Below are positions 1-64,000 of a stretch of 64,000 nt of DNA, in pieces. Each line of letters opens with the position of its first letter. Positions within the stretch are counted from its first letter, which is position 1. Origin of the DNA: Ciceribacter thiooxidans (GTDB lineage: Bacteria; Pseudomonadota; Alphaproteobacteria; Rhizobiales; Rhizobiaceae); NCBI RefSeq assembly GCF_014126615.1, contig NZ_CP059896.1, positions 1,622,501 to 1,686,500 on the forward strand. The letters are read 5' to 3'. The position numbers were made by a program, and so were the translations under genes. The notes beneath the pieces were generated by a model. The model saw only the letters and a list, made by a program, of their open reading frames with translations. It searched no databases and was not told the DNA's origin.

Positions 1-594
1 CTCCCGCTTGGCGTTGTCGTTGCCGATGCGCTCCAGGAGCGCGAGCGCCTTGCGCCCGTCTATCGCCATCAACCCGCTGTTGCACCAGGTGACGGCGCGC
101 TCGGCATCGGTCGCATCCTTCTCTTCGCGAATCGCCACGAGCTCGCCGTCCTCGACAAGAAGACGCCCGTAACCCGTCGGCTCGTCGGTATGGAAGCCGA
201 TGACCGCGACATCGTGACCTTCTGCGACGGCGGCGCGCGCTGCCGCGAACGGCCCGTCGGTGATCAGCGGCACGTCGCCATAGGCGACCAGGATATCGTC
301 ATAGCCGCGCGCAATCGCCGCGCGCGCGGCAAGCACGGCGTGTCCGGTTCCGAGACGCTCCTTCTGAATGAAGGAAGAGACCCGAAGACCGTTGACCGCG
401 GCCGCCTTTTCGACGGCATCTGCATCACGTCCGACCACAAGCGCGACGTCGTCAATCCCGGCCCTTGCGACGGCAGCCGCCACATGGGCGATCATCGGCC
501 GCCCGGCGACCGGGTGAAGCACCTTCGACATCGACGACTTCATGCGGGTGCTGTCACCTGCTGCGAGGATGACGGCGAGACAACTGCGGGCCAT
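1..594 (-). CDS. glmU: Bifunctional N-acetylglucosamine-1-phosphate uridyltransferase / glucosamine-1-phosphate acetyltransferase, N-terminal part
   Basis: GlmU makes UDP-GlcNAc, the precursor of peptidoglycan and lipid A, in the cytoplasm. Only the first 198 residues are present; the reading frame runs off the window's left edge, so the left-handed beta-helix acetyltransferase half is missing here. The nucleotidyltransferase signature is clear: [11 protein letters not shown] at residues 10-20 followed by [11 protein letters not shown], then [10 protein letters not shown] at 77-86 and YGDVPL around 105-110 with the metal-binding Asp. The ATG at 594 has a GGAG ribosome site 7 bases upstream. 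It lies downstream of the GntR regulator on the same strand. Family assignment is firm. Confidence 0.96.
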
Positions 595-630
595 GTAGTT
601 CTCCGGAAACGCATTCTTCGGCGAACATCC

Positions 631-645
631 CTAGACGCAGTCTAG
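631..645 (-). promoter_or_regulatory. Short perfect inverted repeat upstream of glmU
   Basis: CTAGAC-GCA-GTCTAG is a perfect 6-bp inverted repeat with a 3-base centre, about 37 bases upstream of the glmU start and downstream of the GntR gene's stop. It has no T-tract in either direction, so it is not a standard terminator. It could be an operator or an RNA hairpin in the glmU leader. Function is unknown. Confidence 0.35.
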
Positions 646-678
646 AAAGCTCGCAAGAGTGCCGAAATCGAAAGAAGA

Positions 679-1434
679 TCAAGGAGTGCCGGCAGCCTCG
701 TCGGAAAAGGTCTCCCGGGCACGGTCGCGGCCAACCTGAATCACCTTCTCCATGGCGAGGCGCGCGGCTGCGCAATCGCGGGCGGCGATCGCATCTACGA
801 TCGCCATGTGCGAGGCACGCACTTCTGCTGCGCGGTGCCCGTCGGGAGAACCGGACGACATCCGGAAAACCCCGAAGAGTGCGGCCTCGATCAGGCTTCC
901 CAAGGTGCGCATGAACGGATTGCGGGAGGCCGTTGCCAGCGCAAGATGGAAACGCAGGTCGGCGAAGGCGAGGCTCTCGGTGGTGTGGTCCGGATTGCCC
1001 AGAGCTTCGGCGAGCTGACGCAGCAGGATGATCTGCTCCGGGCTCGCCCGCTCCGCCGCAAGTGCGGCGGCGGCCGGCTCGAAGGCTTCGCGAATATCGT
1101 AGAGATTGAGAAGGAATTCCTCGCTGACGCCCGCCTCGAAATGCCACCTCAGGATGTCGCCGTCGAACATGTTCCAGAATTGACGGTCGGTGACCCTTGT
1201 GCCGATTCGCGCCTTGGGAACCACGAGACCCTTGGCTGCAAGCGTCTTCATGGCCTCACGCAGCACCGTCCGGGAGACATGGAAGCGCTTCACCAGCTCG
1301 GGGTCACCGGGAAGGACGCTACCGACCGGAAAACCGCCAGACACGATGGCTTTGCCGATTTCCTCGACAACTTGCCGGTGGCTCGTCGGCTTTCGGCGGA
1401 CGAGCCCCATGGCATCAGGCATTTCACTCGGCAA
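679..1434 (-). CDS. GntR-family regulator, FadR/FCD subfamily
   Basis: A 251-residue protein with an N-terminal winged helix-turn-helix (about residues 18-85, recognition region VSRTVLREAM) and an all-helical FCD effector domain (about 105-235, with DLRFH and later His residues as possible metal ligands). It is the last gene of the ytfQRT-yjfF-like operon, 21 bases after the yjfF-like permease, so it probably senses the imported sugar or a product and controls this operon. The start at 1434 is TTG with AGGAG 9 bases upstream; an in-frame ATG at 1422 is the alternative. The ligand cannot be read from sequence. Confidence 0.88.
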   Translation of the reverse strand: MPSEMPDAMGLVRRKPTSHRQVVEEIGKAIVSGGFPVGSVLPGDPELVKRFHVSRTVLREAMKTLAAKGLVVPKARIGTRVTDRQFWNMFDGDILRWHFEAGVSEEFLLNLYDIREAFEPAAAALAAERASPEQIILLRQLAEALGNPDHTTESLAFADLRFHLALATASRNPFMRTLGSLIEAALFGVFRMSSGSPDGHRAAEVRASHMAIVDAIAARDCAAARLAMEKVIQVGRDRARETFSDEAAGTP

Positions 1435-1455
1435 GCGACATTCTCCTCGTTCCGG

Positions 1456-2418
1456 TTAGCTGCTGTCCTTTCGCGACAGGCCAAGAATTCCCTTTTGCAG
1501 CAGGATAAACGCAAACAACAGAAAGCCTATTAGGATTTTAGTCCACCAACTTGAAAGTGTACCGTCGAAGGTGATGTAGGTCTGGATCAGCCCCTGGATG
1601 AGAATGCCGACGAAGGTGCCGGCGACGAACCCGGTGCCGCCGGTAAGCAGGGTGCCGCCGATGACGACGGCGGCGATCGCGTCGAGCTCGACACCGACGG
1701 CCGAGAGCGGATAGCCCGCCGACGTATAGAGCGAAAAGACGATTCCCGAGACGCCGGCGAGCAGGCCCGAGAAGGCATAAGTGAGGATTGTCGTCCGGCC
1801 GACCGGCACACCCATGAGGCGGGCCGTCTGCACGCCGCCGCCGAGCGCATAGACGTTGGCGCCGAAGCGCGTGCGATGGGCGATGAAGACGCCGATCAGG
1901 AAGATGAGCAGCATCGCCCCGCCGATCAGCGTCAGGCGTCCGCCGCCCGGCAGCTTGTAGAAGCTCTTGCGCACCAGCGCATAGAACTCGTGGTTGACCG
2001 GCACGCTGTCGATGGAGAGCAGGAAGGCCATGCCGCGGGCGAGGAACATGCCGGCGAGCGTCACGATGAAGGCCGGCATTTCGAGATAGTGGATGACCGC
2101 ACCCATCAGCGCACCGAAGAGCGTGGTGATGACGAGCAGCAGCGCGAAGGCGGCAAGCGGGTGCACGCCCGTGTCCCGGAGCAGGACCGCCAGGAAGACG
2201 CCCGCAAAGCCGATCACCGCGCCGACGGAGAGATCGATGCCACCGGAGAGGATCACGAAGGTCATGCCGACCGCGGCGATGCCGAGAAAGGCGTTGTCGG
2301 TGATCAGGTTGCTGACGACGCGCAAGGACAGCATCGCCGGGAACTGCAGGGCGCAGACGGCATAGGCGACGACGAAGATGACGACGGTCGCGAGGACGGG
2401 CAGATATCTCGAGTTCAT
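1456..2418 (-). CDS. yjfF: Galactofuranose/galactose-type ABC transporter permease (YjfF-like)
   Basis: A 320-residue inner-membrane permease of the ribose/galactose (CUT2) type with about eight to ten hydrophobic segments and the family motif GGIDLSVGAVIGF in the first third and AAVVIGGTLLTGGTG near the C terminus. It follows the YtfT-like permease after 6 bases and precedes the GntR regulator, so the operon has two different permeases as in E. coli ytfQRT-yjfF. It would form the membrane channel as a heterodimer with the YtfT-like protein. The substrate is inferred from the strongly YtfQ-like binding protein of the same operon. Confidence 0.88.
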   Translation of the reverse strand: MNSRYLPVLATVVIFVVAYAVCALQFPAMLSLRVVSNLITDNAFLGIAAVGMTFVILSGGIDLSVGAVIGFAGVFLAVLLRDTGVHPLAAFALLLVITTLFGALMGAVIHYLEMPAFIVTLAGMFLARGMAFLLSIDSVPVNHEFYALVRKSFYKLPGGGRLTLIGGAMLLIFLIGVFIAHRTRFGANVYALGGGVQTARLMGVPVGRTTILTYAFSGLLAGVSGIVFSLYTSAGYPLSAVGVELDAIAAVVIGGTLLTGGTGFVAGTFVGILIQGLIQTYITFDGTLSSWWTKILIGFLLFAFILLQKGILGLSRKDSS

Positions 2419-2424
2419 GTCCGA

Positions 2425-3428
2425 CTACTCCCCGGCGCGCATCGTTCGTCCGAACCAGACGGCGGCGAAGGACTGCACGGCCGGCGACTGCACCACCAGA
2501 ATGATGACGATGATCGCAGCCTTGATGATGAGGTTGAATTCCGGCGGGAAACCCGAAAGCAGGATGCCGGTGTTGATCGCCTGGATGATCATCGCCCCGA
2601 GGATCGATCCGGCAATGGAAAAGCGTCCGCCGAGAAGCGAATTGCCGCCGACGACGACCGCCAGGATAGCATCGAGTTCGAGCCACAGCCCGGCATTGTT
2701 GGCGTCTGCGCCGCGAATGTCGGCCGCAACGATGATGCCGGCGATGGCCGCGGCAAGACTGCATAGCATGTAGACGACCACGAGCAGCACGGGCGTGCGC
2801 ACGCCGGCGATCGTGCTGGCGCGGCGGTTGATGCCCACCGCCTCGACCAGCATGCCGAGCGCACTGCGCCGCACAAGGAGCGTGATGGCGAGCGCGAAGG
2901 CGACCCAGATGACGACGGGCACCGGCACGAGGAACAGTGCGCCGCTGCCGATGAAGGCGAAGGACTGGTCGGTGAAGGTCAGGATCGTCCCCTCGGTAAT
3001 CAACTGCGCGATCCCGCGACCGGCAACCATCAGCACCAGCGTGGCGATAATCGGCTGGATGTCGAGAACTGCGACGAGCAGGCCGTTCCAGACGCCGCAG
3101 AGAAGACCCACAGCGATGGCGAGCGCGAGCCCGACGACCAGCGGCTGGCCGTTGGCCACCGCGGTCGCCGCCACGGCTCCGCTGATGGCGATCACCGCGC
3201 CGACGGAGAGGTCGATGCCCTTGGTGGCGATGACCAGGGTCATGCCGACGGCGAGCAACGCAACCGGCGCGCCGCGGTTGAGGACGTCGATCAGGCTGCC
3301 GTAGAGGCGTCCATTCTGCACGCCGATATCGAAGAAGCTCGGAAAGGCGATGAAATTCAGCGCGAGGATCACGAAAAGCGCGATCAGCTGCGGCGCAAGC
3401 CGCGCCCCCAGAGAACGGAGTGCCGCAC

Positions 3429-3432
<4 letters not shown>
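2425..3432 (-). CDS. ytfT: Galactofuranose/galactose-type ABC transporter permease (YtfT-like)
   Basis: A 335-residue multi-pass inner-membrane protein of the CUT2 permease family, with the hallmark KGIDLSVGAVIAISG and the C-terminal AVVVGGNSLLGG signature. Its start overlaps the stop of the ATP-binding gene (ATGA), indicating translational coupling, and the second permease follows 6 bases on. Together the two permeases and the double-ABC ATPase make one importer. The closest described arrangement is the E. coli galactofuranose system. Confidence 0.88.
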
Positions 3433-4952
<1,520 letters not shown>

Positions 4953-4981
4953 TCCAGCTCCAGCCCGAGGAAAGCATCGCC

Positions 4982-5012
4982 GCTTGCTGCCGCATTTCGT
5001 GCGGCAGCAAGC
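4982..5012 (-). other. Perfect 13-bp intercistronic stem-loop after ytfQ
   Basis: A perfect inverted repeat of 13 bp (4982-4994 pairing with 5000-5012) with a 5-base loop lies in the 120-base gap between the binding-protein stop and the ATPase start. There is no U-tract after it on the transcribed strand, so it is probably not a full terminator. Such hairpins 3' of binding-protein genes in importer operons usually protect the upstream message and give excess binding protein; that role is inferred. Confidence 0.7.
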
Positions 5013-5072
5013 CGGGTTGCGGGTGCCCGGTTCGGCAAGGGAGACCGGAACGAGGCACCCGGACGGGGCAGA

Positions 5073-6035
5073 TCAGTAGCCGAGGCCCTTCTTCTCCTCG
5101 TAGACCTTCTTCGGATCGTCAGCCTGGGTATAGAGCTTCGATTCCGTCTGGATCCACTTCGGCGGCATGGTGCCGTCCTTCTTGTAGGCTTCCAGGGCGT
5201 CGAAAGCCGGGCCCGCCATGTTCGGCGTCAGCTCGACGGTAGCATTGGCTTCACCGGCGGCCATGGCGAGGAAGATGTCCGGAACGGCGTCGATCGAGAC
5301 GACGAGGATATCGGTTCCGGGCTTGAGACCGGCTTCCTTGATCGCCTGGATCGCACCGACGGCCATGTCGTCGTTATGGGCGTAGAGGGCGCAGATGTTC
5401 TTGCCGCCGTCTTCCGCCTTCAGGAAGCTTTCCATGACTTCCTTGCCCTTGGTGCGGGTGAAGTCACCCGTCTGACTGCGGACGATCTTGAGATTGTCGT
5501 GACCGGTGATCGCTTCCTCGAAGCCCTTCTTGCGGTCGATTGCCGGCGAGGAGCCGGTGGTGCCCTGAAGCTCGACAATGTTGCAGGGCTTGTCGCCGAC
5601 CGTCTTGACCAGCCAGTCGCCCGCAACCTTGCCTTCGTGCACGAGGTCCGACGTGACCGCCGTCATGTAGAGATCCTTGCTCGCGTCGACCGTGCGGTCG
5701 AGCAGGATGACCGGGATTTCGGCGTCCTTGGCCTCTTCCAGAACTTCATCCCAGCCGGTCGCGACGACCGGCGCGACGAGGATCGCATCCACGCCCTGCG
5801 CGATGAACGAGCGCAGCGCCTTGATCTGGTTTTCCTGCTTCTGCTGCGCGTCGGCGAATTTCAGGTCAACGCCGCGCTTCTCGGCCTGCTGCTTGGTCAG
5901 TGTGGTTTCGGCCGCGCGCCAGCCCGATTCCGAGCCGATCTGCGAGAAACCGACGACCATGCCGTCCGCCATAGCGGAACCGAACATGCAGCCAGCAAGA
6001 ACCGTCGCGCCCGCGAGCGCTTTCAACAACTTCAT
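5073..6035 (-). CDS. ytfQ: Periplasmic galactofuranose/galactose-binding protein
   Basis: A 320-residue periplasmic binding protein. I chose the ATG at 6035 because GGGAGG lies just upstream and a signal peptide follows (MKLLKALAG, hydrophobic core, cleavage near AMA-DG at about residue 23). The mature part closely follows E. coli YtfQ as remembered: VGFSQIGSESGWRAAET, QKQENQIKALRSFIAQGVD, VELQGTTGSSPAIDRKKG, SGDFTR-like and ELTPNMAGPAFDALE are all present. First gene of the operon; its promoter must lie in the 157-base gap shared with the terminator of the preceding transporter. Galactofuranose/galactopyranose as ligand follows from the E. coli protein. Confidence 0.93.
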   Translation of the reverse strand: MKLLKALAGATVLAGCMFGSAMADGMVVGFSQIGSESGWRAAETTLTKQQAEKRGVDLKFADAQQKQENQIKALRSFIAQGVDAILVAPVVATGWDEVLEEAKDAEIPVILLDRTVDASKDLYMTAVTSDLVHEGKVAGDWLVKTVGDKPCNIVELQGTTGSSPAIDRKKGFEEAITGHDNLKIVRSQTGDFTRTKGKEVMESFLKAEDGGKNICALYAHNDDMAVGAIQAIKEAGLKPGTDILVVSIDAVPDIFLAMAAGEANATVELTPNMAGPAFDALEAYKKDGTMPPKWIQTESKLYTQADDPKKVYEEKKGLGY

Positions 6036-6135
6036 GATTTCCTCCCGTTTGAGTCTTCTCCCAAGACGAGACCTATAAATCATATAGTATTACTTTTGTA
6101 AACCGGCATCATGCGATCACGGCATGACAATTGAC

Positions 6136-6163
6136 AAAAAAGAGGGCGCCCGACGGCGCCCTC
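6136..6163 (-). terminator. Rho-independent terminator after the BMP-family gene
   Basis: Read on the minus strand: a 9-bp GC-rich perfect stem (6163-6155 with 6150-6142), a 4-base loop, then a run of six U (6141-6136). It stands 30 bases after the stop of the nucleoside-type binding protein and ends that operon, separating it from ytfQ. Confidence 0.9.
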
Positions 6164-6192
6164 CACAAAATATTCGAGACTCAAGCCGACGC

Positions 6193-7266
6193 TTATTGCG
6201 GCAGCTTGTCGTCCACACCCTGGATGTAGAAGTTCATCCCGAGCAGGGTGCCGTCGTCGGACTTCTCGCCGTCCTTCAGCCAGGGAGAACCATCCTGCTT
6301 GTTGATCGGGCCGGTGAAAGGATGCAGTTCGCCCGACTTGATCTTGGCTTCGGTTTCCTCGGCCATCTTCTTCACGTCGTCCGGCATGTTGGTGTACGGC
6401 GCCATGGTGAGGATGCCGTCCTTCAGGCCGTCCCAGATCTGCTCGGACTTCCAGCTTCCGTCGAGCAGCGCCTTGGTGCGCTTGACGTAGTAGGCGCCCC
6501 AAGTATCGACGATCGCCGTCAACTGGGTGTTCGGACCGGCGGCGATCATGTCGGAGGCCTGGCCGAAAGCCTTGATGCCACGTTCGGCGGCGACCTGCAT
6601 CGGTGCGGTGGTGTCGGTGTGCTGCGTCAGGATGTCGACGCCCTGGTCGATCAGCGCCTTGGCGGCATCGGCTTCCTTGCCGGGATCGAACCAGGTGTTG
6701 GCCCAGATGACCTTCACCTTGAAGTCGGGATTGACCGACTGGGCGCCGTGGACGAACGAGTTGATGCCCATCACCACTTCCGGAATCGGGAAGGAGGCGA
6801 TGTAGCCGGCGACGCCCTTCTGCGACAGCTTGGCGGCGATCTGACCCTGGATATAGCGGCCTTCATAGAAGCGCGAATTGTAGGTCGCGACGTTCGGAGC
6901 GGTCTTGTAGCCGGTGGCGTGTTCGAACTTCACGTCCGGGAACTTCTCGGCGACCTTGAGGGTGGCGTCCATGAAGCCGAAGGAGGTCGTGAAGATCATC
7001 GCGCAGCCGGAGCGGGCCATGCGCTCGATCGCGCGTTCGGCGTCCGGACCTTCCGGCACGTTTTCGAGGAAGGCGGTCTCGATCTTGTCGCCGAGCTCCT
7101 TTTCGAGCTGCTGGCGGCCGCGGTCATGGGCCTGGGACCAGCCGCCGTCGGTCTTGGAACCGACATAGACGAAGCAGATCTTGGTCTTGTCCGCGGCCTG
7201 GGCGCCGCTGGCAATCGAGAAAACCATCGCCGCCGTCGCGGCGAGTGCGAATGCTAATTTCTTCAT
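6193..7266 (-). CDS. BMP-family ABC transporter substrate-binding protein (probable nucleoside/purine)
   Basis: A 357-residue exported protein: signal peptide about residues 1-24 ending GAQA-AD, then the BMP/Med basic membrane protein fold with the typical FVYVGSKTDGGWSQAHDRG start and the TSFGFMD segment. Members bind nucleosides or purine derivatives. It is the last gene of the importer operon, 48 bases after the second permease, and is followed by a strong terminator. No lipobox Cys is visible, so it is periplasmic rather than lipid-anchored. The exact ligand is not shown by the sequence. Confidence 0.9.
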   Translation of the reverse strand: MKKLAFALAATAAMVFSIASGAQAADKTKICFVYVGSKTDGGWSQAHDRGRQQLEKELGDKIETAFLENVPEGPDAERAIERMARSGCAMIFTTSFGFMDATLKVAEKFPDVKFEHATGYKTAPNVATYNSRFYEGRYIQGQIAAKLSQKGVAGYIASFPIPEVVMGINSFVHGAQSVNPDFKVKVIWANTWFDPGKEADAAKALIDQGVDILTQHTDTTAPMQVAAERGIKAFGQASDMIAAGPNTQLTAIVDTWGAYYVKRTKALLDGSWKSEQIWDGLKDGILTMAPYTNMPDDVKKMAEETEAKIKSGELHPFTGPINKQDGSPWLKDGEKSDDGTLLGMNFYIQGVDDKLPQ

Positions 7267-7314
7267 GGTGACCCCTTTTGTGTTGGAAGGTTTTCGGAAC
7301 GCTGCCTGCTGCCG

Positions 7315-8229
7315 TCATCTGTCCGGAACGAAGGCCTTGCCGAGGCAGGCCGGCGTGTTGATCAGTGTCGTGCGGCGATTATGGGAAATGATGATGAGGA
7401 CGACAATAGTGGCGGCGTACGGCAGCGCCGAGAGGAACTGGGACGGGATGCCGATCCCCATCGCCTGCGCGTGCAACTGCCCGATGGAGACCGCGCCGAA
7501 AAGATAGCCGCCGGCAAGCACCCTCCACGGCCGCCAGGACGCGAAGACGACCAGCGCGAGCGCGATCCAGCCGCGCCCTGCCGTCATGTTCTCCACCCAT
7601 TGCGGCGTGTAGATGAGTGAAAGCTGGGCGCCGGCAAGGCCGGCACAGGCGCCGCCGAAGAGGACGGCGAGATAGCGCGTGCGGATGACGTGGATGCCGA
7701 GCGCGTGCGCCGAGGCGTGATTGTCGCCGATCGCCCGAAGCTTCAAGCCGGTGCGGCTTTTGAACAGGAACCAGTTGACGCCGACGACCAGCGCGACCGA
7801 CACGTAGAAGATGATGTCCTGCCGGAAGAGCAGCGGACCGACGAAGGGAATATCGGAGAGCATTGGAATGGCGATCGGCTGGAGCTTGATGCCGGGTGCG
7901 CCGACATAGCTTTCCCCCAGCATACCGGAGGCGCCGAGCCCGAGCAGCGTCAGCGCAAGCCCGGTGGCGACCTGGTTGGCGACGAGCGTCAGGGTGAGGA
8001 AGCCGAAGAGCAGCGAGAAGAGCGCACCACTGGCGATCCCGGCAAGCAGGCCGATATATGGCGAGCCGGTGATCTGGGTGACGGCAAAGGCGCCGACCGC
8101 GCCCATGACCATCATGCCCTCGACGCCGAGGTTCAGCACGCCGGCACGCTCGGTCACGAGTTCGCCGAGCGCTGCGACGACAAGCGGTGTGGCGGCGGTA
8201 ATGACGGTGAGAAGGATCGCCTCCAGCAT
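7315..8229 (-). CDS. BMP-type ABC transporter permease (NupQ/YufQ-like)
   Basis: A 304-residue multi-pass inner-membrane protein of the CUT2-like nucleoside permease group, with GVLNLGVEGMMVMGA near the N terminus, the signature that replaces the sugar permeases' GGIDLSVG. It overlaps the preceding permease stop by one base, so the two are translated together. It should pair with the neighbouring larger permease to form the channel for the BMP-bound substrate. Confidence 0.9.
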   Translation of the reverse strand: MLEAILLTVITAATPLVVAALGELVTERAGVLNLGVEGMMVMGAVGAFAVTQITGSPYIGLLAGIASGALFSLLFGFLTLTLVANQVATGLALTLLGLGASGMLGESYVGAPGIKLQPIAIPMLSDIPFVGPLLFRQDIIFYVSVALVVGVNWFLFKSRTGLKLRAIGDNHASAHALGIHVIRTRYLAVLFGGACAGLAGAQLSLIYTPQWVENMTAGRGWIALALVVFASWRPWRVLAGGYLFGAVSIGQLHAQAMGIGIPSQFLSALPYAATIVVLIIISHNRRTTLINTPACLGKAFVPDR

Positions 8230-9326
8230 CAGTTGCGTCCTCCCTCGATCGCCGTCTTCACCCGGTCGACGACGATGCGGATCCTGTAGTGGATCAGCGT
8301 GTCGCAGGAGAGCACGAAGAACAGCAGGAGCCCCTGGAATACGCGGGTGACCTTGTCGGAGACGCCGATCGAGAGCTGTGCGGCCTCACCGCCGAGATAG
8401 GTGAGCGCGAGCACCAGCCCGGACGCGACGATGCCGAGCGGATTGAGCCGGCCGAGGAAAGCGACGATGATCGCGGTGAAACCGTAGCCGGGCGAGATGA
8501 TCGGCTGCAGATGGCCGATCGAGCCCGAGACCTCGGCGATACCGGCAAAGCCGGCAAAGGCTCCGGAAAGCAGCATCGAAAACCAGATCATCCTGCGCGA
8601 GGAAAAGCCGGCGAAGCGCCCTGCCCGCGCCGATTCTCCGAGCACCGTCACCTCGAACCCCTTGAGCGTGAACCGCATCATGAGCCAGACGAGCACCGCC
8701 GCGATCAGCGCGAAGACGATCGACCAGTGCGCGCGACCGGACGATTCGACGACGGCCGGAAGAACGGCTTCCGTGGCAAAGGTCCGCGTTTCCGGAAAGT
8801 TCATACCCTCCGGATTCCTCCAGGGGCCGCGCACAAGCCAGTCGAGGAAGAGCTGGGCGATATAGACGAGCATCAGGCTCGTCAGGATCTCGTTGGTGTT
8901 GAAATGCGCCTTCAGCAGCGCCGGGATGCCGGCATAGAGTGCACCACCGATCGCGCCCATGACGAGCATCAGCGGCAGGACCAGCGGCGAATGCCATTCG
9001 AAGAAGACCACGGGCAGGATCGAGCCGGCGATCGCGCCCATGATGAACTGGCCTTCCGCGCCGATGTTCCAGTTGTTCGACCGGTAGCAGACCGAGAGCC
9101 CGACCCCGATCAGGATCAGCGGGCCGGCCTTGATCGCCAGCTCGTGCAGCGACCAGACCTCGAGCAGCGGCTCGATGAAGAAGGAATAGATCGCGTCGAC
9201 CGGGTCCTTGCCGAGCAGCCAGAACATGATGCCGCCGACGACGACGGTCAGGACCATGGCAAGCAGCGGCGACAGGACGGAAAAGAGCGGCGAGCCGCCG
9301 GGGCGTTTTTCGAGTTCAATGCGCAT
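8229..9326 (-). CDS. BMP-type ABC transporter permease (NupP/YufP-like)
   Basis: A 365-residue inner-membrane permease, longer at the N terminus than its partner, with the family's NNWNIGAEGQFIMGA motif and conserved LTSLMLVYIA. It starts 11 bases before the ATPase stop and ends at the start of the second permease. The two-permease, one-double-ATPase, one-BMP-protein layout is the standard nucleoside importer. Confidence 0.9.
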   Translation of the reverse strand: MRIELEKRPGGSPLFSVLSPLLAMVLTVVVGGIMFWLLGKDPVDAIYSFFIEPLLEVWSLHELAIKAGPLILIGVGLSVCYRSNNWNIGAEGQFIMGAIAGSILPVVFFEWHSPLVLPLMLVMGAIGGALYAGIPALLKAHFNTNEILTSLMLVYIAQLFLDWLVRGPWRNPEGMNFPETRTFATEAVLPAVVESSGRAHWSIVFALIAAVLVWLMMRFTLKGFEVTVLGESARAGRFAGFSSRRMIWFSMLLSGAFAGFAGIAEVSGSIGHLQPIISPGYGFTAIIVAFLGRLNPLGIVASGLVLALTYLGGEAAQLSIGVSDKVTRVFQGLLLFFVLSCDTLIHYRIRIVVDRVKTAIEGGRN

Positions 9327-10908
9327 GGGCGGGCCCTGGCTCGGCTTTGCTTTCGTGCAATCCGCCCATGAGAAGGCCGATCTTCTCGCGGGTCATGGCG
9401 GCGGCAGGTTCGGCGGGCGAGAGGCGTCCCTCGGAAATCACGGCGATGTCCGTCGCGATCTCGAAGATCTCGTCGAGGTCCTGGCTGATGACGACCACCG
9501 CCGAGCCGTTGCGGGCGAGATCTATCAGCGATTGGCGGATGCGGCTCGCCGCGCCGGCATCGACGCCCCAGGTGGGCTGGTTGACCACCAGGACTGCCGG
9601 TTGGCGATCGAGCTCTCGCCCGACGATGAATTTCTGCAGATTGCCGCCGGAGAGCGAGCCGGCGAGCGGATCGTCGCCGCTCTTGCGCACGTCCATCGCC
9701 TCGGCGATCCGTTTGGCCGCCGCCCGGACGACCGAATGACGGAGGAGACCGAACACGCCGCCGGCCAGGAATGCCTTGCGGTCCGAGCGATGGCGGGCGA
9801 GCACCAGATTGTCGGAAAGCGGCAGGGTGCCGATCGCCGCGTGGCCCTGCCGCTCCTCCGGAACGAAGCCGGCGCCGAGAAGCCGCCGCTCGTTGATGCC
9901 GAGGCGACCGACGGCCTTTCCGCGAATGCGGATCGCGTCGCGATCAGACACGGGATACTCGCCGGAGAGCGCATCGAAGAGTTCGCTTTGGCCGTTGCCG
10001 GCGACGCCGGCGATCGCCAGTACCTGCCCTGCCCTCACCGTCAACGCAACGTCCTTCAGTGCGACGGCGAAGGGCGTGCGGGCAGGAGCGGAAAGCGCTT
10101 GCACCTCCAGCTGTACCGCCCCTGCGTCGGCGGTGCCGGCATTGTGCACGATGGCAATATCGCTGCCGACCATCATACGGGCGAGCGAGGCCGGCGTCTC
10201 CTGGCGCGGGTCGCATTCGCCGGTCACACGGCCGTGGCGCAGCACCGTCGCGCGGTCGCAGATGCGCTGCACCTCCTCGAGCCGGTGGCTGATATAGAGT
10301 ACAGACCGCCCCTCCGCCTTCAGCTTTGCGAGCGTCTCGAAGAGACGATCCGCTTCCTGCGGGGTCAGCACCGAGGTCGGTTCGTCGAGGATGATGAGTT
10401 TCGGATTTTGCAATAGCGCGCGGACGATCTCGATACGCTGGCGCTCACCGACGGAGAGGTCGGCGACATGGGCGCCGGGATCGAGCGGCAGGCCATAGAG
10501 ACGAGAAAGCTCCTCCGCCTTCTTGGCGACAGCGGCGAGCGGCGTTCCGGAATCGAGCGAGAGCGCGATGTTTTCGGCGACCGTCAGCGCTTCGAAAAGC
10601 GAGAAGTGCTGGAAGACCATGCCGATGCCGAGTTTGCGCGCAGCGGCGGGGGAAGCGATCGAGACCGGATTTCCTTCCCATGCGATCTCGCCGCCGCTCG
10701 GGGCGAGGACGCCGAACAGCATTTTGACCAGCGTCGACTTGCCGGCGCCGTTTTCTCCGAGGAGGGCGTGGATTTCTCCCGGCTTGATGTCGAAATCAAT
10801 ATCCTGGCAGGCCGCGAAGCTGCCGAACAGCTTCGTCAAGCCGCGGACCACCAGAAGGCTGCCGGTTCGCGATGCCTCGATGTCCGTCACGCGATCCCCT
10901 CTTTTCAT
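9316..10908 (-). CDS. BMP-type ABC transporter ATP-binding protein with two ABC domains (NupO/YufO-like)
   Basis: A fused double ATPase of about 530 residues. The first domain has GENGAGKST and a complete SVGERQRIEI signature with LIILDEPTSVL; the second has LSGGNLQKF with VVNQPTWGVD in place of a canonical Walker B. The start is uncertain: ATG 10908 (used here, AGGGG 7 bases upstream), GTG 10890 (GAGGGG close upstream) and ATG 10929 (no ribosome site) are all in frame. It follows the qor-like gene closely on the same strand, so the importer may be co-transcribed with pcs and qor. Confidence 0.9.
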   Translation of the reverse strand: MKRGDRVTDIEASRTGSLLVVRGLTKLFGSFAACQDIDFDIKPGEIHALLGENGAGKSTLVKMLFGVLAPSGGEIAWEGNPVSIASPAAARKLGIGMVFQHFSLFEALTVAENIALSLDSGTPLAAVAKKAEELSRLYGLPLDPGAHVADLSVGERQRIEIVRALLQNPKLIILDEPTSVLTPQEADRLFETLAKLKAEGRSVLYISHRLEEVQRICDRATVLRHGRVTGECDPRQETPASLARMMVGSDIAIVHNAGTADAGAVQLEVQALSAPARTPFAVALKDVALTVRAGQVLAIAGVAGNGQSELFDALSGEYPVSDRDAIRIRGKAVGRLGINERRLLGAGFVPEERQGHAAIGTLPLSDNLVLARHRSDRKAFLAGGVFGLLRHSVVRAAAKRIAEAMDVRKSGDDPLAGSLSGGNLQKFIVGRELDRQPAVLVVNQPTWGVDAGAASRIRQSLIDLARNGSAVVVISQDLDEIFEIATDIAVISEGRLSPAEPAAAMTREKIGLLMGGLHESKAEPGPAHAH

Positions 10909-10935
10909 CCCGGCGCCCCTGCTGCGCATGCACGC

Positions 10936-11919
10936 TCAGGGGATCAGCAAGGTCGTTCCGCTTGTTTTTCTTGATTCCAGATCCTCGTGGGCGCGACGGG
11001 CGTCGGCCAAAGGATAGGTCTGATTGATATTGATACGCACTTTGTTGCTCCGCACAACATCAAACAGCGAATTTGCACAGGCCGCCAGTTCGGCCGGCGT
11101 CGCAATGTAGGCGAAGAGCGACGGGCGTGTCGCGTAGAGCGAGCCCTTCTGCGCCAGAAGGCCCATGTCAAACGCCTCGACCGGCCCGGACGACTGGCCG
11201 AAGAGCACCCACATGCCGCGTGGCCTGAGGCAATCGAGCGAGCGCGGGAACACGTCGCGGCCGACGGAATCGTAGACGACGTCGACACCCTTGCCGCCGG
11301 TCAGCTCCCTGACCCGGGCGACGAAATCGTCGTTGCGGTAGTCGATGACGTGGTCGTAGCCGTGGCGGAGCGCGAGTTCGATCTTCTCCGGTGACCCGGC
11401 CGTGCCGATGACCGTGGCGCCGAGTGCCTTCGCCCACTGGCCGGCGATGAGGCCGACGCCGCCCGCCGCCGCGTGGAAGAGCAGCACCGTGTCGGGTCCG
11501 ACCTTGTATGTGCGGTTGAGCAGGTATTCCGCCGTCATGCCCTTCAGCATCATCGCAGCCGCCGTCTCGAGCGGGATCTCGTCCGGCACTTTCACGAGAT
11601 GGCGGGTGGCGACGTTGCGTTCGACGGCGTAGGCGCCGTCCGCCCCGGCGTAGGCGACCCTGTCGCCAACGCGGAAGTCCGTGACGCCCGGACCGACGGC
11701 CGTCACCGTACCCGCCGCTTCCTTGCCCGGCACGAACGGCAAGCCGTTCGGCGCCTTGTAGAGCCCGGTGCGGAAGTAAACGTCGATGAAGTTGAGGCCG
11801 ACGGCGGCGTGACGGATCTGCACCTCGCCGGCGGCTGGTGCGGCAAGGTCGACCTCCTCGAGCCGAAGGACATCCGGGCCGCCGAGGTCACGGATCAGGA
11901 TTGCCTGCGTCTTTGCCAC
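10936..11919 (-). CDS. qor: NADPH:quinone oxidoreductase of the zinc-free MDR family
   Basis: A 327-residue soluble medium-chain reductase. It begins AILIRDLGGPDVLRLEEV and shows the quinone reductase hallmarks GLNFIDVYFRTG, PFVPGKEAAG and the nucleotide-binding HAAAGGVGLIAGQWAK at about 149-164. The catalytic and structural zinc ligands of alcohol dehydrogenases are absent. It should reduce quinones or conjugated enones with NADPH. It begins 12 bases after the pcs stop, so the two are almost certainly co-transcribed, though no pathway link is obvious. Confidence 0.9.
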   Translation of the reverse strand: MAKTQAILIRDLGGPDVLRLEEVDLAAPAAGEVQIRHAAVGLNFIDVYFRTGLYKAPNGLPFVPGKEAAGTVTAVGPGVTDFRVGDRVAYAGADGAYAVERNVATRHLVKVPDEIPLETAAAMMLKGMTAEYLLNRTYKVGPDTVLLFHAAAGGVGLIAGQWAKALGATVIGTAGSPEKIELALRHGYDHVIDYRNDDFVARVRELTGGKGVDVVYDSVGRDVFPRSLDCLRPRGMWVLFGQSSGPVEAFDMGLLAQKGSLYATRPSLFAYIATPAELAACANSLFDVVRSNKVRININQTYPLADARRAHEDLESRKTSGTTLLIP

Positions 11920-11931
11920 GATGAAAGCCTC

Positions 11932-12657
11932 CTACTTGCGTCCGAGCGAGGGGAAGAATTGCAGCACGGCACCGACCCCGTAGAGATAGATGCCGGTCGC
12001 GACGAAACAGACGACGACCCATTGCGGGGTCGCAAAATGCAGAAGCAATGCGTAGCCGCCGAAGGCGCACCAGGCGAGGAAGATCGCGATGTTGACCGGC
12101 CGCAGCCGTTCCACCCTGACCGGATGCAGGAAATGGATCGGCAGGAAGGTCAGCACCACCGACACCACGACAACGGCCATCGCGGTCGTCGCCGAAGCGT
12201 CGATGACGAACAGCGAGAAGACGATCATGTTCCAGACCACGGGAAAACCGGAGAAGAAGTACTCGTCCGTCTTCATGCCCATGTCGGCATAGTAGATAGC
12301 GCTCGACACGACGATCATGCCTGCGGCCACGAACGACCACGGTTCTCCGATCATGCCGCTCTGGTAGAGTGCGAAGGCCGGCAGCAGCACGTAGGTCACG
12401 TAGTCGATGATGTTGTCCAGCGTGTCGCCGGACCAGGTGGGCAGAACGTCTTTGACGCGCACCTTGCGGGCGATCGGCCCGTCGATGCCGTCGACCAGCA
12501 GTGCCAGCCCGAGCCACCAGAACATGTCGACGAAGCGTCGTTCGGCGGCTGCGACCACGCCGAGAAAGGCGAGAAACGAGCCGGAGGCCGTCAGGACGTG
12601 AACCGAAAAGGCGCGGATTTCGGCATAGGGCACACGGCGGTAGTTGAAGATTTTCAT
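11932..12657 (-). CDS. pcs: Phosphatidylcholine synthase
   Basis: A 241-residue inner-membrane enzyme that condenses CDP-diacylglycerol with choline to phosphatidylcholine and CMP, the one-step bacterial route first described in Sinorhizobium. The length and much of the sequence (MKxFNYRRVPYAEIRAFSVH start, YADMGMKTDEYFFSGFPVVWN) match the rhizobial enzyme as remembered. The CDP-alcohol phosphotransferase motif is complete: D59-G60-x2-A63-R64-x12-G77-x3-D81-x3-D85. About seven to eight membrane segments. The ATG at 12657 gives the family length; a longer frame to 12684 exists but is unlikely. It heads a leftward run with qor and the nucleoside importer. Confidence 0.96.
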   Translation of the reverse strand: MKIFNYRRVPYAEIRAFSVHVLTASGSFLAFLGVVAAAERRFVDMFWWLGLALLVDGIDGPIARKVRVKDVLPTWSGDTLDNIIDYVTYVLLPAFALYQSGMIGEPWSFVAAGMIVVSSAIYYADMGMKTDEYFFSGFPVVWNMIVFSLFVIDASATTAMAVVVVSVVLTFLPIHFLHPVRVERLRPVNIAIFLAWCAFGGYALLLHFATPQWVVVCFVATGIYLYGVGAVLQFFPSLGRK

Positions 12658-12884
12658 GCTTTTTGTCGGTCCCCTCTTCGCCACGGCTACGAGGTATCCG
12701 ACGAATCGGCACGTTTTGCAACGGCGGGCGCCTGGCGCTCCCCGGTTTCGCGCCTTTGCCGCACTGAAGCCGCTTGCCCTGTCTCTACCAGATCACCGGT
12801 CGCATTTGTCCCATGGATTCGAAAAGACGAAACGCCTATATCGAACGACGAAGACCGGAGTGACCGCTATCGTGCGGCAATGGT

Positions 12885-12912
12885 CGTATCGATGAATTAC
12901 GATACGCGTATC
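12885..12912. promoter_or_regulatory. Cluster of three CGTATC/GATACG half-sites upstream of the monooxygenase gene
   Basis: CGTATCG (12885-12891) and CGATACG (12900-12906) form an 8-base-spaced inverted repeat, and GATACGCGTATC (12901-12912) is a perfect 12-bp palindrome sharing the middle half-site. They lie about 30 bases before the monooxygenase start in the 285-base divergent gap to pcs. They could be an operator, or coding sequence if the gene starts further upstream. Nothing else definite was seen in this gap. Confidence 0.4.
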
Positions 12913-12942
12913 CGGAGCGAACGGTTGAGACGGATGGAAGCG

Positions 12943-14178
12943 ATGAAGCATTTCGAAGTTGCGGTTGTCGGTGCGGGACTGGCCGGCTCGATTGCAGCGC
13001 TGGCGCTCGCCCGCGGCGGTCGCTCGGTGGTACTCGTCGCACCGGAGCGCGACGTCGTCGATCAGCGCACTACCGCGCTGATGGACCAGTCGATCCGCTT
13101 CATGGAACGGCTCGGGCTCTGGGATGAAATCCGGCCGTCTGCGGAAGCGCTTTCGACCATGCAGATCATCGACGGCACCAAACGGCTGTTGCGGGCACCG
13201 GTCGTCGCCTTCCGAAGCGCCGAGATCGGTCTCGACGCCTTCGGCTACAATATCCCGAACGAAGCGCTGATTTCCGTATTGAAGAAGGCCGTCGCCGCCG
13301 AAAACAACATCACCAGCATCGCCGGCGCCGCCGAGCGCATCGAGATCGGCGCCGACCGTATTGTCATCACGCTCGAAGACGGCGAAGAGGTGACGGCCGA
13401 CTTCGTCGTGGGCGCGGACGGTCGCGGCTCGATGACGCGCGAAAGCGCAGGTGTTGCCGTGAGCAAGTGGTCCTATCCGCAGACCGCGGTGGTACTGAAT
13501 TTCAGGCATACGCTGCCGCATCGCAATATTTCGACGGAGTTCCATGGCGAATCGGGACCGTTCACCCAGGTTCCGCTGCCCGGCCTGCGCTCGAGTCTCG
13601 TCTGGGTGGTGGAGCCCGCCGAAGCGACACGGCTCACCTCTCTTTCTCTTGAGGCACTCAGCGGCGAGGTCGAGAGGCGCATGCAGTCGATGCTCGGCAA
13701 GGTGACCGTCGAGGACCGCGTCCAGGCCTGGCCGCTCTCCAGCATGACGGCGGAGCGTTTCGGCAAGGGCCGGGCGGCCTTCATCGGCGAGGCGGCGCAT
13801 GCTTTTCCGCCGATCGGTGCGCAGGGGCTCAATCTCAGCCTGCGCGACGTGATGGCGCTCGTTGAAATCCTCTGCTCCCGAGCGGACCGTCCCATCGATC
13901 CCCGCGCCGGCGACAGCTTCGACCGCCGCCGCCGCATCGACGTCGTCAGCCGCACGGCGAGCGTCGACCTCCTCAACCGCTCGCTGCTGTCCGATTTCCT
14001 GCCCGTGCAGGTTCTGAGAACCGCGGGGCTGCACGTTCTTTCCGGGTTCGGACCGCTGCGCCAGTTGGTGATGCGCGAGGGCGTGGAGCCCGGGCGCGGC
14101 TTCTCCGCACTGCCGCTCTTCCTGAAAGAGCGGCTGGGTGTCAGGGGAAGAGGTCGGGCGGCAGAAGACCGGTCGTGA
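12943..14178 (+). CDS. UbiH/UbiF/VisC-family FAD-dependent monooxygenase
   Basis: A 411-residue flavoprotein hydroxylase. It opens with the FAD-binding GAGLAGS (residues 10-16), has the VGADGRGS motif near 150 and a late FAD-ribityl motif FIGEAAHAFPPIGAQGLNLS, with Glu where most relatives have Asp (GDAAH). This is the class that hydroxylates ubiquinone precursors, but the exact step cannot be told. ATG 12943 fits the family start MKHFEVAVVGAG; ATG 12934 is in frame too. The 3' end overlaps the convergent permease gene by 38 bases. Confidence 0.85.
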   Translation: MKHFEVAVVGAGLAGSIAALALARGGRSVVLVAPERDVVDQRTTALMDQSIRFMERLGLWDEIRPSAEALSTMQIIDGTKRLLRAPVVAFRSAEIGLDAFGYNIPNEALISVLKKAVAAENNITSIAGAAERIEIGADRIVITLEDGEEVTADFVVGADGRGSMTRESAGVAVSKWSYPQTAVVLNFRHTLPHRNISTEFHGESGPFTQVPLPGLRSSLVWVVEPAEATRLTSLSLEALSGEVERRMQSMLGKVTVEDRVQAWPLSSMTAERFGKGRAAFIGEAAHAFPPIGAQGLNLSLRDVMALVEILCSRADRPIDPRAGDSFDRRRRIDVVSRTASVDLLNRSLLSDFLPVQVLRTAGLHVLSGFGPLRQLVMREGVEPGRGFSALPLFLKERLGVRGRGRAAEDRS

Positions 14179-15103
14179 TCGCGTAGAGCAGGCCCGAGAC
14201 CGTCAGCACCGAAAGCACCGTGGTGATCAGGATCGTCGCAGACGCGCGTTCCTGCCAGACGCCGTATTGCTGGCCGATGACGAAGACGTTGGTCGCCGTC
14301 GGCAGCGAGGCGAGCAGGACGGCGGTGTAGATCCACAGCGGATCGAAATTGCCGGCAAGACCGAGCACGATCCAGGCAAGCAGCGGATGCAGTAGCAACT
14401 TGACCGGGACGATGTAGCCGATCTCGGCGGGAATGCGCTTCAGGGGGCGAAGCGCGAGCGTGACCCCCATGGCGAAGAGTGCGCAAGGGGCGGCGGCCTG
14501 GGCGAGATAGTCGATGAGGCGCTGCAGCGCCAGCGGCGGTTCGAAGGAAAACGCGGCCGCCAGAAAGCCGATCGCCGTCGCGATGATGAAGGGATGGGTG
14601 ATGATCCGCTTCACGACATCGGCTGCGACGGCTGTTCGCGGCCGGGCATCGTCGCCGGCAAACGCCATCAGCGCCGGCGCGGCGATGAAGTGGGCGGCGT
14701 TCTCGAAGCAGAAGACCAGCGCGACCGGCACGGCCGCTGCCTCGCCGAAGGCGAGGAGCGCCAGCCCCGGCCCCATGTAGCCGATATTGCCGTAGGCGCC
14801 GGCGAGCGCCTGGATCGTGCAGTCGGCGATCGAATTGCCCCGGATGAAGCGGCCGATCAGGAAGACGAGCAGGAAGATCGTGTAGGTGGCGGCAAGCGAG
14901 GCCGCGATGAAATCGATGCGCGTCAGCTCCGAAAGCGGCGTGCGCGAGACGAGCTTGAAGAACAGCGACGGCAGCGACACGTAGATGACGAAGAAATTCA
15001 GCCAGCCGAGGGCGGCGGCCGGTTGGCGGCCGAGCTTACCGGAGATGTAGCCGATCAGGATCAGCCCGAAGAACGGGAGAACCAATGCGATGATGTCGGC
15101 CAT
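14141..15103 (-). CDS. AEC-family (auxin efflux carrier-like) transporter
   Basis: A 320-residue inner-membrane protein with about ten hydrophobic segments, starting MADIIALVLPFFGLILIGYISGK, a typical AEC opening, and carrying ALAGAYGNIGYMGPGL and SLPTATNVFVIGQQYG, the conserved family blocks. Relatives export small carboxylates or auxin-like molecules; the substrate here is unknown. It lies 54 bases after ccdA on the same strand and overlaps the end of the convergent monooxygenase gene. Confidence 0.87.
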   Translation of the reverse strand: MADIIALVLPFFGLILIGYISGKLGRQPAAALGWLNFFVIYVSLPSLFFKLVSRTPLSELTRIDFIAASLAATYTIFLLVFLIGRFIRGNSIADCTIQALAGAYGNIGYMGPGLALLAFGEAAAVPVALVFCFENAAHFIAAPALMAFAGDDARPRTAVAADVVKRIITHPFIIATAIGFLAAAFSFEPPLALQRLIDYLAQAAAPCALFAMGVTLALRPLKRIPAEIGYIVPVKLLLHPLLAWIVLGLAGNFDPLWIYTAVLLASLPTATNVFVIGQQYGVWQERASATILITTVLSVLTVSGLLYAITTGLLPPDLFP

Positions 15104-15157
15104 GGGCGCGTCCCGTTTCCTCTTCCGCGTCCGAGCGCTCGGCCCGTCGCTCCCGGC

Positions 15158-15907
15158 TTAGCCGATTTGCGAAAGGATTGGAAAGGTCTGCTGGAACCAG
15201 ATTGCGAGGTTCGAGACGAAACCGAACATGAAGGCGAGCCCGGTCAGCACCAGCAGCGTACCGATCAGCTTCTCGACGAGGCCGAGATGGCGGCGGAAGC
15301 GGACGAGGAAACGCATGAAGGCGCCGGAGAAGGCGGCCGCGATCCAGAACGGTACCGCAAGGCCGAGCGAATAGACCGCAAGCAGCGTCGCGCCGTCGCC
15401 GACGGTCTCGCGCGAGGCCGCAACGCCGAGGATCGCGCCGAGCACCGGACCGATGCAGGGCGTCCATCCGAAGGCGAAGGCGAGCCCCATGACATAGGCT
15501 CCGCCGAGAGTGGCGGGCTTGCCCTGCCCCTGGAATCGCATTTCGCTCGCAAGAAAGCCGATGCGAAAAACGCCGAGGAAATTGAGCCCCATGACGATGA
15601 TGATGAGGCCACCGATCTTGGCGAGCAGGTCGAGATGCTGCCGAAGCAGCGTGCCGACGGTCGAGGCGCCAGCCCCGAGCGCCACGAAGACAGTGGCGAA
15701 ACCGAGCGTGAAGGCGAGTGCCGCGAACATGACCGCGCGCCGTGCCGCCGGATTGGCCTCCGCATGGCCCTCGCCGCGGAACTGCTCGACGGAAATACCG
15801 GCCATATAGCAGAGATAGGGCGGAACGAGCGGCAGCACGCAGGGCGACAGGAACGACAGCGCACCGGCCAGAAGCGCACTCAACAGGGAAATATCGGCAA
15901 TCGACAC
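15158..15907 (-). CDS. ccdA: Cytochrome c biogenesis protein CcdA
   Basis: A 249-residue protein with six membrane helices that passes electrons from cytoplasmic thioredoxin across the membrane to keep apocytochrome c thiols reduced. The redox Cys pair is visible: C23 in LSPCVLPLVPPY and C151 in GWTPCIGPVLGA. The start is GTG at 15907 with GGAG 8 bases upstream. No CcdA-partner thioredoxin or cytochrome gene is adjacent. Confidence 0.93.
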   Translation of the reverse strand: MSIADISLLSALLAGALSFLSPCVLPLVPPYLCYMAGISVEQFRGEGHAEANPAARRAVMFAALAFTLGFATVFVALGAGASTVGTLLRQHLDLLAKIGGLIIIVMGLNFLGVFRIGFLASEMRFQGQGKPATLGGAYVMGLAFAFGWTPCIGPVLGAILGVAASRETVGDGATLLAVYSLGLAVPFWIAAAFSGAFMRFLVRFRRHLGLVEKLIGTLLVLTGLAFMFGFVSNLAIWFQQTFPILSQIG

Positions 15908-16028
15908 GTCGGGTCTCCGCTATCCTTCGATGCGGCCTTCCTACCGTCCGACGGGCTTGCTTGCCAATCACCTTTCCGCGCGTGCGGCAATTGGACAGTT
16001 TTTCCCCGTTTTCGGCATGATTTTTGGG

Positions 16029-16057
16029 TTGACCGCACGGGGGCGCCTGCATATGTT
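16029..16057 (+). promoter_or_regulatory. Sigma-70-type promoter of tRNA-Lys
   Basis: TTGACC (16029-16034) and TATGTT (16052-16057) are separated by exactly 17 bases, and the -10 element lies 38 bases before the first base of the mature tRNA. Spacing and position fit a strong housekeeping promoter for the tRNA gene. Confidence 0.75.
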
Positions 16058-16095
16058 CCGCGCACTTCCAGAGGAGCCGATTTTCTCCTCGACGG

Positions 16096-16171
16096 GAGCG
16101 CGTAGCTCAGCCGGTAGAGCAACTGACTTTTAATCAGTAGGTCCAGGGTTCGAATCCCTGCGCGCTCACCA
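16096..16171 (+). tRNA. tRNA-Lys (anticodon UUU)
   Basis: A 76-nt cloverleaf: acceptor GAGCGCG pairs with CGCGCTC, followed by discriminator A and an encoded CCA. The D-arm TAGCTCAG...GGTAGAGC, the anticodon stem ACTGA/TCAGT with loop CTTTTAA (anticodon TTT), and the T-arm CAGGGTTCGAATCCCTG are all regular. It reads lysine AAA/AAG codons. Confidence 0.98.
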
Positions 16172-16179
16172 TTTCCCCA

Positions 16180-16230
16180 TGTCCATACCGGATACATAGG
16201 TAACAGTTTGTTCCTAAGACATGGGTTACA
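16180..16230. repeat. Transposon-end-like repeat just downstream of tRNA-Lys
   Basis: The 51-base segment begins TGTCC and ends TTACA. Read on the minus strand it contains two 13-base copies of TGTnACCnATGT(C/A), offset by 25 bases (16230-16218 and 16205-16193; 10 of 13 identical), plus a perfect 8-bp inverted repeat CCCATGTC/GACATGGG at 16176-16183 and 16218-16225. The look is that of an insertion-sequence end (IS481-like by memory), but no transposase gene is near. It could instead be a stem-loop between the convergent tRNA and cutC. Confidence 0.4.
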
Positions 16231-16243
16231 ACCTCGTGTCGCC

Positions 16244-17002
16244 CTATCTCCGCACCGCCGCCATTCGCTCTTTCATCGCCCGGACAGCAGCAACCGTCGT
16301 GCGTCTTTCACCCGCTTGCGAGAAGCCGAAGGCAGAAAGTCGCGGATCGGTGGCGTCCATAGGCGCGCTGCACGAGGCATGAAGCTCGAAGACGCCGGGC
16401 AGTGAGAGCAAGGCTTCAGCAGTCTCCGGTCGCACGCCCGAACCCGGCATGATCGAGAGCCGGCCGGCGGCCCGGTTCGCCAGCCGTTCAAGCCGCGGGA
16501 GCCCTTCGACGACCGTCCTTGCGCCGCCCGAGGTCAGAATGCGCGAAAATCCGAGTCGCACCGCGGTTTCGAGCGCCTCCTCCTGATCTCGGGCGAGATC
16601 GAAGGCACGGTTTAGCGTCAGGTCCATGCCTTCGGCCACGGCGATCAATGCTTCGAGCGCCGCGACGTCGATCTGACCGTCCAGCTGCAACGCACCGATC
16701 ACCACTCCGGCAAGACCTGCCGAGCGGGCCGCACGGACATCGTCGACCATGACGCGCAGATCGTCCGCGAAGAATACGAAATCGCCGGTCCGGGGCCGGA
16801 TCAGCGCATGGACGGGGATCGGCGAACGGGCGGCATGGGCCATGAAGCCTTGCGACGGGGCGAGCCCGCCGAGCGAAAGCGCGGCACAGAGTTCGATACG
16901 GTCCGCGCCGCCCTCGATCGCCGCGGCAAGACCGGCGGGATCATCGACGCAGACTTCCAGGAGGGGCTTTCGGCGATCACCTCCGCCGTCACTTTCCGCC
17001 AT
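16244..17002 (-). CDS. cutC: CutC family protein (TIM-barrel, historically copper homeostasis)
   Basis: A 252-residue cytoplasmic TIM-barrel protein with the CutC opening LLEVCVDDPAGLAAAIEGGADRIELC, then LGGLAPS, PVHALIRPRTGDF, FDLARD and ILTSGGA motifs. The biochemical role of CutC is unsettled; older work linked it to copper tolerance. The ATG at 17002 has GGGAGG upstream and lies 14 bases inside the end of the MFS gene, so translation is coupled. As the last gene of the ridA-rpiR-GH20 operon, it may serve sugar or amino-sugar metabolism here rather than copper. Confidence 0.9.
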   Translation of the reverse strand: MAESDGGGDRRKPLLEVCVDDPAGLAAAIEGGADRIELCAALSLGGLAPSQGFMAHAARSPIPVHALIRPRTGDFVFFADDLRVMVDDVRAARSAGLAGVVIGALQLDGQIDVAALEALIAVAEGMDLTLNRAFDLARDQEEALETAVRLGFSRILTSGGARTVVEGLPRLERLANRAAGRLSIMPGSGVRPETAEALLSLPGVFELHASCSAPMDATDPRLSAFGFSQAGERRTTVAAVRAMKERMAAVRR

Positions 17003-18218
17003 CGTCCGCCTCCCGAAATGCCGCACTACCGGAGCGATCGAGGAGATGTAGCAGCACGATCCCGCACACCCCGACGAAAGCTCCCAGAATCGCCGTGCCG
17101 GCATAGTCGCTGATCGCGGTGCCGAGGGCAAACGCCAGCGAACTCAGGCCGCCACTCAGGAAGACGTTGACGGCGATGAGCGAACTGCCGAGCCCGGCGC
17201 GCTCGGCGATCAGGTCCTGCAGATAGGTGATCGGAACGGAGATGATACCGGCCGCCCCGAGGCTTGCGACCAGCGTCAGGACGTAGACGTCGCGCGGCGC
17301 ATCGGCGAGGCCGAGGAAGACGAGGTAGGCGGCATAGGCCGATGCGCTCGCGATCATGGCGAAGCGCGCGGATGTGCGCGCCTCCACCCATCCCCAGAAA
17401 ACGATGAAGACGATCTCCAGAAACGCGACGATGCCGACAATGACGCCGACATCGACCGCCGTACCTCCCGCCTTGCCGGTGACGACGAGAGGCAGCACGG
17501 CGCCGTTGACGTGCAGCATCGAGGATATCAGCGCGATCGCGACGACCCGCGGCAGAACCCTGCCCGAGGCGATCTCGCCCAGCGAGGCGAGGAAGGCGCT
17601 GCGCCGGGCACCGGCCCTTCGTCCAGTATCGGCCTTCGACGACGACAGGACGAAGAGCAGGAAACAGGCGCCGCAGGCGGTGCTTGCAAACAGGAAGGCG
17701 GGCAACATCGACGGGCCGCCGGCGAGAAGCGCGCCGACGATGCCCGGCACCAGCACCCAGGAGAGCGAGAGCACGGCGCGAACAGCCGAGTTGACCGCGA
17801 TCAGCTCGCGTGCGGCCATGCCGGCGGAAGCCGCCCTGATGCTGGCGAAGATCAGCGAATTGATCGAGCCGTAGACGGGAATGAAGAGGAGTGTGGCGAC
17901 CACGAAGACCGGCGCCGACGGAAATGCATAGACCATCGCGAAGCCGGCGACGCCAAAGAGCGACGCGACGAGCATCGGACGCCGGTAGTGTCCGAGGCGG
18001 TCGACCAGAATGCCCGCGGCAATGCTGGCGCTGACGTTCACCAGCGCGGCGGCGAAGATCAGCACGGAATAGGCCCGGTCCGACAGCCCGAGTTCACGGA
18101 TGCCGATCATCGACATGTAGGGCGAGGTTGCCGCTCCCGACGCGCCGAACAGGAAGATCGCAAACGCGCCGGTGCGGACCGGCGGATGGCGAAGGAGGAG
18201 CGTCAGGGTCGACAGCAT
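16989..18218 (-). CDS. Major facilitator superfamily transporter
   Basis: A 409-residue protein with about twelve membrane segments, resembling sugar-efflux-type MFS proteins. Motif-like pieces are SPYMSMIGIRELGL after helix 1 and GILVDRLGHYRRP in the loop between helices 2 and 3 (the G-x3-D-R-x-G-x2 signature). It follows the first M81 peptidase by 68 bases and overlaps cutC by 14. In context it may export a metabolite of the amino-sugar pathway or import a short substrate; the direction is not readable. Confidence 0.83.
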   Translation of the reverse strand: MLSTLTLLLRHPPVRTGAFAIFLFGASGAATSPYMSMIGIRELGLSDRAYSVLIFAAALVNVSASIAAGILVDRLGHYRRPMLVASLFGVAGFAMVYAFPSAPVFVVATLLFIPVYGSINSLIFASIRAASAGMAARELIAVNSAVRAVLSLSWVLVPGIVGALLAGGPSMLPAFLFASTACGACFLLFVLSSSKADTGRRAGARRSAFLASLGEIASGRVLPRVVAIALISSMLHVNGAVLPLVVTGKAGGTAVDVGVIVGIVAFLEIVFIVFWGWVEARTSARFAMIASASAYAAYLVFLGLADAPRDVYVLTLVASLGAAGIISVPITYLQDLIAERAGLGSSLIAVNVFLSGGLSSLAFALGTAISDYAGTAILGAFVGVCGIVLLHLLDRSGSAAFREADDGGK

Positions 18219-18286
18219 GGCGGCACGTTGCAAAAGTTGGAGATGAAAGTGCAGGGCGCGGCCGGACGAGTACTCACCGAGCGAAG

Positions 18287-19729
18287 TCAGTCGCGCCAGC
18301 GGGCGGAGAAGCGGACCTCCGGCTGATAGGCGAACTCCCTGACGAAGGGATAGGTCGGCTGCGCGCGGCGGCGGTTCGGCAGTGCCGCGATGTCCTGGTT
18401 GATCACCCCATCGGTCAGCGCCATGAGGTTCGGATTGGCAATCGGGGCAAGGTCCGGCGAGAGGTAGCCGGATTTCACCACCAGCAGCCGGGCGCCCGCA
18501 GGATCGAGCCCGAGGTGGGTGAAGTCCGCGATGTCGTGATAGGGCCTGCGCTTCGCCGCGAGCACCAGCGTGATGCCGCCGATCGTCACGACCGCCTGGC
18601 GGTCCGCGGGCAAACCCGGATCGTCGAGCCGCTGCACCGCCGCTTCCGCCTTGACCGAAGGGCTCGCCGGATCGAGTGTTCCGCCGATCGTAAGCCGGAG
18701 GCGGGCACCCTCGCCTGCCGCAAAACACGCGTCAACGGCGGGGCGGTCGGTGATGCCGGCGACGACGGCGCCCTCGAAATTTCGTGCGATCAGCACCTTC
18801 AGGACGTCGGCACGGTCGCCGACGCCACCGCCGGTCGGATTGTCGCCCGAGTCCGCGAGGATGACCGGACGCGTTGCGGACTTCTCGACGATATCGAGCA
18901 TATCTTCGAGGGGACCGGTCACCGGACCGAAGCGGAAGTCTTCGCGGGCGTCCCAATAGGACCGGGCGATTGCCGCCGCCACCTTTTCGGCCGCCGCCTT
19001 ATCGACGGCGGTGACGACAGCGCAGGCGGCGGCCCGCGGTTCGTCGGCCCAGACATAGCCGACCATCAGGTTGGCATCCCAGATGCCGGGCACGGCGTCG
19101 TGCTCCGGCAGCCTGAGATAGAGGCTTTTCGCCGGCTCGTCCTCGGTCGAGGTGCGCTCACCCGGCAGAAGCACCGGAACCGGTGCCCACGCGACGCCCG
19201 GCCGCTCGCCGGTCTGAAGCGCCCGCAGCAACATCGACCAGGCGCGGACCATCGTCTCGCGCACGTCTATATGCGGCGCGGTCCGGTAGCCGGCGAAGAT
19301 GTCGAGCTGGTCGACGATCCTCTGGGTCACGTTGCCGTGCAGATCGTAGCTCGCGGCGACCGGTATCTCCGGACCGACGACGGCACGGGCCGCGGCGATC
19401 CAGTCGCCCTCGGCATCGTCCATGCCCTCGACGTTCATCGCGCCGTGCATGGCGAGATAGAGACCGTCGAGGGGCAGCGCCGCCTTCAGCCGCTCCAGGA
19501 ACTCGGACTTGAACGCTTCGTAGGTCGCTCGTGCCACCGGACCGCCGGGAACAGCGCGGGCATGGAGCAGCGGCAGAGGTTTGATGCCGCCCGCAGACAG
19601 GAAGCTGAAATAGTCGGCCGCGAGCAGTTCATCCCCGCGCAGGACGCGAAAGTCCTCAGGCTGCATGAGCACCGGCGAGGAGGTGCTGCATTCGGTATGG
19701 ATGCCGCCGACGGCAATGCGCAAGGTCAT
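18287..19729 (-). CDS. M81-family (MlrC-like) metallopeptidase, first copy
   Basis: A 480-residue cytoplasmic protein of the microcystinase C family. Putative zinc and catalytic residues are all present: E13 (IHTE), H95 (AMHGAM), D129 and H131 (YDLHGN) and H153 (APHID). The His-34-Asp-2-His-22-His spacing equals that of the second copy and of MlrC as remembered. The C-terminal half has the ADSGDNPTGGGVGD motif. It starts 12 bases after the GH20 gene. The substrate is unknown; relatives cleave small amide or linear peptide bonds. Confidence 0.9.
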   Translation of the reverse strand: MTLRIAVGGIHTECSTSSPVLMQPEDFRVLRGDELLAADYFSFLSAGGIKPLPLLHARAVPGGPVARATYEAFKSEFLERLKAALPLDGLYLAMHGAMNVEGMDDAEGDWIAAARAVVGPEIPVAASYDLHGNVTQRIVDQLDIFAGYRTAPHIDVRETMVRAWSMLLRALQTGERPGVAWAPVPVLLPGERTSTEDEPAKSLYLRLPEHDAVPGIWDANLMVGYVWADEPRAAACAVVTAVDKAAAEKVAAAIARSYWDAREDFRFGPVTGPLEDMLDIVEKSATRPVILADSGDNPTGGGVGDRADVLKVLIARNFEGAVVAGITDRPAVDACFAAGEGARLRLTIGGTLDPASPSVKAEAAVQRLDDPGLPADRQAVVTIGGITLVLAAKRRPYHDIADFTHLGLDPAGARLLVVKSGYLSPDLAPIANPNLMALTDGVINQDIAALPNRRRAQPTYPFVREFAYQPEVRFSARWRD

Positions 19730-19741
19730 CTGCGGCTCTCC

Positions 19742-21667
19742 TCAGTAGCGCGGGCTCAGGCGGACGATCGCCGCAAAGCGCAGCCAGTCCTTGTCTTCGG
19801 CGGGAGTCCATGCCGCCTCGGCGACCGCCGGCAGACGCGGGAAGACCAGGTGGTTGAAATAGTCGCGATTGAGGAAGTGCTCCGACCAGATGCAGGCCTG
19901 CACGCCGCGCATGCGCGGTTTCAGTGCTTCCGGAAACTCGCCGACGGCCTCGTATGTATAGGTGTGGTGCGGCGGCACGGTTCCGGCCCAGCTCGCGCCC
20001 GGCTCCTGCCATTCGCTCGCCTGCACCATGTCGAGGTAATAGGCCTGACCCGGCGTCATCACCACGTCGTAGCCCTGTCTTGCGAGTTCGAGGCCGACCT
20101 CGGGCTTCTGCCAGGCCATCAGGAGCGTTCCCGCCGGATCGACGCCGCCGCCGTGGGAGACCTCGTCCCAGCCGGCAAGGCTCCGCCCACGGTCGGCGAG
20201 CATGCCCTGAATGCGCTTCATGAAGTAGGATTGCAGCCCGAACGTACCCTCAATCCCTTCCCGCTCCATGAGGCTCCGGGCGAGCGGCGAGGCCATCCAG
20301 GTGTTCGCCGCGACCTCGTCGCCGCCGATATGGATGAGCTTCGACGGGAAGATGCCGACCATCTCGTCGAAGACCTTGCCGAGGAACTCATAGGTCCGCT
20401 CGATCGCCGGGTTGAGGGCGTTGTTGGGATAACCCTGCACGGAGCGATAGCTGTCCGGCGCCTCCTGCCCGTCGTTGAGGTCGGGAAGTGCCGCCAGTGC
20501 CGCCGTGCTGTGGCCGGGTATGTCGATCTCCGGCACGACCTCGACCGCGAGTGCGTCGGCGTGGGCGACGACCTCCCTCGCCTCGTTCTGCGTGTAGAAG
20601 CCGCCGACCGGCTCGGCGCCGTTTCCGAGTTGCGGCAGTAGCGGTTCATCCGGACCGCGCAGCACGCCGACGGTCGTCAGTTCGGGAAAAGCCTTGATTT
20701 CGAGCCGCCACGCCTCGTCATCCGTCAGGTGCCAGTGGAAGATGTTCATCCGGAGCCAGGCAAGGATGTCGATCAGCCGCTTGACGTCGGCGACCGGATA
20801 GAACTGGCGCGAGACGTCGAGATGACAGCCACGCCAGCCATAGCGGGGCGCGTCCGAGATCGTCCCCGATGCCGGGAAACGGAAGGTCCCGGGCTTCGTC
20901 CGCGCGCCGTGGAGGAGCTGGGCGAGCACCGTCAACCCGTACTGCCGGCCCGGCGCATCGCCGTAGCGCAAGGTGACCGCGTCGGCTCCGAAGGTGAGCT
21001 CGTAGCCGGACGGCGCGACCCCGTCCTGCCTTTCGAAGCGCAGGGCGCGGCCCTCGTGAACCGGCGCCAGTGCAAACGGTACATGGGCAACCGAATAGAG
21101 CCGCCGGAACAGGGACAAAACGGTCTCGATCGCCCGCAATTCATCGGGCGTGGCACCTGCCGCGGGATGAAGCGCGACGGGGACGGTTTCGCCGGCGGTC
21201 AGCGACACCTTCGCCGGCCAGGGCAGGATTGAGAAGGGTTCCCTCACCTCGCCTTCAGGCAGCAATTGCGGCGCCGGCTCACTGTGGCGGCCCTCCAGCA
21301 TAAGGTCGCCGACCTCGACGGCATGATGGCTGCCGTCGCCGAGCGTCAGGTAGGCCGATTTCGCCCCGTCCGTCCTGTGGCGTGCCGGGCGCAGCAGGCC
21401 CTCGACGGTGAAGCGCCAGGATCTGCCCGGCGCCAGCGAGAAGCCCGCCGGCGGTGCATATTGATGGAAGTTGGCGTTGCGCTTCAGGAAGGTGGCGTTG
21501 CCGCAGGCCGGGGCGTCGTTGACGCGGGTGAGCGAGGTATAGGCGAGCTCGAAATCCGTGATCGCCTCTCCGGAAAGATTGACCAGCGTGAAGACGAAGC
21601 CGCCGCCTTCCTCTCCGGCCATCGGATACCAGGCGTTTTCGAGACGGAATTGGGCTGTGGCCATCAT
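19742..21667 (-). CDS. Beta-N-acetylhexosaminidase, GH20 family, cytoplasmic
   Basis: A 641-residue enzyme with an N-terminal beta-domain, then the GH20 barrel: CHLDVSRQFYP, NIFHWHLTDDEAWRLEI, VEVVPEIDIPGHS and the catalytic pair in HIGGDE at about residues 446-451, with the Asp orienting the substrate 2-acetamido group and the Glu as acid. It releases terminal GlcNAc or GalNAc. There is no signal peptide (starts MMATAQFRLENAWYP), so it acts on imported substrates. It lies between the SDR and the M81 peptidase with gaps of 21 and 12 bases. Confidence 0.94.
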   Translation of the reverse strand: MMATAQFRLENAWYPMAGEEGGGFVFTLVNLSGEAITDFELAYTSLTRVNDAPACGNATFLKRNANFHQYAPPAGFSLAPGRSWRFTVEGLLRPARHRTDGAKSAYLTLGDGSHHAVEVGDLMLEGRHSEPAPQLLPEGEVREPFSILPWPAKVSLTAGETVPVALHPAAGATPDELRAIETVLSLFRRLYSVAHVPFALAPVHEGRALRFERQDGVAPSGYELTFGADAVTLRYGDAPGRQYGLTVLAQLLHGARTKPGTFRFPASGTISDAPRYGWRGCHLDVSRQFYPVADVKRLIDILAWLRMNIFHWHLTDDEAWRLEIKAFPELTTVGVLRGPDEPLLPQLGNGAEPVGGFYTQNEAREVVAHADALAVEVVPEIDIPGHSTAALAALPDLNDGQEAPDSYRSVQGYPNNALNPAIERTYEFLGKVFDEMVGIFPSKLIHIGGDEVAANTWMASPLARSLMEREGIEGTFGLQSYFMKRIQGMLADRGRSLAGWDEVSHGGGVDPAGTLLMAWQKPEVGLELARQGYDVVMTPGQAYYLDMVQASEWQEPGASWAGTVPPHHTYTYEAVGEFPEALKPRMRGVQACIWSEHFLNRDYFNHLVFPRLPAVAEAAWTPAEDKDWLRFAAIVRLSPRY

Positions 21668-21688
21668 GCGTTCCCCTTCGGTCTTTGC

Positions 21689-22465
21689 TCAGTAGTGCGG
21701 CGATTGCGAGAAGGTGCCGGCGAGTTCGGTCTGGCCGGCCGTCAGGCCGCAGTCGACGGCCAAGCAGACGCCGGTGATTGCCGCCGCCTGGTCGCTCGCA
21801 AGAAAGAAGACGGCGTTCGCCACGTCGGCAGGGTCGACGATGCGGCGCAACGGATACCAGCGCTTCGCTTCCTCGAAGACCTGCGGATTGGCGGCGGCGC
21901 GCGCCTCCCAGGCGTGGGTGCGCACGGTGCCGGGCGCGACCGCGTTCGCGCGGATACCGAACTTTCCATATTCGACGGCGATCAGCTTCGTCAGATGAAT
22001 GAGGCCAGCCTTGGCGGCGCTGTAGGCGGGATGGCCGTAAACCGCGAGACCGTTCACCGAGGCGATGTTGACGACCGATCCGCGGCTCTCCTTCAACGCG
22101 CCCTCGAAAGCCCGGAAGCAGAGGAACGGCGCTTCCAGGTTAAGCGCGCTATCCTTCCGCCAGATCTCGCCGTCGGTGTCGTGCAGGCTGACGGCGCGCG
22201 CCGCGCCGGCATTGTTGACGAGCGTTCTCACCCGGCCGAGCCGGGCCGCGCGGCTGGCGGCATCGGCGAGGCTCTCCTCGCTGGTGACGTCGCAGACTGC
22301 GGGGACCATACGCTCCGGCGCTCCCGCACTCTCGACCGCGTCCCGCAAAGCCTCCGCATCGATGTCGAGAAGCACGACAGCGTCGTGGCTTTCGGCGAGC
22401 CTTGCAGCGATCGCCCGCCCGATGTCGCCGGCCGCACCCGTCACGACGGCAACGGAGCGGTTCAC
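21689..22465 (-). CDS. Short-chain dehydrogenase/reductase
   Basis: A 258-residue classical SDR: nucleotide motif TGAAGDIG at 9-16, NNAG at 84-87, catalytic S136, Y148 and K152 (YSAAK). D34 after beta-2 (LLDID) suggests NAD(H). The likely start is GTG at 22465, placing the cofactor motif at the usual distance; the open frame extends further up but has no good start. The gene lies 46 bases after the RpiR-type regulator in the amino-sugar operon. The substrate is probably a sugar or polyol; not shown. Confidence 0.87.
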   Translation of the reverse strand: MNRSVAVVTGAAGDIGRAIAARLAESHDAVVLLDIDAEALRDAVESAGAPERMVPAVCDVTSEESLADAASRAARLGRVRTLVNNAGAARAVSLHDTDGEIWRKDSALNLEAPFLCFRAFEGALKESRGSVVNIASVNGLAVYGHPAYSAAKAGLIHLTKLIAVEYGKFGIRANAVAPGTVRTHAWEARAAANPQVFEEAKRWYPLRRIVDPADVANAVFFLASDQAAAITGVCLAVDCGLTAGQTELAGTFSQSPHY

Positions 22466-22511
22466 AGCTGCGCACCGCAAAGGCAGGAAGACGAGCGGAT
22501 CGTGGACAAGG

Positions 22512-23375
22512 CTAATCTCCCAGAGGTTGCCGGTCATCGCCGTCGCGATGTTCGACCAGTTGCTGCTTGATGTGACGCAAGGTGATCTGCGAGGTCTTGC
22601 GATTGCGGTAGGCGACGAGGCTTGCCAATACATCGACAATGGCGAGATAGGCGAAACGGGTCGATGTCGGACGGAAGATGTTCTCTCCCTCCGGCAGGTC
22701 GATGCCGATAACGATCTCGGCGGCGCGCGCGACGGGGCTGTCACTCTGCGTCAGAGCGATCGTGGCGATGCCGTTCTCGCGGGCGAGATTGAAGCAGCGC
22801 ACGAGCTCGCCGTTGCGGCCGGAGAGCGACGAGCCGATGATGACGTCGTTCGAACGGGCCGCCGCCGTCATCATCAGCTGCATGGCGTGGTCGTTGCTGA
22901 CCGTCACCCGCACGCCGAGCCGGAACAGCCGGTTCTGGATCTCGCCCGCGACCATCGAGGAATTGCCACCGGAGCCGAAGGCGTAGAGCATCTCGGCCCG
23001 CGACAGCCTGTCCGCGGCCTTTTCCAGCATGTCGGCGTCGAGCGCCCGGTGAACGAGGTAGAGCGCATTCTGCGCCTTGGTGATGACGTCGGCGGCGACG
23101 TCCGCCGGCTTCGTGCTTTCTGCTTCCGGATTGAGGTAGCGCACGCCGACATAGGCGGTGCGGGCAAGGTTCACCTTGAAATCCGCAAAGCTCTGGCAGC
23201 CGAGCCTGCGACAGAAGCGCGTGACCGTCGGCGGCGAGACCTCGGCGCGCTCGGCAAGCTCGATGATGGACGCATTGACGGCGAAATCGAACTGGTTGAG
23301 CAGGATATCCACGATACGCTGCTCGGAGGGCGAAAACTGCCCCGTTTCTTCCTGTAATGTCGCGAAAATGTCCAC
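22512..23375 (-). CDS. MurR/RpiR-family transcriptional regulator
   Basis: A 287-residue regulator: N-terminal HTH_6 domain (about 1-77, recognition helix SPPTVTRFCRRLG) and a C-terminal SIS domain (about 115-255; YAFGSGGNSSMVAGE and IGSSLSGRNGE) that binds phosphosugars. The start is GTG at 23375 with GGGGAAGGGG upstream. It sits second in its operon, between ridA and the SDR. It is the best candidate to bind the TGAAAA-type boxes found before ridA, the NTF2-like gene and the sugar importer operon, probably sensing an amino-sugar phosphate. Confidence 0.92.
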   Translation of the reverse strand: MDIFATLQEETGQFSPSEQRIVDILLNQFDFAVNASIIELAERAEVSPPTVTRFCRRLGCQSFADFKVNLARTAYVGVRYLNPEAESTKPADVAADVITKAQNALYLVHRALDADMLEKAADRLSRAEMLYAFGSGGNSSMVAGEIQNRLFRLGVRVTVSNDHAMQLMMTAAARSNDVIIGSSLSGRNGELVRCFNLARENGIATIALTQSDSPVARAAEIVIGIDLPEGENIFRPTSTRFAYLAIVDVLASLVAYRNRKTSQITLRHIKQQLVEHRDGDDRQPLGD

Positions 23376-23401
23376 CGCAGCCCCTTCCCCGCTTCCGAAC
23401 G

Positions 23402-23788
23402 CTATTTTGAAGGGTTGTAGGCTATGCAGTCGATCTCGACCTTGCAATCGACCATCATGGAGGACTGCACGCAGGCGCGGGCCGGCGGATGCTCGCCGAA
23501 ATACTGCTGATACACCTTGTTGAAGCTCCAGAAATCCCGGGGATCGTCGAGCCACACGCCGCAGCGCACGACGTGCTCGACGCCGTAACCGGCCTCATGC
23601 AGGATGGCGATCAGGTTGGCGATCGCCTTGTGGGTCTGCTCGACGATGCCGCCCTGGATAATCTCGCCGTTGTCCATCGCGACCTGGCCGGAAACATGCA
23701 GCCAGCCATCGGCCTCGACGGCGCGCGCAAAAGGCAGGCCCTGCCCGCCCGCACCGGATTGCCCACTGCCGTAGCGCCTGACTGTCAT
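23402..23788 (-). CDS. RidA/YjgF/UK114-family enamine/imine deaminase
   Basis: A 128-residue trimer-forming protein. Conserved features are HVSGQ at about 31-35, the substrate-binding R104 in PPARACVQ and the C-terminal KVEIDCIAYNP. RidA proteins hydrolyse reactive enamine/imine intermediates made by PLP enzymes or amine oxidases. It is first in the operon with rpiR 26 bases downstream, so it likely removes an imine arising in this amino-sugar pathway. It reads as a divergent subfamily rather than housekeeping RidA. Confidence 0.92.
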   Translation of the reverse strand: MTVRRYGSGQSGAGGQGLPFARAVEADGWLHVSGQVAMDNGEIIQGGIVEQTHKAIANLIAILHEAGYGVEHVVRCGVWLDDPRDFWSFNKVYQQYFGEHPPARACVQSSMMVDCKVEIDCIAYNPSK

Positions 23789-23796
23789 CGCCCACC

Positions 23797-23814
23797 TATG
23801 CAAATTGTTTTCAT
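23797..23814 (-). promoter_or_regulatory. Putative RpiR box 1 (ridA operon)
   Basis: Minus-strand ATGAAAACAATTTGCATA, 9 bases upstream of the ridA start. It matches the box before the oxidoreductase operon at 15 of 18 positions and contains the imperfect dyad TGAAA-N5-TTGCA. Binding here would block transcription or translation of ridA-rpiR, consistent with autorepression. Confidence 0.6.
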
Positions 23815-23870
23815 GATTGATTGACAAATCAGCATGGAAAACCGATTTTGACCAGAGGAAATCGACCATT

Positions 23871-23891
23871 ATGAAAAGAATTTCGACATGA
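23871..23891 (+). CDS. Six-codon leader frame overlapping RpiR box 2
   Basis: ATG at 23871 follows GAGGAA with a 10-base spacer, then five codons (Lys-Arg-Ile-Ser-Thr) and a TGA that overlaps the ATG of the NTF2-like gene (ATGA). The NTF2-like gene itself lacks a ribosome site at normal distance, so it may be translated by coupling from this leader. The same bases (23871-23888) form a match to the RpiR box: ATGAAAAGAATTTCGACA, 14 of 18 identical to box 1. Confidence 0.4.
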   Translation: MKRIST

Positions 23892-24382
23892 GCACATCGC
23901 GAGATCCTTACAAGAATCCGTTCGCGGCCTCCGACGCGGCGCGCCACTCGATCTGGGACATGCTGGTTGCGCGGGATATCGATGCGTTCCTCTCCGCAGA
24001 CTGGTCGATGGTCGCCGGCGATTTCATCGAGGAAGGCTTTCTCGGCATCAGCGGCAATCGCGAGACGAACCCCGACCGCTGGACGCTCGCCTTTCCGACG
24101 CTCGCTGCGTATCGCGACGAGTGGCTGCGGCAGGCGCACGATTTCGCCGGCAAGACCTATGGCGAAGACCCGCGCACGGCGATCTTCCGCACCACCCGGC
24201 TCGAAGAGATCGAGATCACCGGCGAAACGGCGCTGGTGCGCAAGAAGTTCGACGGCGGCATCCGCATGACCGACGGCGGTCTCGACGTCATGAAATGGCA
24301 GACGCTCTATTACTGCCGTCTGCACGACGGCCGCTGGAAGATCAGCGGCTTTACCGGTTATCTGCCCTATCCCATGGGGTGA
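23888..24382 (+). CDS. NTF2-like / SnoaL-type small protein
   Basis: A 164-residue protein with the profile of the NTF2-like cone fold: an N-terminal helix pair, then strands ending in WQTLYYCRLHDGRWKISGFTGYLPYPMG, the usual C-terminal sheet. Such proteins are small isomerases, dehydratases or binding proteins; the function here is not known. It is divergent from ridA (99 bases) and 33 bases before the second M81 peptidase, so it is probably part of the same pathway. No signal peptide. Confidence 0.75.
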   Translation: MSTSRDPYKNPFAASDAARHSIWDMLVARDIDAFLSADWSMVAGDFIEEGFLGISGNRETNPDRWTLAFPTLAAYRDEWLRQAHDFAGKTYGEDPRTAIFRTTRLEEIEITGETALVRKKFDGGIRMTDGGLDVMKWQTLYYCRLHDGRWKISGFTGYLPYPMG

Positions 24383-24415
24383 GGCTCTCTTCTCACGACA
24401 CCGAAGGCCATCGTC

Positions 24416-25885
24416 TTGCGCATCTTCACCGCCGCCCTTGCAACTGAAACCAACACCTTCTCGCCCATCTGCATCGACCGGCGCGCTTTCGAGGATTCTC
24501 TTTACGCCCCACCCGGCACGCATCCGCAGACGCCGACGCTCTGCACCGCACCGATCACCGTCGGCCGCCGGGTTGCAGCCGGGAAGGGCTGGACGCTGAT
24601 CGAGGGAACGGCGACCTGGGCCGACCCCGCCGGCCTCGTCAACCGCGCGACCTATGAGGGCCTGCGCGACGAAATCCTCGACCAGTTGCGGGCGGCGATG
24701 CCGGTCGACGCCGTGGTGCTTGGCCTGCACGGAGCCATGGTCGCGGCCGGCTACATCGATCCGGAGGGCGACCTTCTCACGCGCATCCGCGAGATCATCG
24801 GGCCGGACGTGCTGCTTTGCGCCGAGCTCGACCCGCACAGCCATCTGACGGCAAAGCGCGTGGCGGCGGCCGATTTCTTCGTCGTGTTCAAGGAGTTCCC
24901 GCATACGGATTTCGTCGCTCGCGCCGAGGATCTGTGGAGGATAACGGTCGATGCGCTGGAGGGCCGGGTGAAACCGGTCATGTCCGTGTTCGATTGCCGG
25001 ATGATCGACGTCTTTCCGACCTCCAGGGAACCGATGCGCTCCTTCGTCGACAGACTGATGGCGATCGAGGCGGAGGACGAAGATGTCCTGTCGCTCTCCG
25101 TCATCCACGGCTTCATGGCCGGGGACGTACCGGAACTCGGCACGAAGATGATCGCCGTCACCGACGCGAAACCCGAGAAAGGCGCACACCTCGCCCGCGA
25201 ACTCGGGCTCGAACTCTTTTCGAAACGCGGCACGTTCATGATGCCGCAGATCGACGAGAAGGAGGCCGTGAGCCGGGCGCTTGCTGCCACCCGCGGCCCG
25301 GTCGTCATCGCCGATATGTGGGACAATCCCGGCGGCGGCACCGCAGGCGATTCGACGGTGATCGTGGAGGAGCTCCTTTCGCGCGGCGCGACCGACGTGG
25401 CCGTCGGCATGATCTGGGACCCGATCGCCGTCCAGCTCTGCATGGCGGCCGGTGAAGGGGCGGAAATCCCCTTGCGTTTCGGGGCGAAATCCGCGCCGGG
25501 TACCGGCAATCCCATCGACGGGCTCGTCGAGGTCGTGCGCGTCGTGCCGAATGCCGAAATGCGCTTTGGCGAGAGCGTGGCCCCCTTCGGGGACGCCGCA
25601 CACATCCGCCTTGCAGGCATCGACATCGTGTTGAGCAGCGTCCGGGTGCAGAGCTACGATCCGTCGCTTTTCACCGCACTGGGCATCAATCCGCAGAGCA
25701 AGCGCATCCTGGTGATCAAGTCGACGAACCACTTCTACGCCGCGTTCTCGAAGATCGCGTCGGAAATCCTCTACTGCTCCGCCGGCTCCCCCTACCCGAA
25801 CGACCCGGCAACCAATCCCTACCGGCGTGCGAGGCGCGACATATGGCCGATGACGGCCGATCCGCACGGCGCCGAGGTCGCATGA
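24416..25885 (+). CDS. M81-family (MlrC-like) metallopeptidase, second copy
   Basis: A 489-residue paralogue of the M81 enzyme at 18287-19729. It has E11 (ATETNTFSP), H105 (GLHGAM), D139 and H141 (ELDPHSH), H163 (FPHTD) and WDNPGGGTAGDST, with the same His-34-Asp-2-His-22-His spacing. The start is TTG at 24416, giving the family N terminus MRIFTAALATETNTF with GAAGG upstream. It lies downstream of the NTF2-like gene. The two copies are clearly diverged, so they probably cut different bonds or substrates. Confidence 0.9.
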   Translation: MRIFTAALATETNTFSPICIDRRAFEDSLYAPPGTHPQTPTLCTAPITVGRRVAAGKGWTLIEGTATWADPAGLVNRATYEGLRDEILDQLRAAMPVDAVVLGLHGAMVAAGYIDPEGDLLTRIREIIGPDVLLCAELDPHSHLTAKRVAAADFFVVFKEFPHTDFVARAEDLWRITVDALEGRVKPVMSVFDCRMIDVFPTSREPMRSFVDRLMAIEAEDEDVLSLSVIHGFMAGDVPELGTKMIAVTDAKPEKGAHLARELGLELFSKRGTFMMPQIDEKEAVSRALAATRGPVVIADMWDNPGGGTAGDSTVIVEELLSRGATDVAVGMIWDPIAVQLCMAAGEGAEIPLRFGAKSAPGTGNPIDGLVEVVRVVPNAEMRFGESVAPFGDAAHIRLAGIDIVLSSVRVQSYDPSLFTALGINPQSKRILVIKSTNHFYAAFSKIASEILYCSAGSPYPNDPATNPYRRARRDIWPMTADPHGAEVA

Positions 25886-25987
25886 GATCGGCGCCAGCCG
25901 GCACTGACGGTCGTCGCCCACGGCATGGTGTGGTAGCCTGTCGCGCGTGCGCGACCGCGACTGTCTCGCATCGGGAGGAGAAAAGGC

Positions 25988-26428
25988 ATGGTTGCATTCG
26001 AAGGAGAGTTGCGGAAGGCGCCGCGGCTGCGCGGCGGCTGCATGTGCGGGGCCGTCACCTACGAGGTCGCGGACAATTTCCTCTACGCGATCAACTGCCA
26101 CTGTTCGAAGTGCCGGCGGACCACCGGTTCGGCCTTCAAGCCGATCGCCGGCGTTGCGGTCGAGGATTTCGAGGTTACGGCCGGTACGGACAACCTCTTC
26201 CGGCACGGCGATCCGGACGGTATCCACGACATGCATTGCCGCACCTGCGGTTCTCTCATCTATTCGTGGATCGCCGAGCGCGGTACCGTGAAGGTGCACC
26301 TGCCGATGGGCACGTTGATCGACGTTCCTTCGATCCGGCCGGCGATGCACATCTTCGTCGGCTCGAAGGCGCCATGGTACGAAATCACCGACGACCTTCC
26401 CCAGTACGAGGGTTTTCCGACTGAGTGA
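25988..26428 (+). CDS. GFA/CENP-V-family zinc protein
   Basis: A 146-residue protein of the glutathione-dependent formaldehyde-activating enzyme (GFA) fold. Zinc ligands are visible: C18 and C20 (CMCG), C37, C39 and C42 (NCHCSKCR), and C84 and C87 (CRTCG). Members bind glutathione adducts or unknown thiols; the activity here is unknown. It follows the M81 gene after 102 bases with its own GGAGGAG-type ribosome site and converges on the ABC ATPase gene, 12 bases apart. Confidence 0.87.
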   Translation: MVAFEGELRKAPRLRGGCMCGAVTYEVADNFLYAINCHCSKCRRTTGSAFKPIAGVAVEDFEVTAGTDNLFRHGDPDGIHDMHCRTCGSLIYSWIAERGTVKVHLPMGTLIDVPSIRPAMHIFVGSKAPWYEITDDLPQYEGFPTE

Positions 26429-26440
26429 ACTGTCCGGGCG

Positions 26441-27571
26441 TCATTCCGCAGCGGTCACGGCGGCCGGCAGCTCGAACCGGCGCCAGTCGATACGCCGCTC
26501 CAGCGCACGCCCCGAGGGATCGAAGAGGTGACAGTCCGCCGCCATGATGCCGGTCAGCATCGGCTCGTCGGCACGGATCGGTGCCGAGCCCGGCAAGAGC
26601 GCGCAATAGGGTTCACCGGAGGGCAGGCTCGCATAGGCGACCGTATTGATGCCGAGCCGCTCGATCACCGACGGCACGACGCGGATGGCGAGGTCGCCGG
26701 CAGCAAGAGTCGTATGCTCCGGGCGGATACCGAGCGTCAGTGTCTCGCCGACGAGACCGGCCGGCGCTTCGACGGCGATCGTCGCCGACTGCCCTTCATA
26801 GGAAATCATGACCCCGTCCTCGCCGACCGCGGTGCAGGTCACGGGCACGAAGTTCATCTTCGGATTGCCGATGAAGCCGGCGACGAAAAGGTTCTGTGGC
26901 TTGTGATAGAGTTCGAGCGGCGCGCCGACCTGCGCCACGTCGCCGGCGTTCAGCACGACGATGCGGTCGGCCATGGTCATCGCCTCGACCTGGTCATGGG
27001 TGACATAGATCATCGTCGCCTGAAGGTCGCGATGCAGCTTGGTGAGCTCGATCCGCATATCCGAGCGAAGGGCTGCATCGAGGTTCGAAAGCGGCTCGTC
27101 GAACAGGAAGATCTTCGGCTCCCGGACGATCGCCCGGCCGATCGCCACGCGCTGGCGCTGGCCGCCGGAGAGCATGCCCGGTCGCTGCTCGAGCCGCTGT
27201 TCGAGCTTCAGGATCGTCGCGACCGCCTCAACCTTCTCGCGGATCATCGCCTCCGGCATCTTTTCGACCCGCAGCGGAAAGGCGATGTTTTCGAACACCG
27301 ACATGTGCGGATAGAGCGCATAGGACTGGAAGACCATGGCGATGCCGCGCTCAACCGGCGGCCTGTCATTGACCCGCTCGCCATCGATGACGATATCGCC
27401 GCCGCTGGTGTCGTCGAGCCCGGCGATCATGCGCAGAAGCGTCGACTTCCCGCAGCCGGAAGGACCGACGAAGACGACGAACTCTCCGTCACCGATCTCG
27501 AGCGAAACGCCCTTGATGACTTCGAAATGCCCGTAGGACTTGACGACCCTGTTGAGATTAAGCTGACCCAC
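26441..27571 (-). CDS. CUT1 sugar ABC transporter ATP-binding protein (UgpC/MalK-like)
   Basis: A 376-residue ATPase: Walker A GPSGCGKST at about 36-44, signature LSGGQRQRVAIGRA at about 134-147, Walker B IFLFDEPLSNLD, H-loop THDQVEAMTM, and a C-terminal TOBE/OB regulatory part. It drives the importer formed with the two permeases upstream. The start is GTG at 27571. It is the last gene of the operon, separated from the binding protein by 97 bases holding a strong hairpin. Confidence 0.93.
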   Translation of the reverse strand: MGQLNLNRVVKSYGHFEVIKGVSLEIGDGEFVVFVGPSGCGKSTLLRMIAGLDDTSGGDIVIDGERVNDRPPVERGIAMVFQSYALYPHMSVFENIAFPLRVEKMPEAMIREKVEAVATILKLEQRLEQRPGMLSGGQRQRVAIGRAIVREPKIFLFDEPLSNLDAALRSDMRIELTKLHRDLQATMIYVTHDQVEAMTMADRIVVLNAGDVAQVGAPLELYHKPQNLFVAGFIGNPKMNFVPVTCTAVGEDGVMISYEGQSATIAVEAPAGLVGETLTLGIRPEHTTLAAGDLAIRVVPSVIERLGINTVAYASLPSGEPYCALLPGSAPIRADEPMLTGIMAADCHLFDPSGRALERRIDWRRFELPAAVTAAE

Positions 27572-27634
27572 GTCCCTGTTTCTCCACGCTGCCGGCGTCC
27601 TGCGTGCGGGTGCCGGCCGTTCCTGCGAAAGCGA

Positions 27635-27658
27635 GGTCGCGGGCTTTCGCCCGCGACC
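27635..27658 (-). other. Perfect 10-bp stem-loop with GAAA loop after the binding-protein gene
   Basis: On the minus strand GGTCGCGGGC-GAAA-GCCCGCGACC: ten GC-rich pairs closed by a GAAA tetraloop, 11 bases after the binding-protein stop. There is no U-tract behind it. It sits in the same position as the hairpin after ytfQ and likely stabilises the binding-protein message against 3' decay while letting some transcripts continue to the ATPase gene. Confidence 0.75.
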
Positions 27659-27668
27659 GTCTTGCAGC

Positions 27669-28889
27669 TTACTTGTACTGGTCGAGTTCGGCGGCGGCCT
27701 TCTTCAGGGCATCCGCGGGTTCGGCCTTGCCGGTCACGACCGACTGCACCATCTCGATCATCACGTTCTGGAAGCCGCGATAATCGGTGAACAGCGGTTC
27801 CGGGCCGCCATAGGTAATGCCGTCGATCAGCGGCTTCCAGTAAGGATCCTTGGCGACGAACTCGTCGACCTTCGGGCCGGGACGCAGCGGCGTGAGGCCG
27901 GCACCGCCCTGCAGCTCATATTCGCCCTGCGGACCGGGAGAGGTGATGAACTTGGCGAACTCGGTCGCCTTGTCCTCGACGCCCGAACCTTTGAAGACCA
28001 CGAGACTGTCGGTAATCAGCAATGTCCCCTCACCCTTGGCCGAAGGCCCGAGCGGCAGAGGCGCGATGCCCCAGTTGATGTCGCGCTCCTTCAGAAGAGC
28101 GGCGGCTCCCGAGCCGGACTGAATCATGCCGACCTTGCCGTCGAGGAAGATCGCGCGGATCTCGTTCTGCTCGTAGGCGGTCGCGCCTTCGACGGAATAA
28201 GGGGCGATATCCTTGTAGGCCTGGAGCGCGGCCAGCACTTCCGGGCTGTCGATGACGATCTTGTCGCCGTCGATCACCTTGCCATTGTTGGTGTAAACCC
28301 AGTGCATGAACTGGTGCATCGTGTTGTCGAAGGTCTTCGCCGGCAGGCCGTAACCGGCGATGCCAGTCTTCTCCTTGATCTGCTTGGCAAAGGCGATCTC
28401 TTCGGCCCAGGTCTTCGGCGGGGTTTCCGGATCGAGGCCCGCCTGCTTGAAGAGATCCTTGTTCCAGTAGAGGACCTTGGTGGAAAAGGCGATCGGCACG
28501 CCCCACTGGGTGTCGTCGAAGGTGACGGTGTCGACGATGTTCGGATAATAGCTCGCCTTCTCCTCGTCGGTCATCGGCACCGGAACGATCATGTCGTTCT
28601 CGGCGAATTCCTTCAGCGTCCGCGAACCGACATAGGCGAGGGCTGCCGGAGAGCCGGAAGCGGCGAGCGTCGTCGCCTTGTCCTGGCACTGCGCCCAGCC
28701 GACGACTTCCGGAACGACCTTGTAGCCGGCGTTCTTTCCTTCCCATTCCTTGATGTACTTCTCGTGGATCGGGTCGATCTTGTCGCCGCAATAGATCCAG
28801 CTGATCTCCTGGTCGGCAGCAAGCGACGGCAGTGCCGAGCCGGCGAGCAGCACCATTGCGCCGGCGAGAATGCTAAAAGTCCTTTTCAT
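27669..28889 (-). CDS. CUT1 sugar ABC transporter substrate-binding protein
   Basis: A 406-residue periplasmic binding protein of family 1: signal peptide about 1-24 (MKRTFSILAGAMVLL...SLA-AD), then ISWIYCGDKIDPIHEKYIKEWEGKN and GVPIAFSTKVLYWNKDLFKQAGLDPETPPKTWAE, typical of malto-/chito-oligosaccharide or glycerol-phosphate-type binders. Context next to nagA, nagK and GH20 suggests GlcNAc, chitobiose or a GlcNAc-containing conjugate. It follows the second permease by 60 bases. Confidence 0.92.
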   Translation of the reverse strand: MKRTFSILAGAMVLLAGSALPSLAADQEISWIYCGDKIDPIHEKYIKEWEGKNAGYKVVPEVVGWAQCQDKATTLAASGSPAALAYVGSRTLKEFAENDMIVPVPMTDEEKASYYPNIVDTVTFDDTQWGVPIAFSTKVLYWNKDLFKQAGLDPETPPKTWAEEIAFAKQIKEKTGIAGYGLPAKTFDNTMHQFMHWVYTNNGKVIDGDKIVIDSPEVLAALQAYKDIAPYSVEGATAYEQNEIRAIFLDGKVGMIQSGSGAAALLKERDINWGIAPLPLGPSAKGEGTLLITDSLVVFKGSGVEDKATEFAKFITSPGPQGEYELQGGAGLTPLRPGPKVDEFVAKDPYWKPLIDGITYGGPEPLFTDYRGFQNVMIEMVQSVVTGKAEPADALKKAAAELDQYK

Positions 28890-28949
28890 CTGCGGTTCCC
28901 CTTATTTTGACAGGTTGGTCTTCGGTATTTCAGATGTGCAGGTCGTCTC

Positions 28950-29807
28950 CTACTTGACGGCGCCGGCGGTGAGCCCGCTCACTAGGTAGCGCTGCAGGAA
29001 GAAGATCACGATCAGCGCCGGCGCTATGCCGACGAAGCTTGCGGCCATCAATTCGTTCCAGACCACCTCCTGCCGCCCGAAATAGGCAAAGAGCCCGATC
29101 GGCAGCGGCATGTACTCGGTCTTGGAATTGAAGGTCAGCGCGAAGATGAACTGTTGGGCATAGGCGCCGATGAAGGTGGTGATGGCGACGACGGCGATGC
29201 CGGGTGCGGCAAGCGGCAGGACCACCCGCCGGAAGGTGTAGAAATAGCCGGCGCCGTCGACATAGGCGGCTTCCTCGAGCTCCCTCGGGATGCGCATCAT
29301 GTAGGTCCGCAGCAGCCAGATCGCCGTCGGGATCAGGAAAGCGGCGCCGGGGACGATCATCGCGAGATAGGTGTTGAGGACGCCGAAGGAGCGCATCAGC
29401 CGGAAGAGCGGGATGAGCAGAACGGCGCCGGAGAACATGTTGACCGCAAGGAAGGCGCCAAGCAGCGGCCCCCTGCCCCGGAAATCGAAGCGCGCGAAGG
29501 CATAGGCGGCCGGGACGACGAGCAGCAGCACGACCAGGGTCGCCACGCCGGAAATGAAGAACGAATTGAAGATGTAGCGGGCAAAGCCCGGCACGCTGAC
29601 CCACATGGTGCGGTAGGCCTCGAAGGAACCGTTCTCCGGCCAGAAGCGGTATGGCGAGGAGAAGAGCTGGCTGAGCGGCTTCAGCGAAACGAGGAAACCT
29701 TCGACGAAAGGTGCGAGCACGAAGGTGAGGAAGATCGCGATGCCGGTATAGATGCCGGCGATCTCGTACCACCGGTAGCGGTTGATCATGGAACTCGGCT
29801 GTCTCAT
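28950..29807 (-). CDS. CUT1 sugar ABC transporter permease (MalG-like)
   Basis: A 285-residue inner-membrane protein with six hydrophobic segments and the ATPase-contacting EAA loop ELEEAAYVDGAGYFYTFRRVVLPLAAPG. The ATG at 29807 overlaps the stop of the other permease (ATGA), which favours it over the in-frame ATG at 29789. It is the MalG-type half of the importer channel. Confidence 0.92.
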   Translation of the reverse strand: MRQPSSMINRYRWYEIAGIYTGIAIFLTFVLAPFVEGFLVSLKPLSQLFSSPYRFWPENGSFEAYRTMWVSVPGFARYIFNSFFISGVATLVVLLLVVPAAYAFARFDFRGRGPLLGAFLAVNMFSGAVLLIPLFRLMRSFGVLNTYLAMIVPGAAFLIPTAIWLLRTYMMRIPRELEEAAYVDGAGYFYTFRRVVLPLAAPGIAVVAITTFIGAYAQQFIFALTFNSKTEYMPLPIGLFAYFGRQEVVWNELMAASFVGIAPALIVIFFLQRYLVSGLTAGAVK

Positions 29808-30688
29808 CGCTTCTCTCCGACGGCAAGGCGGCTGGTCACGCGGAAGTAGGCAATGCAGAAGATCGACAGGAAGATGCAGATCAGCACCGCGCGGGCAGCG
29901 CCCTCCCCGTACTTCTTCGACCCGATCGCCGTGCGGTAGGTGTCGATGATCATCGTCGTCGTTTCGCCGGTCGGTCCACCCTGGGTCAGGATCCAGATGA
30001 TGTCGAAGGAATTGAAGGTCGAAATCAGCGAGATCATCGACATGGTGATCATTGCCGGCAGCAGCAGCGGCAGGGTGATGCGACGGAAGCGGTAGAAGCG
30101 GCCGGCTCCGTCCGTCCAGGCGGCTTCGTCGAGATCCTGCGGAATGGCCTGGATGGCGGCGAGCATATAGAGCGTCACCATCGGCACGCCGATCCAGACG
30201 TCGGTGAAGATCGTCGCCCAGAAGGCAGTCGAACCGTGGGCGAGAAAGGCGACCGGTCCGTCGACGAAGCCGAAGCGTTGCAGCAGGCCCGAAATCATGC
30301 CGAACTGACCGTTGTACATCCAGCCCCACATGAAGATGCCGATCGCCATCGGCACGATCCACGGCGGCATGGTCAACACGCGAAAGATTGCGCGGCCCGG
30401 CACCGCGGTATTGAGCATGGTCGCGCCGAAGGTGCCGATGACCATCTTGATCGTCACCGAAAAGAACGTCCAGACGAAGGTTCGCAGGATCACTTCGGCA
30501 AAGGTCGCGTTGAAGATCTTGTCGTAATTTACCCAGCCGACCCAGTTGGTCACACGCTTCAGCGAAGCGTCGGTGAACGACAGGATCACGGTGTCGACCA
30601 GCGGATAGGCGACGATCGTCGCGACATAGAAGACCGCCGGCGCGAGCAGCAACCAGGCAAAGATGATGGCGCTTCGTCTGGCCTGCAT
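29804..30688 (-). CDS. CUT1 sugar ABC transporter permease (MalF-like)
   Basis: A 294-residue permease with six hydrophobic segments, EAA loop DLDEAAWTDGAGRFYRFRRITLPLL and the family's TQGGPTGETTTMIID near the C terminus. The ATG at 30688 has GAGG upstream and lies 8 bases after the oxidoreductase stop; a longer frame to 30742 would overlap that gene. It pairs with the MalG-like permease. Confidence 0.92.
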   Translation of the reverse strand: MQARRSAIIFAWLLLAPAVFYVATIVAYPLVDTVILSFTDASLKRVTNWVGWVNYDKIFNATFAEVILRTFVWTFFSVTIKMVIGTFGATMLNTAVPGRAIFRVLTMPPWIVPMAIGIFMWGWMYNGQFGMISGLLQRFGFVDGPVAFLAHGSTAFWATIFTDVWIGVPMVTLYMLAAIQAIPQDLDEAAWTDGAGRFYRFRRITLPLLLPAMITMSMISLISTFNSFDIIWILTQGGPTGETTTMIIDTYRTAIGSKKYGEGAARAVLICIFLSIFCIAYFRVTSRLAVGEKR

Positions 30689-30696
30689 GGCGAACC

Positions 30697-31878
30697 TCAG
30701 GCGGAACGGGCGGCGAGCGGAACCTCGCGCCCCTGAAGACAAGCATCAAACGTCGCCCAGACCGGCGCGAGGTCGATCACCTTGCGGCCAAGCCGTGCCT
30801 CGTCCATCGCCAGCGCCAGGATGCCGGCCTCGAGCGCATCGATGGCCGAAACCGGCTGCGGCCGCCCCTCTTCGACGAAGGCCAGCACGTCGGCCGCCAT
30901 CTGCTCGTCGGCACCGTAATGCTGCGACTCGTCGGACGGCGCCGTGTAGGTGTTGGCGACCGTCTTCTCGTTGGTGCGGGCATCGTGGACGTTCATGTAG
31001 CCGCGGACGAAATCGCCTTCGGCCATGCCTTTGGAGCCGATCACGCAGAAGCGACGGAACTGGTCCGGCACGTTGAGATTGGTGTGGAAGGTCATCGAGG
31101 CACCGTTCTCGTATTCGACGATCGCGGTCTGGTAGTCGATGATGTCGGCGTCGCTGTCGAAGACCCGGTCCGACCCCATCCAGCCGCTCGGCTTGCGATG
31201 ATAGACTTCGAGATCGTTGGCGCCGGTGGCCGCCGGCGCGTTTTCCGGCACAAAGCTCTTGCGACCACCGAAGCTCGCCACGAACCGCGGGCGCGCACCG
31301 ACGACACCGTTGTAGAGATCGAGATCGTGGCAGCATTTTTCCAGCATGAAGCCGCCGGCGTAGCGTCCGTAACGACGCCAGTCACGCATGAAGAAGGCGC
31401 CGTGATAGGGCTCGATGTGCTCGGACGCCTCTATCGACACGACCTCGCCGAGACGCCCCTCCGCCTGCGCTCTGCGCAGGTCGCGATAGAGCGGCGAATA
31501 GCGCAAGACGAGGCCGACCAGAAGTCGGTCATGGCCGTATTTCGCCAGCAGCGAGGCGAGCGCATAACTCTCCTCTATCGACACGACGATCGGCTTCTCG
31601 GTGAAGACGGTCAGCCCGGCCTCGAGACCGATGCGGATATGTTCCAGATGGAGGTGATTCGGCGAGCCGATCATCAGAAGGTCGAATTTCTCGCCCGCGA
31701 TCAGCGCCTCGGGGCTGGGATAGGAGCGGCCGGACGAAATGCCGCGCTGCTCGAGCGCCTCCAGACCGGCGGGCGCCGGATCGACATAACCGACGATCTC
31801 GAAATCCGGATCGATCTCACTGAGGATTCGTCCCAGATAGCCGAGACGGAATCCCAGTCCGATGACGGCGACTTTCAT
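30697..31878 (-). CDS. Gfo/Idh/MocA-family oxidoreductase
   Basis: A 393-residue NAD(P)-dependent sugar dehydrogenase-type protein: Rossmann start MKVAVIGLGFRLGYLG, then FTEKPIVVS with the conserved catalytic-region EKP, and a C-terminal alpha/beta domain. The HDLDLYNG motif near 185 is typical. It is first in the importer operon, so it likely oxidises or epimerises the imported sugar or a derivative. The exact substrate is unknown. Two putative RpiR boxes lie upstream. Confidence 0.9.
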   Translation of the reverse strand: MKVAVIGLGFRLGYLGRILSEIDPDFEIVGYVDPAPAGLEALEQRGISSGRSYPSPEALIAGEKFDLLMIGSPNHLHLEHIRIGLEAGLTVFTEKPIVVSIEESYALASLLAKYGHDRLLVGLVLRYSPLYRDLRRAQAEGRLGEVVSIEASEHIEPYHGAFFMRDWRRYGRYAGGFMLEKCCHDLDLYNGVVGARPRFVASFGGRKSFVPENAPAATGANDLEVYHRKPSGWMGSDRVFDSDADIIDYQTAIVEYENGASMTFHTNLNVPDQFRRFCVIGSKGMAEGDFVRGYMNVHDARTNEKTVANTYTAPSDESQHYGADEQMAADVLAFVEEGRPQPVSAIDALEAGILALAMDEARLGRKVIDLAPVWATFDACLQGREVPLAARSA

Positions 31879-31894
31879 GACTTCGTTCCCTGTT

Positions 31895-31912
31895 TATGCA
31901 ATTACTTTTCAT
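31895..31912 (-). promoter_or_regulatory. Putative RpiR box 3 (importer operon)
   Basis: Minus-strand ATGAAAAGTAATTGCATA, 17 bases upstream of the oxidoreductase start, 15 of 18 identical to box 1 before ridA. The similar distance from both start codons supports a shared repressor. Confidence 0.6.
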
Positions 31913-31967
31913 AGACTGCGCCGACTTGCTATGTCCGTCAACTCTGAATGGAGTCCGCGCAGATATT

Positions 31968-31985
31968 CGTGAAAGTTGTTTTCAT
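31968..31985 (-). promoter_or_regulatory. Putative RpiR box 4 (importer operon, distal)
   Basis: Minus-strand ATGAAAACAACTTTCACG contains the most symmetric version of the motif, TGAAA-N5-TTTCA, with both arms perfect. It lies 73 bases upstream of box 3 (about seven helical turns), so a dimer pair could bridge the two. Confidence 0.6.
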
Positions 31986-32057
31986 CCGGCAAACCCTCAC
32001 CTGCTTTACTCTTGTGTGCCGCCTATTTTGCGTGGCGCCCGCCGGAATGGTTAATAT

Positions 32058-32215
32058 ACAATACCAAATAGAGCCCAATCGTCTACCGTATGTGGCCACA
32101 TTTTGTTTCCCAGATGCGTAATTAGCTGATTTTGCTCAAAACTTTCTTGTCGATGATGACATTTTGGTAACATCTAGCAAAACCATTTGCCGCAAAGGTC
32201 CTTAGTTGGTATTGT
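32058..32215. promoter_or_regulatory. Inverted pair ACAATACCAA / TTGGTATTGT
   Basis: The 10-base word ACAATACCAA (32058-32067) recurs exactly as its reverse complement at 32206-32215, with 138 bases between. The GGTA core is similar to sites of HutC-type GntR regulators. It may be a pair of half-operators for the adjacent GntR/UTRA protein, acting by looping, but the spacing is wide and chance is not excluded. Confidence 0.35.
32090..32101. promoter_or_regulatory. 12-bp perfect palindrome ATGTGGCCACAT
   Basis: A perfect palindrome in the middle of the AT-rich divergent region, between the two arms of the ACAATACCAA pair. Size and symmetry suit a GntR-family dimer. No second copy was noticed in the window. 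Confidence 0.45.
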
Positions 32216-32320
32216 TCGGGTCCCCGCAACTTGAAAGGCGCCGATGTACGCTGCGACGATTTCGACCTTGGCCGGCAATTGGCGCTTGTTCCCCACCGAC
32301 GCTTGGGGCACACACCGATC

Positions 32321-33073
32321 ATGAGCGAGACACTTCCCCTTGAGCAGTTGCAGAGCGTTCGTGGCGGCCCCCTCTATGTGCGGCTGAAGAAGATGATCCA
32401 GGACGCGATGTCTTCGGGTCGGCTGAAACATGGCGACGCCCTGCCCGCGGAACGGGACATCGCCGATGTCGCCCAGATCAGTCGCGTGACGGTTCGCAAG
32501 GCGATCGACGATCTCGTTGCCGAGGGGCTTCTGGTGCGGCGGCGGGGCTCGGGTACGTTCGTCGTTGCGCCGGTGCCGCGGATGCAGCAGCCACTCAGCC
32601 AGTTGACGTCGTTCACGGAGGACATGCGCCGGCGTGGCATGGTGGCGGGCTCGATCTGGATCGAGCGCGGCCTCTTCTTTCCGACGCCTGAGGAAACGAT
32701 GATGCTGGGGCTCGTCGGAGGTGCGCGCGTCGCACGCCTCGTCAGGGTGCGGACGGCAAACGAGATGCCGATCGCATTCGAACGCACGAGCCTGCCGGAC
32801 GACATCCTGCCGAACCCGGAGGCAATAGAGGATTCGCTTTACAAGCTGCTGCTTTCGCGCGGGTTCCGTCCGATCCGGGCCAACCAGCGCATATCTGCGG
32901 TCGTGCTGACGGACGACGAGACGAAGATACTCGGCATGCCGCCGGGTTCGGCAGCACTCGCCGTCCAGCGTATCGCTTATCTCGAATCCGGCCGCGTCAT
33001 GGAAATGTCGCGTGCCCTCTACCGCAGCGATGCCTACGACCTCGTCGCCGAACTGACGATCGGCTCCCCCTAG
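32321..33073 (+). CDS. GntR-family regulator, HutC/UTRA subfamily (NagR-like)
   Basis: A 250-residue regulator with a winged HTH (about 18-82; LPAERDIADVAQISRVTVRKAIDDL) and a UTRA ligand domain (about 95-238). DasR/NagR/YvoA relatives bind GlcN-6-P or GlcNAc-6-P. It is followed after 22 bases by the deaminase, nagA and kinase genes, so it most likely represses this GlcNAc catabolic operon and perhaps the divergent importer. Confidence 0.9.
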   Translation: MSETLPLEQLQSVRGGPLYVRLKKMIQDAMSSGRLKHGDALPAERDIADVAQISRVTVRKAIDDLVAEGLLVRRRGSGTFVVAPVPRMQQPLSQLTSFTEDMRRRGMVAGSIWIERGLFFPTPEETMMLGLVGGARVARLVRVRTANEMPIAFERTSLPDDILPNPEAIEDSLYKLLLSRGFRPIRANQRISAVVLTDDETKILGMPPGSAALAVQRIAYLESGRVMEMSRALYRSDAYDLVAELTIGSP

Positions 33074-33095
33074 AACACCAATTCCGGACGAACTG

Positions 33096-34118
33096 ATGCC
33101 GACAAAGATGCGAGAGGAAATCAACGAGATCCCGGTTGCCGCGGCGCGGCTTCTGGAACGCTCGGCAAACGATATCGCAGCGGCCGGCCGCGCGCTCCGC
33201 GAGCGCGACCCGCGCGTCGTCGTGACCATTGCCCGGGGTTCGTCCGACCATGCGGCCCACTTCCTGAAATACGCGGTAGAACTGGAGCTCGGGCTGCCCG
33301 TCGCCTCGCTCGGCCCGTCGCTTGCCTCTATTTACGGCGCGCCGATGAAACTCGGCCGGGCGGCCGCCTTTGCCGTCTCTCAATCGGGCGCGAGCCCCGA
33401 TATCGTCGCGATGGCCGAGGGAAGCCGGACCGGTGGTGCGCTGACGCTCGCGCTCGTCAACACCGTGCCCTCGCCGCTTGCGCGTGCAGCATCGCTTGCA
33501 ATCGATATACAAGCAGGGCCGGAGATCGCCGTCGCGGCGACGAAATCCTTCGTCAATTCGGCCGTCGCGGGGCTTGCGATCATAGCGGCCTGGAGCGGCA
33601 GTGCCGAACTCGGCCGGGCCGTCGCGGAACTGCCGGGCCGCTTGGAAGCCGCGCTCGGCCTCGACTGGGCGGGCATGCTCGAACCCTTGTCCAGAACGGA
33701 CTCGCTCTACATGCTCGGCCGCGGCCCGACGCTCGCGATCGCTTCCGAGGCGGCCCTGAAATGCAAGGAAACCTGCGAGCTCCACGCCGAGGCCTATTCC
33801 TCCGCGGAGGTTCTGCACGGTCCCGTCTCCCTGGTTGAGCGGGATTTCCCCGTCGTCGCCTTCGCCGCACGGGACAAGGCGGAAACATCGATCGCCGGGA
33901 CGGTCTCGGCGCTCGCCGCGAAGAATGCCGCCTGCTTCATCACCTCCGGCGCCGCCGCGGGCGCCCACGCCCTGCCCTTCGTCGCGACGGGTCATCCGCT
34001 CACCGATGCGCTGGCGCTCGTCGTGCCTTACTATGGCTTCGTCGAAGCCCTGTCGCGCGCCCGCGGCTTCGATCCAGACAAACCGGCGGCGCTCAAGAAA
34101 GTGACCGAGACCAGATGA
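33096..34118 (+). CDS. SIS-domain glucosamine-6-phosphate deaminase (NagB-II type)
   Basis: A 340-residue protein with two SIS domains and no glutaminase domain, resembling the isomerase half of GlmS. Visible motifs are ARGSSDHAAHFLKY, SQSGASPDIV and the GlmS-like GRGPTLAIASEAALKCKETCELHAEAYSSAEVLHGP. Such enzymes convert GlcN-6-P to fructose-6-P and ammonia, replacing classical NagB in many proteobacteria. Its stop overlaps the nagA start (ATGA), supporting this role. Confidence 0.88.
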   Translation: MPTKMREEINEIPVAAARLLERSANDIAAAGRALRERDPRVVVTIARGSSDHAAHFLKYAVELELGLPVASLGPSLASIYGAPMKLGRAAAFAVSQSGASPDIVAMAEGSRTGGALTLALVNTVPSPLARAASLAIDIQAGPEIAVAATKSFVNSAVAGLAIIAAWSGSAELGRAVAELPGRLEAALGLDWAGMLEPLSRTDSLYMLGRGPTLAIASEAALKCKETCELHAEAYSSAEVLHGPVSLVERDFPVVAFAARDKAETSIAGTVSALAAKNAACFITSGAAAGAHALPFVATGHPLTDALALVVPYYGFVEALSRARGFDPDKPAALKKVTETR

Positions 34119-35293
34119 GCACGCCCCTGTTCATCACCGCGAGCCGCATTTTCGACGGCGAGCAGTTCCTGACCGATACCGGGCTCATCGTCGAGGAGGG
34201 CAAGGTCACGACCCTGCTGCCGGCGACGGAACGTCCCGCCGGCTGCCGGCTCCTCATCCTCGATGACGCAACGGTCGTGCCGGGTTTCGTCGATCTTCAG
34301 GTGAACGGCGGCGGTGGCGTGCTCTTCAACAACGCGCCGACGCTCGATGGCATCCGCACCATCTGCAACACCCATGCCCGTTTCGGCACGACATCACTGA
34401 TGGTGACGCTGATCACCGATACGGCGGACGTCCGGGGACAAGCGATCGAGGCGGCAGCGGAAGCGGCAGCGCAAGGTCTGCCGGGCTATCTCGGGCTCCA
34501 TTTCGAAGGACCTCACCTGTCGCTCGCTCGCAAGGGCACGCACGACCCCGCGCTCGTTCGTCCGATGACTGGCGAAGACCTCGCGGCATTGGTCGCCTGC
34601 GGCCGCCGGATCGGCCACGCCATGACGACGGTGGCGCCGGAGAACGTGACGCCGGCACAGGTGCGGGCGCTGGTCGACGCCGGCTTCAGAGTGAGCCTCG
34701 GCCATACCGATTGCAGGACGGCCGACGTCGGAGCCTACGTGGAAGCCGGTGCAAGCCTCGTCACGCATCTCTTCAACGCAATGAGCCAGCTCGGCAACCG
34801 GGAACCCGGGCTTGTCGGTGCCGCCCTTTCCGAAGGCGCGTTCCATTGCGGCCTGATCGCCGATGGCTTTCACGTCGATCCGGTGACGATGGGCGTGGCG
34901 CTGAGGGCGAAACGCGGCCCCGGACGCATCTTCCTCGTCACGGACGCCATGTCGAGCATCGGCAGCGACGAGACCGGTTTCGAACTCAACGGGCGCCGGG
35001 TCTACCGCCGCGACGGCCGCCTGACGCTCGCCGACGGCACGCTGGCTGGCGCCGACATCGACATGCTGGCCAGTGTGCGTCGCGCGCACCGGATGCTCGA
35101 CCTGCCTCTCGAGGAAGCCCTCAGGATGGCGAGCGCCTATCCGGCGGAGGCGATCGGAGCCGTTTCGAAGGGCCGGCTTGTGCCCGGCTGCGACGCCGAC
35201 TTCATCGTCCTGTCGCCGGATCTCGACCTCCGTTCCACCTGGATCGACGGCGAATGTGTCTACGACGCAACGGCAGCCGGAAACGCCCGATGA
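34115..35293 (+). CDS. nagA: N-acetylglucosamine-6-phosphate deacetylase
   Basis: A 392-residue metal-dependent amidohydrolase that removes acetate from GlcNAc-6-P. Key residues match NagA: Q62 and N64 in GFVDLQVNG (instead of the H-x-H of other amidohydrolases), metal ligands E131 (HFEGPH), H197 (LGHTD) and H218 (VTHLFNAM), and catalytic D277 (LVTDAM). It overlaps both neighbours by 4 bases, the tight coupling of a single pathway operon. Confidence 0.95.
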   Translation: MSTPLFITASRIFDGEQFLTDTGLIVEEGKVTTLLPATERPAGCRLLILDDATVVPGFVDLQVNGGGGVLFNNAPTLDGIRTICNTHARFGTTSLMVTLITDTADVRGQAIEAAAEAAAQGLPGYLGLHFEGPHLSLARKGTHDPALVRPMTGEDLAALVACGRRIGHAMTTVAPENVTPAQVRALVDAGFRVSLGHTDCRTADVGAYVEAGASLVTHLFNAMSQLGNREPGLVGAALSEGAFHCGLIADGFHVDPVTMGVALRAKRGPGRIFLVTDAMSSIGSDETGFELNGRRVYRRDGRLTLADGTLAGADIDMLASVRRAHRMLDLPLEEALRMASAYPAEAIGAVSKGRLVPGCDADFIVLSPDLDLRSTWIDGECVYDATAAGNAR

Positions 35294-36207
35294 TCGTCTG
35301 CTTCGATATCGGCGGAACCGCGATCAAGGGCGCCGTCGCGACCGGTCCAGACGATATCAGTCAATTTCCGCGCATTCCGACCCCGGCGAGCGATTTCGAC
35401 GCCTTCGTCGCGGCGCTGCGCACGGTGATTGACGCGGCGGGCGGTCAGCCCGACTGTATCGCACTCTCGATCGCCGGGATCATCGATCCTGACACTGGAT
35501 GCGCCGTCGTCGCCAACATTCCCTGCATTCACGGGCGTCCGCTGGCCGCCGACCTCAAGGCGGCGCTGAAGCTCCCGGTGGTCGTTGCCAATGACGCGGA
35601 CTGCTTCGTTCTGGCGGAGGCCGGGCTGGGCGCCGGGCGCGGCCATAGGGTCGTGTTCGGCGTCATCCTCGGCACCGGTGTCGGCGGCGGTCTGGTCATC
35701 GACGGCAGGCTCATCAACAGCGACGGCGGCTTTGCCGGCGAATGGGGACACGGCCCTGTTGCAGCGACCGAGGCCGGAAATCCGCCAGTGCACCTGCCGC
35801 GGTTCGCATGCGGCTGCGGACAGAAGGGGTGCATCGACGCGACCTGCAGCGCACGCGGGCTGGAAAAGCTGCACAGCCACATTCACGGTGTGACGCTCAC
35901 GAGCGAAGAGATCATCGAGGACTGGTCGAAGGGTGACGCCGCAGCTGTCCGGACGATCGACGTCTATGTCGACGTGATCGCAAGCCCGCTGGCGCTCGTC
36001 GTCAACGTGACCGGCGCCACGATCCTGCCGGTCGGCGGCGGGCTCTCGAATGCCCGTGCCCTGCTTGCCGCCATCGATGACGCTGTTCGGGGGCGCACGC
36101 TTCGCCGTTTCTCCCGGCCGATCGTCGTTCCGGCCGAGTGCCGCATGGAACCCGGGCTGATCGGCGCGGCACTGCTAGGACTGAATGCCGCCACGGCGGC
36201 TGGTTAG
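35290..36207 (+). CDS. nagK: ROK-family N-acetylglucosamine kinase
   Basis: A 305-residue sugar kinase: phosphate motif DIGGT at 6-10, catalytic D102 (ANDADC), EWGHGPV with H154, and the ROK zinc motif C174-G-C176-x4-C181. It phosphorylates free GlcNAc (or a related N-acetylhexosamine) to GlcNAc-6-P, feeding nagA directly upstream. Kinase use fits an ABC importer rather than PTS uptake. Start by ATGA overlap at 35290. Whether GlcNAc, ManNAc or glucosamine is preferred cannot be read. Confidence 0.9.
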   Translation: MIVCFDIGGTAIKGAVATGPDDISQFPRIPTPASDFDAFVAALRTVIDAAGGQPDCIALSIAGIIDPDTGCAVVANIPCIHGRPLAADLKAALKLPVVVANDADCFVLAEAGLGAGRGHRVVFGVILGTGVGGGLVIDGRLINSDGGFAGEWGHGPVAATEAGNPPVHLPRFACGCGQKGCIDATCSARGLEKLHSHIHGVTLTSEEIIEDWSKGDAAAVRTIDVYVDVIASPLALVVNVTGATILPVGGGLSNARALLAAIDDAVRGRTLRRFSRPIVVPAECRMEPGLIGAALLGLNAATAAG

Positions 36208-36405
36208 GCGCATCACCACCGCATCCGGGCCCAAGTCTACCATTACCGATATTTCATTATGGCTTGTAACCGTCTTGTGCGACACACGATCGTCAGTCGT
36301 CGCGGGCATGTCGCGTCGCGGTATTTGATTTCGGTCAATCCCTGCGCGCGGAAATTGTCCGATACCGATCGAAGATATTTCGGAACTGTGTGCGATGGAC
36401 GGAAG

Positions 36406-37689
36406 ATGAACGACATCGGGGAAAGGCCGGCGCCCGACGCCGGGCAGGCTGAACTGGCGAAATTGCTGGAGAGCTCGCGCACCCGCGGCGGCAGACGGTG
36501 GCTGTGGCGCGGCCTCGCCGTCGCCGTGGTCGCGGCGCTTGGCGTCGGCTATTACCTCTACAGCAGCCAGCCGACGACCTATAGCTATACGACCGCCGAG
36601 GCGAAGAAGGGCGATCTGACCGTCATCGTCACGGCGACGGGTTCGATCGAACCGACGGTCAGCGTCGAGGTCTCCAGCGAGCTCTCCGGTACCGTTCGCG
36701 ACGTTCTGGTCGATTACAACAGCCCGGTGAAGAAGGGCGAGGTGGTCGCGCGGCTCGACACTGCGAAACTTCAGGCCGACGTGAAGAGCGCCGAGGCAAA
36801 GCTACTGTCGGCGAAGGCGACAGTCGCCAAGGCGGAAGCCGACCAGAAGTCGGCGAAGGTCTCGCTCGACCGCCTCACCAGCCTGGTCGGCAACCGTGTC
36901 TCCACCCAGCAGGATCTCGACTCGGCCCGCTATACCTACGAGGCCGCCGTCGCGACGGTCGAAAGCGCAAAGGCCGACGTCATCTCGGCGGAGGCCTCGC
37001 TGGATCTCGCCAAGGTCAACCTCGCCAAGGCGACCATCGTGTCGCCGATCGACGGCATCGTTCTCTCGCGTGCCGTCGACCCCGGTGCGACGGTCGCCGC
37101 CTCGCTCGAGGCGCCGAAGCTCTTCACCATTGCCGGCGACCTGAAGGAAATGGAACTGCAGGTGGATATCGACGAGGCGGATGTCGGTCAGGTGGCGGTC
37201 GGCCAGACCGCAACCTTCACCGTCGACGCCTTTACTGACAAACGCTTTCCGGCCGAAATTACCGAAATCCGCTATGCCTCCGAAACGGTGAACGACGTCG
37301 TGACCTATATGGGCATCCTGAAGGTTAGAAACGACGAGATGTTGCTGCGGCAAGGGATGACCGCAACGGCCGACATCGTGGTCCAGTCAATCAAGGATGC
37401 ACTCCTGATTCCAAACGCGGCCCTGCGCTACACGCCGCCGGAAACGCTGACAGTGAAACCCGGAAGGAGCAGCGGCGTGTTCAGCATGTTCCGCCCGCCG
37501 CGGATGGGTTCGCTCACCACGGCAGAGCCACAGGGCAGCGAACGCACGATATGGGTGATGCGCAACGGCGTAGCAACCGCCGTCAACATCGAGATCGGCG
37601 CCAGCGACGGTCAGAACACGGTCGTGACCAAGGGTGAGCTCGCCGAAGGTGATCTCGTGATCACCGACGCGACGGCTAAGAACGGTTGA
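36406..37689 (+). CDS. macA: MacA-like periplasmic adaptor (membrane fusion) protein
   Basis: A 427-residue HlyD-type adaptor: cytoplasmic N terminus, one membrane helix at about 33-52, a biotinyl-lipoyl domain, a coiled-coil hairpin of about 100 residues rich in Ala/Lys/Asp (SAEAKLLSAKATVAKAEAD...), then barrel and membrane-proximal parts. It is 12 bases from the MacB-like ATPase. ATG 36406 was chosen because the helix is then correctly placed; GTG 36388 is also in frame. The nearby 198-base upstream gap shows nothing definite. Confidence 0.88.
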   Translation: MNDIGERPAPDAGQAELAKLLESSRTRGGRRWLWRGLAVAVVAALGVGYYLYSSQPTTYSYTTAEAKKGDLTVIVTATGSIEPTVSVEVSSELSGTVRDVLVDYNSPVKKGEVVARLDTAKLQADVKSAEAKLLSAKATVAKAEADQKSAKVSLDRLTSLVGNRVSTQQDLDSARYTYEAAVATVESAKADVISAEASLDLAKVNLAKATIVSPIDGIVLSRAVDPGATVAASLEAPKLFTIAGDLKEMELQVDIDEADVGQVAVGQTATFTVDAFTDKRFPAEITEIRYASETVNDVVTYMGILKVRNDEMLLRQGMTATADIVVQSIKDALLIPNAALRYTPPETLTVKPGRSSGVFSMFRPPRMGSLTTAEPQGSERTIWVMRNGVATAVNIEIGASDGQNTVVTKGELAEGDLVITDATAKNG

Positions 37690-37701
37690 GCGGAGCGCAC
37701 G

Positions 37702-38418
37702 ATGGCGACAGCGCCCCTCATCGAGTTCCGGCAAGTCGCCAAGCTCTACGGCAGCGGTGAAGCGACGATCCGTGCGCTCGACGGCATAGACCTTACGATC
37801 CGGAGCCACGAATTCGTCGCCATCATGGGACCCTCCGGGTCCGGCAAATCGACCGCGATGAACATTCTCGGATGCCTGGACGTGCCGAGTTCGGGGCACT
37901 ACCTATTCCAGGGGATCGACACCACGGGCTTTGACCGTGGCCAGCACACACTGTTGCGGCGCTACATGCTCGGCTTCGTCTTTCAGGGCTTCAATCTTCT
38001 CGCGCGTACCTCTGCGATCGAGAATGTCGAACTGCCGCTGGTCTATCGCGGCATGGAAGCGCGTGAGCGGCGCCGGCTGGCGCAGATCGCGCTCGAACAG
38101 GTGGGGCTCGCCGGCCGCGAACACCACACGACACAGGAGCTTTCCGGCGGCCAGCAGCAGCGTGTCGCGATCGCCCGCGCAATCGTCACCAGCCCGGCGG
38201 TGCTGCTGGCGGACGAGCCGACCGGCAACCTCGACACGAAGACCAGCCGCGAGATCATGGAACTGATCACCGGGCTCAACCGCGAGCGGGGCATTACGGT
38301 GATCATGGTGACCCACGAGGAGGACATCGCCGCCTATGCGGGGCGCCACCTGCGTTTCGTCGACGGCCGCCTCGACCATGACAGCGCGAGCAGCGGAGCC
38401 GAGTCCCATGTTCTATGA
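37702..38418 (+). CDS. macB: MacB-type ABC exporter ATP-binding protein
   Basis: A 238-residue LolD/MacB-class ATPase with GPSGSGKST at 43-51, a Q-loop in VFQGFNLL, signature [14 protein letters not shown] near 147 and [12 protein letters not shown]. Here the ATPase and permease are separate proteins, unlike fused E. coli MacB. It overlaps the permease gene by 11 bases. Substrates of the class include macrolides, peptides and lipoproteins. Confidence 0.9.
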
Positions 38419-39613
38419 AACGGTCAAGCTCGCGCTGCGGGCGATCAGCCGCAACCTTCTGCGATCGTTCCTGACGGTGCTCGGCGTCGTCATCGGTGTC
38501 GCTGCGGTCATCGCCATGGTGACGATCGGCAACGGCACGACGGCGCAGGTGACCGCCGAAATTTCCAAACTCGGCACTAATCTGCTTTTCGTGCGGCCGG
38601 GTCAGTTCGGCCCCGGCCGCGCCAGCACCTCCGCCAAGAGCTTTACTCTCAGAGACGTCGAGGCGATCCGGAGCCAGATCAACGGGCTCCAGGCGGTTGC
38701 CCCGGTCAACCAGTCGAGCCAGGTCGCAATCTTCGGCGGCGAGAACCACACGACGACCGTCGTCGGTACGGGAAGCGACTATTTCACCGCCATGGACTGG
38801 AGCTTTGCCGCCGGCCGCGCCTTTCTCTCGACGGAGGAACGCGGCGGCCAGGCGGTCTGCGTCATCGGCAATACGGTCCGCACCGAGCTCTTCGGCTCGA
38901 CACCGGCGCTCGAACAGAAGATCCGCGTCGGATCGGTGTCCTGCGACGTCATCGGCATCCTCAACAAGAAGGGCCAGAGCGGTATGGGCTCCGATCAGGA
39001 CGACATCATCGTGATGCCGATCAAGGTGTTCCAGCGGCGTATCGGCGGCAACACCGACGTCTCGAGCATCACGCTCTCGGCGCGTGACGGGGTCTCGACC
39101 ACGAAGGTGCAGGCGGATGTCGAGCGCCTGTTGCGCGAGCGGCGCAAGATCATCGCCGGACGCGAGGACGATTTCTCGGTCAACGACATGACGCAGATGG
39201 CCTCGACGCTCACCGGCACGACGACGCTGATGACGGGGCTTCTGGGTGCGGTCGCCGCCGTCAGCCTGCTGGTCGGCGGCATCGGCATCATGAACATCAT
39301 GCTGGTGTCCGTCACCGAGCGCACGCGCGAGATCGGCATTCGGCTGGCGATCGGAGCGCTGGAAAGGCAGGTGCTGCAGCAGTTCCTGGTGGAGGCCGTG
39401 ACGCTGTCGCTTTCCGGCGGCATCATCGGCATCCTGCTCGGCCTCGGGCTCGCCTACGGCGCCGTCACCCTTCTCCACGTGCCCTTCGTCACCAGCCCGG
39501 CGGTGATCGCCCTCGCCTTCATCTTCTCGGCGGCGATCGGCATGATCTTCGGCTACTTCCCCGCCCGCCGCGCCGCGCAGATGAACCCGATCGAGGCGCT
39601 CAGGCACGAGTGA
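38408..39613 (+). CDS. MacB-type ABC exporter permease
   Basis: A 401-residue FtsX/MacB-like permease: one N-terminal membrane helix (FLTVLGVVIGVAAVIAMVTIG), a large periplasmic domain of about 230 residues, and three C-terminal helices with LVGGIGIMNIMLVSVTERTREIGIRLAIGA, the hallmark of the family. It couples to the ATPase and the MacA-like adaptor. No TolC-like outer-membrane gene is adjacent, so a distant channel would be used. Confidence 0.9.
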   Translation: MFYETVKLALRAISRNLLRSFLTVLGVVIGVAAVIAMVTIGNGTTAQVTAEISKLGTNLLFVRPGQFGPGRASTSAKSFTLRDVEAIRSQINGLQAVAPVNQSSQVAIFGGENHTTTVVGTGSDYFTAMDWSFAAGRAFLSTEERGGQAVCVIGNTVRTELFGSTPALEQKIRVGSVSCDVIGILNKKGQSGMGSDQDDIIVMPIKVFQRRIGGNTDVSSITLSARDGVSTTKVQADVERLLRERRKIIAGREDDFSVNDMTQMASTLTGTTTLMTGLLGAVAAVSLLVGGIGIMNIMLVSVTERTREIGIRLAIGALERQVLQQFLVEAVTLSLSGGIIGILLGLGLAYGAVTLLHVPFVTSPAVIALAFIFSAAIGMIFGYFPARRAAQMNPIEALRHE

Positions 39614-39634
39614 TGTTATTGGTGGAGGACCGGG

Positions 39635-40774
39635 TCAATCCCTCTGAAGCACACGATCGAAGAACGAACGGACGGGCGACCGAAGCGGCGATGACGCTAC
39701 GTTCGCCTTGGTCGCTTTCTGGGCTTGCTGCTCCTTGTCCAGCCGATTAAGTTCGGCGACGTCGTGCTGCAAAAGGAGTCCGGTGAGGACCGGATGATCC
39801 CAGATGGTTGCTCCCACAGGCGCCTGCAAAGGTGCATAATCAAGTGGAAAGGCCTCCACCAGCCTATCCTCGTCGAGCAGCCTCGGCTCCCAGGCTGCGT
39901 CGATCGCACGCATCAAAGCCGCCCAGTCCGTCTCCCGATCTGTGGGTTGTCCGTAGACGGGCAGGCGTGCCATCCCGAGGCCGGCGTAGAGATCGACAAC
40001 GCGCAAATCCAGTCCGCAGTCTTCCGACAGTTGTACCTCCGACAAACCCGAGAAGCGCAGGTCGGTGGCGAAATGCAGACAGGGAATGCCGAAGCTTTCC
40101 GCGAAGACCATTCCGTGCAGGCTGGTCGAGACGATCCTCTCGCAAGCGAGAATGGTGTCGATCTTTTCCCTTATCCCCTGCACCCCGATAGGCGAGACGG
40201 TGTTGATCAGACAGATATCCTGCTTCAGTTCGTCGGGAATGCGGTAGCGCGCCAGCGTCTCGCGGATGTGGGCCTCGGCCTCGCGGTCCGTGAGCTCGGA
40301 AAGATGTACGATCACTCCGAGCTTCCACTTCTTTTCAATCGGTGGAGCATAGAAGCGTGGCAGCAACCAGACCGGATCGCCGTAGACACCGCTGGGCGGC
40401 CTCCCGCCCGTCAGCAGGCGTTCGGATACCGGACCGCGGGTCGCGAGCACGCGGAAATCCGACCCCGGCGGAACCGTGAACGGCACGCGCTCCCCGCTGC
40501 GAGCGGCAGGGTTTACCCATGGCGAACATCCGGTTCCCCAGAACCAGACCTCGCCGCCCAAAAATCCATGTCCGATCGTCCCCACGCAAGCCATGCGCAG
40601 GCTGGCCGACTTCGAGGGGCGACGCCGGACGTCCCTGCCAGACAGCAGGGCAACCATCACCGGGCTGAGAGCATCGCCGATATTCAGGTAGTCCATGCTC
40701 GCGGTCGAGCCGGCCCAGGCGAGCGGCACATATCCCTCGGATCGAACGAAAGCCGCCAGGTTGCTTTTCTTCAT
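39635..40774 (-). CDS. Polysaccharide pyruvyl transferase family protein
   Basis: A 379-residue protein resembling CsaB/ExoV-type enzymes that add ketal pyruvate to sugars of exopolysaccharide. The N-terminal NIGDALSPVMVALLSGR matches the family's N-x-GD start; later ATRGPVSERLL, GVYGDPVWLLP and ACERIVSTSLHGMVFAESFGIP are the conserved blocks. It stands alone, convergent with the MacB permease gene (21 bases) and 181 bases from the DapA-like gene. It could decorate a surface polysaccharide; the acceptor is unknown. Confidence 0.85.
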   Translation of the reverse strand: MKKSNLAAFVRSEGYVPLAWAGSTASMDYLNIGDALSPVMVALLSGRDVRRRPSKSASLRMACVGTIGHGFLGGEVWFWGTGCSPWVNPAARSGERVPFTVPPGSDFRVLATRGPVSERLLTGGRPPSGVYGDPVWLLPRFYAPPIEKKWKLGVIVHLSELTDREAEAHIRETLARYRIPDELKQDICLINTVSPIGVQGIREKIDTILACERIVSTSLHGMVFAESFGIPCLHFATDLRFSGLSEVQLSEDCGLDLRVVDLYAGLGMARLPVYGQPTDRETDWAALMRAIDAAWEPRLLDEDRLVEAFPLDYAPLQAPVGATIWDHPVLTGLLLQHDVAELNRLDKEQQAQKATKANVASSPLRSPVRSFFDRVLQRD

Positions 40775-40905
40775 GTCGCGCGCCTCTCCATGATCTCCGC
40801 CGAGCAGAGCTTTCGCCTAGCACGACATCGCCTGCCACGAAAGTGATCGCGTCCGTTCCCAACCGGAGATCTTCGCGACATTGGGTTGCATGCCTGTGAT
40901 CAGAC

Positions 40906-40931
40906 GAAAAAGGGGCGGTCGAGCCGCCCCT
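40906..40931 (-). terminator. Rho-independent terminator after the DapA-like gene
   Basis: Minus strand: AGGGGCGG (40931-40924), loop CTCGA, CCGCCCCT (40918-40911), then a U-tract running to 40906. It begins 25 bases after the DapA-like stop and ends that transcript. Confidence 0.9.
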
Positions 40932-40955
40932 CTTCGTGTTCTCCTGCGCTGTCGC

Positions 40956-41849
40956 TCAGAGCGCCGGAAGGGCCGGACGGTTGGCGAGCGCCGTCTCGAT
41001 GATCTTCGTGACACGGGCGCGATGCTCGCCCGAAAGGGGGAGGCGCGGCTCGCGGACGCGGTCGTTGGAGCCGATCGCGAAGATTTCGGCGAGCTTGATC
41101 TGCTGGACGAGGAAGGTCGAGACGTCGAGGTCGAGCAGAGGACGGAACCAGCGATAGATCGCCCGCGCCTCGTCGTAGCGGCCGGCCTTGGCGAGCTTGT
41201 AGATGGCGACGGTTTCCTTCGGGAAGGCGACCACGAGACCGGCAACCCAGCCATCGGCGCCCATCATCAGGCTTTCGAGCGCTAGGTTGTCCACGCCGGT
41301 GAAGACGTCGAAGCGGTTTCCGAAGGTATTGAAGACCTCGGTGACGCGACGGATGTCATCGGTCGATTCCTTCATCGCCACGACCTGGTCGTCCTTCGCC
41401 AGTTCCTCGAACATCGGAATGGTCACGTCGACGCCGTAGCCGACCGGATTGTTGTAGACCATGACCGGACGTTCGCCGGCGACGGCGACGGCGCGGATGT
41501 GGTTGATCGTTTCGGCTGGCGCCGACTTGTAAGGCACACCCGGCAGGACCATGAAGCCGTCGGCTCCGGCCTTGGCGGCAGCGACGGCGGCAGCCTTGCC
41601 ACGGCGCGTGGCGCTTTCGCAGATGGTCATTAGAACCGGCTTGCCACGGGAAACCGATTTCGCGATCTTCAGGATCTCGATCTTCTCGTCCGGATCCAGC
41701 GTCATGTTCTCGCCGAGCGAGCCGCAAACGATCATGCCGTCCACGTCCGCCTCGAACTGGAGCGCAAAGCAGCGTTCCATCTCGGCGTGGTCAAGCGCGC
41801 CGTCTTCCTTGAACTTGGTCGTTACCGCGGGAAATACACCCTTCCACAT
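40956..41849 (-). CDS. DapA/NanA-family lyase (dihydrodipicolinate synthase-like)
   Basis: A 297-residue TIM-barrel class I aldolase/lyase. The Schiff-base lysine is K160 in VVAMKES and the catalytic Tyr is Y132 in MVYNNPVGYG; VCGSLGENMTL matches the substrate-carboxylate loop. ATG 41849 has AAGGAG upstream. It is divergent from its own GntR regulator, with two palindromes between, so it is a catabolic aldolase or dehydratase (for example of keto-sugar acids or hydroxyproline products) rather than the lysine-synthesis enzyme. Confidence 0.9.
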   Translation of the reverse strand: MWKGVFPAVTTKFKEDGALDHAEMERCFALQFEADVDGMIVCGSLGENMTLDPDEKIEILKIAKSVSRGKPVLMTICESATRRGKAAAVAAAKAGADGFMVLPGVPYKSAPAETINHIRAVAVAGERPVMVYNNPVGYGVDVTIPMFEELAKDDQVVAMKESTDDIRRVTEVFNTFGNRFDVFTGVDNLALESLMMGADGWVAGLVVAFPKETVAIYKLAKAGRYDEARAIYRWFRPLLDLDVSTFLVQQIKLAEIFAIGSNDRVREPRLPLSGEHRARVTKIIETALANRPALPAL

Positions 41850-41863
41850 GTGGAGCTCCTTTG

Positions 41864-41875
41864 CTGATATATCAG
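41864..41875. promoter_or_regulatory. GntR operator copy 1, CTGATATATCAG
   Basis: A perfect 12-bp palindrome 14 bases upstream of the DapA-like start. The same 12-mer recurs at 41911-41922. Centre-to-centre distance is 47 bp, close to 4.5 helical turns. It is very likely bound by the divergent GntR protein. Confidence 0.85.
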
Positions 41876-41909
41876 TGAAGCTTGCCATCTCGAATGCGAC
41901 ATGTCAATA

Positions 41910-41923
41910 TCTGATATATCAGA
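41910..41923. promoter_or_regulatory. GntR operator copy 2, TCTGATATATCAGA
   Basis: A perfect 14-bp palindrome containing the same 12-bp core as copy 1, 11 bases before the GntR start, suggesting autoregulation as well as control of the DapA-like gene. Confidence 0.85.
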
Positions 41924-41934
41924 AAGGGTCATCT

Positions 41935-42558
41935 ATGTCGAAACAAGCTGGATCGCTTAGCCACCTCGCCTATCGCGCCCTGGAGCGCGAAATCGTGACG
42001 TTGAAGCTCAAGCCCGGCGCCAAGGTGACCGAGAAGGAATTGATCGATCTCGCCGGCCACGGACGTACCCCCGTCCGCGAGGCGATCCAGAAGCTCGAGT
42101 GGCAGGGGTTGATCGAAGTGAAGCCGCGGGTCGGCCTGCTCATCAGCGAAATTCACCCCGAGGATCACAAGGATATCATGGCGGTGCGGCATCAGCTCGA
42201 ACCACTCGCCGCCTCCCTCGCGGCCACGAGCGCCGACGCGGAGCAGCGCGAAGGACTGCTCTCCTGCGCCCAGGCGATGACCGCAGCTGCCGTCGCGGGT
42301 GACTTCGAAGGGTTTCTTTCGGCAGACAAACAGTTCGACGAGATACTCGAAGAGGCCTGTCCGAACCGGTTCCTGATCGCCGCGCTGGCGCCGCTGCAGA
42401 CGCACTCCCGCCGGCTGTGGTTCGCGCGGGCAACGCCCGAAAAGATGGATCGTTCGGTCGCTTTCCATGTGAGCGTCATTCGGGCGATCCACAACGGCGA
42501 CGCTGCCGAAGCGCGAAAGGCGATGGAGGCGCTGATCTCGCATCTCGCCGGGGCCTGA
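41935..42558 (+). CDS. GntR-family regulator, FadR/FCD subfamily
   Basis: A 207-residue regulator with wHTH (about 8-75; ELIDLAGHGRTPVREAIQKLEWQGLIEV) and an FCD domain with D/H residues for metal and effector (LSADKQFDEIL, VAFHVSVIRAIHNGD). ATG 41935 has AAAGGG upstream and places the HTH at the normal distance. Divergent from the DapA-like lyase and separated by the twin palindromes, it should be the specific repressor of that gene. Confidence 0.9.
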   Translation: MSKQAGSLSHLAYRALEREIVTLKLKPGAKVTEKELIDLAGHGRTPVREAIQKLEWQGLIEVKPRVGLLISEIHPEDHKDIMAVRHQLEPLAASLAATSADAEQREGLLSCAQAMTAAAVAGDFEGFLSADKQFDEILEEACPNRFLIAALAPLQTHSRRLWFARATPEKMDRSVAFHVSVIRAIHNGDAAEARKAMEALISHLAGA

Positions 42559-42637
42559 ACTCCACAGAACCCGATAGTCTCAAAGAAAAACGCCCGGAAG
42601 ATCCGGCCGCCTTGAAGGCTTCGAAAAGGAAAAGGCG

Positions 42638-43450
42638 TCAGCCGACGAAGGCGCGCTCGATGACGAATTCGGCCGGCTTGCTGTTGGCACCTTCGGTGAG
42701 GCCCGCTTTTTCGAGCAGCGCCTTGGTGTCCTTCAGCATGTCCGCCGAACCGCAGATCATGCCGCGGTCAACCGCAGGGTCGAGCGGCGGCACACCGAGA
42801 TCGGTGAACAACTTGCCACTCTCGACGAGATCGGTGATCCGGCCCTGGAAGGGATAGTCTTCGCGGGTGACCGTCGCATAATGCCTGAGCTTGTCGCCGA
42901 CGATATCCGCCAGGAACTCGTGATTGCGGATCTCCTCCATCAGGTCGAAACCGTATTTCAGTTCTGCGACCTGCCGGCAGGTATGGGTGAGGATGACCTC
43001 CTCGAACTTCTCGTAGGTCTCCGGATCGCGGATGAGACTGGCAAACGGCGCGATACCGGTACCGGTCGAGAACATATAGAGCCGCTTGCCGGGGGTAAGC
43101 GCATCGAGCACCAGCGTTCCCGTCGGCTTCTTGCGCATCAGCACCTTGTCGCCCGGCTGGATGCGCTGCAGATGCTGGGTGAGCGGACCATCGGGAACCT
43201 TGATCGAGAAGAATTCCAGTTCTTCGTCCCAGGAGGGGCTCGCGATCGAATAGGCGCGGTAGATCGGCTTTCCGTCTACGACGAGCCCGATCATCGCGAA
43301 CTCGCCCGAACGGAAGCGGAAGCCGGCAGGACGCGTCATCCGGAAACGAAACAGCCGGTCCGTATAATGGGTCACGCTGAGCACGGTCTCGGCGTAGACG
43401 CCTTCCGGCACGATGAGTTCCGCGGATTTGGTCATCACTGGAGCATTCAT
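42638..43450 (-). CDS. fpr: Ferredoxin/flavodoxin-NADP+ reductase
   Basis: A 270-residue FAD enzyme of the bacterial FPR class: FAD-binding RAYSIASPSWDEELEFFSIK, NADPH-binding FSTGTGIAPFASLIRD, and the C-terminal extension ending ...FVIERAFVG, typical of the rhizobial/Azotobacter subclass. It links NADPH to ferredoxin or flavodoxin. It lies 187 bases downstream of the sulfite-reduction operon on the same strand, so it may supply the electrons for CysI. ATG 43450 has AGGAAG upstream. Confidence 0.95.
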   Translation of the reverse strand: MNAPVMTKSAELIVPEGVYAETVLSVTHYTDRLFRFRMTRPAGFRFRSGEFAMIGLVVDGKPIYRAYSIASPSWDEELEFFSIKVPDGPLTQHLQRIQPGDKVLMRKKPTGTLVLDALTPGKRLYMFSTGTGIAPFASLIRDPETYEKFEEVILTHTCRQVAELKYGFDLMEEIRNHEFLADIVGDKLRHYATVTREDYPFQGRITDLVESGKLFTDLGVPPLDPAVDRGMICGSADMLKDTKALLEKAGLTEGANSKPAEFVIERAFVG

Positions 43451-43537
43451 GCTGTGTCGCTTCCTGTTCTCGTCTCTCTGTCGGCCACGGGGGCCATATA
43501 CCCTATGCGCCGCGGCGGCGAAACCGGGCATTCCGTC

Positions 43538-43554
43538 ACGGTTGTCAGAACCGT
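43538..43554. promoter_or_regulatory. Inverted repeat upstream of fpr
   Basis: ACGGTT-GTCAG-AACCGT, a perfect 6-bp inverted repeat about 88 bases before the fpr start in the gap after the DUF934 gene. It could be an operator for a regulated fpr promoter or a weak stem-loop ending the upstream operon. Confidence 0.35.
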
Positions 43555-43637
43555 TCGCGACCGTATGCCTGGCTTGGAAGACCGCGACCTTGATCACAGT
43601 CAAATCGTCGGTGCTAATATAGTAATTTCGTGATGTC

Positions 43638-44150
43638 TTATCCAGCCGCGCGGCTCGTTCGCCGCCAGCTGTAGCCGCCGGGCGCTGTCGTTACCCTGGC
43701 CGCAGGCTGATAGTGATCGGCGATCCCCGGCAGCTGCCCTTCGGCAAGACGTCGCCGCGCGACCTCGTTGGTTACGGCGAAGCTATCGAAGCCGGACCTC
43801 AGCATCAGCGGAATCGGATCGATGAGGATATCGCCGACGGCGCGCATCTCGCCAGTGTAGCCGAGGCGTCCGCGCAGGATGGATGCATGGCTGAAGGCAC
43901 GACCGTCGCTGAACGCCGGAAACACCAGCGCCACCAGCGCGATCCGGTCGAGATAAGGCGCGAGCTTCGTGACGTCGTCGGCGGGTGCGATCAGGACGCC
44001 GAAACCGCCTTCGTTGCTCTCTTCCACCCTTTCGAGGAAGGTCGCGAGAGCGAGAACGGGTGTTTCCCCCTCGCCTGACTTGCGCTCATCCGTCTCGATC
44101 ACCCACGGATCGTTTTCGACGAATCCCGTTTCTTTCCAAATGCTCGTCAT
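43638..44150 (-). CDS. DUF934-family protein, sulfite-reduction accessory
   Basis: A 170-residue soluble protein of the DUF934 family, starting MTSIWKETGFVENDPWVI and containing the family block VFPAFSDGRAFSHASILRGRLGYTGEMRAVGDI. It always seems to travel with assimilatory sulfite or nitrite reductase genes, as here, 10 bases after cysI. No enzymatic motif is evident; it is probably an accessory or electron-delivery partner. ATG 44150 is chosen over the longer frame, which would run into cysI. Confidence 0.85.
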   Translation of the reverse strand: MTSIWKETGFVENDPWVIETDERKSGEGETPVLALATFLERVEESNEGGFGVLIAPADDVTKLAPYLDRIALVALVFPAFSDGRAFSHASILRGRLGYTGEMRAVGDILIDPIPLMLRSGFDSFAVTNEVARRRLAEGQLPGIADHYQPAARVTTAPGGYSWRRTSRAAG

Positions 44151-44160
44151 CAGTTCTTCC

Positions 44161-45831
44161 TCACGCGGCTTCCGCCGCTTCCCCGTAGAGAGCATCCTTG
44201 AACGGCTGCGGACCCACGCGGCGATAGGCGTCGAGGAAGGTCTCCTCACGCGAAAGCCGCAGACCGAGATAGGTGTCGACGATCGTCTCTACCGCGTCGG
44301 TCACCTTTTCTGGCTCGAAGCCGCGACCGATGATCTCGCCGATCGAGGCGTTCTCGTCGCCGGAACCGCCGAGGGTGATCTGGTAAAGCTCGGCTCCCTT
44401 CTTCTCGACGCCGAGCAGGCCGATATGGCCGACATGGTGATGGCCGCAGGCATTGATGCAGCCGGAAATCTTGATCTTCAGCGTACCGATCTCCTCCTGC
44501 CGTTCGGCAGAAGCGAAGCGCCTGGAGATTTCTTGGGCGACCGGGATAGAGCGGGCATTCGCCAGCGCGCAGTAGTCGAGGCCCGGGCAGGCGATGATGT
44601 CGGTGATCAGCCCGGCATTGGCCGTTGCGAGGCCGGTCTGGACCAGAGCCGCGTAGACGGTCGGCAGGTCGGCGAGTGCCACATGCGGCAGCACGAGGTT
44701 CTGTTCGTGGCTGACGCGGATTTCGTCGAAAGCATACCGTTCTGCGATGTCGGCGACGACGTCCATCTGCTCGGCGCTGGCGTCCCCCGGCGTGCCGCCG
44801 ATCGGCTTCAGCGAGATCGTCACCATGCCGTAGTCAGGGTGCTTGTGCGGCGCCACATTGCGGGCGACCCAGGCGGCGAAATCCGGATCGGCTTTTTTGG
44901 CGCGCGCGAGCTCGGCCCAGCCTTCCGGACGCTCGGCGAGCGCCGGCAATGTGAAATACTGCTCGATTGCGCGGATGTCGGCGTCCGGCAGCTTCAGTTC
45001 GCCGTCACGGATCGTCTCGAATTCCGCCTCTACCTGCCGCGTCACTTCTTCGACGCCGGTTTCATGAACGAGAATCTTGATGCGCGCCTTGAACTTGTTG
45101 TCGCGCCGGCCGTGGAGATTATAGACCCGCACGATCGCCGTAACGTAGGAGAGCATGTCCTCTTCCGGCAGGAAGTCACGGATCTTCTTGGCGAGGAGCG
45201 GCGTGCGCCCCTGCCCGCCCCCGACATAAACGGCAAAGCCGAGCGCGCCGCTCTCGTCCTTCTTCAGATGCAGGCCGATATCATGCACCTGGATCGCCGC
45301 CCGGTCGCTCGGCGCGCCGGTGACCGCGATCTTGAACTTGCGCGGCAGGAACGAAAACTCCGGATGAACCGACGACCACTGGCGCAAGATTTCAGCGTAC
45401 GGACGCGGATCGGCGATCTCGTCGGCAGCGGCGCCGGCGAAGTGGTCGGCGGTCACATTGCGGATGCAGTTGCCGGAGGTCTGAATCGAGTGCATCTCGA
45501 CGCTTGCGAGTTCGGTCAGAATGTCCGGCGTATCGACGAGCCGAGGCCAGTTGTACTGGATGTTCTGCCGGGTCGTGAAATGGCCGTAACCACGGTCATA
45601 GCGGCGCGCAATATGGGCGAGCATCCGGATCTGTCGGGAATTCAGGGTGCCGTAGGGGATGGCGACCCGCAGCATGTAGGCATGCAGCTGCAGGTACACG
45701 CCGTTCATCAGGCGCAACGGCCGGAAGGCATCCTCGGCGATCTCGCCCTTCAGCCGGCGTGCGATCTGGTCGCGAAACTGCTCGACGCGGGCCGAGACGA
45801 AGGCATGATCAAATTCATCGTAGCGATACAT
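44161..45831 (-). CDS. cysI: Siroheme sulfite (nitrite) reductase hemoprotein
   Basis: A 556-residue reductase of the nitrite/sulfite reductase superfamily. The coupled siroheme-[4Fe-4S] ligands are C415 and C421 (ACPGLDYC) and C458 and C462 (GCINAC), and the N-terminal half has the HFTTRQNIQ motif that cradles siroheme. It catalyses six-electron reduction of sulfite to sulfide. No flavoprotein CysJ is near; the operon supplies siroheme (cysG) and fpr lies downstream, implying ferredoxin as donor. Confidence 0.93.
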   Translation of the reverse strand: MYRYDEFDHAFVSARVEQFRDQIARRLKGEIAEDAFRPLRLMNGVYLQLHAYMLRVAIPYGTLNSRQIRMLAHIARRYDRGYGHFTTRQNIQYNWPRLVDTPDILTELASVEMHSIQTSGNCIRNVTADHFAGAAADEIADPRPYAEILRQWSSVHPEFSFLPRKFKIAVTGAPSDRAAIQVHDIGLHLKKDESGALGFAVYVGGGQGRTPLLAKKIRDFLPEEDMLSYVTAIVRVYNLHGRRDNKFKARIKILVHETGVEEVTRQVEAEFETIRDGELKLPDADIRAIEQYFTLPALAERPEGWAELARAKKADPDFAAWVARNVAPHKHPDYGMVTISLKPIGGTPGDASAEQMDVVADIAERYAFDEIRVSHEQNLVLPHVALADLPTVYAALVQTGLATANAGLITDIIACPGLDYCALANARSIPVAQEISRRFASAERQEEIGTLKIKISGCINACGHHHVGHIGLLGVEKKGAELYQITLGGSGDENASIGEIIGRGFEPEKVTDAVETIVDTYLGLRLSREETFLDAYRRVGPQPFKDALYGEAAEAA

Positions 45832-45839
45832 GAGGTTCC

Positions 45840-46154
45840 TCAGGCGGCAATGAAATCCGGATCGGCGAAACCGTGGCCGTCCGCATAGGCAATGGTGGGA
45901 CCGAGCGCACGGATGCGCTCACGCAGGCGCCTCGGCCGCAGGACGCCGCCCTGCTCCTCAACATCGACGACGTTGACATCGAGAACGAGGTTGCTCGCAA
46001 AGGCGCGACGTCCCGCCGCCTCCAGCGCCTCTATGGCTTCGGAGTGGCGGGCGACGAACGCCTCCTGCAGGTTCTCGGTCCACTGGCCGTTCGCATCAAG
46101 CCAGACGGCGATCCCGTCGCCGAGGCGATTTGCGGTCAGTACTTTCTCTGCCAT
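45840..46154 (-). CDS. DUF2849-family small protein
   Basis: A 104-residue protein, MAEKVLTANRLGDGIAVWLD...; the C-terminal half ends in LRERIRALGPTIAYADG. It is one base after cysG and 8 bases before cysI, a fixed position in alphaproteobacterial sulfur operons. Function unknown; the location suggests siroheme delivery to CysI or a maturation role. No Cys residues are present, so it is not itself a redox carrier. Confidence 0.82.
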   Translation of the reverse strand: MAEKVLTANRLGDGIAVWLDANGQWTENLQEAFVARHSEAIEALEAAGRRAFASNLVLDVNVVDVEEQGGVLRPRRLRERIRALGPTIAYADGHGFADPDFIAA

Positions 46155-46155
46155 G

Positions 46156-47595
46156 TCAGATCCTCACGAGTGTAGCGCGGCGGGCGACCTTGCCCCGCAG
46201 CGGTTCGGAACGGTCGAAATTCGCGCCGGCGACAGCGTCACCGATGATGACCATCACCGGCCCTTCAAGCTCCGCGCGCTTCTCCAGGTCCGGGAGCTCC
46301 CGCAGCGTGCCATGCAACAGGCGACGTTCGTCGCGGCCGGCATTCTCTACGACCGCGACCGTCGTGTCGTCGGCAAGCCCCGCCGCCATCAAGCGCGCGG
46401 CGACGGAAGCGGCCACGGTGCGCCCCATATAGACGGCAACGGTGGCGCCGGAAAGCGCAAGCCGCGCCCAGTCGGGCAGCGCCTCGCCATTCAGGTCGTG
46501 ACCGGTCGTGAAGACGAGCGACGAGGCGACCCCGCGCAGCGTCAGCGGCAGCTCGAAATCGGCGGCGGCAGCGAAGGCGGCGGTGATGCCCGGCACGACC
46601 TCGTAAGGAATGCCGGCATCGCGCAGCGCCGCCATTTCCTCGCCGGCGCGTCCGAAGACGAGCGGGTCGCCGGATTTCAGCCGCACGACACGCTTGCCGG
46701 CGCGACCGAGAGCGACGAGCAGTGCGTTGATCTCGTCCTGCGACTTCGTATGGCAGCCCCTGCGCTTGCCGACGGAAATGCGCTCGGCATCACGCCGGCC
46801 CATGTCGACGACGGCCTGTGGCACCAGCGCGTCATAGACGATCGTGTCGGCTTCCATCAGTAGCCGATGGGCGCGCAGGGTCAGCAGGTCTTCGGCGCCT
46901 GGACCGGCACCGACCAGGAAGATCCGGCCCCGCTCGACGGCGGAACTCTCTTGCATCAGTCGGACGGCATTGCGGCGAGCGCCGGCGACATCGCCCTTTT
47001 CCACGGCAGACGCAACATCGCCGCGGAAGAACCGGCGCCAGAAGGCCCGGCGTGCGGAACCGCGCGGAACCGTCCGGTCGACGGCGGCGCGGCAGTCTTC
47101 GGCGAGGCGCGCAAGCCGTCCGAGCGTCTTCGGCAGCCGCCGGTCGATCTCGGCGCGAATCATCTGAGAAAGCACGGGGCCTGCCCCTTCCGTGCCGATC
47201 GCGACGGCAATCGGGGCGCGGTTGACGAGCGCCGGCGTGAAGAAGTCGCAATGCTCGGGCTGGTCGACGGCGTTCGCCGGAATGTTCCGCTCACGCGCCG
47301 CGGCGACGATCGCGCGATCGGCGGCGGCATCGCCTGTCGCGGCGAAGACCAGAACCGCGCCCTCGACCTGGGACGCGGCAAAGGGTTCGCGTCGGACCTC
47401 GACACCCGAGGCGGCAAGGAATTCGGCATAGTCGGCACGCGGGCGGTCGGCGTAGGCGACCACGCGGGCCGCAGTGTTCTTCAACAGCCTCGTCTTGGCA
47501 AACGCTTCCGCCCCGTTGCCGAACACGGCGACGACGGCACCCGCGACCTTGACGAAGGCGGGAAAGACGGAAAGCTGGTGCTCGTTTGCAGCCAT
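46156..47595 (-). CDS. cysG: Siroheme synthase (uroporphyrinogen-III methyltransferase / dehydrogenase / ferrochelatase)
   Basis: A 479-residue fusion: N-terminal NAD-dependent dehydrogenase-chelatase part (about 1-200, GAVVAVFGNGAEAFAKTRLL), then the SUMT methyltransferase (about 215-470) with FLVGAGPGAEDLLTLRA, RRGCHTKSQDEIN and VRLKSGDPLVFGRAGEE. It makes siroheme from uroporphyrinogen III for the CysI encoded downstream. First gene of the operon; the 221-base gap to the divergent deaminase gene must hold its promoter, but no clear operator was recognised. Confidence 0.95.
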   Translation of the reverse strand: MAANEHQLSVFPAFVKVAGAVVAVFGNGAEAFAKTRLLKNTAARVVAYADRPRADYAEFLAASGVEVRREPFAASQVEGAVLVFAATGDAAADRAIVAAARERNIPANAVDQPEHCDFFTPALVNRAPIAVAIGTEGAGPVLSQMIRAEIDRRLPKTLGRLARLAEDCRAAVDRTVPRGSARRAFWRRFFRGDVASAVEKGDVAGARRNAVRLMQESSAVERGRIFLVGAGPGAEDLLTLRAHRLLMEADTIVYDALVPQAVVDMGRRDAERISVGKRRGCHTKSQDEINALLVALGRAGKRVVRLKSGDPLVFGRAGEEMAALRDAGIPYEVVPGITAAFAAAADFELPLTLRGVASSLVFTTGHDLNGEALPDWARLALSGATVAVYMGRTVAASVAARLMAAGLADDTTVAVVENAGRDERRLLHGTLRELPDLEKRAELEGPVMVIIGDAVAGANFDRSEPLRGKVARRATLVRI

Positions 47596-47816
47596 GACGC
47601 GACCCTGTTGCAGATTGGGCCACTATCGCCGTTCGGGGCAACGGTTTGAAGAAACAGGAATCCGACCGGAATGGCACAGGGACATTTCTTTCCCAAGCAT
47701 CCGCCAAATCCGAGCAAATATCACCGGCCGCTCACCCGAGACACTTGCGCAATTGTCGTTTTGACTTTTGCCGCACGCCCGGCCAAGGATAACCGGACAA
47801 CAACAGGAACAACACC

Positions 47817-48413
47817 TTGACCACCGCAACAACGCCCGTCCCCGTCGCACGCCTCCTCGACGTTATCGAGCAAGACATTCTGCCACTCACCGCCCGCGGG
47901 GTTGCTGCAGGCAACAAGGTGTTCGGCGCGGCCGTGCTCCGGAAATCCGATCTCTCGCTGGTTCTCGCCGAGACCAACAACGAGACGGAGAACCCGCTCT
48001 GGCACGGCGAAGTCCATACGCTGAAAAGGTTCTACGAGCTCGCCGAACGGCCGGACACGCGTGACCTCGTCTTCCTCTCGACCCACGAACCTTGCACCAT
48101 GTGCATGTCGGCGATCACCTGGGCGGGTTTCGACAATTTCTACTATTTCTTCAGCCACGAGGACAGCCGCGACGCCTTCGCGATCCCGCACGACCTCAAG
48201 ATCCTGAAGGAAGTCTTTGGACTCGAGCCCGGCGGCTACCGGAAAGCGAACGCGTTCTGGCATTCGCACTGGATCGCCGAACTGATCGCAATGGCGCCGG
48301 ATGCCGACCGCGCCGCGCTCTTCGAGCAGTCGTCGCGCATCAAGGCGGTGTATGCCGGGCTCTCCGAGCGCTACCAGTCCACCAAGGACGAGAATTCCAT
48401 TCCGCTCAACTGA
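47817..48413 (+). CDS. Cytidine/deoxycytidylate deaminase-fold protein
   Basis: A 198-residue zinc deaminase-like protein. The zinc site is present: H63 and proton-shuttle E65 (WHGEVH), and C93 and C96 (HEPCTMC). The C-terminal third is an extension not found in CodA or TadA (HDLKILKEVFG...). Substrate is unknown; it could be a guanine/cytosine-type or other amine. Start is TTG at 47817 with AGGAAC upstream. It leads a rightward group with the VOC protein (31 bases) and mazG. Confidence 0.85.
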   Translation: MTTATTPVPVARLLDVIEQDILPLTARGVAAGNKVFGAAVLRKSDLSLVLAETNNETENPLWHGEVHTLKRFYELAERPDTRDLVFLSTHEPCTMCMSAITWAGFDNFYYFFSHEDSRDAFAIPHDLKILKEVFGLEPGGYRKANAFWHSHWIAELIAMAPDADRAALFEQSSRIKAVYAGLSERYQSTKDENSIPLN

Positions 48414-48444
48414 CCGCAAGACAGCGCAGGGAGGACCCGCCGCC

Positions 48445-48831
48445 ATGGGCATGCTCGACCACATCTCGCTTCCGACGACCGACCTCGACCGCGCCCGGCG
48501 CTTCTACACGGCCGCATTCGCCCCGCTCGGGGCCGTGGAATGTGCCGTCACTGAGACATCTGCCGGCTGGGCCGTCGACGGTTCGGACGACTTCTATGTC
48601 GGCCTGGTGGATGTCCCCGCGCTCGTCAACCACCCGAGGACGCATTATGCGCTTTCGGCACCGTCACGGGCCGCCGTCGACGCCTTTCATGCGGCGGCGC
48701 TGGCCAACGGCGGGACCGACGACGGTGCGCCGGGCCTCCGGCCGCAATATCATCCCAACTATTACGCGGCCTTCGTCATCGACCCCGATGGACGTCGCAT
48801 CGAGGCGGTTTGCCACCGCGCTCCGGACTAA
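48445..48831 (+). CDS. VOC-family (glyoxalase/bleomycin-resistance fold) protein
   Basis: A 128-residue protein with two beta-alpha-beta-beta-beta repeats: LDHISLPTTDLDRARRFYTAAFAPLG at the start and NYYAAFVIDPDGRRIEAVCH at the end, the usual metal-binding H/E positions. Probable lyase, isomerase or dioxygenase-type enzyme of unknown substrate. ATG 48445 has GGGAGG upstream. It is followed 14 bases later by mazG. Confidence 0.87.
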   Translation: MGMLDHISLPTTDLDRARRFYTAAFAPLGAVECAVTETSAGWAVDGSDDFYVGLVDVPALVNHPRTHYALSAPSRAAVDAFHAAALANGGTDDGAPGLRPQYHPNYYAAFVIDPDGRRIEAVCHRAPD

Positions 48832-48845
48832 GCGAAAGAAGAAAT

Positions 48846-49664
48846 ATGCAAGCCTCCAAGGACATCAACCGCCTCATCGAGATCATGGCGGCACTGCGCA
48901 ACCCCGAGACCGGCTGCCCCTGGGACATCGTCCAGACGTTTGAGACGATCAAACCCTACACGATCGAGGAGGCTTACGAGGTCGCCGACGCGATCGAGCG
49001 CAACGACCCGGACGACCTCTGCGATGAGCTCGGTGACCTGCTGCTTCAGGTGGTGTTCCACGCGCGGATGGCGGAGGAAGCCGGCCTCTTTTCGTTCGGC
49101 GACGTCGTCGAAGCGATCACCAGGAAGATGATCCGCCGCCACCCGCACGTCTTCGCCGTCTCGGACGCGGCAACCGCCGAAGCCGTCAAGGTGCAGTGGG
49201 ACGCGATCAAGCAGGAGGAGAAGGCGGAGCGGAGCGAAAAGCGCCAGCGCCGCGGTATGGCCGAGGAGCGCCACGACGGGCACCTCGGCGCCGTGCAGCG
49301 TTCGTTTCCGGCACTGACCGAGGCGATCAAGCTGCAGGAGCGCGCGGCGAAGGTCGGATTCGACTGGTCGGAGGCCGCCCCCATCCTCGACAAGATCGAG
49401 GAAGAGATCGGCGAACTGCGCGAGGCGCTGGCCGAGGACCGCCCCGAGAAGATCACCGACGAACTCGGAGACCTGATATTCGCACTCGTCAATATCGGCC
49501 GCCATGTCGGCGCCGACCCGGAGCAGGCGCTCCGCGGCACTAACACGAAATTCAGGCGTCGATTCAAATATATAGAGAAGCATCTTGATGCGTCAGGAGA
49601 GACACTCGAAGGCGCATCGCTGGAGCGGATGGAGGCGCTTTGGCAGGCGGCGAAACGCAAATGA
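48846..49664 (+). CDS. mazG: Nucleoside triphosphate pyrophosphohydrolase
   Basis: A 272-residue protein with two MazG domains. The first contains PWDIVQTFETIKPYTIEEAYEVADAI and the metal-binding DELGDLLLQVVFH; the second the parallel IEEEIGELREAL and DELGDLIFALVNIGR. It hydrolyses NTPs or dNTPs to NMP and PPi, cleaning abnormal nucleotides. The start ATG is 48846. It converges with the LysR gene 9 bases on. Confidence 0.94.
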   Translation: MQASKDINRLIEIMAALRNPETGCPWDIVQTFETIKPYTIEEAYEVADAIERNDPDDLCDELGDLLLQVVFHARMAEEAGLFSFGDVVEAITRKMIRRHPHVFAVSDAATAEAVKVQWDAIKQEEKAERSEKRQRRGMAEERHDGHLGAVQRSFPALTEAIKLQERAAKVGFDWSEAAPILDKIEEEIGELREALAEDRPEKITDELGDLIFALVNIGRHVGADPEQALRGTNTKFRRRFKYIEKHLDASGETLEGASLERMEALWQAAKRK

Positions 49665-49673
49665 ATCGCGTTT

Positions 49674-50585
49674 CTAATCCGTCCAGGCCGCGGAACGCAC
49701 GAAATCGATAAACGCCCTCAGAGGTGCCGGCACAAGCCGGCGACCCGGATAATAGAGAAACGGGCCGGAGAACGGTTGCCACCAGGTTTCCAGCACCGGC
49801 TCAAGGTCTCCACTGTTGAATAGCGGGCGTAGCCAGTCCTCGAAAAGGTGGATGACGCCCGCCCCCGCCACCGCTGCATCGACCGCGAGGTCAGTGCCGC
49901 CACCGGCACGGACGATCAACGGGCCGGACGGTTCGATACGCACGACCTCACCTTCCCGTTCGAACTCCCAGGGGCTCGCCAGGGCCCCGCTTGAGAAACG
50001 ACCGAGCAGGCAGGCATGGCCGAGCAGGTCGCGCGGATGCTCCGGTCGGCCATGCCGATCGAGATATGCTTTGGACGCGGCCGTGGCAAACCGCTGGATA
50101 CGGGGTCCGATCGGCAGGGCGATCATGTCCTGCTCCAGGCGGTCATCATAGCGGATTCCGGCATCGCAGCCGGCTTCGATCACGTCTACGAAACTCTCCT
50201 CGGTGATGATCTCGACCCTGATCTCCGGATAGGCGGCGAGGAAGGACGGGATGAGCCGCGGCAAAACGAGTCGTGCCGCGCTCACCGGTACGTTGAGCTT
50301 GAGCGATCCTGCCGGCCGGCTGCGAAAACCGTTGACGACGTCGAGCGCGGCCTCCACTTCGCCGAGCGCCGTATCGAGACGTGCAATCAGCCCCCGTCCC
50401 GCCTCGGTCGGCACTACGCTGCGCGTCGTCCTGTTGAACAGTCTGACGCCCAGACGCTCTTCCACGCGACGCACGGCATCGCTGAGGCCCGACGCACTGA
50501 CGCCCATGACCCTGGCTCCCTCGCGGAAGCCACCTGCCCTTGCGACGGTCACGATTGCGCGCAGGTCATCCAGATCCACCTTCAT
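49674..50585 (-). CDS. LysR-family transcriptional regulator
   Basis: A 303-residue regulator: N-terminal HTH (about 2-60; GGFREGARVMGVSASGLSDAVRRVEERLGVRLFNRTTRS) and a substrate-binding domain. It is divergent from the pdxI-like reductase gene (103 bases), and the dyad between them suggests it controls that gene. The co-inducer is unknown; a B6 vitamer is a reasonable guess from context. Confidence 0.9.
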   Translation of the reverse strand: MKVDLDDLRAIVTVARAGGFREGARVMGVSASGLSDAVRRVEERLGVRLFNRTTRSVVPTEAGRGLIARLDTALGEVEAALDVVNGFRSRPAGSLKLNVPVSAARLVLPRLIPSFLAAYPEIRVEIITEESFVDVIEAGCDAGIRYDDRLEQDMIALPIGPRIQRFATAASKAYLDRHGRPEHPRDLLGHACLLGRFSSGALASPWEFEREGEVVRIEPSGPLIVRAGGGTDLAVDAAVAGAGVIHLFEDWLRPLFNSGDLEPVLETWWQPFSGPFLYYPGRRLVPAPLRAFIDFVRSAAWTD

Positions 50586-50624
50586 TGTCCGTTTCTCCGT
50601 ACAGCCCGTACGAACTTTGGGCCG

Positions 50625-50636
50625 TTATCACGATAA
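50625..50636. promoter_or_regulatory. Dyad TTATC-AC-GATAA in the lysR/pdxI-like gap
   Basis: A 5-bp inverted repeat with 2-base centre, flanked by two direct GTACGAA copies (50608-50614 and 50638-50644), 30 bases apart. The arrangement fits a LysR-type activator site between divergent promoters. Confidence 0.45.
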
Positions 50637-50688
50637 TGTACGAAGACTATCTTCCAGTCACCCATTGATCCGGAAAAGGAGATAGTTC

Positions 50689-51567
50689 ATGTCCACGATT
50701 GACAAGGCCGGCACGTTCAAGCTCGGCAACCGCACGATCAACCGGCTCGGCTATGGCGCGATGCAGCTGGCCGGACCCGGCGTCTTCGGCCCGCCGAAGG
50801 ACCGCCGAGCCGCTCTCGACGTCCTTCGCGCGGCTATTGCCGCAGGCGTCAATCACATCGACACCAGTGATTTTTACGGACCTCACGTGACCAACGAAAT
50901 CATCCGCGAAGCCCTGCACCCCTATCCGGACAGTCTCGTGATCGTGACCAAGATCGGCGCGCGGCGCGGTGCGGACGGCTCCTGGCTGCCGGCGGCATCA
51001 CCCGAGGAACTGATCCGGGCCGTCCACGACAACCTGCGCAATCTGCGTCTCGACGTGCTCGATATAGTCAATTTTCGCGCCATGCTCGACCCCCACCATC
51101 CGGTCGATGGATCGCTGGAAGCGCAACTGACAACGCTGGCGGATCTCCGCAGGCAAGGGCTCATCAGGCATGTCGGCCTGAGCAATGTCACGCCCGGCCA
51201 GGTCGAAGAGGGACGGAAGATCTGCGAGATCGCCTGCGTACAGAACCTCTACAATCTCGCCCATCGAGCCGACGATGCGATGATTGACGACCTTGCCGCC
51301 GTCGGCACTGCCTATGTGCCGTTCTTTCCGCTGGGCGGATTCTCGCCGCTGCAGTCGGCCACCCTGTCGCGTGTCGCGGCCGAGCTTGGCGCCACACCGA
51401 TGCAGGTCGCCCTCGCCTGGCTGCTGCAACGCGCGCCTAACATCCTGCTCATTCCCGGCACGTCGTCAGTGGCTCATCTCACGGAAAACATAGCGGCTGC
51501 GGAACTCGAACTGCCGTCCATCGCCGTTTCTGCACTCGACACGATCGCCGAGTCGGGGGGCAAGTAG
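50689..51567 (+). CDS. pdxI: Aldo/keto reductase, pyridoxal reductase (PdxI/YdbC-like)
   Basis: A 292-residue NADPH-dependent reductase very close to E. coli YdbC/PdxI as remembered: INRLGYGAMQLAGPGVFGPP, HIDTSDFYGPHVTN, LDVLDIVNFR and NILLIPGTSSVAHLTEN. PdxI reduces pyridoxal to pyridoxine for B6 salvage. AKR residues D (DTSDFY), Y and K (VTKIGARRG) are present; the usual catalytic His position reads F (VNFR), as expected for this branch. Divergent LysR gene upstream. Confidence 0.85.
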   Translation: MSTIDKAGTFKLGNRTINRLGYGAMQLAGPGVFGPPKDRRAALDVLRAAIAAGVNHIDTSDFYGPHVTNEIIREALHPYPDSLVIVTKIGARRGADGSWLPAASPEELIRAVHDNLRNLRLDVLDIVNFRAMLDPHHPVDGSLEAQLTTLADLRRQGLIRHVGLSNVTPGQVEEGRKICEIACVQNLYNLAHRADDAMIDDLAAVGTAYVPFFPLGGFSPLQSATLSRVAAELGATPMQVALAWLLQRAPNILLIPGTSSVAHLTENIAAAELELPSIAVSALDTIAESGGK

Positions 51568-51583
51568 GAGCACTAGCCCGGGG

Positions 51584-51601
51584 GGTGTGAACCGGCACAC
51601 C
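51584..51601 (+). other. Stem-loop after the pdxI-like gene
   Basis: GGTGTG-AACCGG-CACACC, a 6-bp perfect stem 16 bases after the stop, without a T-tract. It may contribute to transcript end formation. The remaining 240 bases before the chemoreceptor gene show only a low-complexity AT-richer stretch around 51690-51780 and no convincing gene. Confidence 0.35.
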
Positions 51602-51841
51602 GCGTGTCGGCCGGCGGGCGCGGGTCAACAACCTCCGCCCACCGGTTTCACTTGCGATGGCATAGTAGATCCCGAGGAAGCCAAGCAATACCCAAAAATG
51701 TTCAGATTTGATCTTTGCTCCGCGCAAAATCTTCACAGTTCGTAAACTTCGCCAGGTGAAAATTAGCCCCATAGAAATCAGAGGGGAACCGGCGCACCCA
51801 CCTTCGAAGTCAACCATCGGGAGCGCCTTTCGGAGATGCAG

Positions 51842-53629
51842 ATGCTGGGTTTTGGTAGTGGATCGGAAGCAAAGTCCGTTCTGGAGGCGATGAGCCGCTC
51901 CCAGGCGATTATCGAGTTCAAGCTGGATGGGACCATCATCACGGCCAACGAGAATTTCTGTAAGGCGCTCGGCTATGCGCTTTCCGAGATCGTCGGGCAG
52001 CACCATCGGATGTTCGTCGATCCGGACGAGGTGAACAGCCCCGCCTACCGCGAATTCTGGGCGAAGCTCGCAGCCGGCGAGTTCGACCGGCGTCAGTACA
52101 AGCGCATCGGCAAGGGCGGTCGCGAAATCTGGATCGAGGCGTCCTACAATCCGGTATTCCGCAACGGCAAGCCTTACAAGGTCGTGAAGTTTGCGACCGA
52201 CATTACCGAGCAGAAGCTGAAGTCAGCCGAGGATGCCGGCAAGCTCGACGCGATCTCGCGGGCGCAGGCGGTCATCGAATTCACGCCGAAGGGTGAAATC
52301 CTGTCGGCGAATGAGAACTTCCTGCGGACGCTCGGCTATACGATGGACGAAATCCGCGGCAAGCATCACGCGATGTTCTGCGATGGCGCCTATACCGCCA
52401 GCGAGGCCTACAGGACCTTCTGGAGCAGGCTCGCCTCCGGCGAGTTCGTCGCCGACGAATTCCTCCGCGTCGGCAAAGGCGGCCGGAAGGTCTACATCCA
52501 AGCGTCCTACAATCCGATCTTCGACATGAACGGCAAGGTCTTCAAGGTCGTCAAGTTCGCGACCGACGTCACCCGGCGGGTGGAAAATGTCGACCAGCTC
52601 GCACGGGCCCTGAATGCACTTGCGGAAGGTGACCTCACCCAATCGCTCGCCGAACCGTTCCTGCCGACGCTCGAGAAGCTGCGCGTCGACTTCAACGGCG
52701 CATCGACGAAGCTGCGCAGCACCATGCACACGATCTCCGAGAACGCCGGGGCCATCGCGGCCGCCTCGCAGCAGATCCAGTCGGCCTCGAACGATCTTTC
52801 CAAGCGGACCGAACAGCAGGCCGCCTCGGTCGAGGAAACCGCCGCCGCGCTGGAGCAGATCACCACCACCGTCGCGGACTCCAGCCACAGGGCGCAGGAG
52901 GCCGGCGAACTGGTGCGCCGGACCAAGGACAATGCCGAACGCTCCGGCGGCGTCGTCGGCCAAGCCGTGGCGGCCATGGGCAAGATCGAGCAGTCTGCGG
53001 GCGAGATCGCCAGCATCATCGGCGTCATCGACGAGATCGCCTTCCAGACCAATCTCCTCGCACTGAACGCAGGTGTCGAGGCGGCGCGTGCCGGTGACGC
53101 GGGCAAGGGCTTTGCCGTCGTCGCCCAGGAGGTCCGCGAGCTCGCCCAGCGCTCGGCCAAGGCGGCGAAGGAAATCAAGGAACTGATCAGCGCCTCCAAC
53201 GAGCACGTGAAGAGCGGCGTCACGCTCGTCGGCGACACCGGCCGCGCGCTGCAGGAGATCGTCGGGCAGGTTCTCCGGGTCGACGACAATGTCGGCGCCA
53301 TCGTCGAGGCGTCGAAGGAACAGGCGACCGGTCTCAAGGAGATCAATACCGCCGTCAACAGCATGGACCAGGGCACGCAGCAGAACGCCGCCATGGTGGA
53401 AGAGACGACGGCCGCCGCCCACAGCCTCGCCCGCGAAGCAGAACAGCTCTTCCAGATGCTCTCGCAGTTCAACATCGGCGGGGCAGCCAGCGCCCGACGC
53501 CAGGTACCGGTCGCTGCGCCTCGTGAGGCGAAGCCTGTCCCCTCGCCGGCACGTCAGATGGCGGCGAAGGTCGCCGGTGCTTTCAACAGCAACGCGGCGC
53601 TCAAGGACGACAGCTGGGAGGAATTCTGA
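51842..53629 (+). CDS. Soluble methyl-accepting chemotaxis protein with two PAS domains (McpY-like)
   Basis: A 595-residue cytoplasmic chemoreceptor without membrane helices. Tandem PAS domains (about 18-115 and 140-237) share SRAQAVIEF...ANENFLRTLGYT and GKGGR-(E/K)-(I/V)-(W/Y)-I-x-A-SYNP(V/I)F, then a HAMP-like segment ARALNALAEGDL, then the signalling hairpin with the tip IDEIAFQTNLLALNAGVEAARAGDAGKGFAVVAQEVR. The C terminus SWEEF is a CheR/CheB docking pentapeptide (x-W-x-x-F). ATG 51842 has GGAG 6 bases upstream; ATG 51836 does not. It may sense redox or heme-type signals through PAS. Confidence 0.92.
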   Translation: MLGFGSGSEAKSVLEAMSRSQAIIEFKLDGTIITANENFCKALGYALSEIVGQHHRMFVDPDEVNSPAYREFWAKLAAGEFDRRQYKRIGKGGREIWIEASYNPVFRNGKPYKVVKFATDITEQKLKSAEDAGKLDAISRAQAVIEFTPKGEILSANENFLRTLGYTMDEIRGKHHAMFCDGAYTASEAYRTFWSRLASGEFVADEFLRVGKGGRKVYIQASYNPIFDMNGKVFKVVKFATDVTRRVENVDQLARALNALAEGDLTQSLAEPFLPTLEKLRVDFNGASTKLRSTMHTISENAGAIAAASQQIQSASNDLSKRTEQQAASVEETAAALEQITTTVADSSHRAQEAGELVRRTKDNAERSGGVVGQAVAAMGKIEQSAGEIASIIGVIDEIAFQTNLLALNAGVEAARAGDAGKGFAVVAQEVRELAQRSAKAAKEIKELISASNEHVKSGVTLVGDTGRALQEIVGQVLRVDDNVGAIVEASKEQATGLKEINTAVNSMDQGTQQNAAMVEETTAAAHSLAREAEQLFQMLSQFNIGGAASARRQVPVAAPREAKPVPSPARQMAAKVAGAFNSNAALKDDSWEEF

Positions 53630-53676
53630 GCGCCACGCCGGTGCATGACACGTCGGCCTGCAAAGTTTGACTTACG

Positions 53677-53706
53677 AGACCACCCGCCCACCGCGGGTGG
53701 TCTTTT
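53677..53706 (+). terminator. Rho-independent terminator after the chemoreceptor gene
   Basis: A perfect 10-bp stem GACCACCCGC/GCGGGTGGTC (53678-53687 with 53693-53702), 5-base loop, then TTTT; an extra A-T pair extends the base. It lies 48 bases after the chemoreceptor stop. Confidence 0.92.
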
Positions 53707-53756
53707 CGTTCGGTGAACGGATCTTCCGGCAGAGGGCCTCGAAGAGCCGCGGCTCG

Positions 53757-54344
53757 TCACCGCTCCTGCAGCCCCTTTCCTGCTAAGATTCGGTCCCGGC
53801 TCTTTTCGATCCGCGAGACGCGGGTGGAAGATTGCTTCGGCTGGGCGAAATGCAGCGCATAGCCGCGCTTGCGACCGGGCGTCAGTGCCTCGAAAGCCTC
53901 GTGCAGCTCGGGATCTTCTTCCAGTGCGGCGAGAAGCTCTTCCGGGTAGACGATGTCATCCTTCGGAAGGTCGACCTTCGCGCCAGCCTTTTCGAGTTCG
54001 ATCGCCTCCCGGACATAGCTCCGGATGGTGGTCTCCATCGCCTCGATCTGGCTGAGGCCGTTGAACCTGAACATCCGGACGGCACGGGAATTGTCGCCGG
54101 GCGCGACGAGCAGACCTTCCGGGTCCTTGAGCAACACGCCCTTGAAGAAGCCGAGCGCAGCATTCTCCTTGAAGCCCCAGATGACGGCCACATTGCCGCC
54201 GTCATACGTGTAGCAGGGTCCGCGCCACTTGAATTCTTCCGTGAGCCCGCAATCGAGCAGGATCGCCCTCAACGCCCGCAGTTCCTCCGGCCATGTCTTG
54301 GCCTCTGAGAAGAAGGCGTCGATCCTTGCGGTGTCATCATGCAT
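53757..54344 (-). CDS. YdeI-like protein (DUF1801 plus OmdA-type C-terminal part)
   Basis: A 195-residue soluble protein with an N-terminal DUF1801 fold (TWPEELRALRAILLDCGLTEEFKWRGPCYTYDG) and a C-terminal bacteriocin-protection-like helical part (LLAALEEDPELHEAFEALTPGRKRGYALHFAQPKQSSTRVSRIEKS). YdeI relatives are linked to stress or antimicrobial tolerance, but the biochemistry is unknown. ATG 54344 has AGGAG 6 bases upstream; the frame can begin at a TTG two codons earlier. Confidence 0.82.
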   Translation of the reverse strand: MHDDTARIDAFFSEAKTWPEELRALRAILLDCGLTEEFKWRGPCYTYDGGNVAVIWGFKENAALGFFKGVLLKDPEGLLVAPGDNSRAVRMFRFNGLSQIEAMETTIRSYVREAIELEKAGAKVDLPKDDIVYPEELLAALEEDPELHEAFEALTPGRKRGYALHFAQPKQSSTRVSRIEKSRDRILAGKGLQER

Positions 54345-54382
54345 CTGCAACTCCTCTCGTCGTTACGGAAGCAAAATGCCCC

Positions 54383-55732
54383 TCATCGCTCCCAGTCTTC
54401 CTTGTCACGCTTGCGGTCGTTGCCGAGCTTGCGTTCGAGCTCCATCGCCTGGCGCTCGGTCAGCCGCACGTCGAGGCTGACGGAACCGTCCTCGCGGTCC
54501 TCGCGGCCATCGACGACCGCGTTCTCGTAGGCCCAGGAGATCAATGCCTGCTTGTCGGCCGGGATAATGACCGTGGTTTCGGTCAGCACGCCCGAGAGCC
54601 GCTCGGAAATCACCGCCATCAGCCGGTCAACACCCTCGCCGCTGATCGCCGAGACCGGAATGACGTTGGCGCGCGAAGCGGCCTTCTGCAGGATCGCGTC
54701 GTGGCGTTCCGGCTCCAGCCGGTCGATCTTGTTCCAGACCTCGATGATGCGCTCGGCCCCTTCCTTCTCACCAATACCGAGGTCGGAGAGAATGCGCAGC
54801 ACGTCCGATGCCTGCGCCCCGTTGTCCGGATCGGCCATGTCGCGGACATGGAGGATGAGGTCGGCTTCCAGCACCTCTTCGAGCGTCGCGCGGAAGGCGG
54901 CGACGAGATGGGTCGGCAGGTTCGAGATGAAGCCTACCGTGTCCGACAGGATGACCGTGCGCCCGTGCGGCAGTTTCATGCGGCGGAGCGTCGGATCGAG
55001 CGTCGCAAACAGCATGTCCTCGGCGAGCACGCCGGCGCCGGTGATGCGGTTGAAGAGCGTCGACTTGCCGGCATTGGTGTAGCCGACGAGGGCGACGATC
55101 GGATGCGGCACCTTGCGGCGCTTGGCGCGGTGGAGCTGGCGGGTGCGGACCACCTGCTCCAGCTCCCGTTCGAGCCTGACGATCCGCTCCTGCAAGAGAC
55201 GCCGGTCGGCCTCGATCTGGGTTTCACCCGGACCGCCCATGAAGCCCGCACCGCCGCGCTGACGCTCAAGGTGGGTCCAACTGCGGACCAGCCGGCCCTT
55301 CTGATAGTTCAAATGAGCAAGCTCGACCTGCAGCGAGCCTTCCTTGGTGGAGGCGCGCCGGCCGAAGATCTCCAGGATGAGGCCCGTCCGGTCGATGACC
55401 TTGGCGTTCCATTCCTTTTCGAGATTGCGCTGCTGCACCGGGGTCAGCGGATGGTCGACGATGACGAGCCCGGCATTGTGCTCGTCGAGCAGCGCGCCGA
55501 TCTCGGCGATCTTGCCGGTGCCGAGCAGCGTCGCCGGACGCGGCTGGTTGACCGGTACGAGCAGACCTTCCGCAATCGTCAGGTCGATGGCCCGCGCGAG
55601 ACCGATCGCCTCTTCGAGACGGGCTTCGTTGGATCGAGTTGGAGCGGGCGGCTGGACGCCAGCGCCGTCGGTCTGGCCGGTCGCGGCAGCGCGCGAGGGT
55701 TTGACCAGCGGAACGATGACGATGGCGCACAT
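54383..55732 (-). CDS. hflX: Ribosome-splitting GTPase HflX
   Basis: A 449-residue (minimum) GTPase that dissociates stalled 70S ribosomes. It has the HflX N-terminal domain with GGPGETQIE at 167-175, the G domain with G1 GYTNAGKST at 217-225, DTVGF, NKID and a C-terminal tail. The start is doubtful: ATG 55732 has no ribosome site at normal distance and the frame is open upstream to hfq with a charged, protein-like N-terminal stretch. The hfq-hflX pairing is conserved in proteobacteria. Confidence 0.95.
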   Translation of the reverse strand: MCAIVIVPLVKPSRAAATGQTDGAGVQPPAPTRSNEARLEEAIGLARAIDLTIAEGLLVPVNQPRPATLLGTGKIAEIGALLDEHNAGLVIVDHPLTPVQQRNLEKEWNAKVIDRTGLILEIFGRRASTKEGSLQVELAHLNYQKGRLVRSWTHLERQRGGAGFMGGPGETQIEADRRLLQERIVRLERELEQVVRTRQLHRAKRRKVPHPIVALVGYTNAGKSTLFNRITGAGVLAEDMLFATLDPTLRRMKLPHGRTVILSDTVGFISNLPTHLVAAFRATLEEVLEADLILHVRDMADPDNGAQASDVLRILSDLGIGEKEGAERIIEVWNKIDRLEPERHDAILQKAASRANVIPVSAISGEGVDRLMAVISERLSGVLTETTVIIPADKQALISWAYENAVVDGREDREDGSVSLDVRLTERQAMELERKLGNDRKRDKEDWER

Positions 55733-55806
55733 GTCGTCCCGGTGTTTTTCATCCTCCGGGACTATGGAATCGCTCTTGGTATCGCGCGTGTTGATTGCTT
55801 TTGATC

Positions 55807-56052
55807 CTATGAAGCGACGTTCTCTTCGCTTTCGAACATCTGCATCGGCTGTCCCGGCATGATGGTCGAAATCGCATGTTTATAAACCAGCTGCGAATGC
55901 CCGTCACGGCGCAGAAGGACGCAGAAGTTGTCGAAGGACGTGACGACGCCGGTCAGCTTGACGCCGTTGATCAGAAAAATCGTCAACGAAATCTTCTGCT
56001 TGCGAACTGTGTTGAGGAAAAGATCCTGCAAATTCTGAGAACGTTCCGCCAT
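55807..56052 (-). CDS. hfq: RNA chaperone Hfq
   Basis: An 81-residue Sm-like hexamer subunit. The Sm1 part ([43 protein letters not shown]) and Sm2 signature YKHAIST are intact. Hfq anneals small RNAs to mRNAs and controls nitrogen fixation genes and stress responses in rhizobia. It lies directly upstream of hflX (75 bases) and 107 bases after dat. Confidence 0.98.
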
Positions 56053-56159
56053 GGCGCCGCTTCTTTCTTTTTTGCCGGTACTTTGACCGGTGAATTATTG
56101 TTTGCACGTGTCAGCCGACCAGGAAGTGCCCTTACGACCCCTTCGCGGTGAAGTTGGTA

Positions 56160-57023
56160 TCAAATCGCGGTCTTTTCCGCAATGTCGAAAAAGGCTTGCC
56201 GGAACCGGGCTGAGACGTCGCCCGGATGGCCGTTGGCAATCGTACGGCCGTCGATTTCGACGACCGGAAAACAGATGCTGGTCGCCGCCGTGATGAAGAC
56301 TTCACGCGCCTCCAGCATCTCCTCGCGCGAGAACCTGCGCTCGACGATCGGCACCCCGAGCTTGTCCGCGACATCCATCAGCGTCGTGCGCGTGATTCCC
56401 TTGAGGATGCCGGGTTCTGCCGGACGTGTGATCAGCCGCCCCTCCTTGTCGACGATCCACACATTGGTTGCCGCCCCTTCGGTAACCATCCCGTCACGAT
56501 CGATGTAGACCGCTTCCTGTGCACCCGCCTCCTTCGCCTGCTGGCGGGCAAGCACGTTCGGCAGAAGCCCTACCGTCTTGACGTCGACGCGTTCCCAGCG
56601 GTTGTCGGGGAGCGTGATCGCCTTGATGCCGTTGGCGTTCTTCGCGGCTATGATTTCCGGATTAGTGCTCTTTGCCGTCACCACCAGGGTCGCGGGCGTA
56701 TCCGCAGCGGGAAAGACGTGGTCGCGTCGCGCCGCGCCGCGGGTGACCTGCAGATAGAAGAGGCCATTGCGCACGCGGTTGCGCCGCAGCACCTCACGAA
56801 TGACCTGGATCAGGGCGGCACGCACCATCGGAGGCTTGATCCGGATCTCCGAGAGCGAGCGGTCGAGCCGGTCGAGATGGCGGGTGAGATCGACGATCAC
56901 GCCGTGACGTACCTCGCAAACCTCGTAGACGCCGTCGGCGAACTGATAGCCGCGATCCTCGATATGGACGCCGGCCTCGCCGTGGTTGACGTAGCGGCCA
57001 TTGACATAGGCAGTTCTCGGCAT
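56160..57023 (-). CDS. dat: D-amino acid aminotransferase (class IV PLP enzyme)
   Basis: A 287-residue class IV aminotransferase. The PLP lysine is K149 in DVKTVGLLPNVLARQQAKEAG and E182 in MVTEGAATNVWIV contacts the ring nitrogen. N-terminal YVNGRYVNHGEAGVHIEDRGYQFADGVYEV and R98-H102-type residues suit D-Ala/D-Glu exchange. It lies between trkA (21 bases) and hfq in the usual rhizobial order. Branched-chain specificity cannot be fully excluded. Confidence 0.9.
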   Translation of the reverse strand: MPRTAYVNGRYVNHGEAGVHIEDRGYQFADGVYEVCEVRHGVIVDLTRHLDRLDRSLSEIRIKPPMVRAALIQVIREVLRRNRVRNGLFYLQVTRGAARRDHVFPAADTPATLVVTAKSTNPEIIAAKNANGIKAITLPDNRWERVDVKTVGLLPNVLARQQAKEAGAQEAVYIDRDGMVTEGAATNVWIVDKEGRLITRPAEPGILKGITRTTLMDVADKLGVPIVERRFSREEMLEAREVFITAATSICFPVVEIDGRTIANGHPGDVSARFRQAFFDIAEKTAI

Positions 57024-57044
57024 GGTCGTTCGAACTCCGGGCGA

Positions 57045-58421
57045 TCAGAAATACTGGATGGAGACGCGGAACATCTGCTCGACGTCACGGATCGCTGCGG
57101 CGGTGACGAAGAGCACCACACGATCTTTGGTCTTGATCCTGGTGCTGCCGTCCGGGCGAAGGACGACGCCGTCGCGATAGATCGCGCCGATGCGCATGCC
57201 CTCCGGCAGGTCGAGATCGCGGAACGGCCGTCCGACGAGCGGCGAGGTTTCCAACGCTTCGGCCTCGATCACCTCCGCCGCCCCCTTCTGCACGGCGTAG
57301 ACCGAACGGATGCGTCCCTTGCGGACGTGCTGGAGCACACGGGAGATGGTGACGGCTCTCGGATTGATATAGGCGTCGATGCCGATCGAGGTCGTGAGAT
57401 CCTGATAGGACGGATCGTTGATCAGGATCATCCCGGACTTGCAGCCGAGGCGCTTTGCCATCGCGGCGCTCAGCACATTGATCTGGTCGCTATTGGTCAG
57501 GGCCACCATCAGGTCCGCGTCCTGGATGTCCGCCTGCATCAGGATGTTCTGGTCGAGAGCCGAACCGTGGAGGACGATCGCGTGCCGCAACTGATCGGAC
57601 ACGGAGATCGCACGCTCACGGTCTCCCTCGATGATCTTGACCTTGGTCTTCGGCTGCGTCTGGTCAATCGTCCGGGCGACGTAATAGCCGATATTGCCAC
57701 CGCCGGCGATGACGAGACGGCCGGCCTCCTGCTCCTCGTGTCCGAAGAGCCCGAGGGTCCGACGGATATGGTCCCGCTGGCAGATGACATAGGCGAGATC
57801 GCCGACCAGCAACTGATCCGTGGAGCGCACGACATGCAGCCGCCCGTTGCGGTAGATCGCGGTGACCGTCGCCATCAGATCGGGGAAGAGCTGGCTCAGC
57901 TGCTGCAGCGGGGTGTTGACGACCGGGCAGTCCTCCATGCACTCGATCGCCACCATGGCAATGTGGTCGTCGGCAAAACGTGCGACGTCGTTCGCACCGG
58001 GGAAAGAGATTCTCCGCAATACCATCTTGCCCACTTCGATCTCAGGCGAGATCGTCACGTCGATCGGCATGTTGTCGCGGCTGAAGAGGTCGGAGTATTC
58101 CGGACGGAGATAGCTCTGCGAGCGGATGCGGGCGATCTTCGTCGGCACATTGAACAGAGAATGGGCCACCTGGCAGGCAACCATGTTGATCTCGTCGTAG
58201 AGCGTCACCGCAATGATCATGTCGGCCTGGTCGGCGCCCGCCTTGGCGAGCACGTCCGGATGGGCGCCGTGGCCCACATAGCCGCGCACGTCGAGCGTCT
58301 CGGTGATATGGCTGATCAGCGACGCCGATGTATCGATCACGGAGACATCATTGTCTTCCTGCGACAAACGTTCCGCGATCCCGTAGCCCACCTGCCCGGC
58401 GCCGCAAATGATGACTTTCAT
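57045..58421 (-). CDS. trkA: Trk potassium uptake NAD-binding subunit
   Basis: A 458-residue cytoplasmic gating subunit with two RCK/KTN halves, each with its own nucleotide site: MKVIICGAGQVGYGIAERL at 1-19 and VIAGGGNIGYYVARTI around residues 233-248, each followed by a TrkA-C domain. It regulates the TrkH/TrkG potassium channel in response to NAD(H)/ATP. Lies 51 bases after ntrX, the conserved rhizobial neighbour. Confidence 0.95.
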   Translation of the reverse strand: MKVIICGAGQVGYGIAERLSQEDNDVSVIDTSASLISHITETLDVRGYVGHGAHPDVLAKAGADQADMIIAVTLYDEINMVACQVAHSLFNVPTKIARIRSQSYLRPEYSDLFSRDNMPIDVTISPEIEVGKMVLRRISFPGANDVARFADDHIAMVAIECMEDCPVVNTPLQQLSQLFPDLMATVTAIYRNGRLHVVRSTDQLLVGDLAYVICQRDHIRRTLGLFGHEEQEAGRLVIAGGGNIGYYVARTIDQTQPKTKVKIIEGDRERAISVSDQLRHAIVLHGSALDQNILMQADIQDADLMVALTNSDQINVLSAAMAKRLGCKSGMILINDPSYQDLTTSIGIDAYINPRAVTISRVLQHVRKGRIRSVYAVQKGAAEVIEAEALETSPLVGRPFRDLDLPEGMRIGAIYRDGVVLRPDGSTRIKTKDRVVLFVTAAAIRDVEQMFRVSIQYF

Positions 58422-58472
58422 GATGCCTCTTTCGACGAGTGTGATGCCGGCGGCACGAACCGCCGGACTCGC

Positions 58473-59837
58473 TTATACGCCAAGAGACTTCAGTTTGCGA
58501 TGGAGAGCGGAGCGCTCCATGCCGACGAATTCGGCCGTGCGCGAGATGTTGCCGCCGAAACGGTTGATCTGGGCGATGAGGTAATCGCGTTCGAACATCT
58601 CGCGCGCTTCACGCAGCGGCAACGTCATGATGTGGGTGTCGTTGCGCGCCGATACCTTCGGCAGCATGTCTGAGAGGTCCTGCGGCAGCATCTCGGCGGT
58701 GATCGGCGATTCGGGACCGTCGCCGTGGGCGAGGATCATCAGCCGCTCGATATTGTTGCGAAGCTGCCGGATGTTGCCCGGCCAGTCGTTCGCCTGCAAC
58801 ACCGCCATCGCATCCTCACCGATCCTGCGCTGGCGCACGCCCGCCTGTTCGCAGATTTGACGCATGTACATGTCGACGAGGAACGGAATATCCTCCCGCC
58901 GTTCGGCGAGCGCCGGCACCTTGATCGGCACCACCGCCAAACGATGGAAGAGGTCCTCGCGGAAACGGCCCTCGGCAATCTGGTTTTCGAGGTTGTAGGC
59001 CGTCGACGAGATGATGCGGACGTCCACCTTGACGCGCTTCGAGCCGCCGACGCGCTCGAACTGCTGTTCGACCAGTACGCGCAGGATCTTGTTCTGCGTT
59101 TCGCGCGGCATCTCGCCGATCTCGTCGAGATAGAGAATGCCGCGATGGGCTTCCTCGAGCGCACCGATGCGACGCGGCTGGCCGGGCGAACCTTCGGTGC
59201 CGAAAAGGGCGATCTCCATCCGGTCAGGCGTGATCGCCGCCGCGTTCAGCGTGACGAACGGACCGCCGGAGCGGGTCGAACGCTTGTGGATCATCCGCGC
59301 CACCAGTTCCTTGCCGGAACCGGAGGGGCCGAAGATCATGATGCGGCTATTCGTCGGGGAGACCTTGTCGATCGTCTGGCGCAGCTGCGAGACGGCAACC
59401 GAGGTGCCAATCAGTTCTGCAGTGTCGCCGGCGCGCTTCTTCAGCTCGGAGACTTCGCGCTTCAGCTTGGAGTTTTCGAGCGCCCGCTCGGCGATCAGGA
59501 TCAACCGGTCGGCCTTGAACGGCTTCTCGATGAAATCGAAGGCGCCGCGCTTGATCGCCGAAACCGCCGTCTCGATGTTGCCGTGACCGGAAATCATCAC
59601 CACTGGAAGCTCGGGATGACGGGTCTTGATCTCGTCGAGCAGCGACAGCCCGTCAAGCCGGCTTCCCTGCATCCAGATATCGAGGAAAACCAGCCGCGGT
59701 ACGCGATCGGAAATCGCCGCAAGGGCACTGTCCGCGTCGTGGGCCGTGCGGGTTTCGTGGCCTTCGTCGCTCAGGATGCCCGAGACGATCTCGCGGATGT
59801 CTTCTTCGTCGTCGACTACAAGAATGTCAGAGGCCAT
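58473..59837 (-). CDS. ntrX: NtrX nitrogen/redox response regulator
   Basis: A 454-residue NtrC-like response regulator: receiver with phospho-acceptor D53, AAA+ domain with Walker A GPSGSGKE at 170-177 and Walker B ILYLDEIGEMP, Fis-type HTH at the C terminus (ISRTAEFVGMERSALHRKLKSLGV). The L1 loop, where NtrC has GAFTGA, reads FGTEGSPGQPRRIGA, so it cannot contact sigma-54 in the usual way. ATG 59837; its start overlaps the ntrY end by 11 bases. Confidence 0.95.
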   Translation of the reverse strand: MASDILVVDDEEDIREIVSGILSDEGHETRTAHDADSALAAISDRVPRLVFLDIWMQGSRLDGLSLLDEIKTRHPELPVVMISGHGNIETAVSAIKRGAFDFIEKPFKADRLILIAERALENSKLKREVSELKKRAGDTAELIGTSVAVSQLRQTIDKVSPTNSRIMIFGPSGSGKELVARMIHKRSTRSGGPFVTLNAAAITPDRMEIALFGTEGSPGQPRRIGALEEAHRGILYLDEIGEMPRETQNKILRVLVEQQFERVGGSKRVKVDVRIISSTAYNLENQIAEGRFREDLFHRLAVVPIKVPALAERREDIPFLVDMYMRQICEQAGVRQRRIGEDAMAVLQANDWPGNIRQLRNNIERLMILAHGDGPESPITAEMLPQDLSDMLPKVSARNDTHIMTLPLREAREMFERDYLIAQINRFGGNISRTAEFVGMERSALHRKLKSLGV

Positions 59838-62094
59838 GGACCTTTTCCTTGTCACCTTCACCTGCGGAGGAAACACCGGCGTCGAGGCGCGGCAGGATGA
59901 TCCTGATCATGGCCCCTCGCCCGTGGTCGAACTCCGCCGGCGCGTCATGCAATTCGAGCTGACCGCCGTGTTCTTCGATAATCTTCTTTACGATAGCGAG
60001 CCCGAGCCCCGTGCCCTTCTCGCGCATCGTCATGTACGGTTCCAGAATCCGGTGGCGGTTCTCAACCGGCAGACCGCGCCCGTTGTCGATGACATCCACG
60101 ACGAAACTGTCCTGGCCCTCGTCATAGGTCGAGCGCACCAGCACCTTGCCGCCCCGCCGCTCTTCCGCAGGCACGGCTTCAATCGCCTCCACCGCATTCT
60201 TGATGAGATTTCCGACCGCCTGACCGAGCATGCGGGCATCGAAGCTGCCTTCGAGCGGCTTGTCACCGAACTCGCGCAAAAAGGTTACGTCATTGTTACC
60301 CATCTCACGCAGGAAGACGGCATCACGCAGAATGTGACGGAGGTCGGACCGCTGCTTCGCCGGCTTCGGCATGCGGGCAAAGGCGGAAAACTCGTCCACC
60401 ATCCGGCCGATGTCCTCGACCTGCCTGACGATCGTATCCGTGCACTGATCGAAGACCGCACGGTCGCTCTCGTCGATCTGCCTGCCGTAACGGCGCTTGA
60501 TCCGCTCCGCCGAAAGCTGGATCGGCGTCAGCGGGTTCTTGATCTCGTGGGCGATGCGGCGCGCGACGTCGGCCCAGGCGGTCGAACGTTGCGCGATGAC
60601 GAGATCGGTGATGTCGTCGAGCGTGATGACGTAGGCGTCAGCGGCGCCGCGGGTCTCCTCGCGGGTCACCTGCACGCTCAGCGTCCGCTCCTTGCCGCCG
60701 CGGATCAGGTTGATCTGCTGGCGGTATTCTCCGCGGTGGCGCACCGCCGCTTCCGCCATCACCCGGTCGATTTCAGGCGCGATAACCGAGAGCTTCTTGC
60801 CGACGATCTCCTCGGACGACTGGGCGAGGAAATATTCCGCCGACGGATTGACGATGGTGATCACGCCGTCGTCCTCGACGCCGATCACGGCCGCCGTGAC
60901 GCCCGAGAGCACCGCCTCGATGAAGCGGCGGCGGTCGTCGACCTCGTCCTTGGCCTCCAGGATTTCGTCGCGCTGGGTGCGGATCTGCGAGATCATTTTG
61001 TTGAAGGTGAGCGACAGGCTGCCGACGTCGCCATCGACGGAGCGAACAGGAACAACGACGTTGAAATTGCCGGAAGCGACGTTGTCGGCCGCACTGATGA
61101 GCAGCCGGATCGGTCGGACGATGCGGTCGGCGATCGCGATCGCCGTCCAGATCGCCGCCAGCAAGACGATCAGCGCGAAACCGAGATAGAGGACCGCAAA
61201 CGCAATCTGCAGCGAAGTGCGGCCGGCCTCCATCGCCTTGTATTCGGCGGTGTTGTCCTCCATCAGCCGCATCGCCGCCATCACCTTCGGATCGACGGCG
61301 CGGATCGTGTAGAGGAAGGTGCCGGAAATCGAATCGAGCTTGATGATCGCGCCGACGAGATTGGTCACGCCGGGCGGAATCAGCGTCGGCTGACCGGCCG
61401 CCGCGCTTTCGAGCGCGTCCTTCGGGATCGCGGGCAGCGGCTTATCGGTTTTGATCTCCGCCTGGGTGATCGCCGAACCGTCCTGACGCACGAGGAAGGC
61501 GCCCAGCATGCCGCGGCCCTTGGCCTGGCGGGTCATCAACTGCACGAAACCGGTGCGGTCGAGGAAGAAGAGCGCGCGGTTGCGGTCGAGATCGTTCGCC
61601 ATCGAGATGGTCTGGCCCTGCAGGTAGCTCGCATTCTCGAGCATGTAGGCCTGCGCGACATCCATGGATGAACTGACGATCGATTGCGTCCGGATCGAGA
61701 ACCAGCGGTCCAGACCGACGTTCAGCGTGATGCTGGCAAAGATCGCGACGAGGATGGCGGGCGTAATCGCCACCACCGAGAAGAGCGCCACGATGCGGAC
61801 ATGCAGCCGGGCCGCCGCACGGCCGCGCGTGCGTGCTCTTACCAGGCGGCTGACCTCGCGCCCGATCAGGAACATCAGGCCGACGACAAAGAGCGAGTTC
61901 AGCACAGCCGAGGCGATGAGGACATTCGACGTCGGCGCGATCGGGGTCAGCCCGAGCAGGACCGGAAGCGTGAAGACCGCGCAGGCAAGCGCGCCGCCGG
62001 CCAGAACGAGACCGGGCAGTGCGAAGGACGCGCGACGGTCGTTCGCCAGTGCGGCGTCACCCTCCGCCACGGGATCGGTCCTTCGGCTGTCCAT
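59827..62094 (-). CDS. ntrY: NtrY membrane sensor histidine kinase
   Basis: A 755-residue kinase: several N-terminal membrane segments in the first 110 residues and a further pair around a periplasmic region of about 180 residues, HAMP, PAS (AVIGVEDDGVITIVNPSAEYFL), HisKA with H516 in RRIAHEIKNPLTPIQLSAERI and the HATPase (DNGRGLPVENRHRILEPYMT, GTGLGLAIVKKI). It phosphorylates NtrX. Starts ATG 62094, 164 bases from ntrC. Confidence 0.95.
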   Translation of the reverse strand: MDSRRTDPVAEGDAALANDRRASFALPGLVLAGGALACAVFTLPVLLGLTPIAPTSNVLIASAVLNSLFVVGLMFLIGREVSRLVRARTRGRAAARLHVRIVALFSVVAITPAILVAIFASITLNVGLDRWFSIRTQSIVSSSMDVAQAYMLENASYLQGQTISMANDLDRNRALFFLDRTGFVQLMTRQAKGRGMLGAFLVRQDGSAITQAEIKTDKPLPAIPKDALESAAAGQPTLIPPGVTNLVGAIIKLDSISGTFLYTIRAVDPKVMAAMRLMEDNTAEYKAMEAGRTSLQIAFAVLYLGFALIVLLAAIWTAIAIADRIVRPIRLLISAADNVASGNFNVVVPVRSVDGDVGSLSLTFNKMISQIRTQRDEILEAKDEVDDRRRFIEAVLSGVTAAVIGVEDDGVITIVNPSAEYFLAQSSEEIVGKKLSVIAPEIDRVMAEAAVRHRGEYRQQINLIRGGKERTLSVQVTREETRGAADAYVITLDDITDLVIAQRSTAWADVARRIAHEIKNPLTPIQLSAERIKRRYGRQIDESDRAVFDQCTDTIVRQVEDIGRMVDEFSAFARMPKPAKQRSDLRHILRDAVFLREMGNNDVTFLREFGDKPLEGSFDARMLGQAVGNLIKNAVEAIEAVPAEERRGGKVLVRSTYDEGQDSFVVDVIDNGRGLPVENRHRILEPYMTMREKGTGLGLAIVKKIIEEHGGQLELHDAPAEFDHGRGAMIRIILPRLDAGVSSAGEGDKEKVHGL

Positions 62095-62158
62095 CTCAAA
62101 TCACATCCCGCCCCGCCGGGGCCAAATCAGCGCTGTGCGCATCACAAAGGAAACAGTC

Positions 62159-62174
62159 TCGTCCGAACGGACGA
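62159..62174. promoter_or_regulatory. Inverted repeat upstream of ntrY
   Basis: TCGTCCG-AA-CGGACGA, perfect 7-bp arms around AA, 65-80 bases before the ntrY start in the ntrC-ntrY gap. It could be an operator of an internal ntrY promoter, for example for NtrX itself, or an attenuator hairpin. Confidence 0.45.
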
Positions 62175-62258
62175 ACGAAACGGTTCGAGTGGACTCGCGC
62201 CGTGTCGTGGCTTTTGAGCAACGTATTGTGGCGAAATTGCAACGGCTGTCGGCGGGTG

Positions 62259-63710
62259 TCAAGCCGACCGGGAGCTCCTGTAGACCGATACGCCGAGTTC
62301 GCGAATCTTCTTCCTGAGCGTATTGCGGTTGAGGCCCAGCAGGTCCGCAGCCTTGATCTGATTGCCGCGTGTCGCCGTCAGCGCCGCCAGAATGAGCGGG
62401 TACTCCATTTCCGTCAGCACGCGATCATAGAGGCCGGAGGGCGGCAAACCATCGCCAAAGCTGGCGAAATAGCTGCGCATGTTCTCTTCCACCGCCTGCG
62501 CAATGGTCATCGGTCCCGACGCGACGCTCGCCTTGGTGATCGGGCTGTCGGCGATGTCGGAGCGCAGTTCGGATTCGATGATCTCCCGGGTGATGACATC
62601 CTGTGGATAAAGCGCCATCAGGCGGCGGACGAGGTTCTCGAGCTCGCGGACATTGCCGGGCCACGCATAGGATTTCATGACTTCGAGCGCCTCCTGGTCA
62701 AAGCGCTTCGAATCAAGCCCCTGCCGCTCGCCCTCTTGGATGAAATGGCGGACGAGGTCCGGAATGTCCTCGGCACGGTCCCTCAGCGGCGGCAGACGCA
62801 GCGGAACGACGTTGAGGCGGTAATAGAGGTCCTCGCGGAAGAGGCCCTGGTTGATCGACTGCTTCAGGTCCTTGTTCGTCGCCGCCACGATCCGGACGTC
62901 GGTACGGATCGGCGTGCGGCCGCCGACTGTCGTGTACTCCCCCTGCTGGAGAACGCGCAGCAGGCGCGTCTGCGCATCCATCGGCATGTCGCCGATCTCG
63001 TCGAGGAACAGCGTACCGCCCTCGGCCTGCTCGAAGCGGCCGGTCGAGCGCGTCTGCGCGCCGGTGAAGGCACCCTTCTCGTGGCCGAACAGTTCCGACT
63101 CGATGAGGTCGCGCGGGATCGCCGCCATGTTGATCGCGACGAAGGGGCCGTTGCGGCGCTTGCCGTAATCGTGCAGCGCGCGGGCGACGAGTTCCTTGCC
63201 GGTGCCGGACTCGCCGGTGATCATCAGCGTGAGGTCGGTCTGCATGAGCCGTGCGAGGACGCGGTAAATTTCCTGCATGGCGGCCGAACGCCCGACCAGT
63301 GGCATCCCGTCCTGCATGTCGTCGTCGACACGGACCGGCTTTTTCTTCGGCTCCGCAAGTGCGCGGCCGATGATCGCGATCAGTTCGGTCAGGTCGAACG
63401 GCTTCGGCAGGTAGTCATAGGCGCCGCGCTCCGACGCCTTGATCGCCGTCATGAAGGTGTTCTGCGCGCTCATCACCAGAACCGGCAGATCTGGCCTCGC
63501 CTTCTTGATACGCGGCAAGAGGTCGAAGGCGTTCTCGTCCGGCATGACCACGTCGGTGACGACGAGATCGCCCTCGCCGGCCGAGACCCAGCGCCAGAGC
63601 GTCGCCGCATTGGAGGTAATCCGGACGTCGTATCCCGCCCGCGTCAGCGCCTGATTGAGCACCGTGCGGATGGCGGCATCATCGTCAGCAACAAGGATGG
63701 TGGCAGTCAT
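62259..63710 (-). CDS. ntrC: NtrC nitrogen-assimilation response regulator
   Basis: A 483-residue sigma-54 activator: receiver D53, AAA+ domain with GESGTGKE at 166-173, intact GAFTGA at 213-218, [10 protein letters not shown], and a C-terminal Fis HTH ([25 protein letters not shown]). It activates glnA/glnII-type promoters under nitrogen limitation. ATG 63710 shares one base with the ntrB stop. Confidence 0.97.
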
Positions 63711-64000
63711 CAGAGGCTTCCTGTGGAGTTCGCCGGAGTTGCGTCTTCGAGTGCGACACCCCGGGAGACGGGCATCAGCACGCGGAAAGTGGTGCGGTTG
63801 GACTGGCTGTCGCATTCGACGATGCCGCCGTGACCGCCGATGATCTTGGCGACCAGCGCGAGGCCGAGCCCCGATCCGTTGGTCTTGGTGGTGATGAAGG
63901 GATCGAAGAGATGCGGTAGCAGGTCGGCGGGAACCCCCGGACCGTTGTCGTGCACGCAGAATTCGAGCGGCAGCGAGATCTTTTCTCGCGAACCGGCGAC
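63710..64000 (-). CDS. ntrB: NtrB nitrogen sensor kinase, C-terminal fragment
   Basis: The last 96 residues of the kinase; the gene continues past the right edge. Visible are [20 protein letters not shown] (N/G1 region of the HATPase domain) and [20 protein letters not shown] (G2 box), followed by [15 protein letters not shown]. It would phosphorylate NtrC when PII/glutamine signals nitrogen limitation. The TGA overlaps the ntrC ATG by one base. Confidence 0.93.

Follow-up and report, generated by a model that had tools for sequence, protein, structure and literature searches.

The window analysed here is a stretch of 64,000 nucleotides of Ciceribacter thiooxidans (NZ_CP059896.1, positions 1,622,501 to 1,686,500), and all coordinates below refer to it. 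It contains an island in which a five-gene unit, ridA-rpiR-SDR-GH20-M81, diverges from a second unit whose second gene also encodes an M81 protein, and in which a Gfo/Idh/MocA oxidoreductase gene heads the operon of a sugar ABC importer. The first gene of the unit divergent from ridA had been labelled NTF2 in a sequence-only reading of this DNA, but neither Pfam nor NCBIfam yields a match to the product at E 0.001. That reading also passed over a GntR/UTRA regulator gene which, like the accompanying SIS, NagA-like and ROK genes, points away from the importer. This second regulator, called NagQ-like by analogy, adjoins the importer intergenic region.

Genes, operator-like sites and predicted promoter elements of the island (window coordinates)
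Feature	Position	Strand	Remarks
M81 (DUF1485 + MlrC_C) protein	18287..19729	-	Pfam
GH20 glycoside hydrolase	19742..21667	-	Pfam
SDR dehydrogenase (start approximate)	21689..22465	-	Pfam; syntenic in relatives
rpiR, MurR/RpiR regulator, presumed binder	22512..23375	-	HTH_6 + SIS; GTG start
ridA, first gene of the ridA-rpiR-SDR-GH20-M81 unit	23402..23788	-	Ribonuc_L-PSP; Rid family slightly below cut-off
Site 1, operator-like dyad ATGAAAACAATTTGCAT	23798..23814	-	9 bp before ridA start; 25.8 bits, rank 1
Site 2, operator-like dyad ATGAAAAGAATTTCGAC	23871..23887	+	abuts 23888 gene start; 19.5 bits, rank 3
First gene of divergent unit	23888..24382	+	orthologues at 74-82% in syntenic loci
M81 protein, second gene of divergent unit	24416..25885	+	Pfam; below MlrC model cut-off
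Sugar ABC importer: two permeases, binding protein, MalK-type ATPase	26441..30742	-	
Gfo/Idh/MocA oxidoreductase, first importer-operon gene	30697..31878	-	
Site 3, operator-like dyad ATGAAAAGTAATTGCAT	31896..31912	-	17 bp before gfo start; 23.5 bits, rank 2
Predicted weak -10 CAGTCT	31913..31918	-	17 bp from -35, abuts site 3; by eye
Predicted -35 TTGACG of gfo-importer promoter	31936..31941	-	between sites 3 and 4; assigned by eye
Site 4, operator-like dyad ATGAAAACAACTTTCAC	31969..31985	-	perfect TGAAA-N5-TTTCA; 17.5 bits, rank 4
GntR/UTRA (NagQ-like) regulator, divergent from importer	32321..33073	+	start inferred from domain

The RpiR protein has an N-terminal HTH_6 domain (64.4 bits) and a C-terminal SIS domain (52.1 bits), both above the Pfam cut-off. 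Its nearest relatives of solved structure are 8ju9 and 8k3b (E about 1e-37), and the best PDB match, 8ju9, is RccR of P. aeruginosa (PMC12713135). The best NCBIfam match is the HexR model PRK11302, but the score of 200.2 bits falls short of the cut-off of 296, so the regulator is not HexR. The KDPG contacts expected of an RccR orthologue are not all conserved: of the nine residues concerned in RccR (PMC10810197), three differ, H148, H164 and S188. The other six are identical by residue number as placed by eye: S139, R152, S183, S185, K270 and R277, the last two lying beyond the local alignment with the RccR structure.

Four related 18-mers had been reported before these units, and all are present where they were placed: box 1, the reverse complement of 23797-23814, ATGAAAACAATTTGCATA; box 2, 23871-23888, ATGAAAAGAATTTCGACA; and boxes 3 and 4, the reverse complements of 31895-31912, ATGAAAAGTAATTGCATA, and 31968-31985, ATGAAAACAACTTTCACG. 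Boxes 2, 3 and 4 match box 1 at 14, 15 and 14 of 18 positions, within the range originally given, and box 4 is indeed a perfect TGAAA-N5-TTTCA dyad, an arrangement found exactly at five places in the 5.04-Mb genome. No other place in the 64 kb matches box 1 at 14 or more positions; 40 dinucleotide shuffles of the same stretch yielded a mean of 0.1 such matches and a maximum of 1. The boxes are best read as the 17-mer dyads, sites 1 to 4, of the table. A weight matrix built from relatives alone (82 sites, with the window excluded from training) places these sites at ranks 1-4 of the window with 17.5-25.8 bits; the next place scores 6.2, leaving a gap of 11 bits below the four. With that gap and the shuffle mean, a random repeat was rejected as the explanation of the boxes.

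The arrangement of the sites is not the one first described. They had been taken as four equivalent, independent boxes before three divergent units, at similar distances from the starts. Instead they lie in two divergent intergenic regions, at 9, 0, 17 and 90 bp from the starts (sites 1 to 4), and form two phase-locked pairs, a geometry that the sequence-only reading had missed. The centres of sites 1 and 2 are 73 bp apart, as are those of sites 3 and 4. This is about seven turns of B-DNA, and the two dyads of a pair therefore face the same side of the helix.

The spacing is strongly conserved. A matrix trained on same-genus pairs was applied with no constraint on spacing. In the 900 bp preceding rpiR, its two top-scoring sites are separated by exactly 73 bp at 79 of 80 loci (the best 80 of 257 relatives), the lone exception being an incomplete stretch; under the same conditions, the two best sites on the importer side are 72-74 bp apart in 62 of 63 distinct stretches (108 loci, less 38 with no match from the first gfo residue and L127, which is too short, plus the window). 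These scans of relatives bear out the expectation that the motif would be conserved before orthologous genes. The same matrix finds 355 sites scoring at least 15 in the 108 loci, a set that counts some genomes twice (L035-L057 and L088-L119 share some contigs, judged by equal lengths). A partner scoring at least 6 lies within 20-200 bp of 344 of them, at 72-74 bp in 342 and at 36 or 45 bp in two; the remaining 11 have none.

In the 22 ridA regions that could be aligned (our own and 21 relatives, leaving out L018 without ridA, the incomplete L025, and L029-L034 with other neighbours), site 1 and the 73-bp spacing are both conserved throughout. The dyads are the most conserved part of 77 distinct rpiR-side blocks, which were cut at 73 bp and are hence no test of spacing; the 56 bp between the dyads show a median pairwise identity of 68% and a minimum of 23%. 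Importer blocks, likewise no test of spacing as only 70-76 bp was tried, have 61 of 62 pairs at 72-74 bp; the gfo regions aligned number 21 (our own and those of 20 relatives, with L036, L052 and L054 ending short of gfo).

The pair extends beyond the genus. In another family, with the matrix refitted on the tested sequences and the spacing free, 24 of 25 ridA-M81 loci have sites 72-74 bp apart; no pair was found at L202, and none of five ridA homologues without a found M81 neighbour had two scoring sites. More distant RpiR homologues (56-58%) are accompanied by pairs at 72 and 73 bp before M81 and rpiR. At two such loci (L059 and L060, 57%-type) the partner before rpiR is degenerate, at 1.7 bits, and at the gfo gene of G040 (L061) a single good site was found without a second.

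Rarity in the host genome is a property of the pairs. The motif had been expected to be rare elsewhere; the true pattern has 100 matches, as against 25 for the reversed pattern, and single sites are thus not unique, but no other two of the 100 lie 20-200 bp apart. The six best matches outside the window (ranks 3, 5, 7, 8, 9 and 10 of the 100) lack any partner that scores above 0 bits at 72-74 bp. Five of them fall inside a stop-to-stop frame of at least 150 aa on some strand, a weak sign of coding, and the sixth, L182, lies outside any such frame. Judged by sequence, good single sites exist outside the island, and some could be real.

Gene content links the two ends of the island. Of 35 same-genus genomes, 31 reach 90% completeness; among these, an RpiR orthologue (76% identity or more) and the importer Gfo gene occur together in 21 and are both absent from 10, with no discordant case. 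The four incomplete genomes were excluded from this count; both genes are present in one and absent from another, and the other two (G004, 66% complete, and G015, 84%) carry a single gene of the two. This co-occurrence, and the conservation of the sites in the syntenic island, agree with the proposed tie between the importer and the M81/GH20 operon. The broader proposal of one RpiR regulon comprising ridA-rpiR(-SDR-GH20-M81), the so-called NTF2-M81 unit and the importer gains good comparative support, shorn of its three divergent units and similar distances.

At the importer, a predicted -35 element lies between the dyads; TTGAC occurs there in 61 of 63 distinct stretches. Many aligned importer blocks have a CAGTCT-like hexamer at the predicted -10 position, with other letters elsewhere. 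Site 3 follows this element directly, and site 4 lies upstream of the -35. Nearer gntR, conserved TTGGTAT-type repeats, separate from the dyads, were seen by eye.

The boxes are probably operators of the RpiR protein encoded at 22512-23375, whose tetramer would bridge each in-phase pair and loop the intervening promoter until a phosphosugar releases it. The dyads are conserved at the regulator's own unit and at its presumed target units. That RpiR is the binder is inferred, as are the tetramer, the loop, repression in preference to activation, and the ligand. Retention of the spacing in two bacterial families suggests a single four-part regulator that bridges each pair, with the promoter looped between. 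Sites 1 and 2 would act around the promoters of ridA-rpiR and of the oppositely transcribed 23888-M81 unit, and sites 3 and 4 around that of the importer. The two helix-turn-helix domains of one RpiR dimer would occupy one dyad, and a dimer of dimers formed through the SIS domains would span both; the promoter in between would be bent into a small, closed loop that RNA polymerase cannot enter. A phosphorylated sugar from the island's own pathway, bound in SIS pockets at the tetramer interface, could open or rearrange the loop and so switch on the importer, GH20, M81 and regulator genes together.

It is also conceivable, though unlikely, that there is one RpiR regulon whose dyads act singly, the proximal dyad serving as an ordinary operator and the spacing reflecting promoter packing with no bridging. 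In the ridA|23888 region each of the two divergent starts is closely preceded by one dyad, with promoter-like elements between the dyads, and site 3 abuts the predicted -10. Because two divergent promoters probably overlap between the dyads of the ridA pair, the layout of these promoters might account for some of the spacing at that locus. The importer, however, has the same spacing although only one promoter is seen between its dyads, and the spacing recurs where the neighbouring genes differ and in a second family. RccR-type 15-bp pairs, moreover, are shorter by two turns and not by a random length.

We think it distinctly improbable that RpiR acts as a dual regulator, activating from the distal dyad and repressing from the proximal one, with the spacing set by contact with RNA polymerase. 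The distal dyad would sit some 70 bp ahead of the probable start, in a class I-like position; site 4 keeps an almost constant distance upstream of the predicted -35. There are precedents within the family: in S. pneumoniae the RpiR protein NanR is an activator (PMC12713135), both suppression and activation are ascribed to RccR (PMC5489143), and MurR is called a dual regulator in the MG1655 annotation. Yet, according to PMC12713135, the RpiR regulators reported so far are repressors, SpNanR apart. In addition, at ridA|23888 the dyad that is distal for one promoter is proximal for the other, and a single arrangement would need to fulfil both roles. The chance that something else binds the boxes, either the GntR/UTRA protein or an RpiR paralogue, appears very small. 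The GntR gene adjoins sites 3 and 4, N-acetylglucosamine genes of alphaproteobacteria are under NagQ (PMC5343134), and genome G000 has four RpiR-type matches. Against this, the pair stands at ridA-rpiR and persists next to rpiR where the stretch has no gfo or gntR match (L058-L060), the NagQ motif is described as a tandem repeat (PMC5343134) and the separate TTGGTAT-type repeats lie nearer gntR, and the size of the dyad resembles that of HexR and RccR sites (PMC5489143).

A nearly invariant 73-bp pair, repeated at two different promoters and in two families, makes phase dependence directly testable. The predicted regulon joins GH20, two M81 proteins, RidA, an oxidoreductase and a sugar importer, and thereby narrows the search for the role of M81/MlrC-type proteins in these bacteria.

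Among the open-licence papers listed for RpiR, MurR and NanR, no report of this 73-bp pair was found; bridging and looping are discussed as proposals in structural work on an RpiR protein (PMC12713135). RccR, the nearest relative of solved structure and a member of the same MurR/RpiR family, is a tetramer (PMC10810197). At aceE it binds two dyads, apparently cooperatively, and protects additional tracts in between, a pattern that the authors interpreted as possible strong bending (PMC5489143). The island pairs resemble those of RccR at aceE, which are paired 15-bp dyads with a 3-bp centre (PMC5489143, PMC10810197), and both kinds keep a constant, in-phase spacing, 72-74 bp here and 52-53 bp there. 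A single-site search of 11 genomes, hand-picked from 16 with one family label (f65), gave RccR-type dyads ahead of aceE-like frames at a start-to-start spacing of 52 bp in 10 genomes and 53 bp in the other, or five turns. The same AceE-like frame, with Transketolase_N as its sole Pfam match, adjoins the pair in all 11; we take the neighbours to be AceE and GlnE, names recognised by eye in two genomes. A search of 398 genomes across the phylum for a double site with the gap set from the published '68 bp' found none. Unlike these pairs, the island sites have TGAAAA/TGTAAA half-sites, as against TGTAGT, and seven turns rather than five, and RccR controls central carbon genes and senses KDPG (PMC5489143, PMC10810197).

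For E. coli MurR at murQ, a tetramer bridging two adjacent sites over the promoter is likewise a proposal (PMC12713135). In the murR-murQ gap ATGATTCC recurs 32 bp apart, about three turns, and our guess is that it marks the two MurR sites; an automatic repeat search of the gap returned no repeat. The MurR spacing is much shorter than that of the island, the motif is another one, and the ligand is N-acetylmuramate 6-phosphate (PMC12713135). HexR shares a pseudo-palindromic dyad of similar size (PMC5489143) but differs in its target genes. Lac repressor, from another regulator family, offers the precedent of one repressor bridging two operators, with spacings from 57.5 bp up tested in vivo and a strong dependence on helical phase (PMC1762422); in the island, by contrast, one loop length recurs at different promoters. 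We suggest, tentatively, that the MurR/RccR/HexR branch may share a single rule by which a tetramer bridges dyads an integral number of turns apart. The numbers under this rule have so far been odd: three for MurR (~32 bp), five for RccR (52 bp) and seven here (73 bp). If each branch had one fixed loop size, spacing alone would predict both the members of a regulon and a loop opened by a phosphosugar.

The four related 18-mers reported near 23.8 and 31.9 kb are real, and all lie exactly where the sequence-only reading had placed them. No other place in the 64 kb window shares 14 or more of 18 positions with the first box; 40 dinucleotide shuffles gave a mean of 0.1 and a maximum of 1 such match. 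The exact TGAAA-N5-TTTCA dyad occurs at five places genome-wide, the fourth box among them. That reading had assigned a box to each of three units; gene annotation instead places the boxes in two divergent intergenic regions, with a centre-to-centre distance of 73 bp in both pairs (sites 1–2 and 3–4).

Features discussed (window positions unless a fetched stretch, L, or the host genome, G000, is named)
Feature	Position	Strand	Content or setting
rpiR	22512-23375	-	MurR/RpiR regulator, HTH_6 and SIS (Pfam)
ridA	23402-23788	-	RidA (Pfam)
SDR, GH20, M81 genes		-	Pfam
Site 1	23798-23814	-	between ridA and the 23888 gene
Site 2	23871-23887	+	abuts start codon of the 23888 gene
23888-gene leader	23871-23890	+	shorter than in most relatives
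M81 gene		+	Pfam; downstream of a 164-aa protein
GFA protein, sugar ABC importer			further along the window
gfo	30697-31878	-	Gfo/Idh oxidoreductase, first of importer operon
Site 3	31896-31912	-	before gfo
Site 4	31969-31985	-	before gfo
CAATACCAA	32059-32067		repeat, by eye
TTGGTATTG	32206-32214		repeat, by eye
GntR/UTRA regulator gene			divergent from gfo; then SIS, NagA-like, ROK proteins
Single match	G000 C2:1372172 (L180)		17.4 bits; 3' end of LacI-family regulator gene (Pfam); no partner
Surroundings of a 57% RpiR homologue	L058 5905-7473, 7634-10737		with alanine-racemase-N plus D-serine-dehydratase protein, M81, family 5 solute-binding protein, RidA
Similar dyads	L062 5932, 6110		15.9 and 5.3 bits; more distant RpiR (34%)
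Second, weaker pair	L105 553, 626		Rhizobium sp. CG5; 73 bp, 13 and 12 bits; flanks the usual importer pair on its gntR side

The 164-aa protein before the plus-strand M81 has no Pfam or NCBIfam match. In the window species no obvious ribosome-binding site is seen at the start of the 23888 gene; in most relatives the start is apparently further downstream, at ATGCGCGATCC or alike.

RpiR orthologues of at least 76% identity were found in 23 same-genus genomes among 60 relatives. Gene order in the fetched stretches is the same as far as each contig reaches, with single genes absent in a few (L047, for example, is without ridA). Both boxes are present in 22 of 22 ridA regions (our own and 21 relatives) and in 21 of 21 gfo regions (our own and 20). 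A weight matrix built from 82 relatives' sites, with the window left out, confirmed the boxes as its top scorers in the 64 kb, at 25.8, 23.5, 19.5 and 17.5 against 6.2 for the next-best position. Among 31 same-genus genomes at least 90% complete, the RpiR orthologue and Gfo occur together in 21 and are both missing from 10, three of which hold a 56–58% RpiR homologue; four less complete genomes, two of them discordant, were set aside. The proposal that ridA-rpiR, the NTF2/M81 unit and the importer form one RpiR regulon is well supported by comparison, with RpiR as the presumed binder. The phase-locked pairing is a more interesting fact than the regulon itself.

Single sites are not unique in the host genome, since the window boxes rank 1, 2, 4 and 6 by matrix score among the motif matches (100 in 5.04 Mb for the IUPAC form, as against 25 for the motif read backwards). 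Among those 100, two matches 20–200 bp apart occur only as the two window pairs, and for the six best other matches nothing at 72–74 bp scores above 0 bits.

The spacing is nearly invariant. Within 900 bp before rpiR, the two best sites lie exactly 73 bp apart in 79 of 80 named loci (the best 80 of 257 relatives, rhizobia and kin) with no spacing imposed; the remaining locus, L158, is cut off by a contig end. The rpiR-side block exists in 77 distinct versions, in which conservation is highest in the dyads; the 56-bp stretch that separates them has a median pairwise identity of 68% and a minimum of 23%. Over 108 loci, some genomes being counted twice, 344 of 355 sites scoring at least 15 have a partner of at least 6 within 20–200 bp, at 72 (62), 73 (276), 74 (4), 36 (1) or 45 (1) bp; the other 11 have none in that range. 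The importer pairs, with spacing free over 20–200 bp, are 72 (24), 73 (36) or 74 (2) bp apart in 63 distinct stretches, one outgroup locus having no pair.

The pair also occurs in other surroundings. In three genomes the best RpiR match reaches only 56–58% identity, the neighbours differ and the stretch has no importer match; even so, a 72-bp pair precedes M81 and a 73-bp pair precedes rpiR, although in two of these genomes the rpiR pair is weak. A second family of the order was examined too: with free spacing, 25 of its ridA loci that have M81 nearby gave 73 bp in 21, 72 in two and 74 in one, and one lacked sites; the half-site there is often TGTAAA, with spacing unchanged. Five ridA homologues of that family, around which no M81 was found, lack such a pair. 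The neighbours in L058 hint at D-amino-acid or peptide substrates for M81 partners. The 178 bp between the L062 dyads, about 17 turns, could be chance.

Because 73 bp is about seven turns, both dyads are on one face of the helix. In 61 of 63 importer stretches the paired dyads flank a TTGAC, followed by a weak -10, seen by eye, that abuts site 3. Dyads around these elements have the layout expected of a tetramer-made repression loop: RpiR would bind the boxes, act as a tetramer, loop the DNA between paired dyads and so serve as a repressor. Two regulators probably act on the importer region, since the CAATACCAA and TTGGTATTG repeats, which by eye have counterparts before the GntR gene in relatives, look like NagQ-type boxes. 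Extra single sites lie on the gntR side of the importer pair in L120, L123, L132 and L136.

The best PDB match of the window RpiR is 8ju9, given as P. aeruginosa RccR (PMC12713135). Compared by residue number, six of the nine RccR residues that contact its ligand KDPG recur in the window protein and three are different, which makes the likely ligand a phosphorylated sugar or sugar acid; the comparison does not point to KDPG itself. RccR is a tetramer with ligand between subunits (PMC10810197). At aceE it occupies two 15-bp dyads, apparently cooperatively, and further tracts protected between the two were read by the authors as indicating bending (PMC5489143). Beside an AceE-like gene, RccR-type pairs measure 52 bp in 10 of 11 genomes and 53 bp in one, five turns rather than the seven of the window; the "68 bp" in PMC5489143 would match such a pair measured from outer edge to outer edge. 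For MurR, PMC12713135 reports sites separated by 17 bp within an overall 47 bp; in the murR–murQ gap ATGATTCC occurs twice, 32 bp apart, which is three turns as against seven. Paired sites are already known for RpiR regulators. The new part is the near-invariant seven-turn spacing, which, with a possible three-five-seven series, is what is worth testing.
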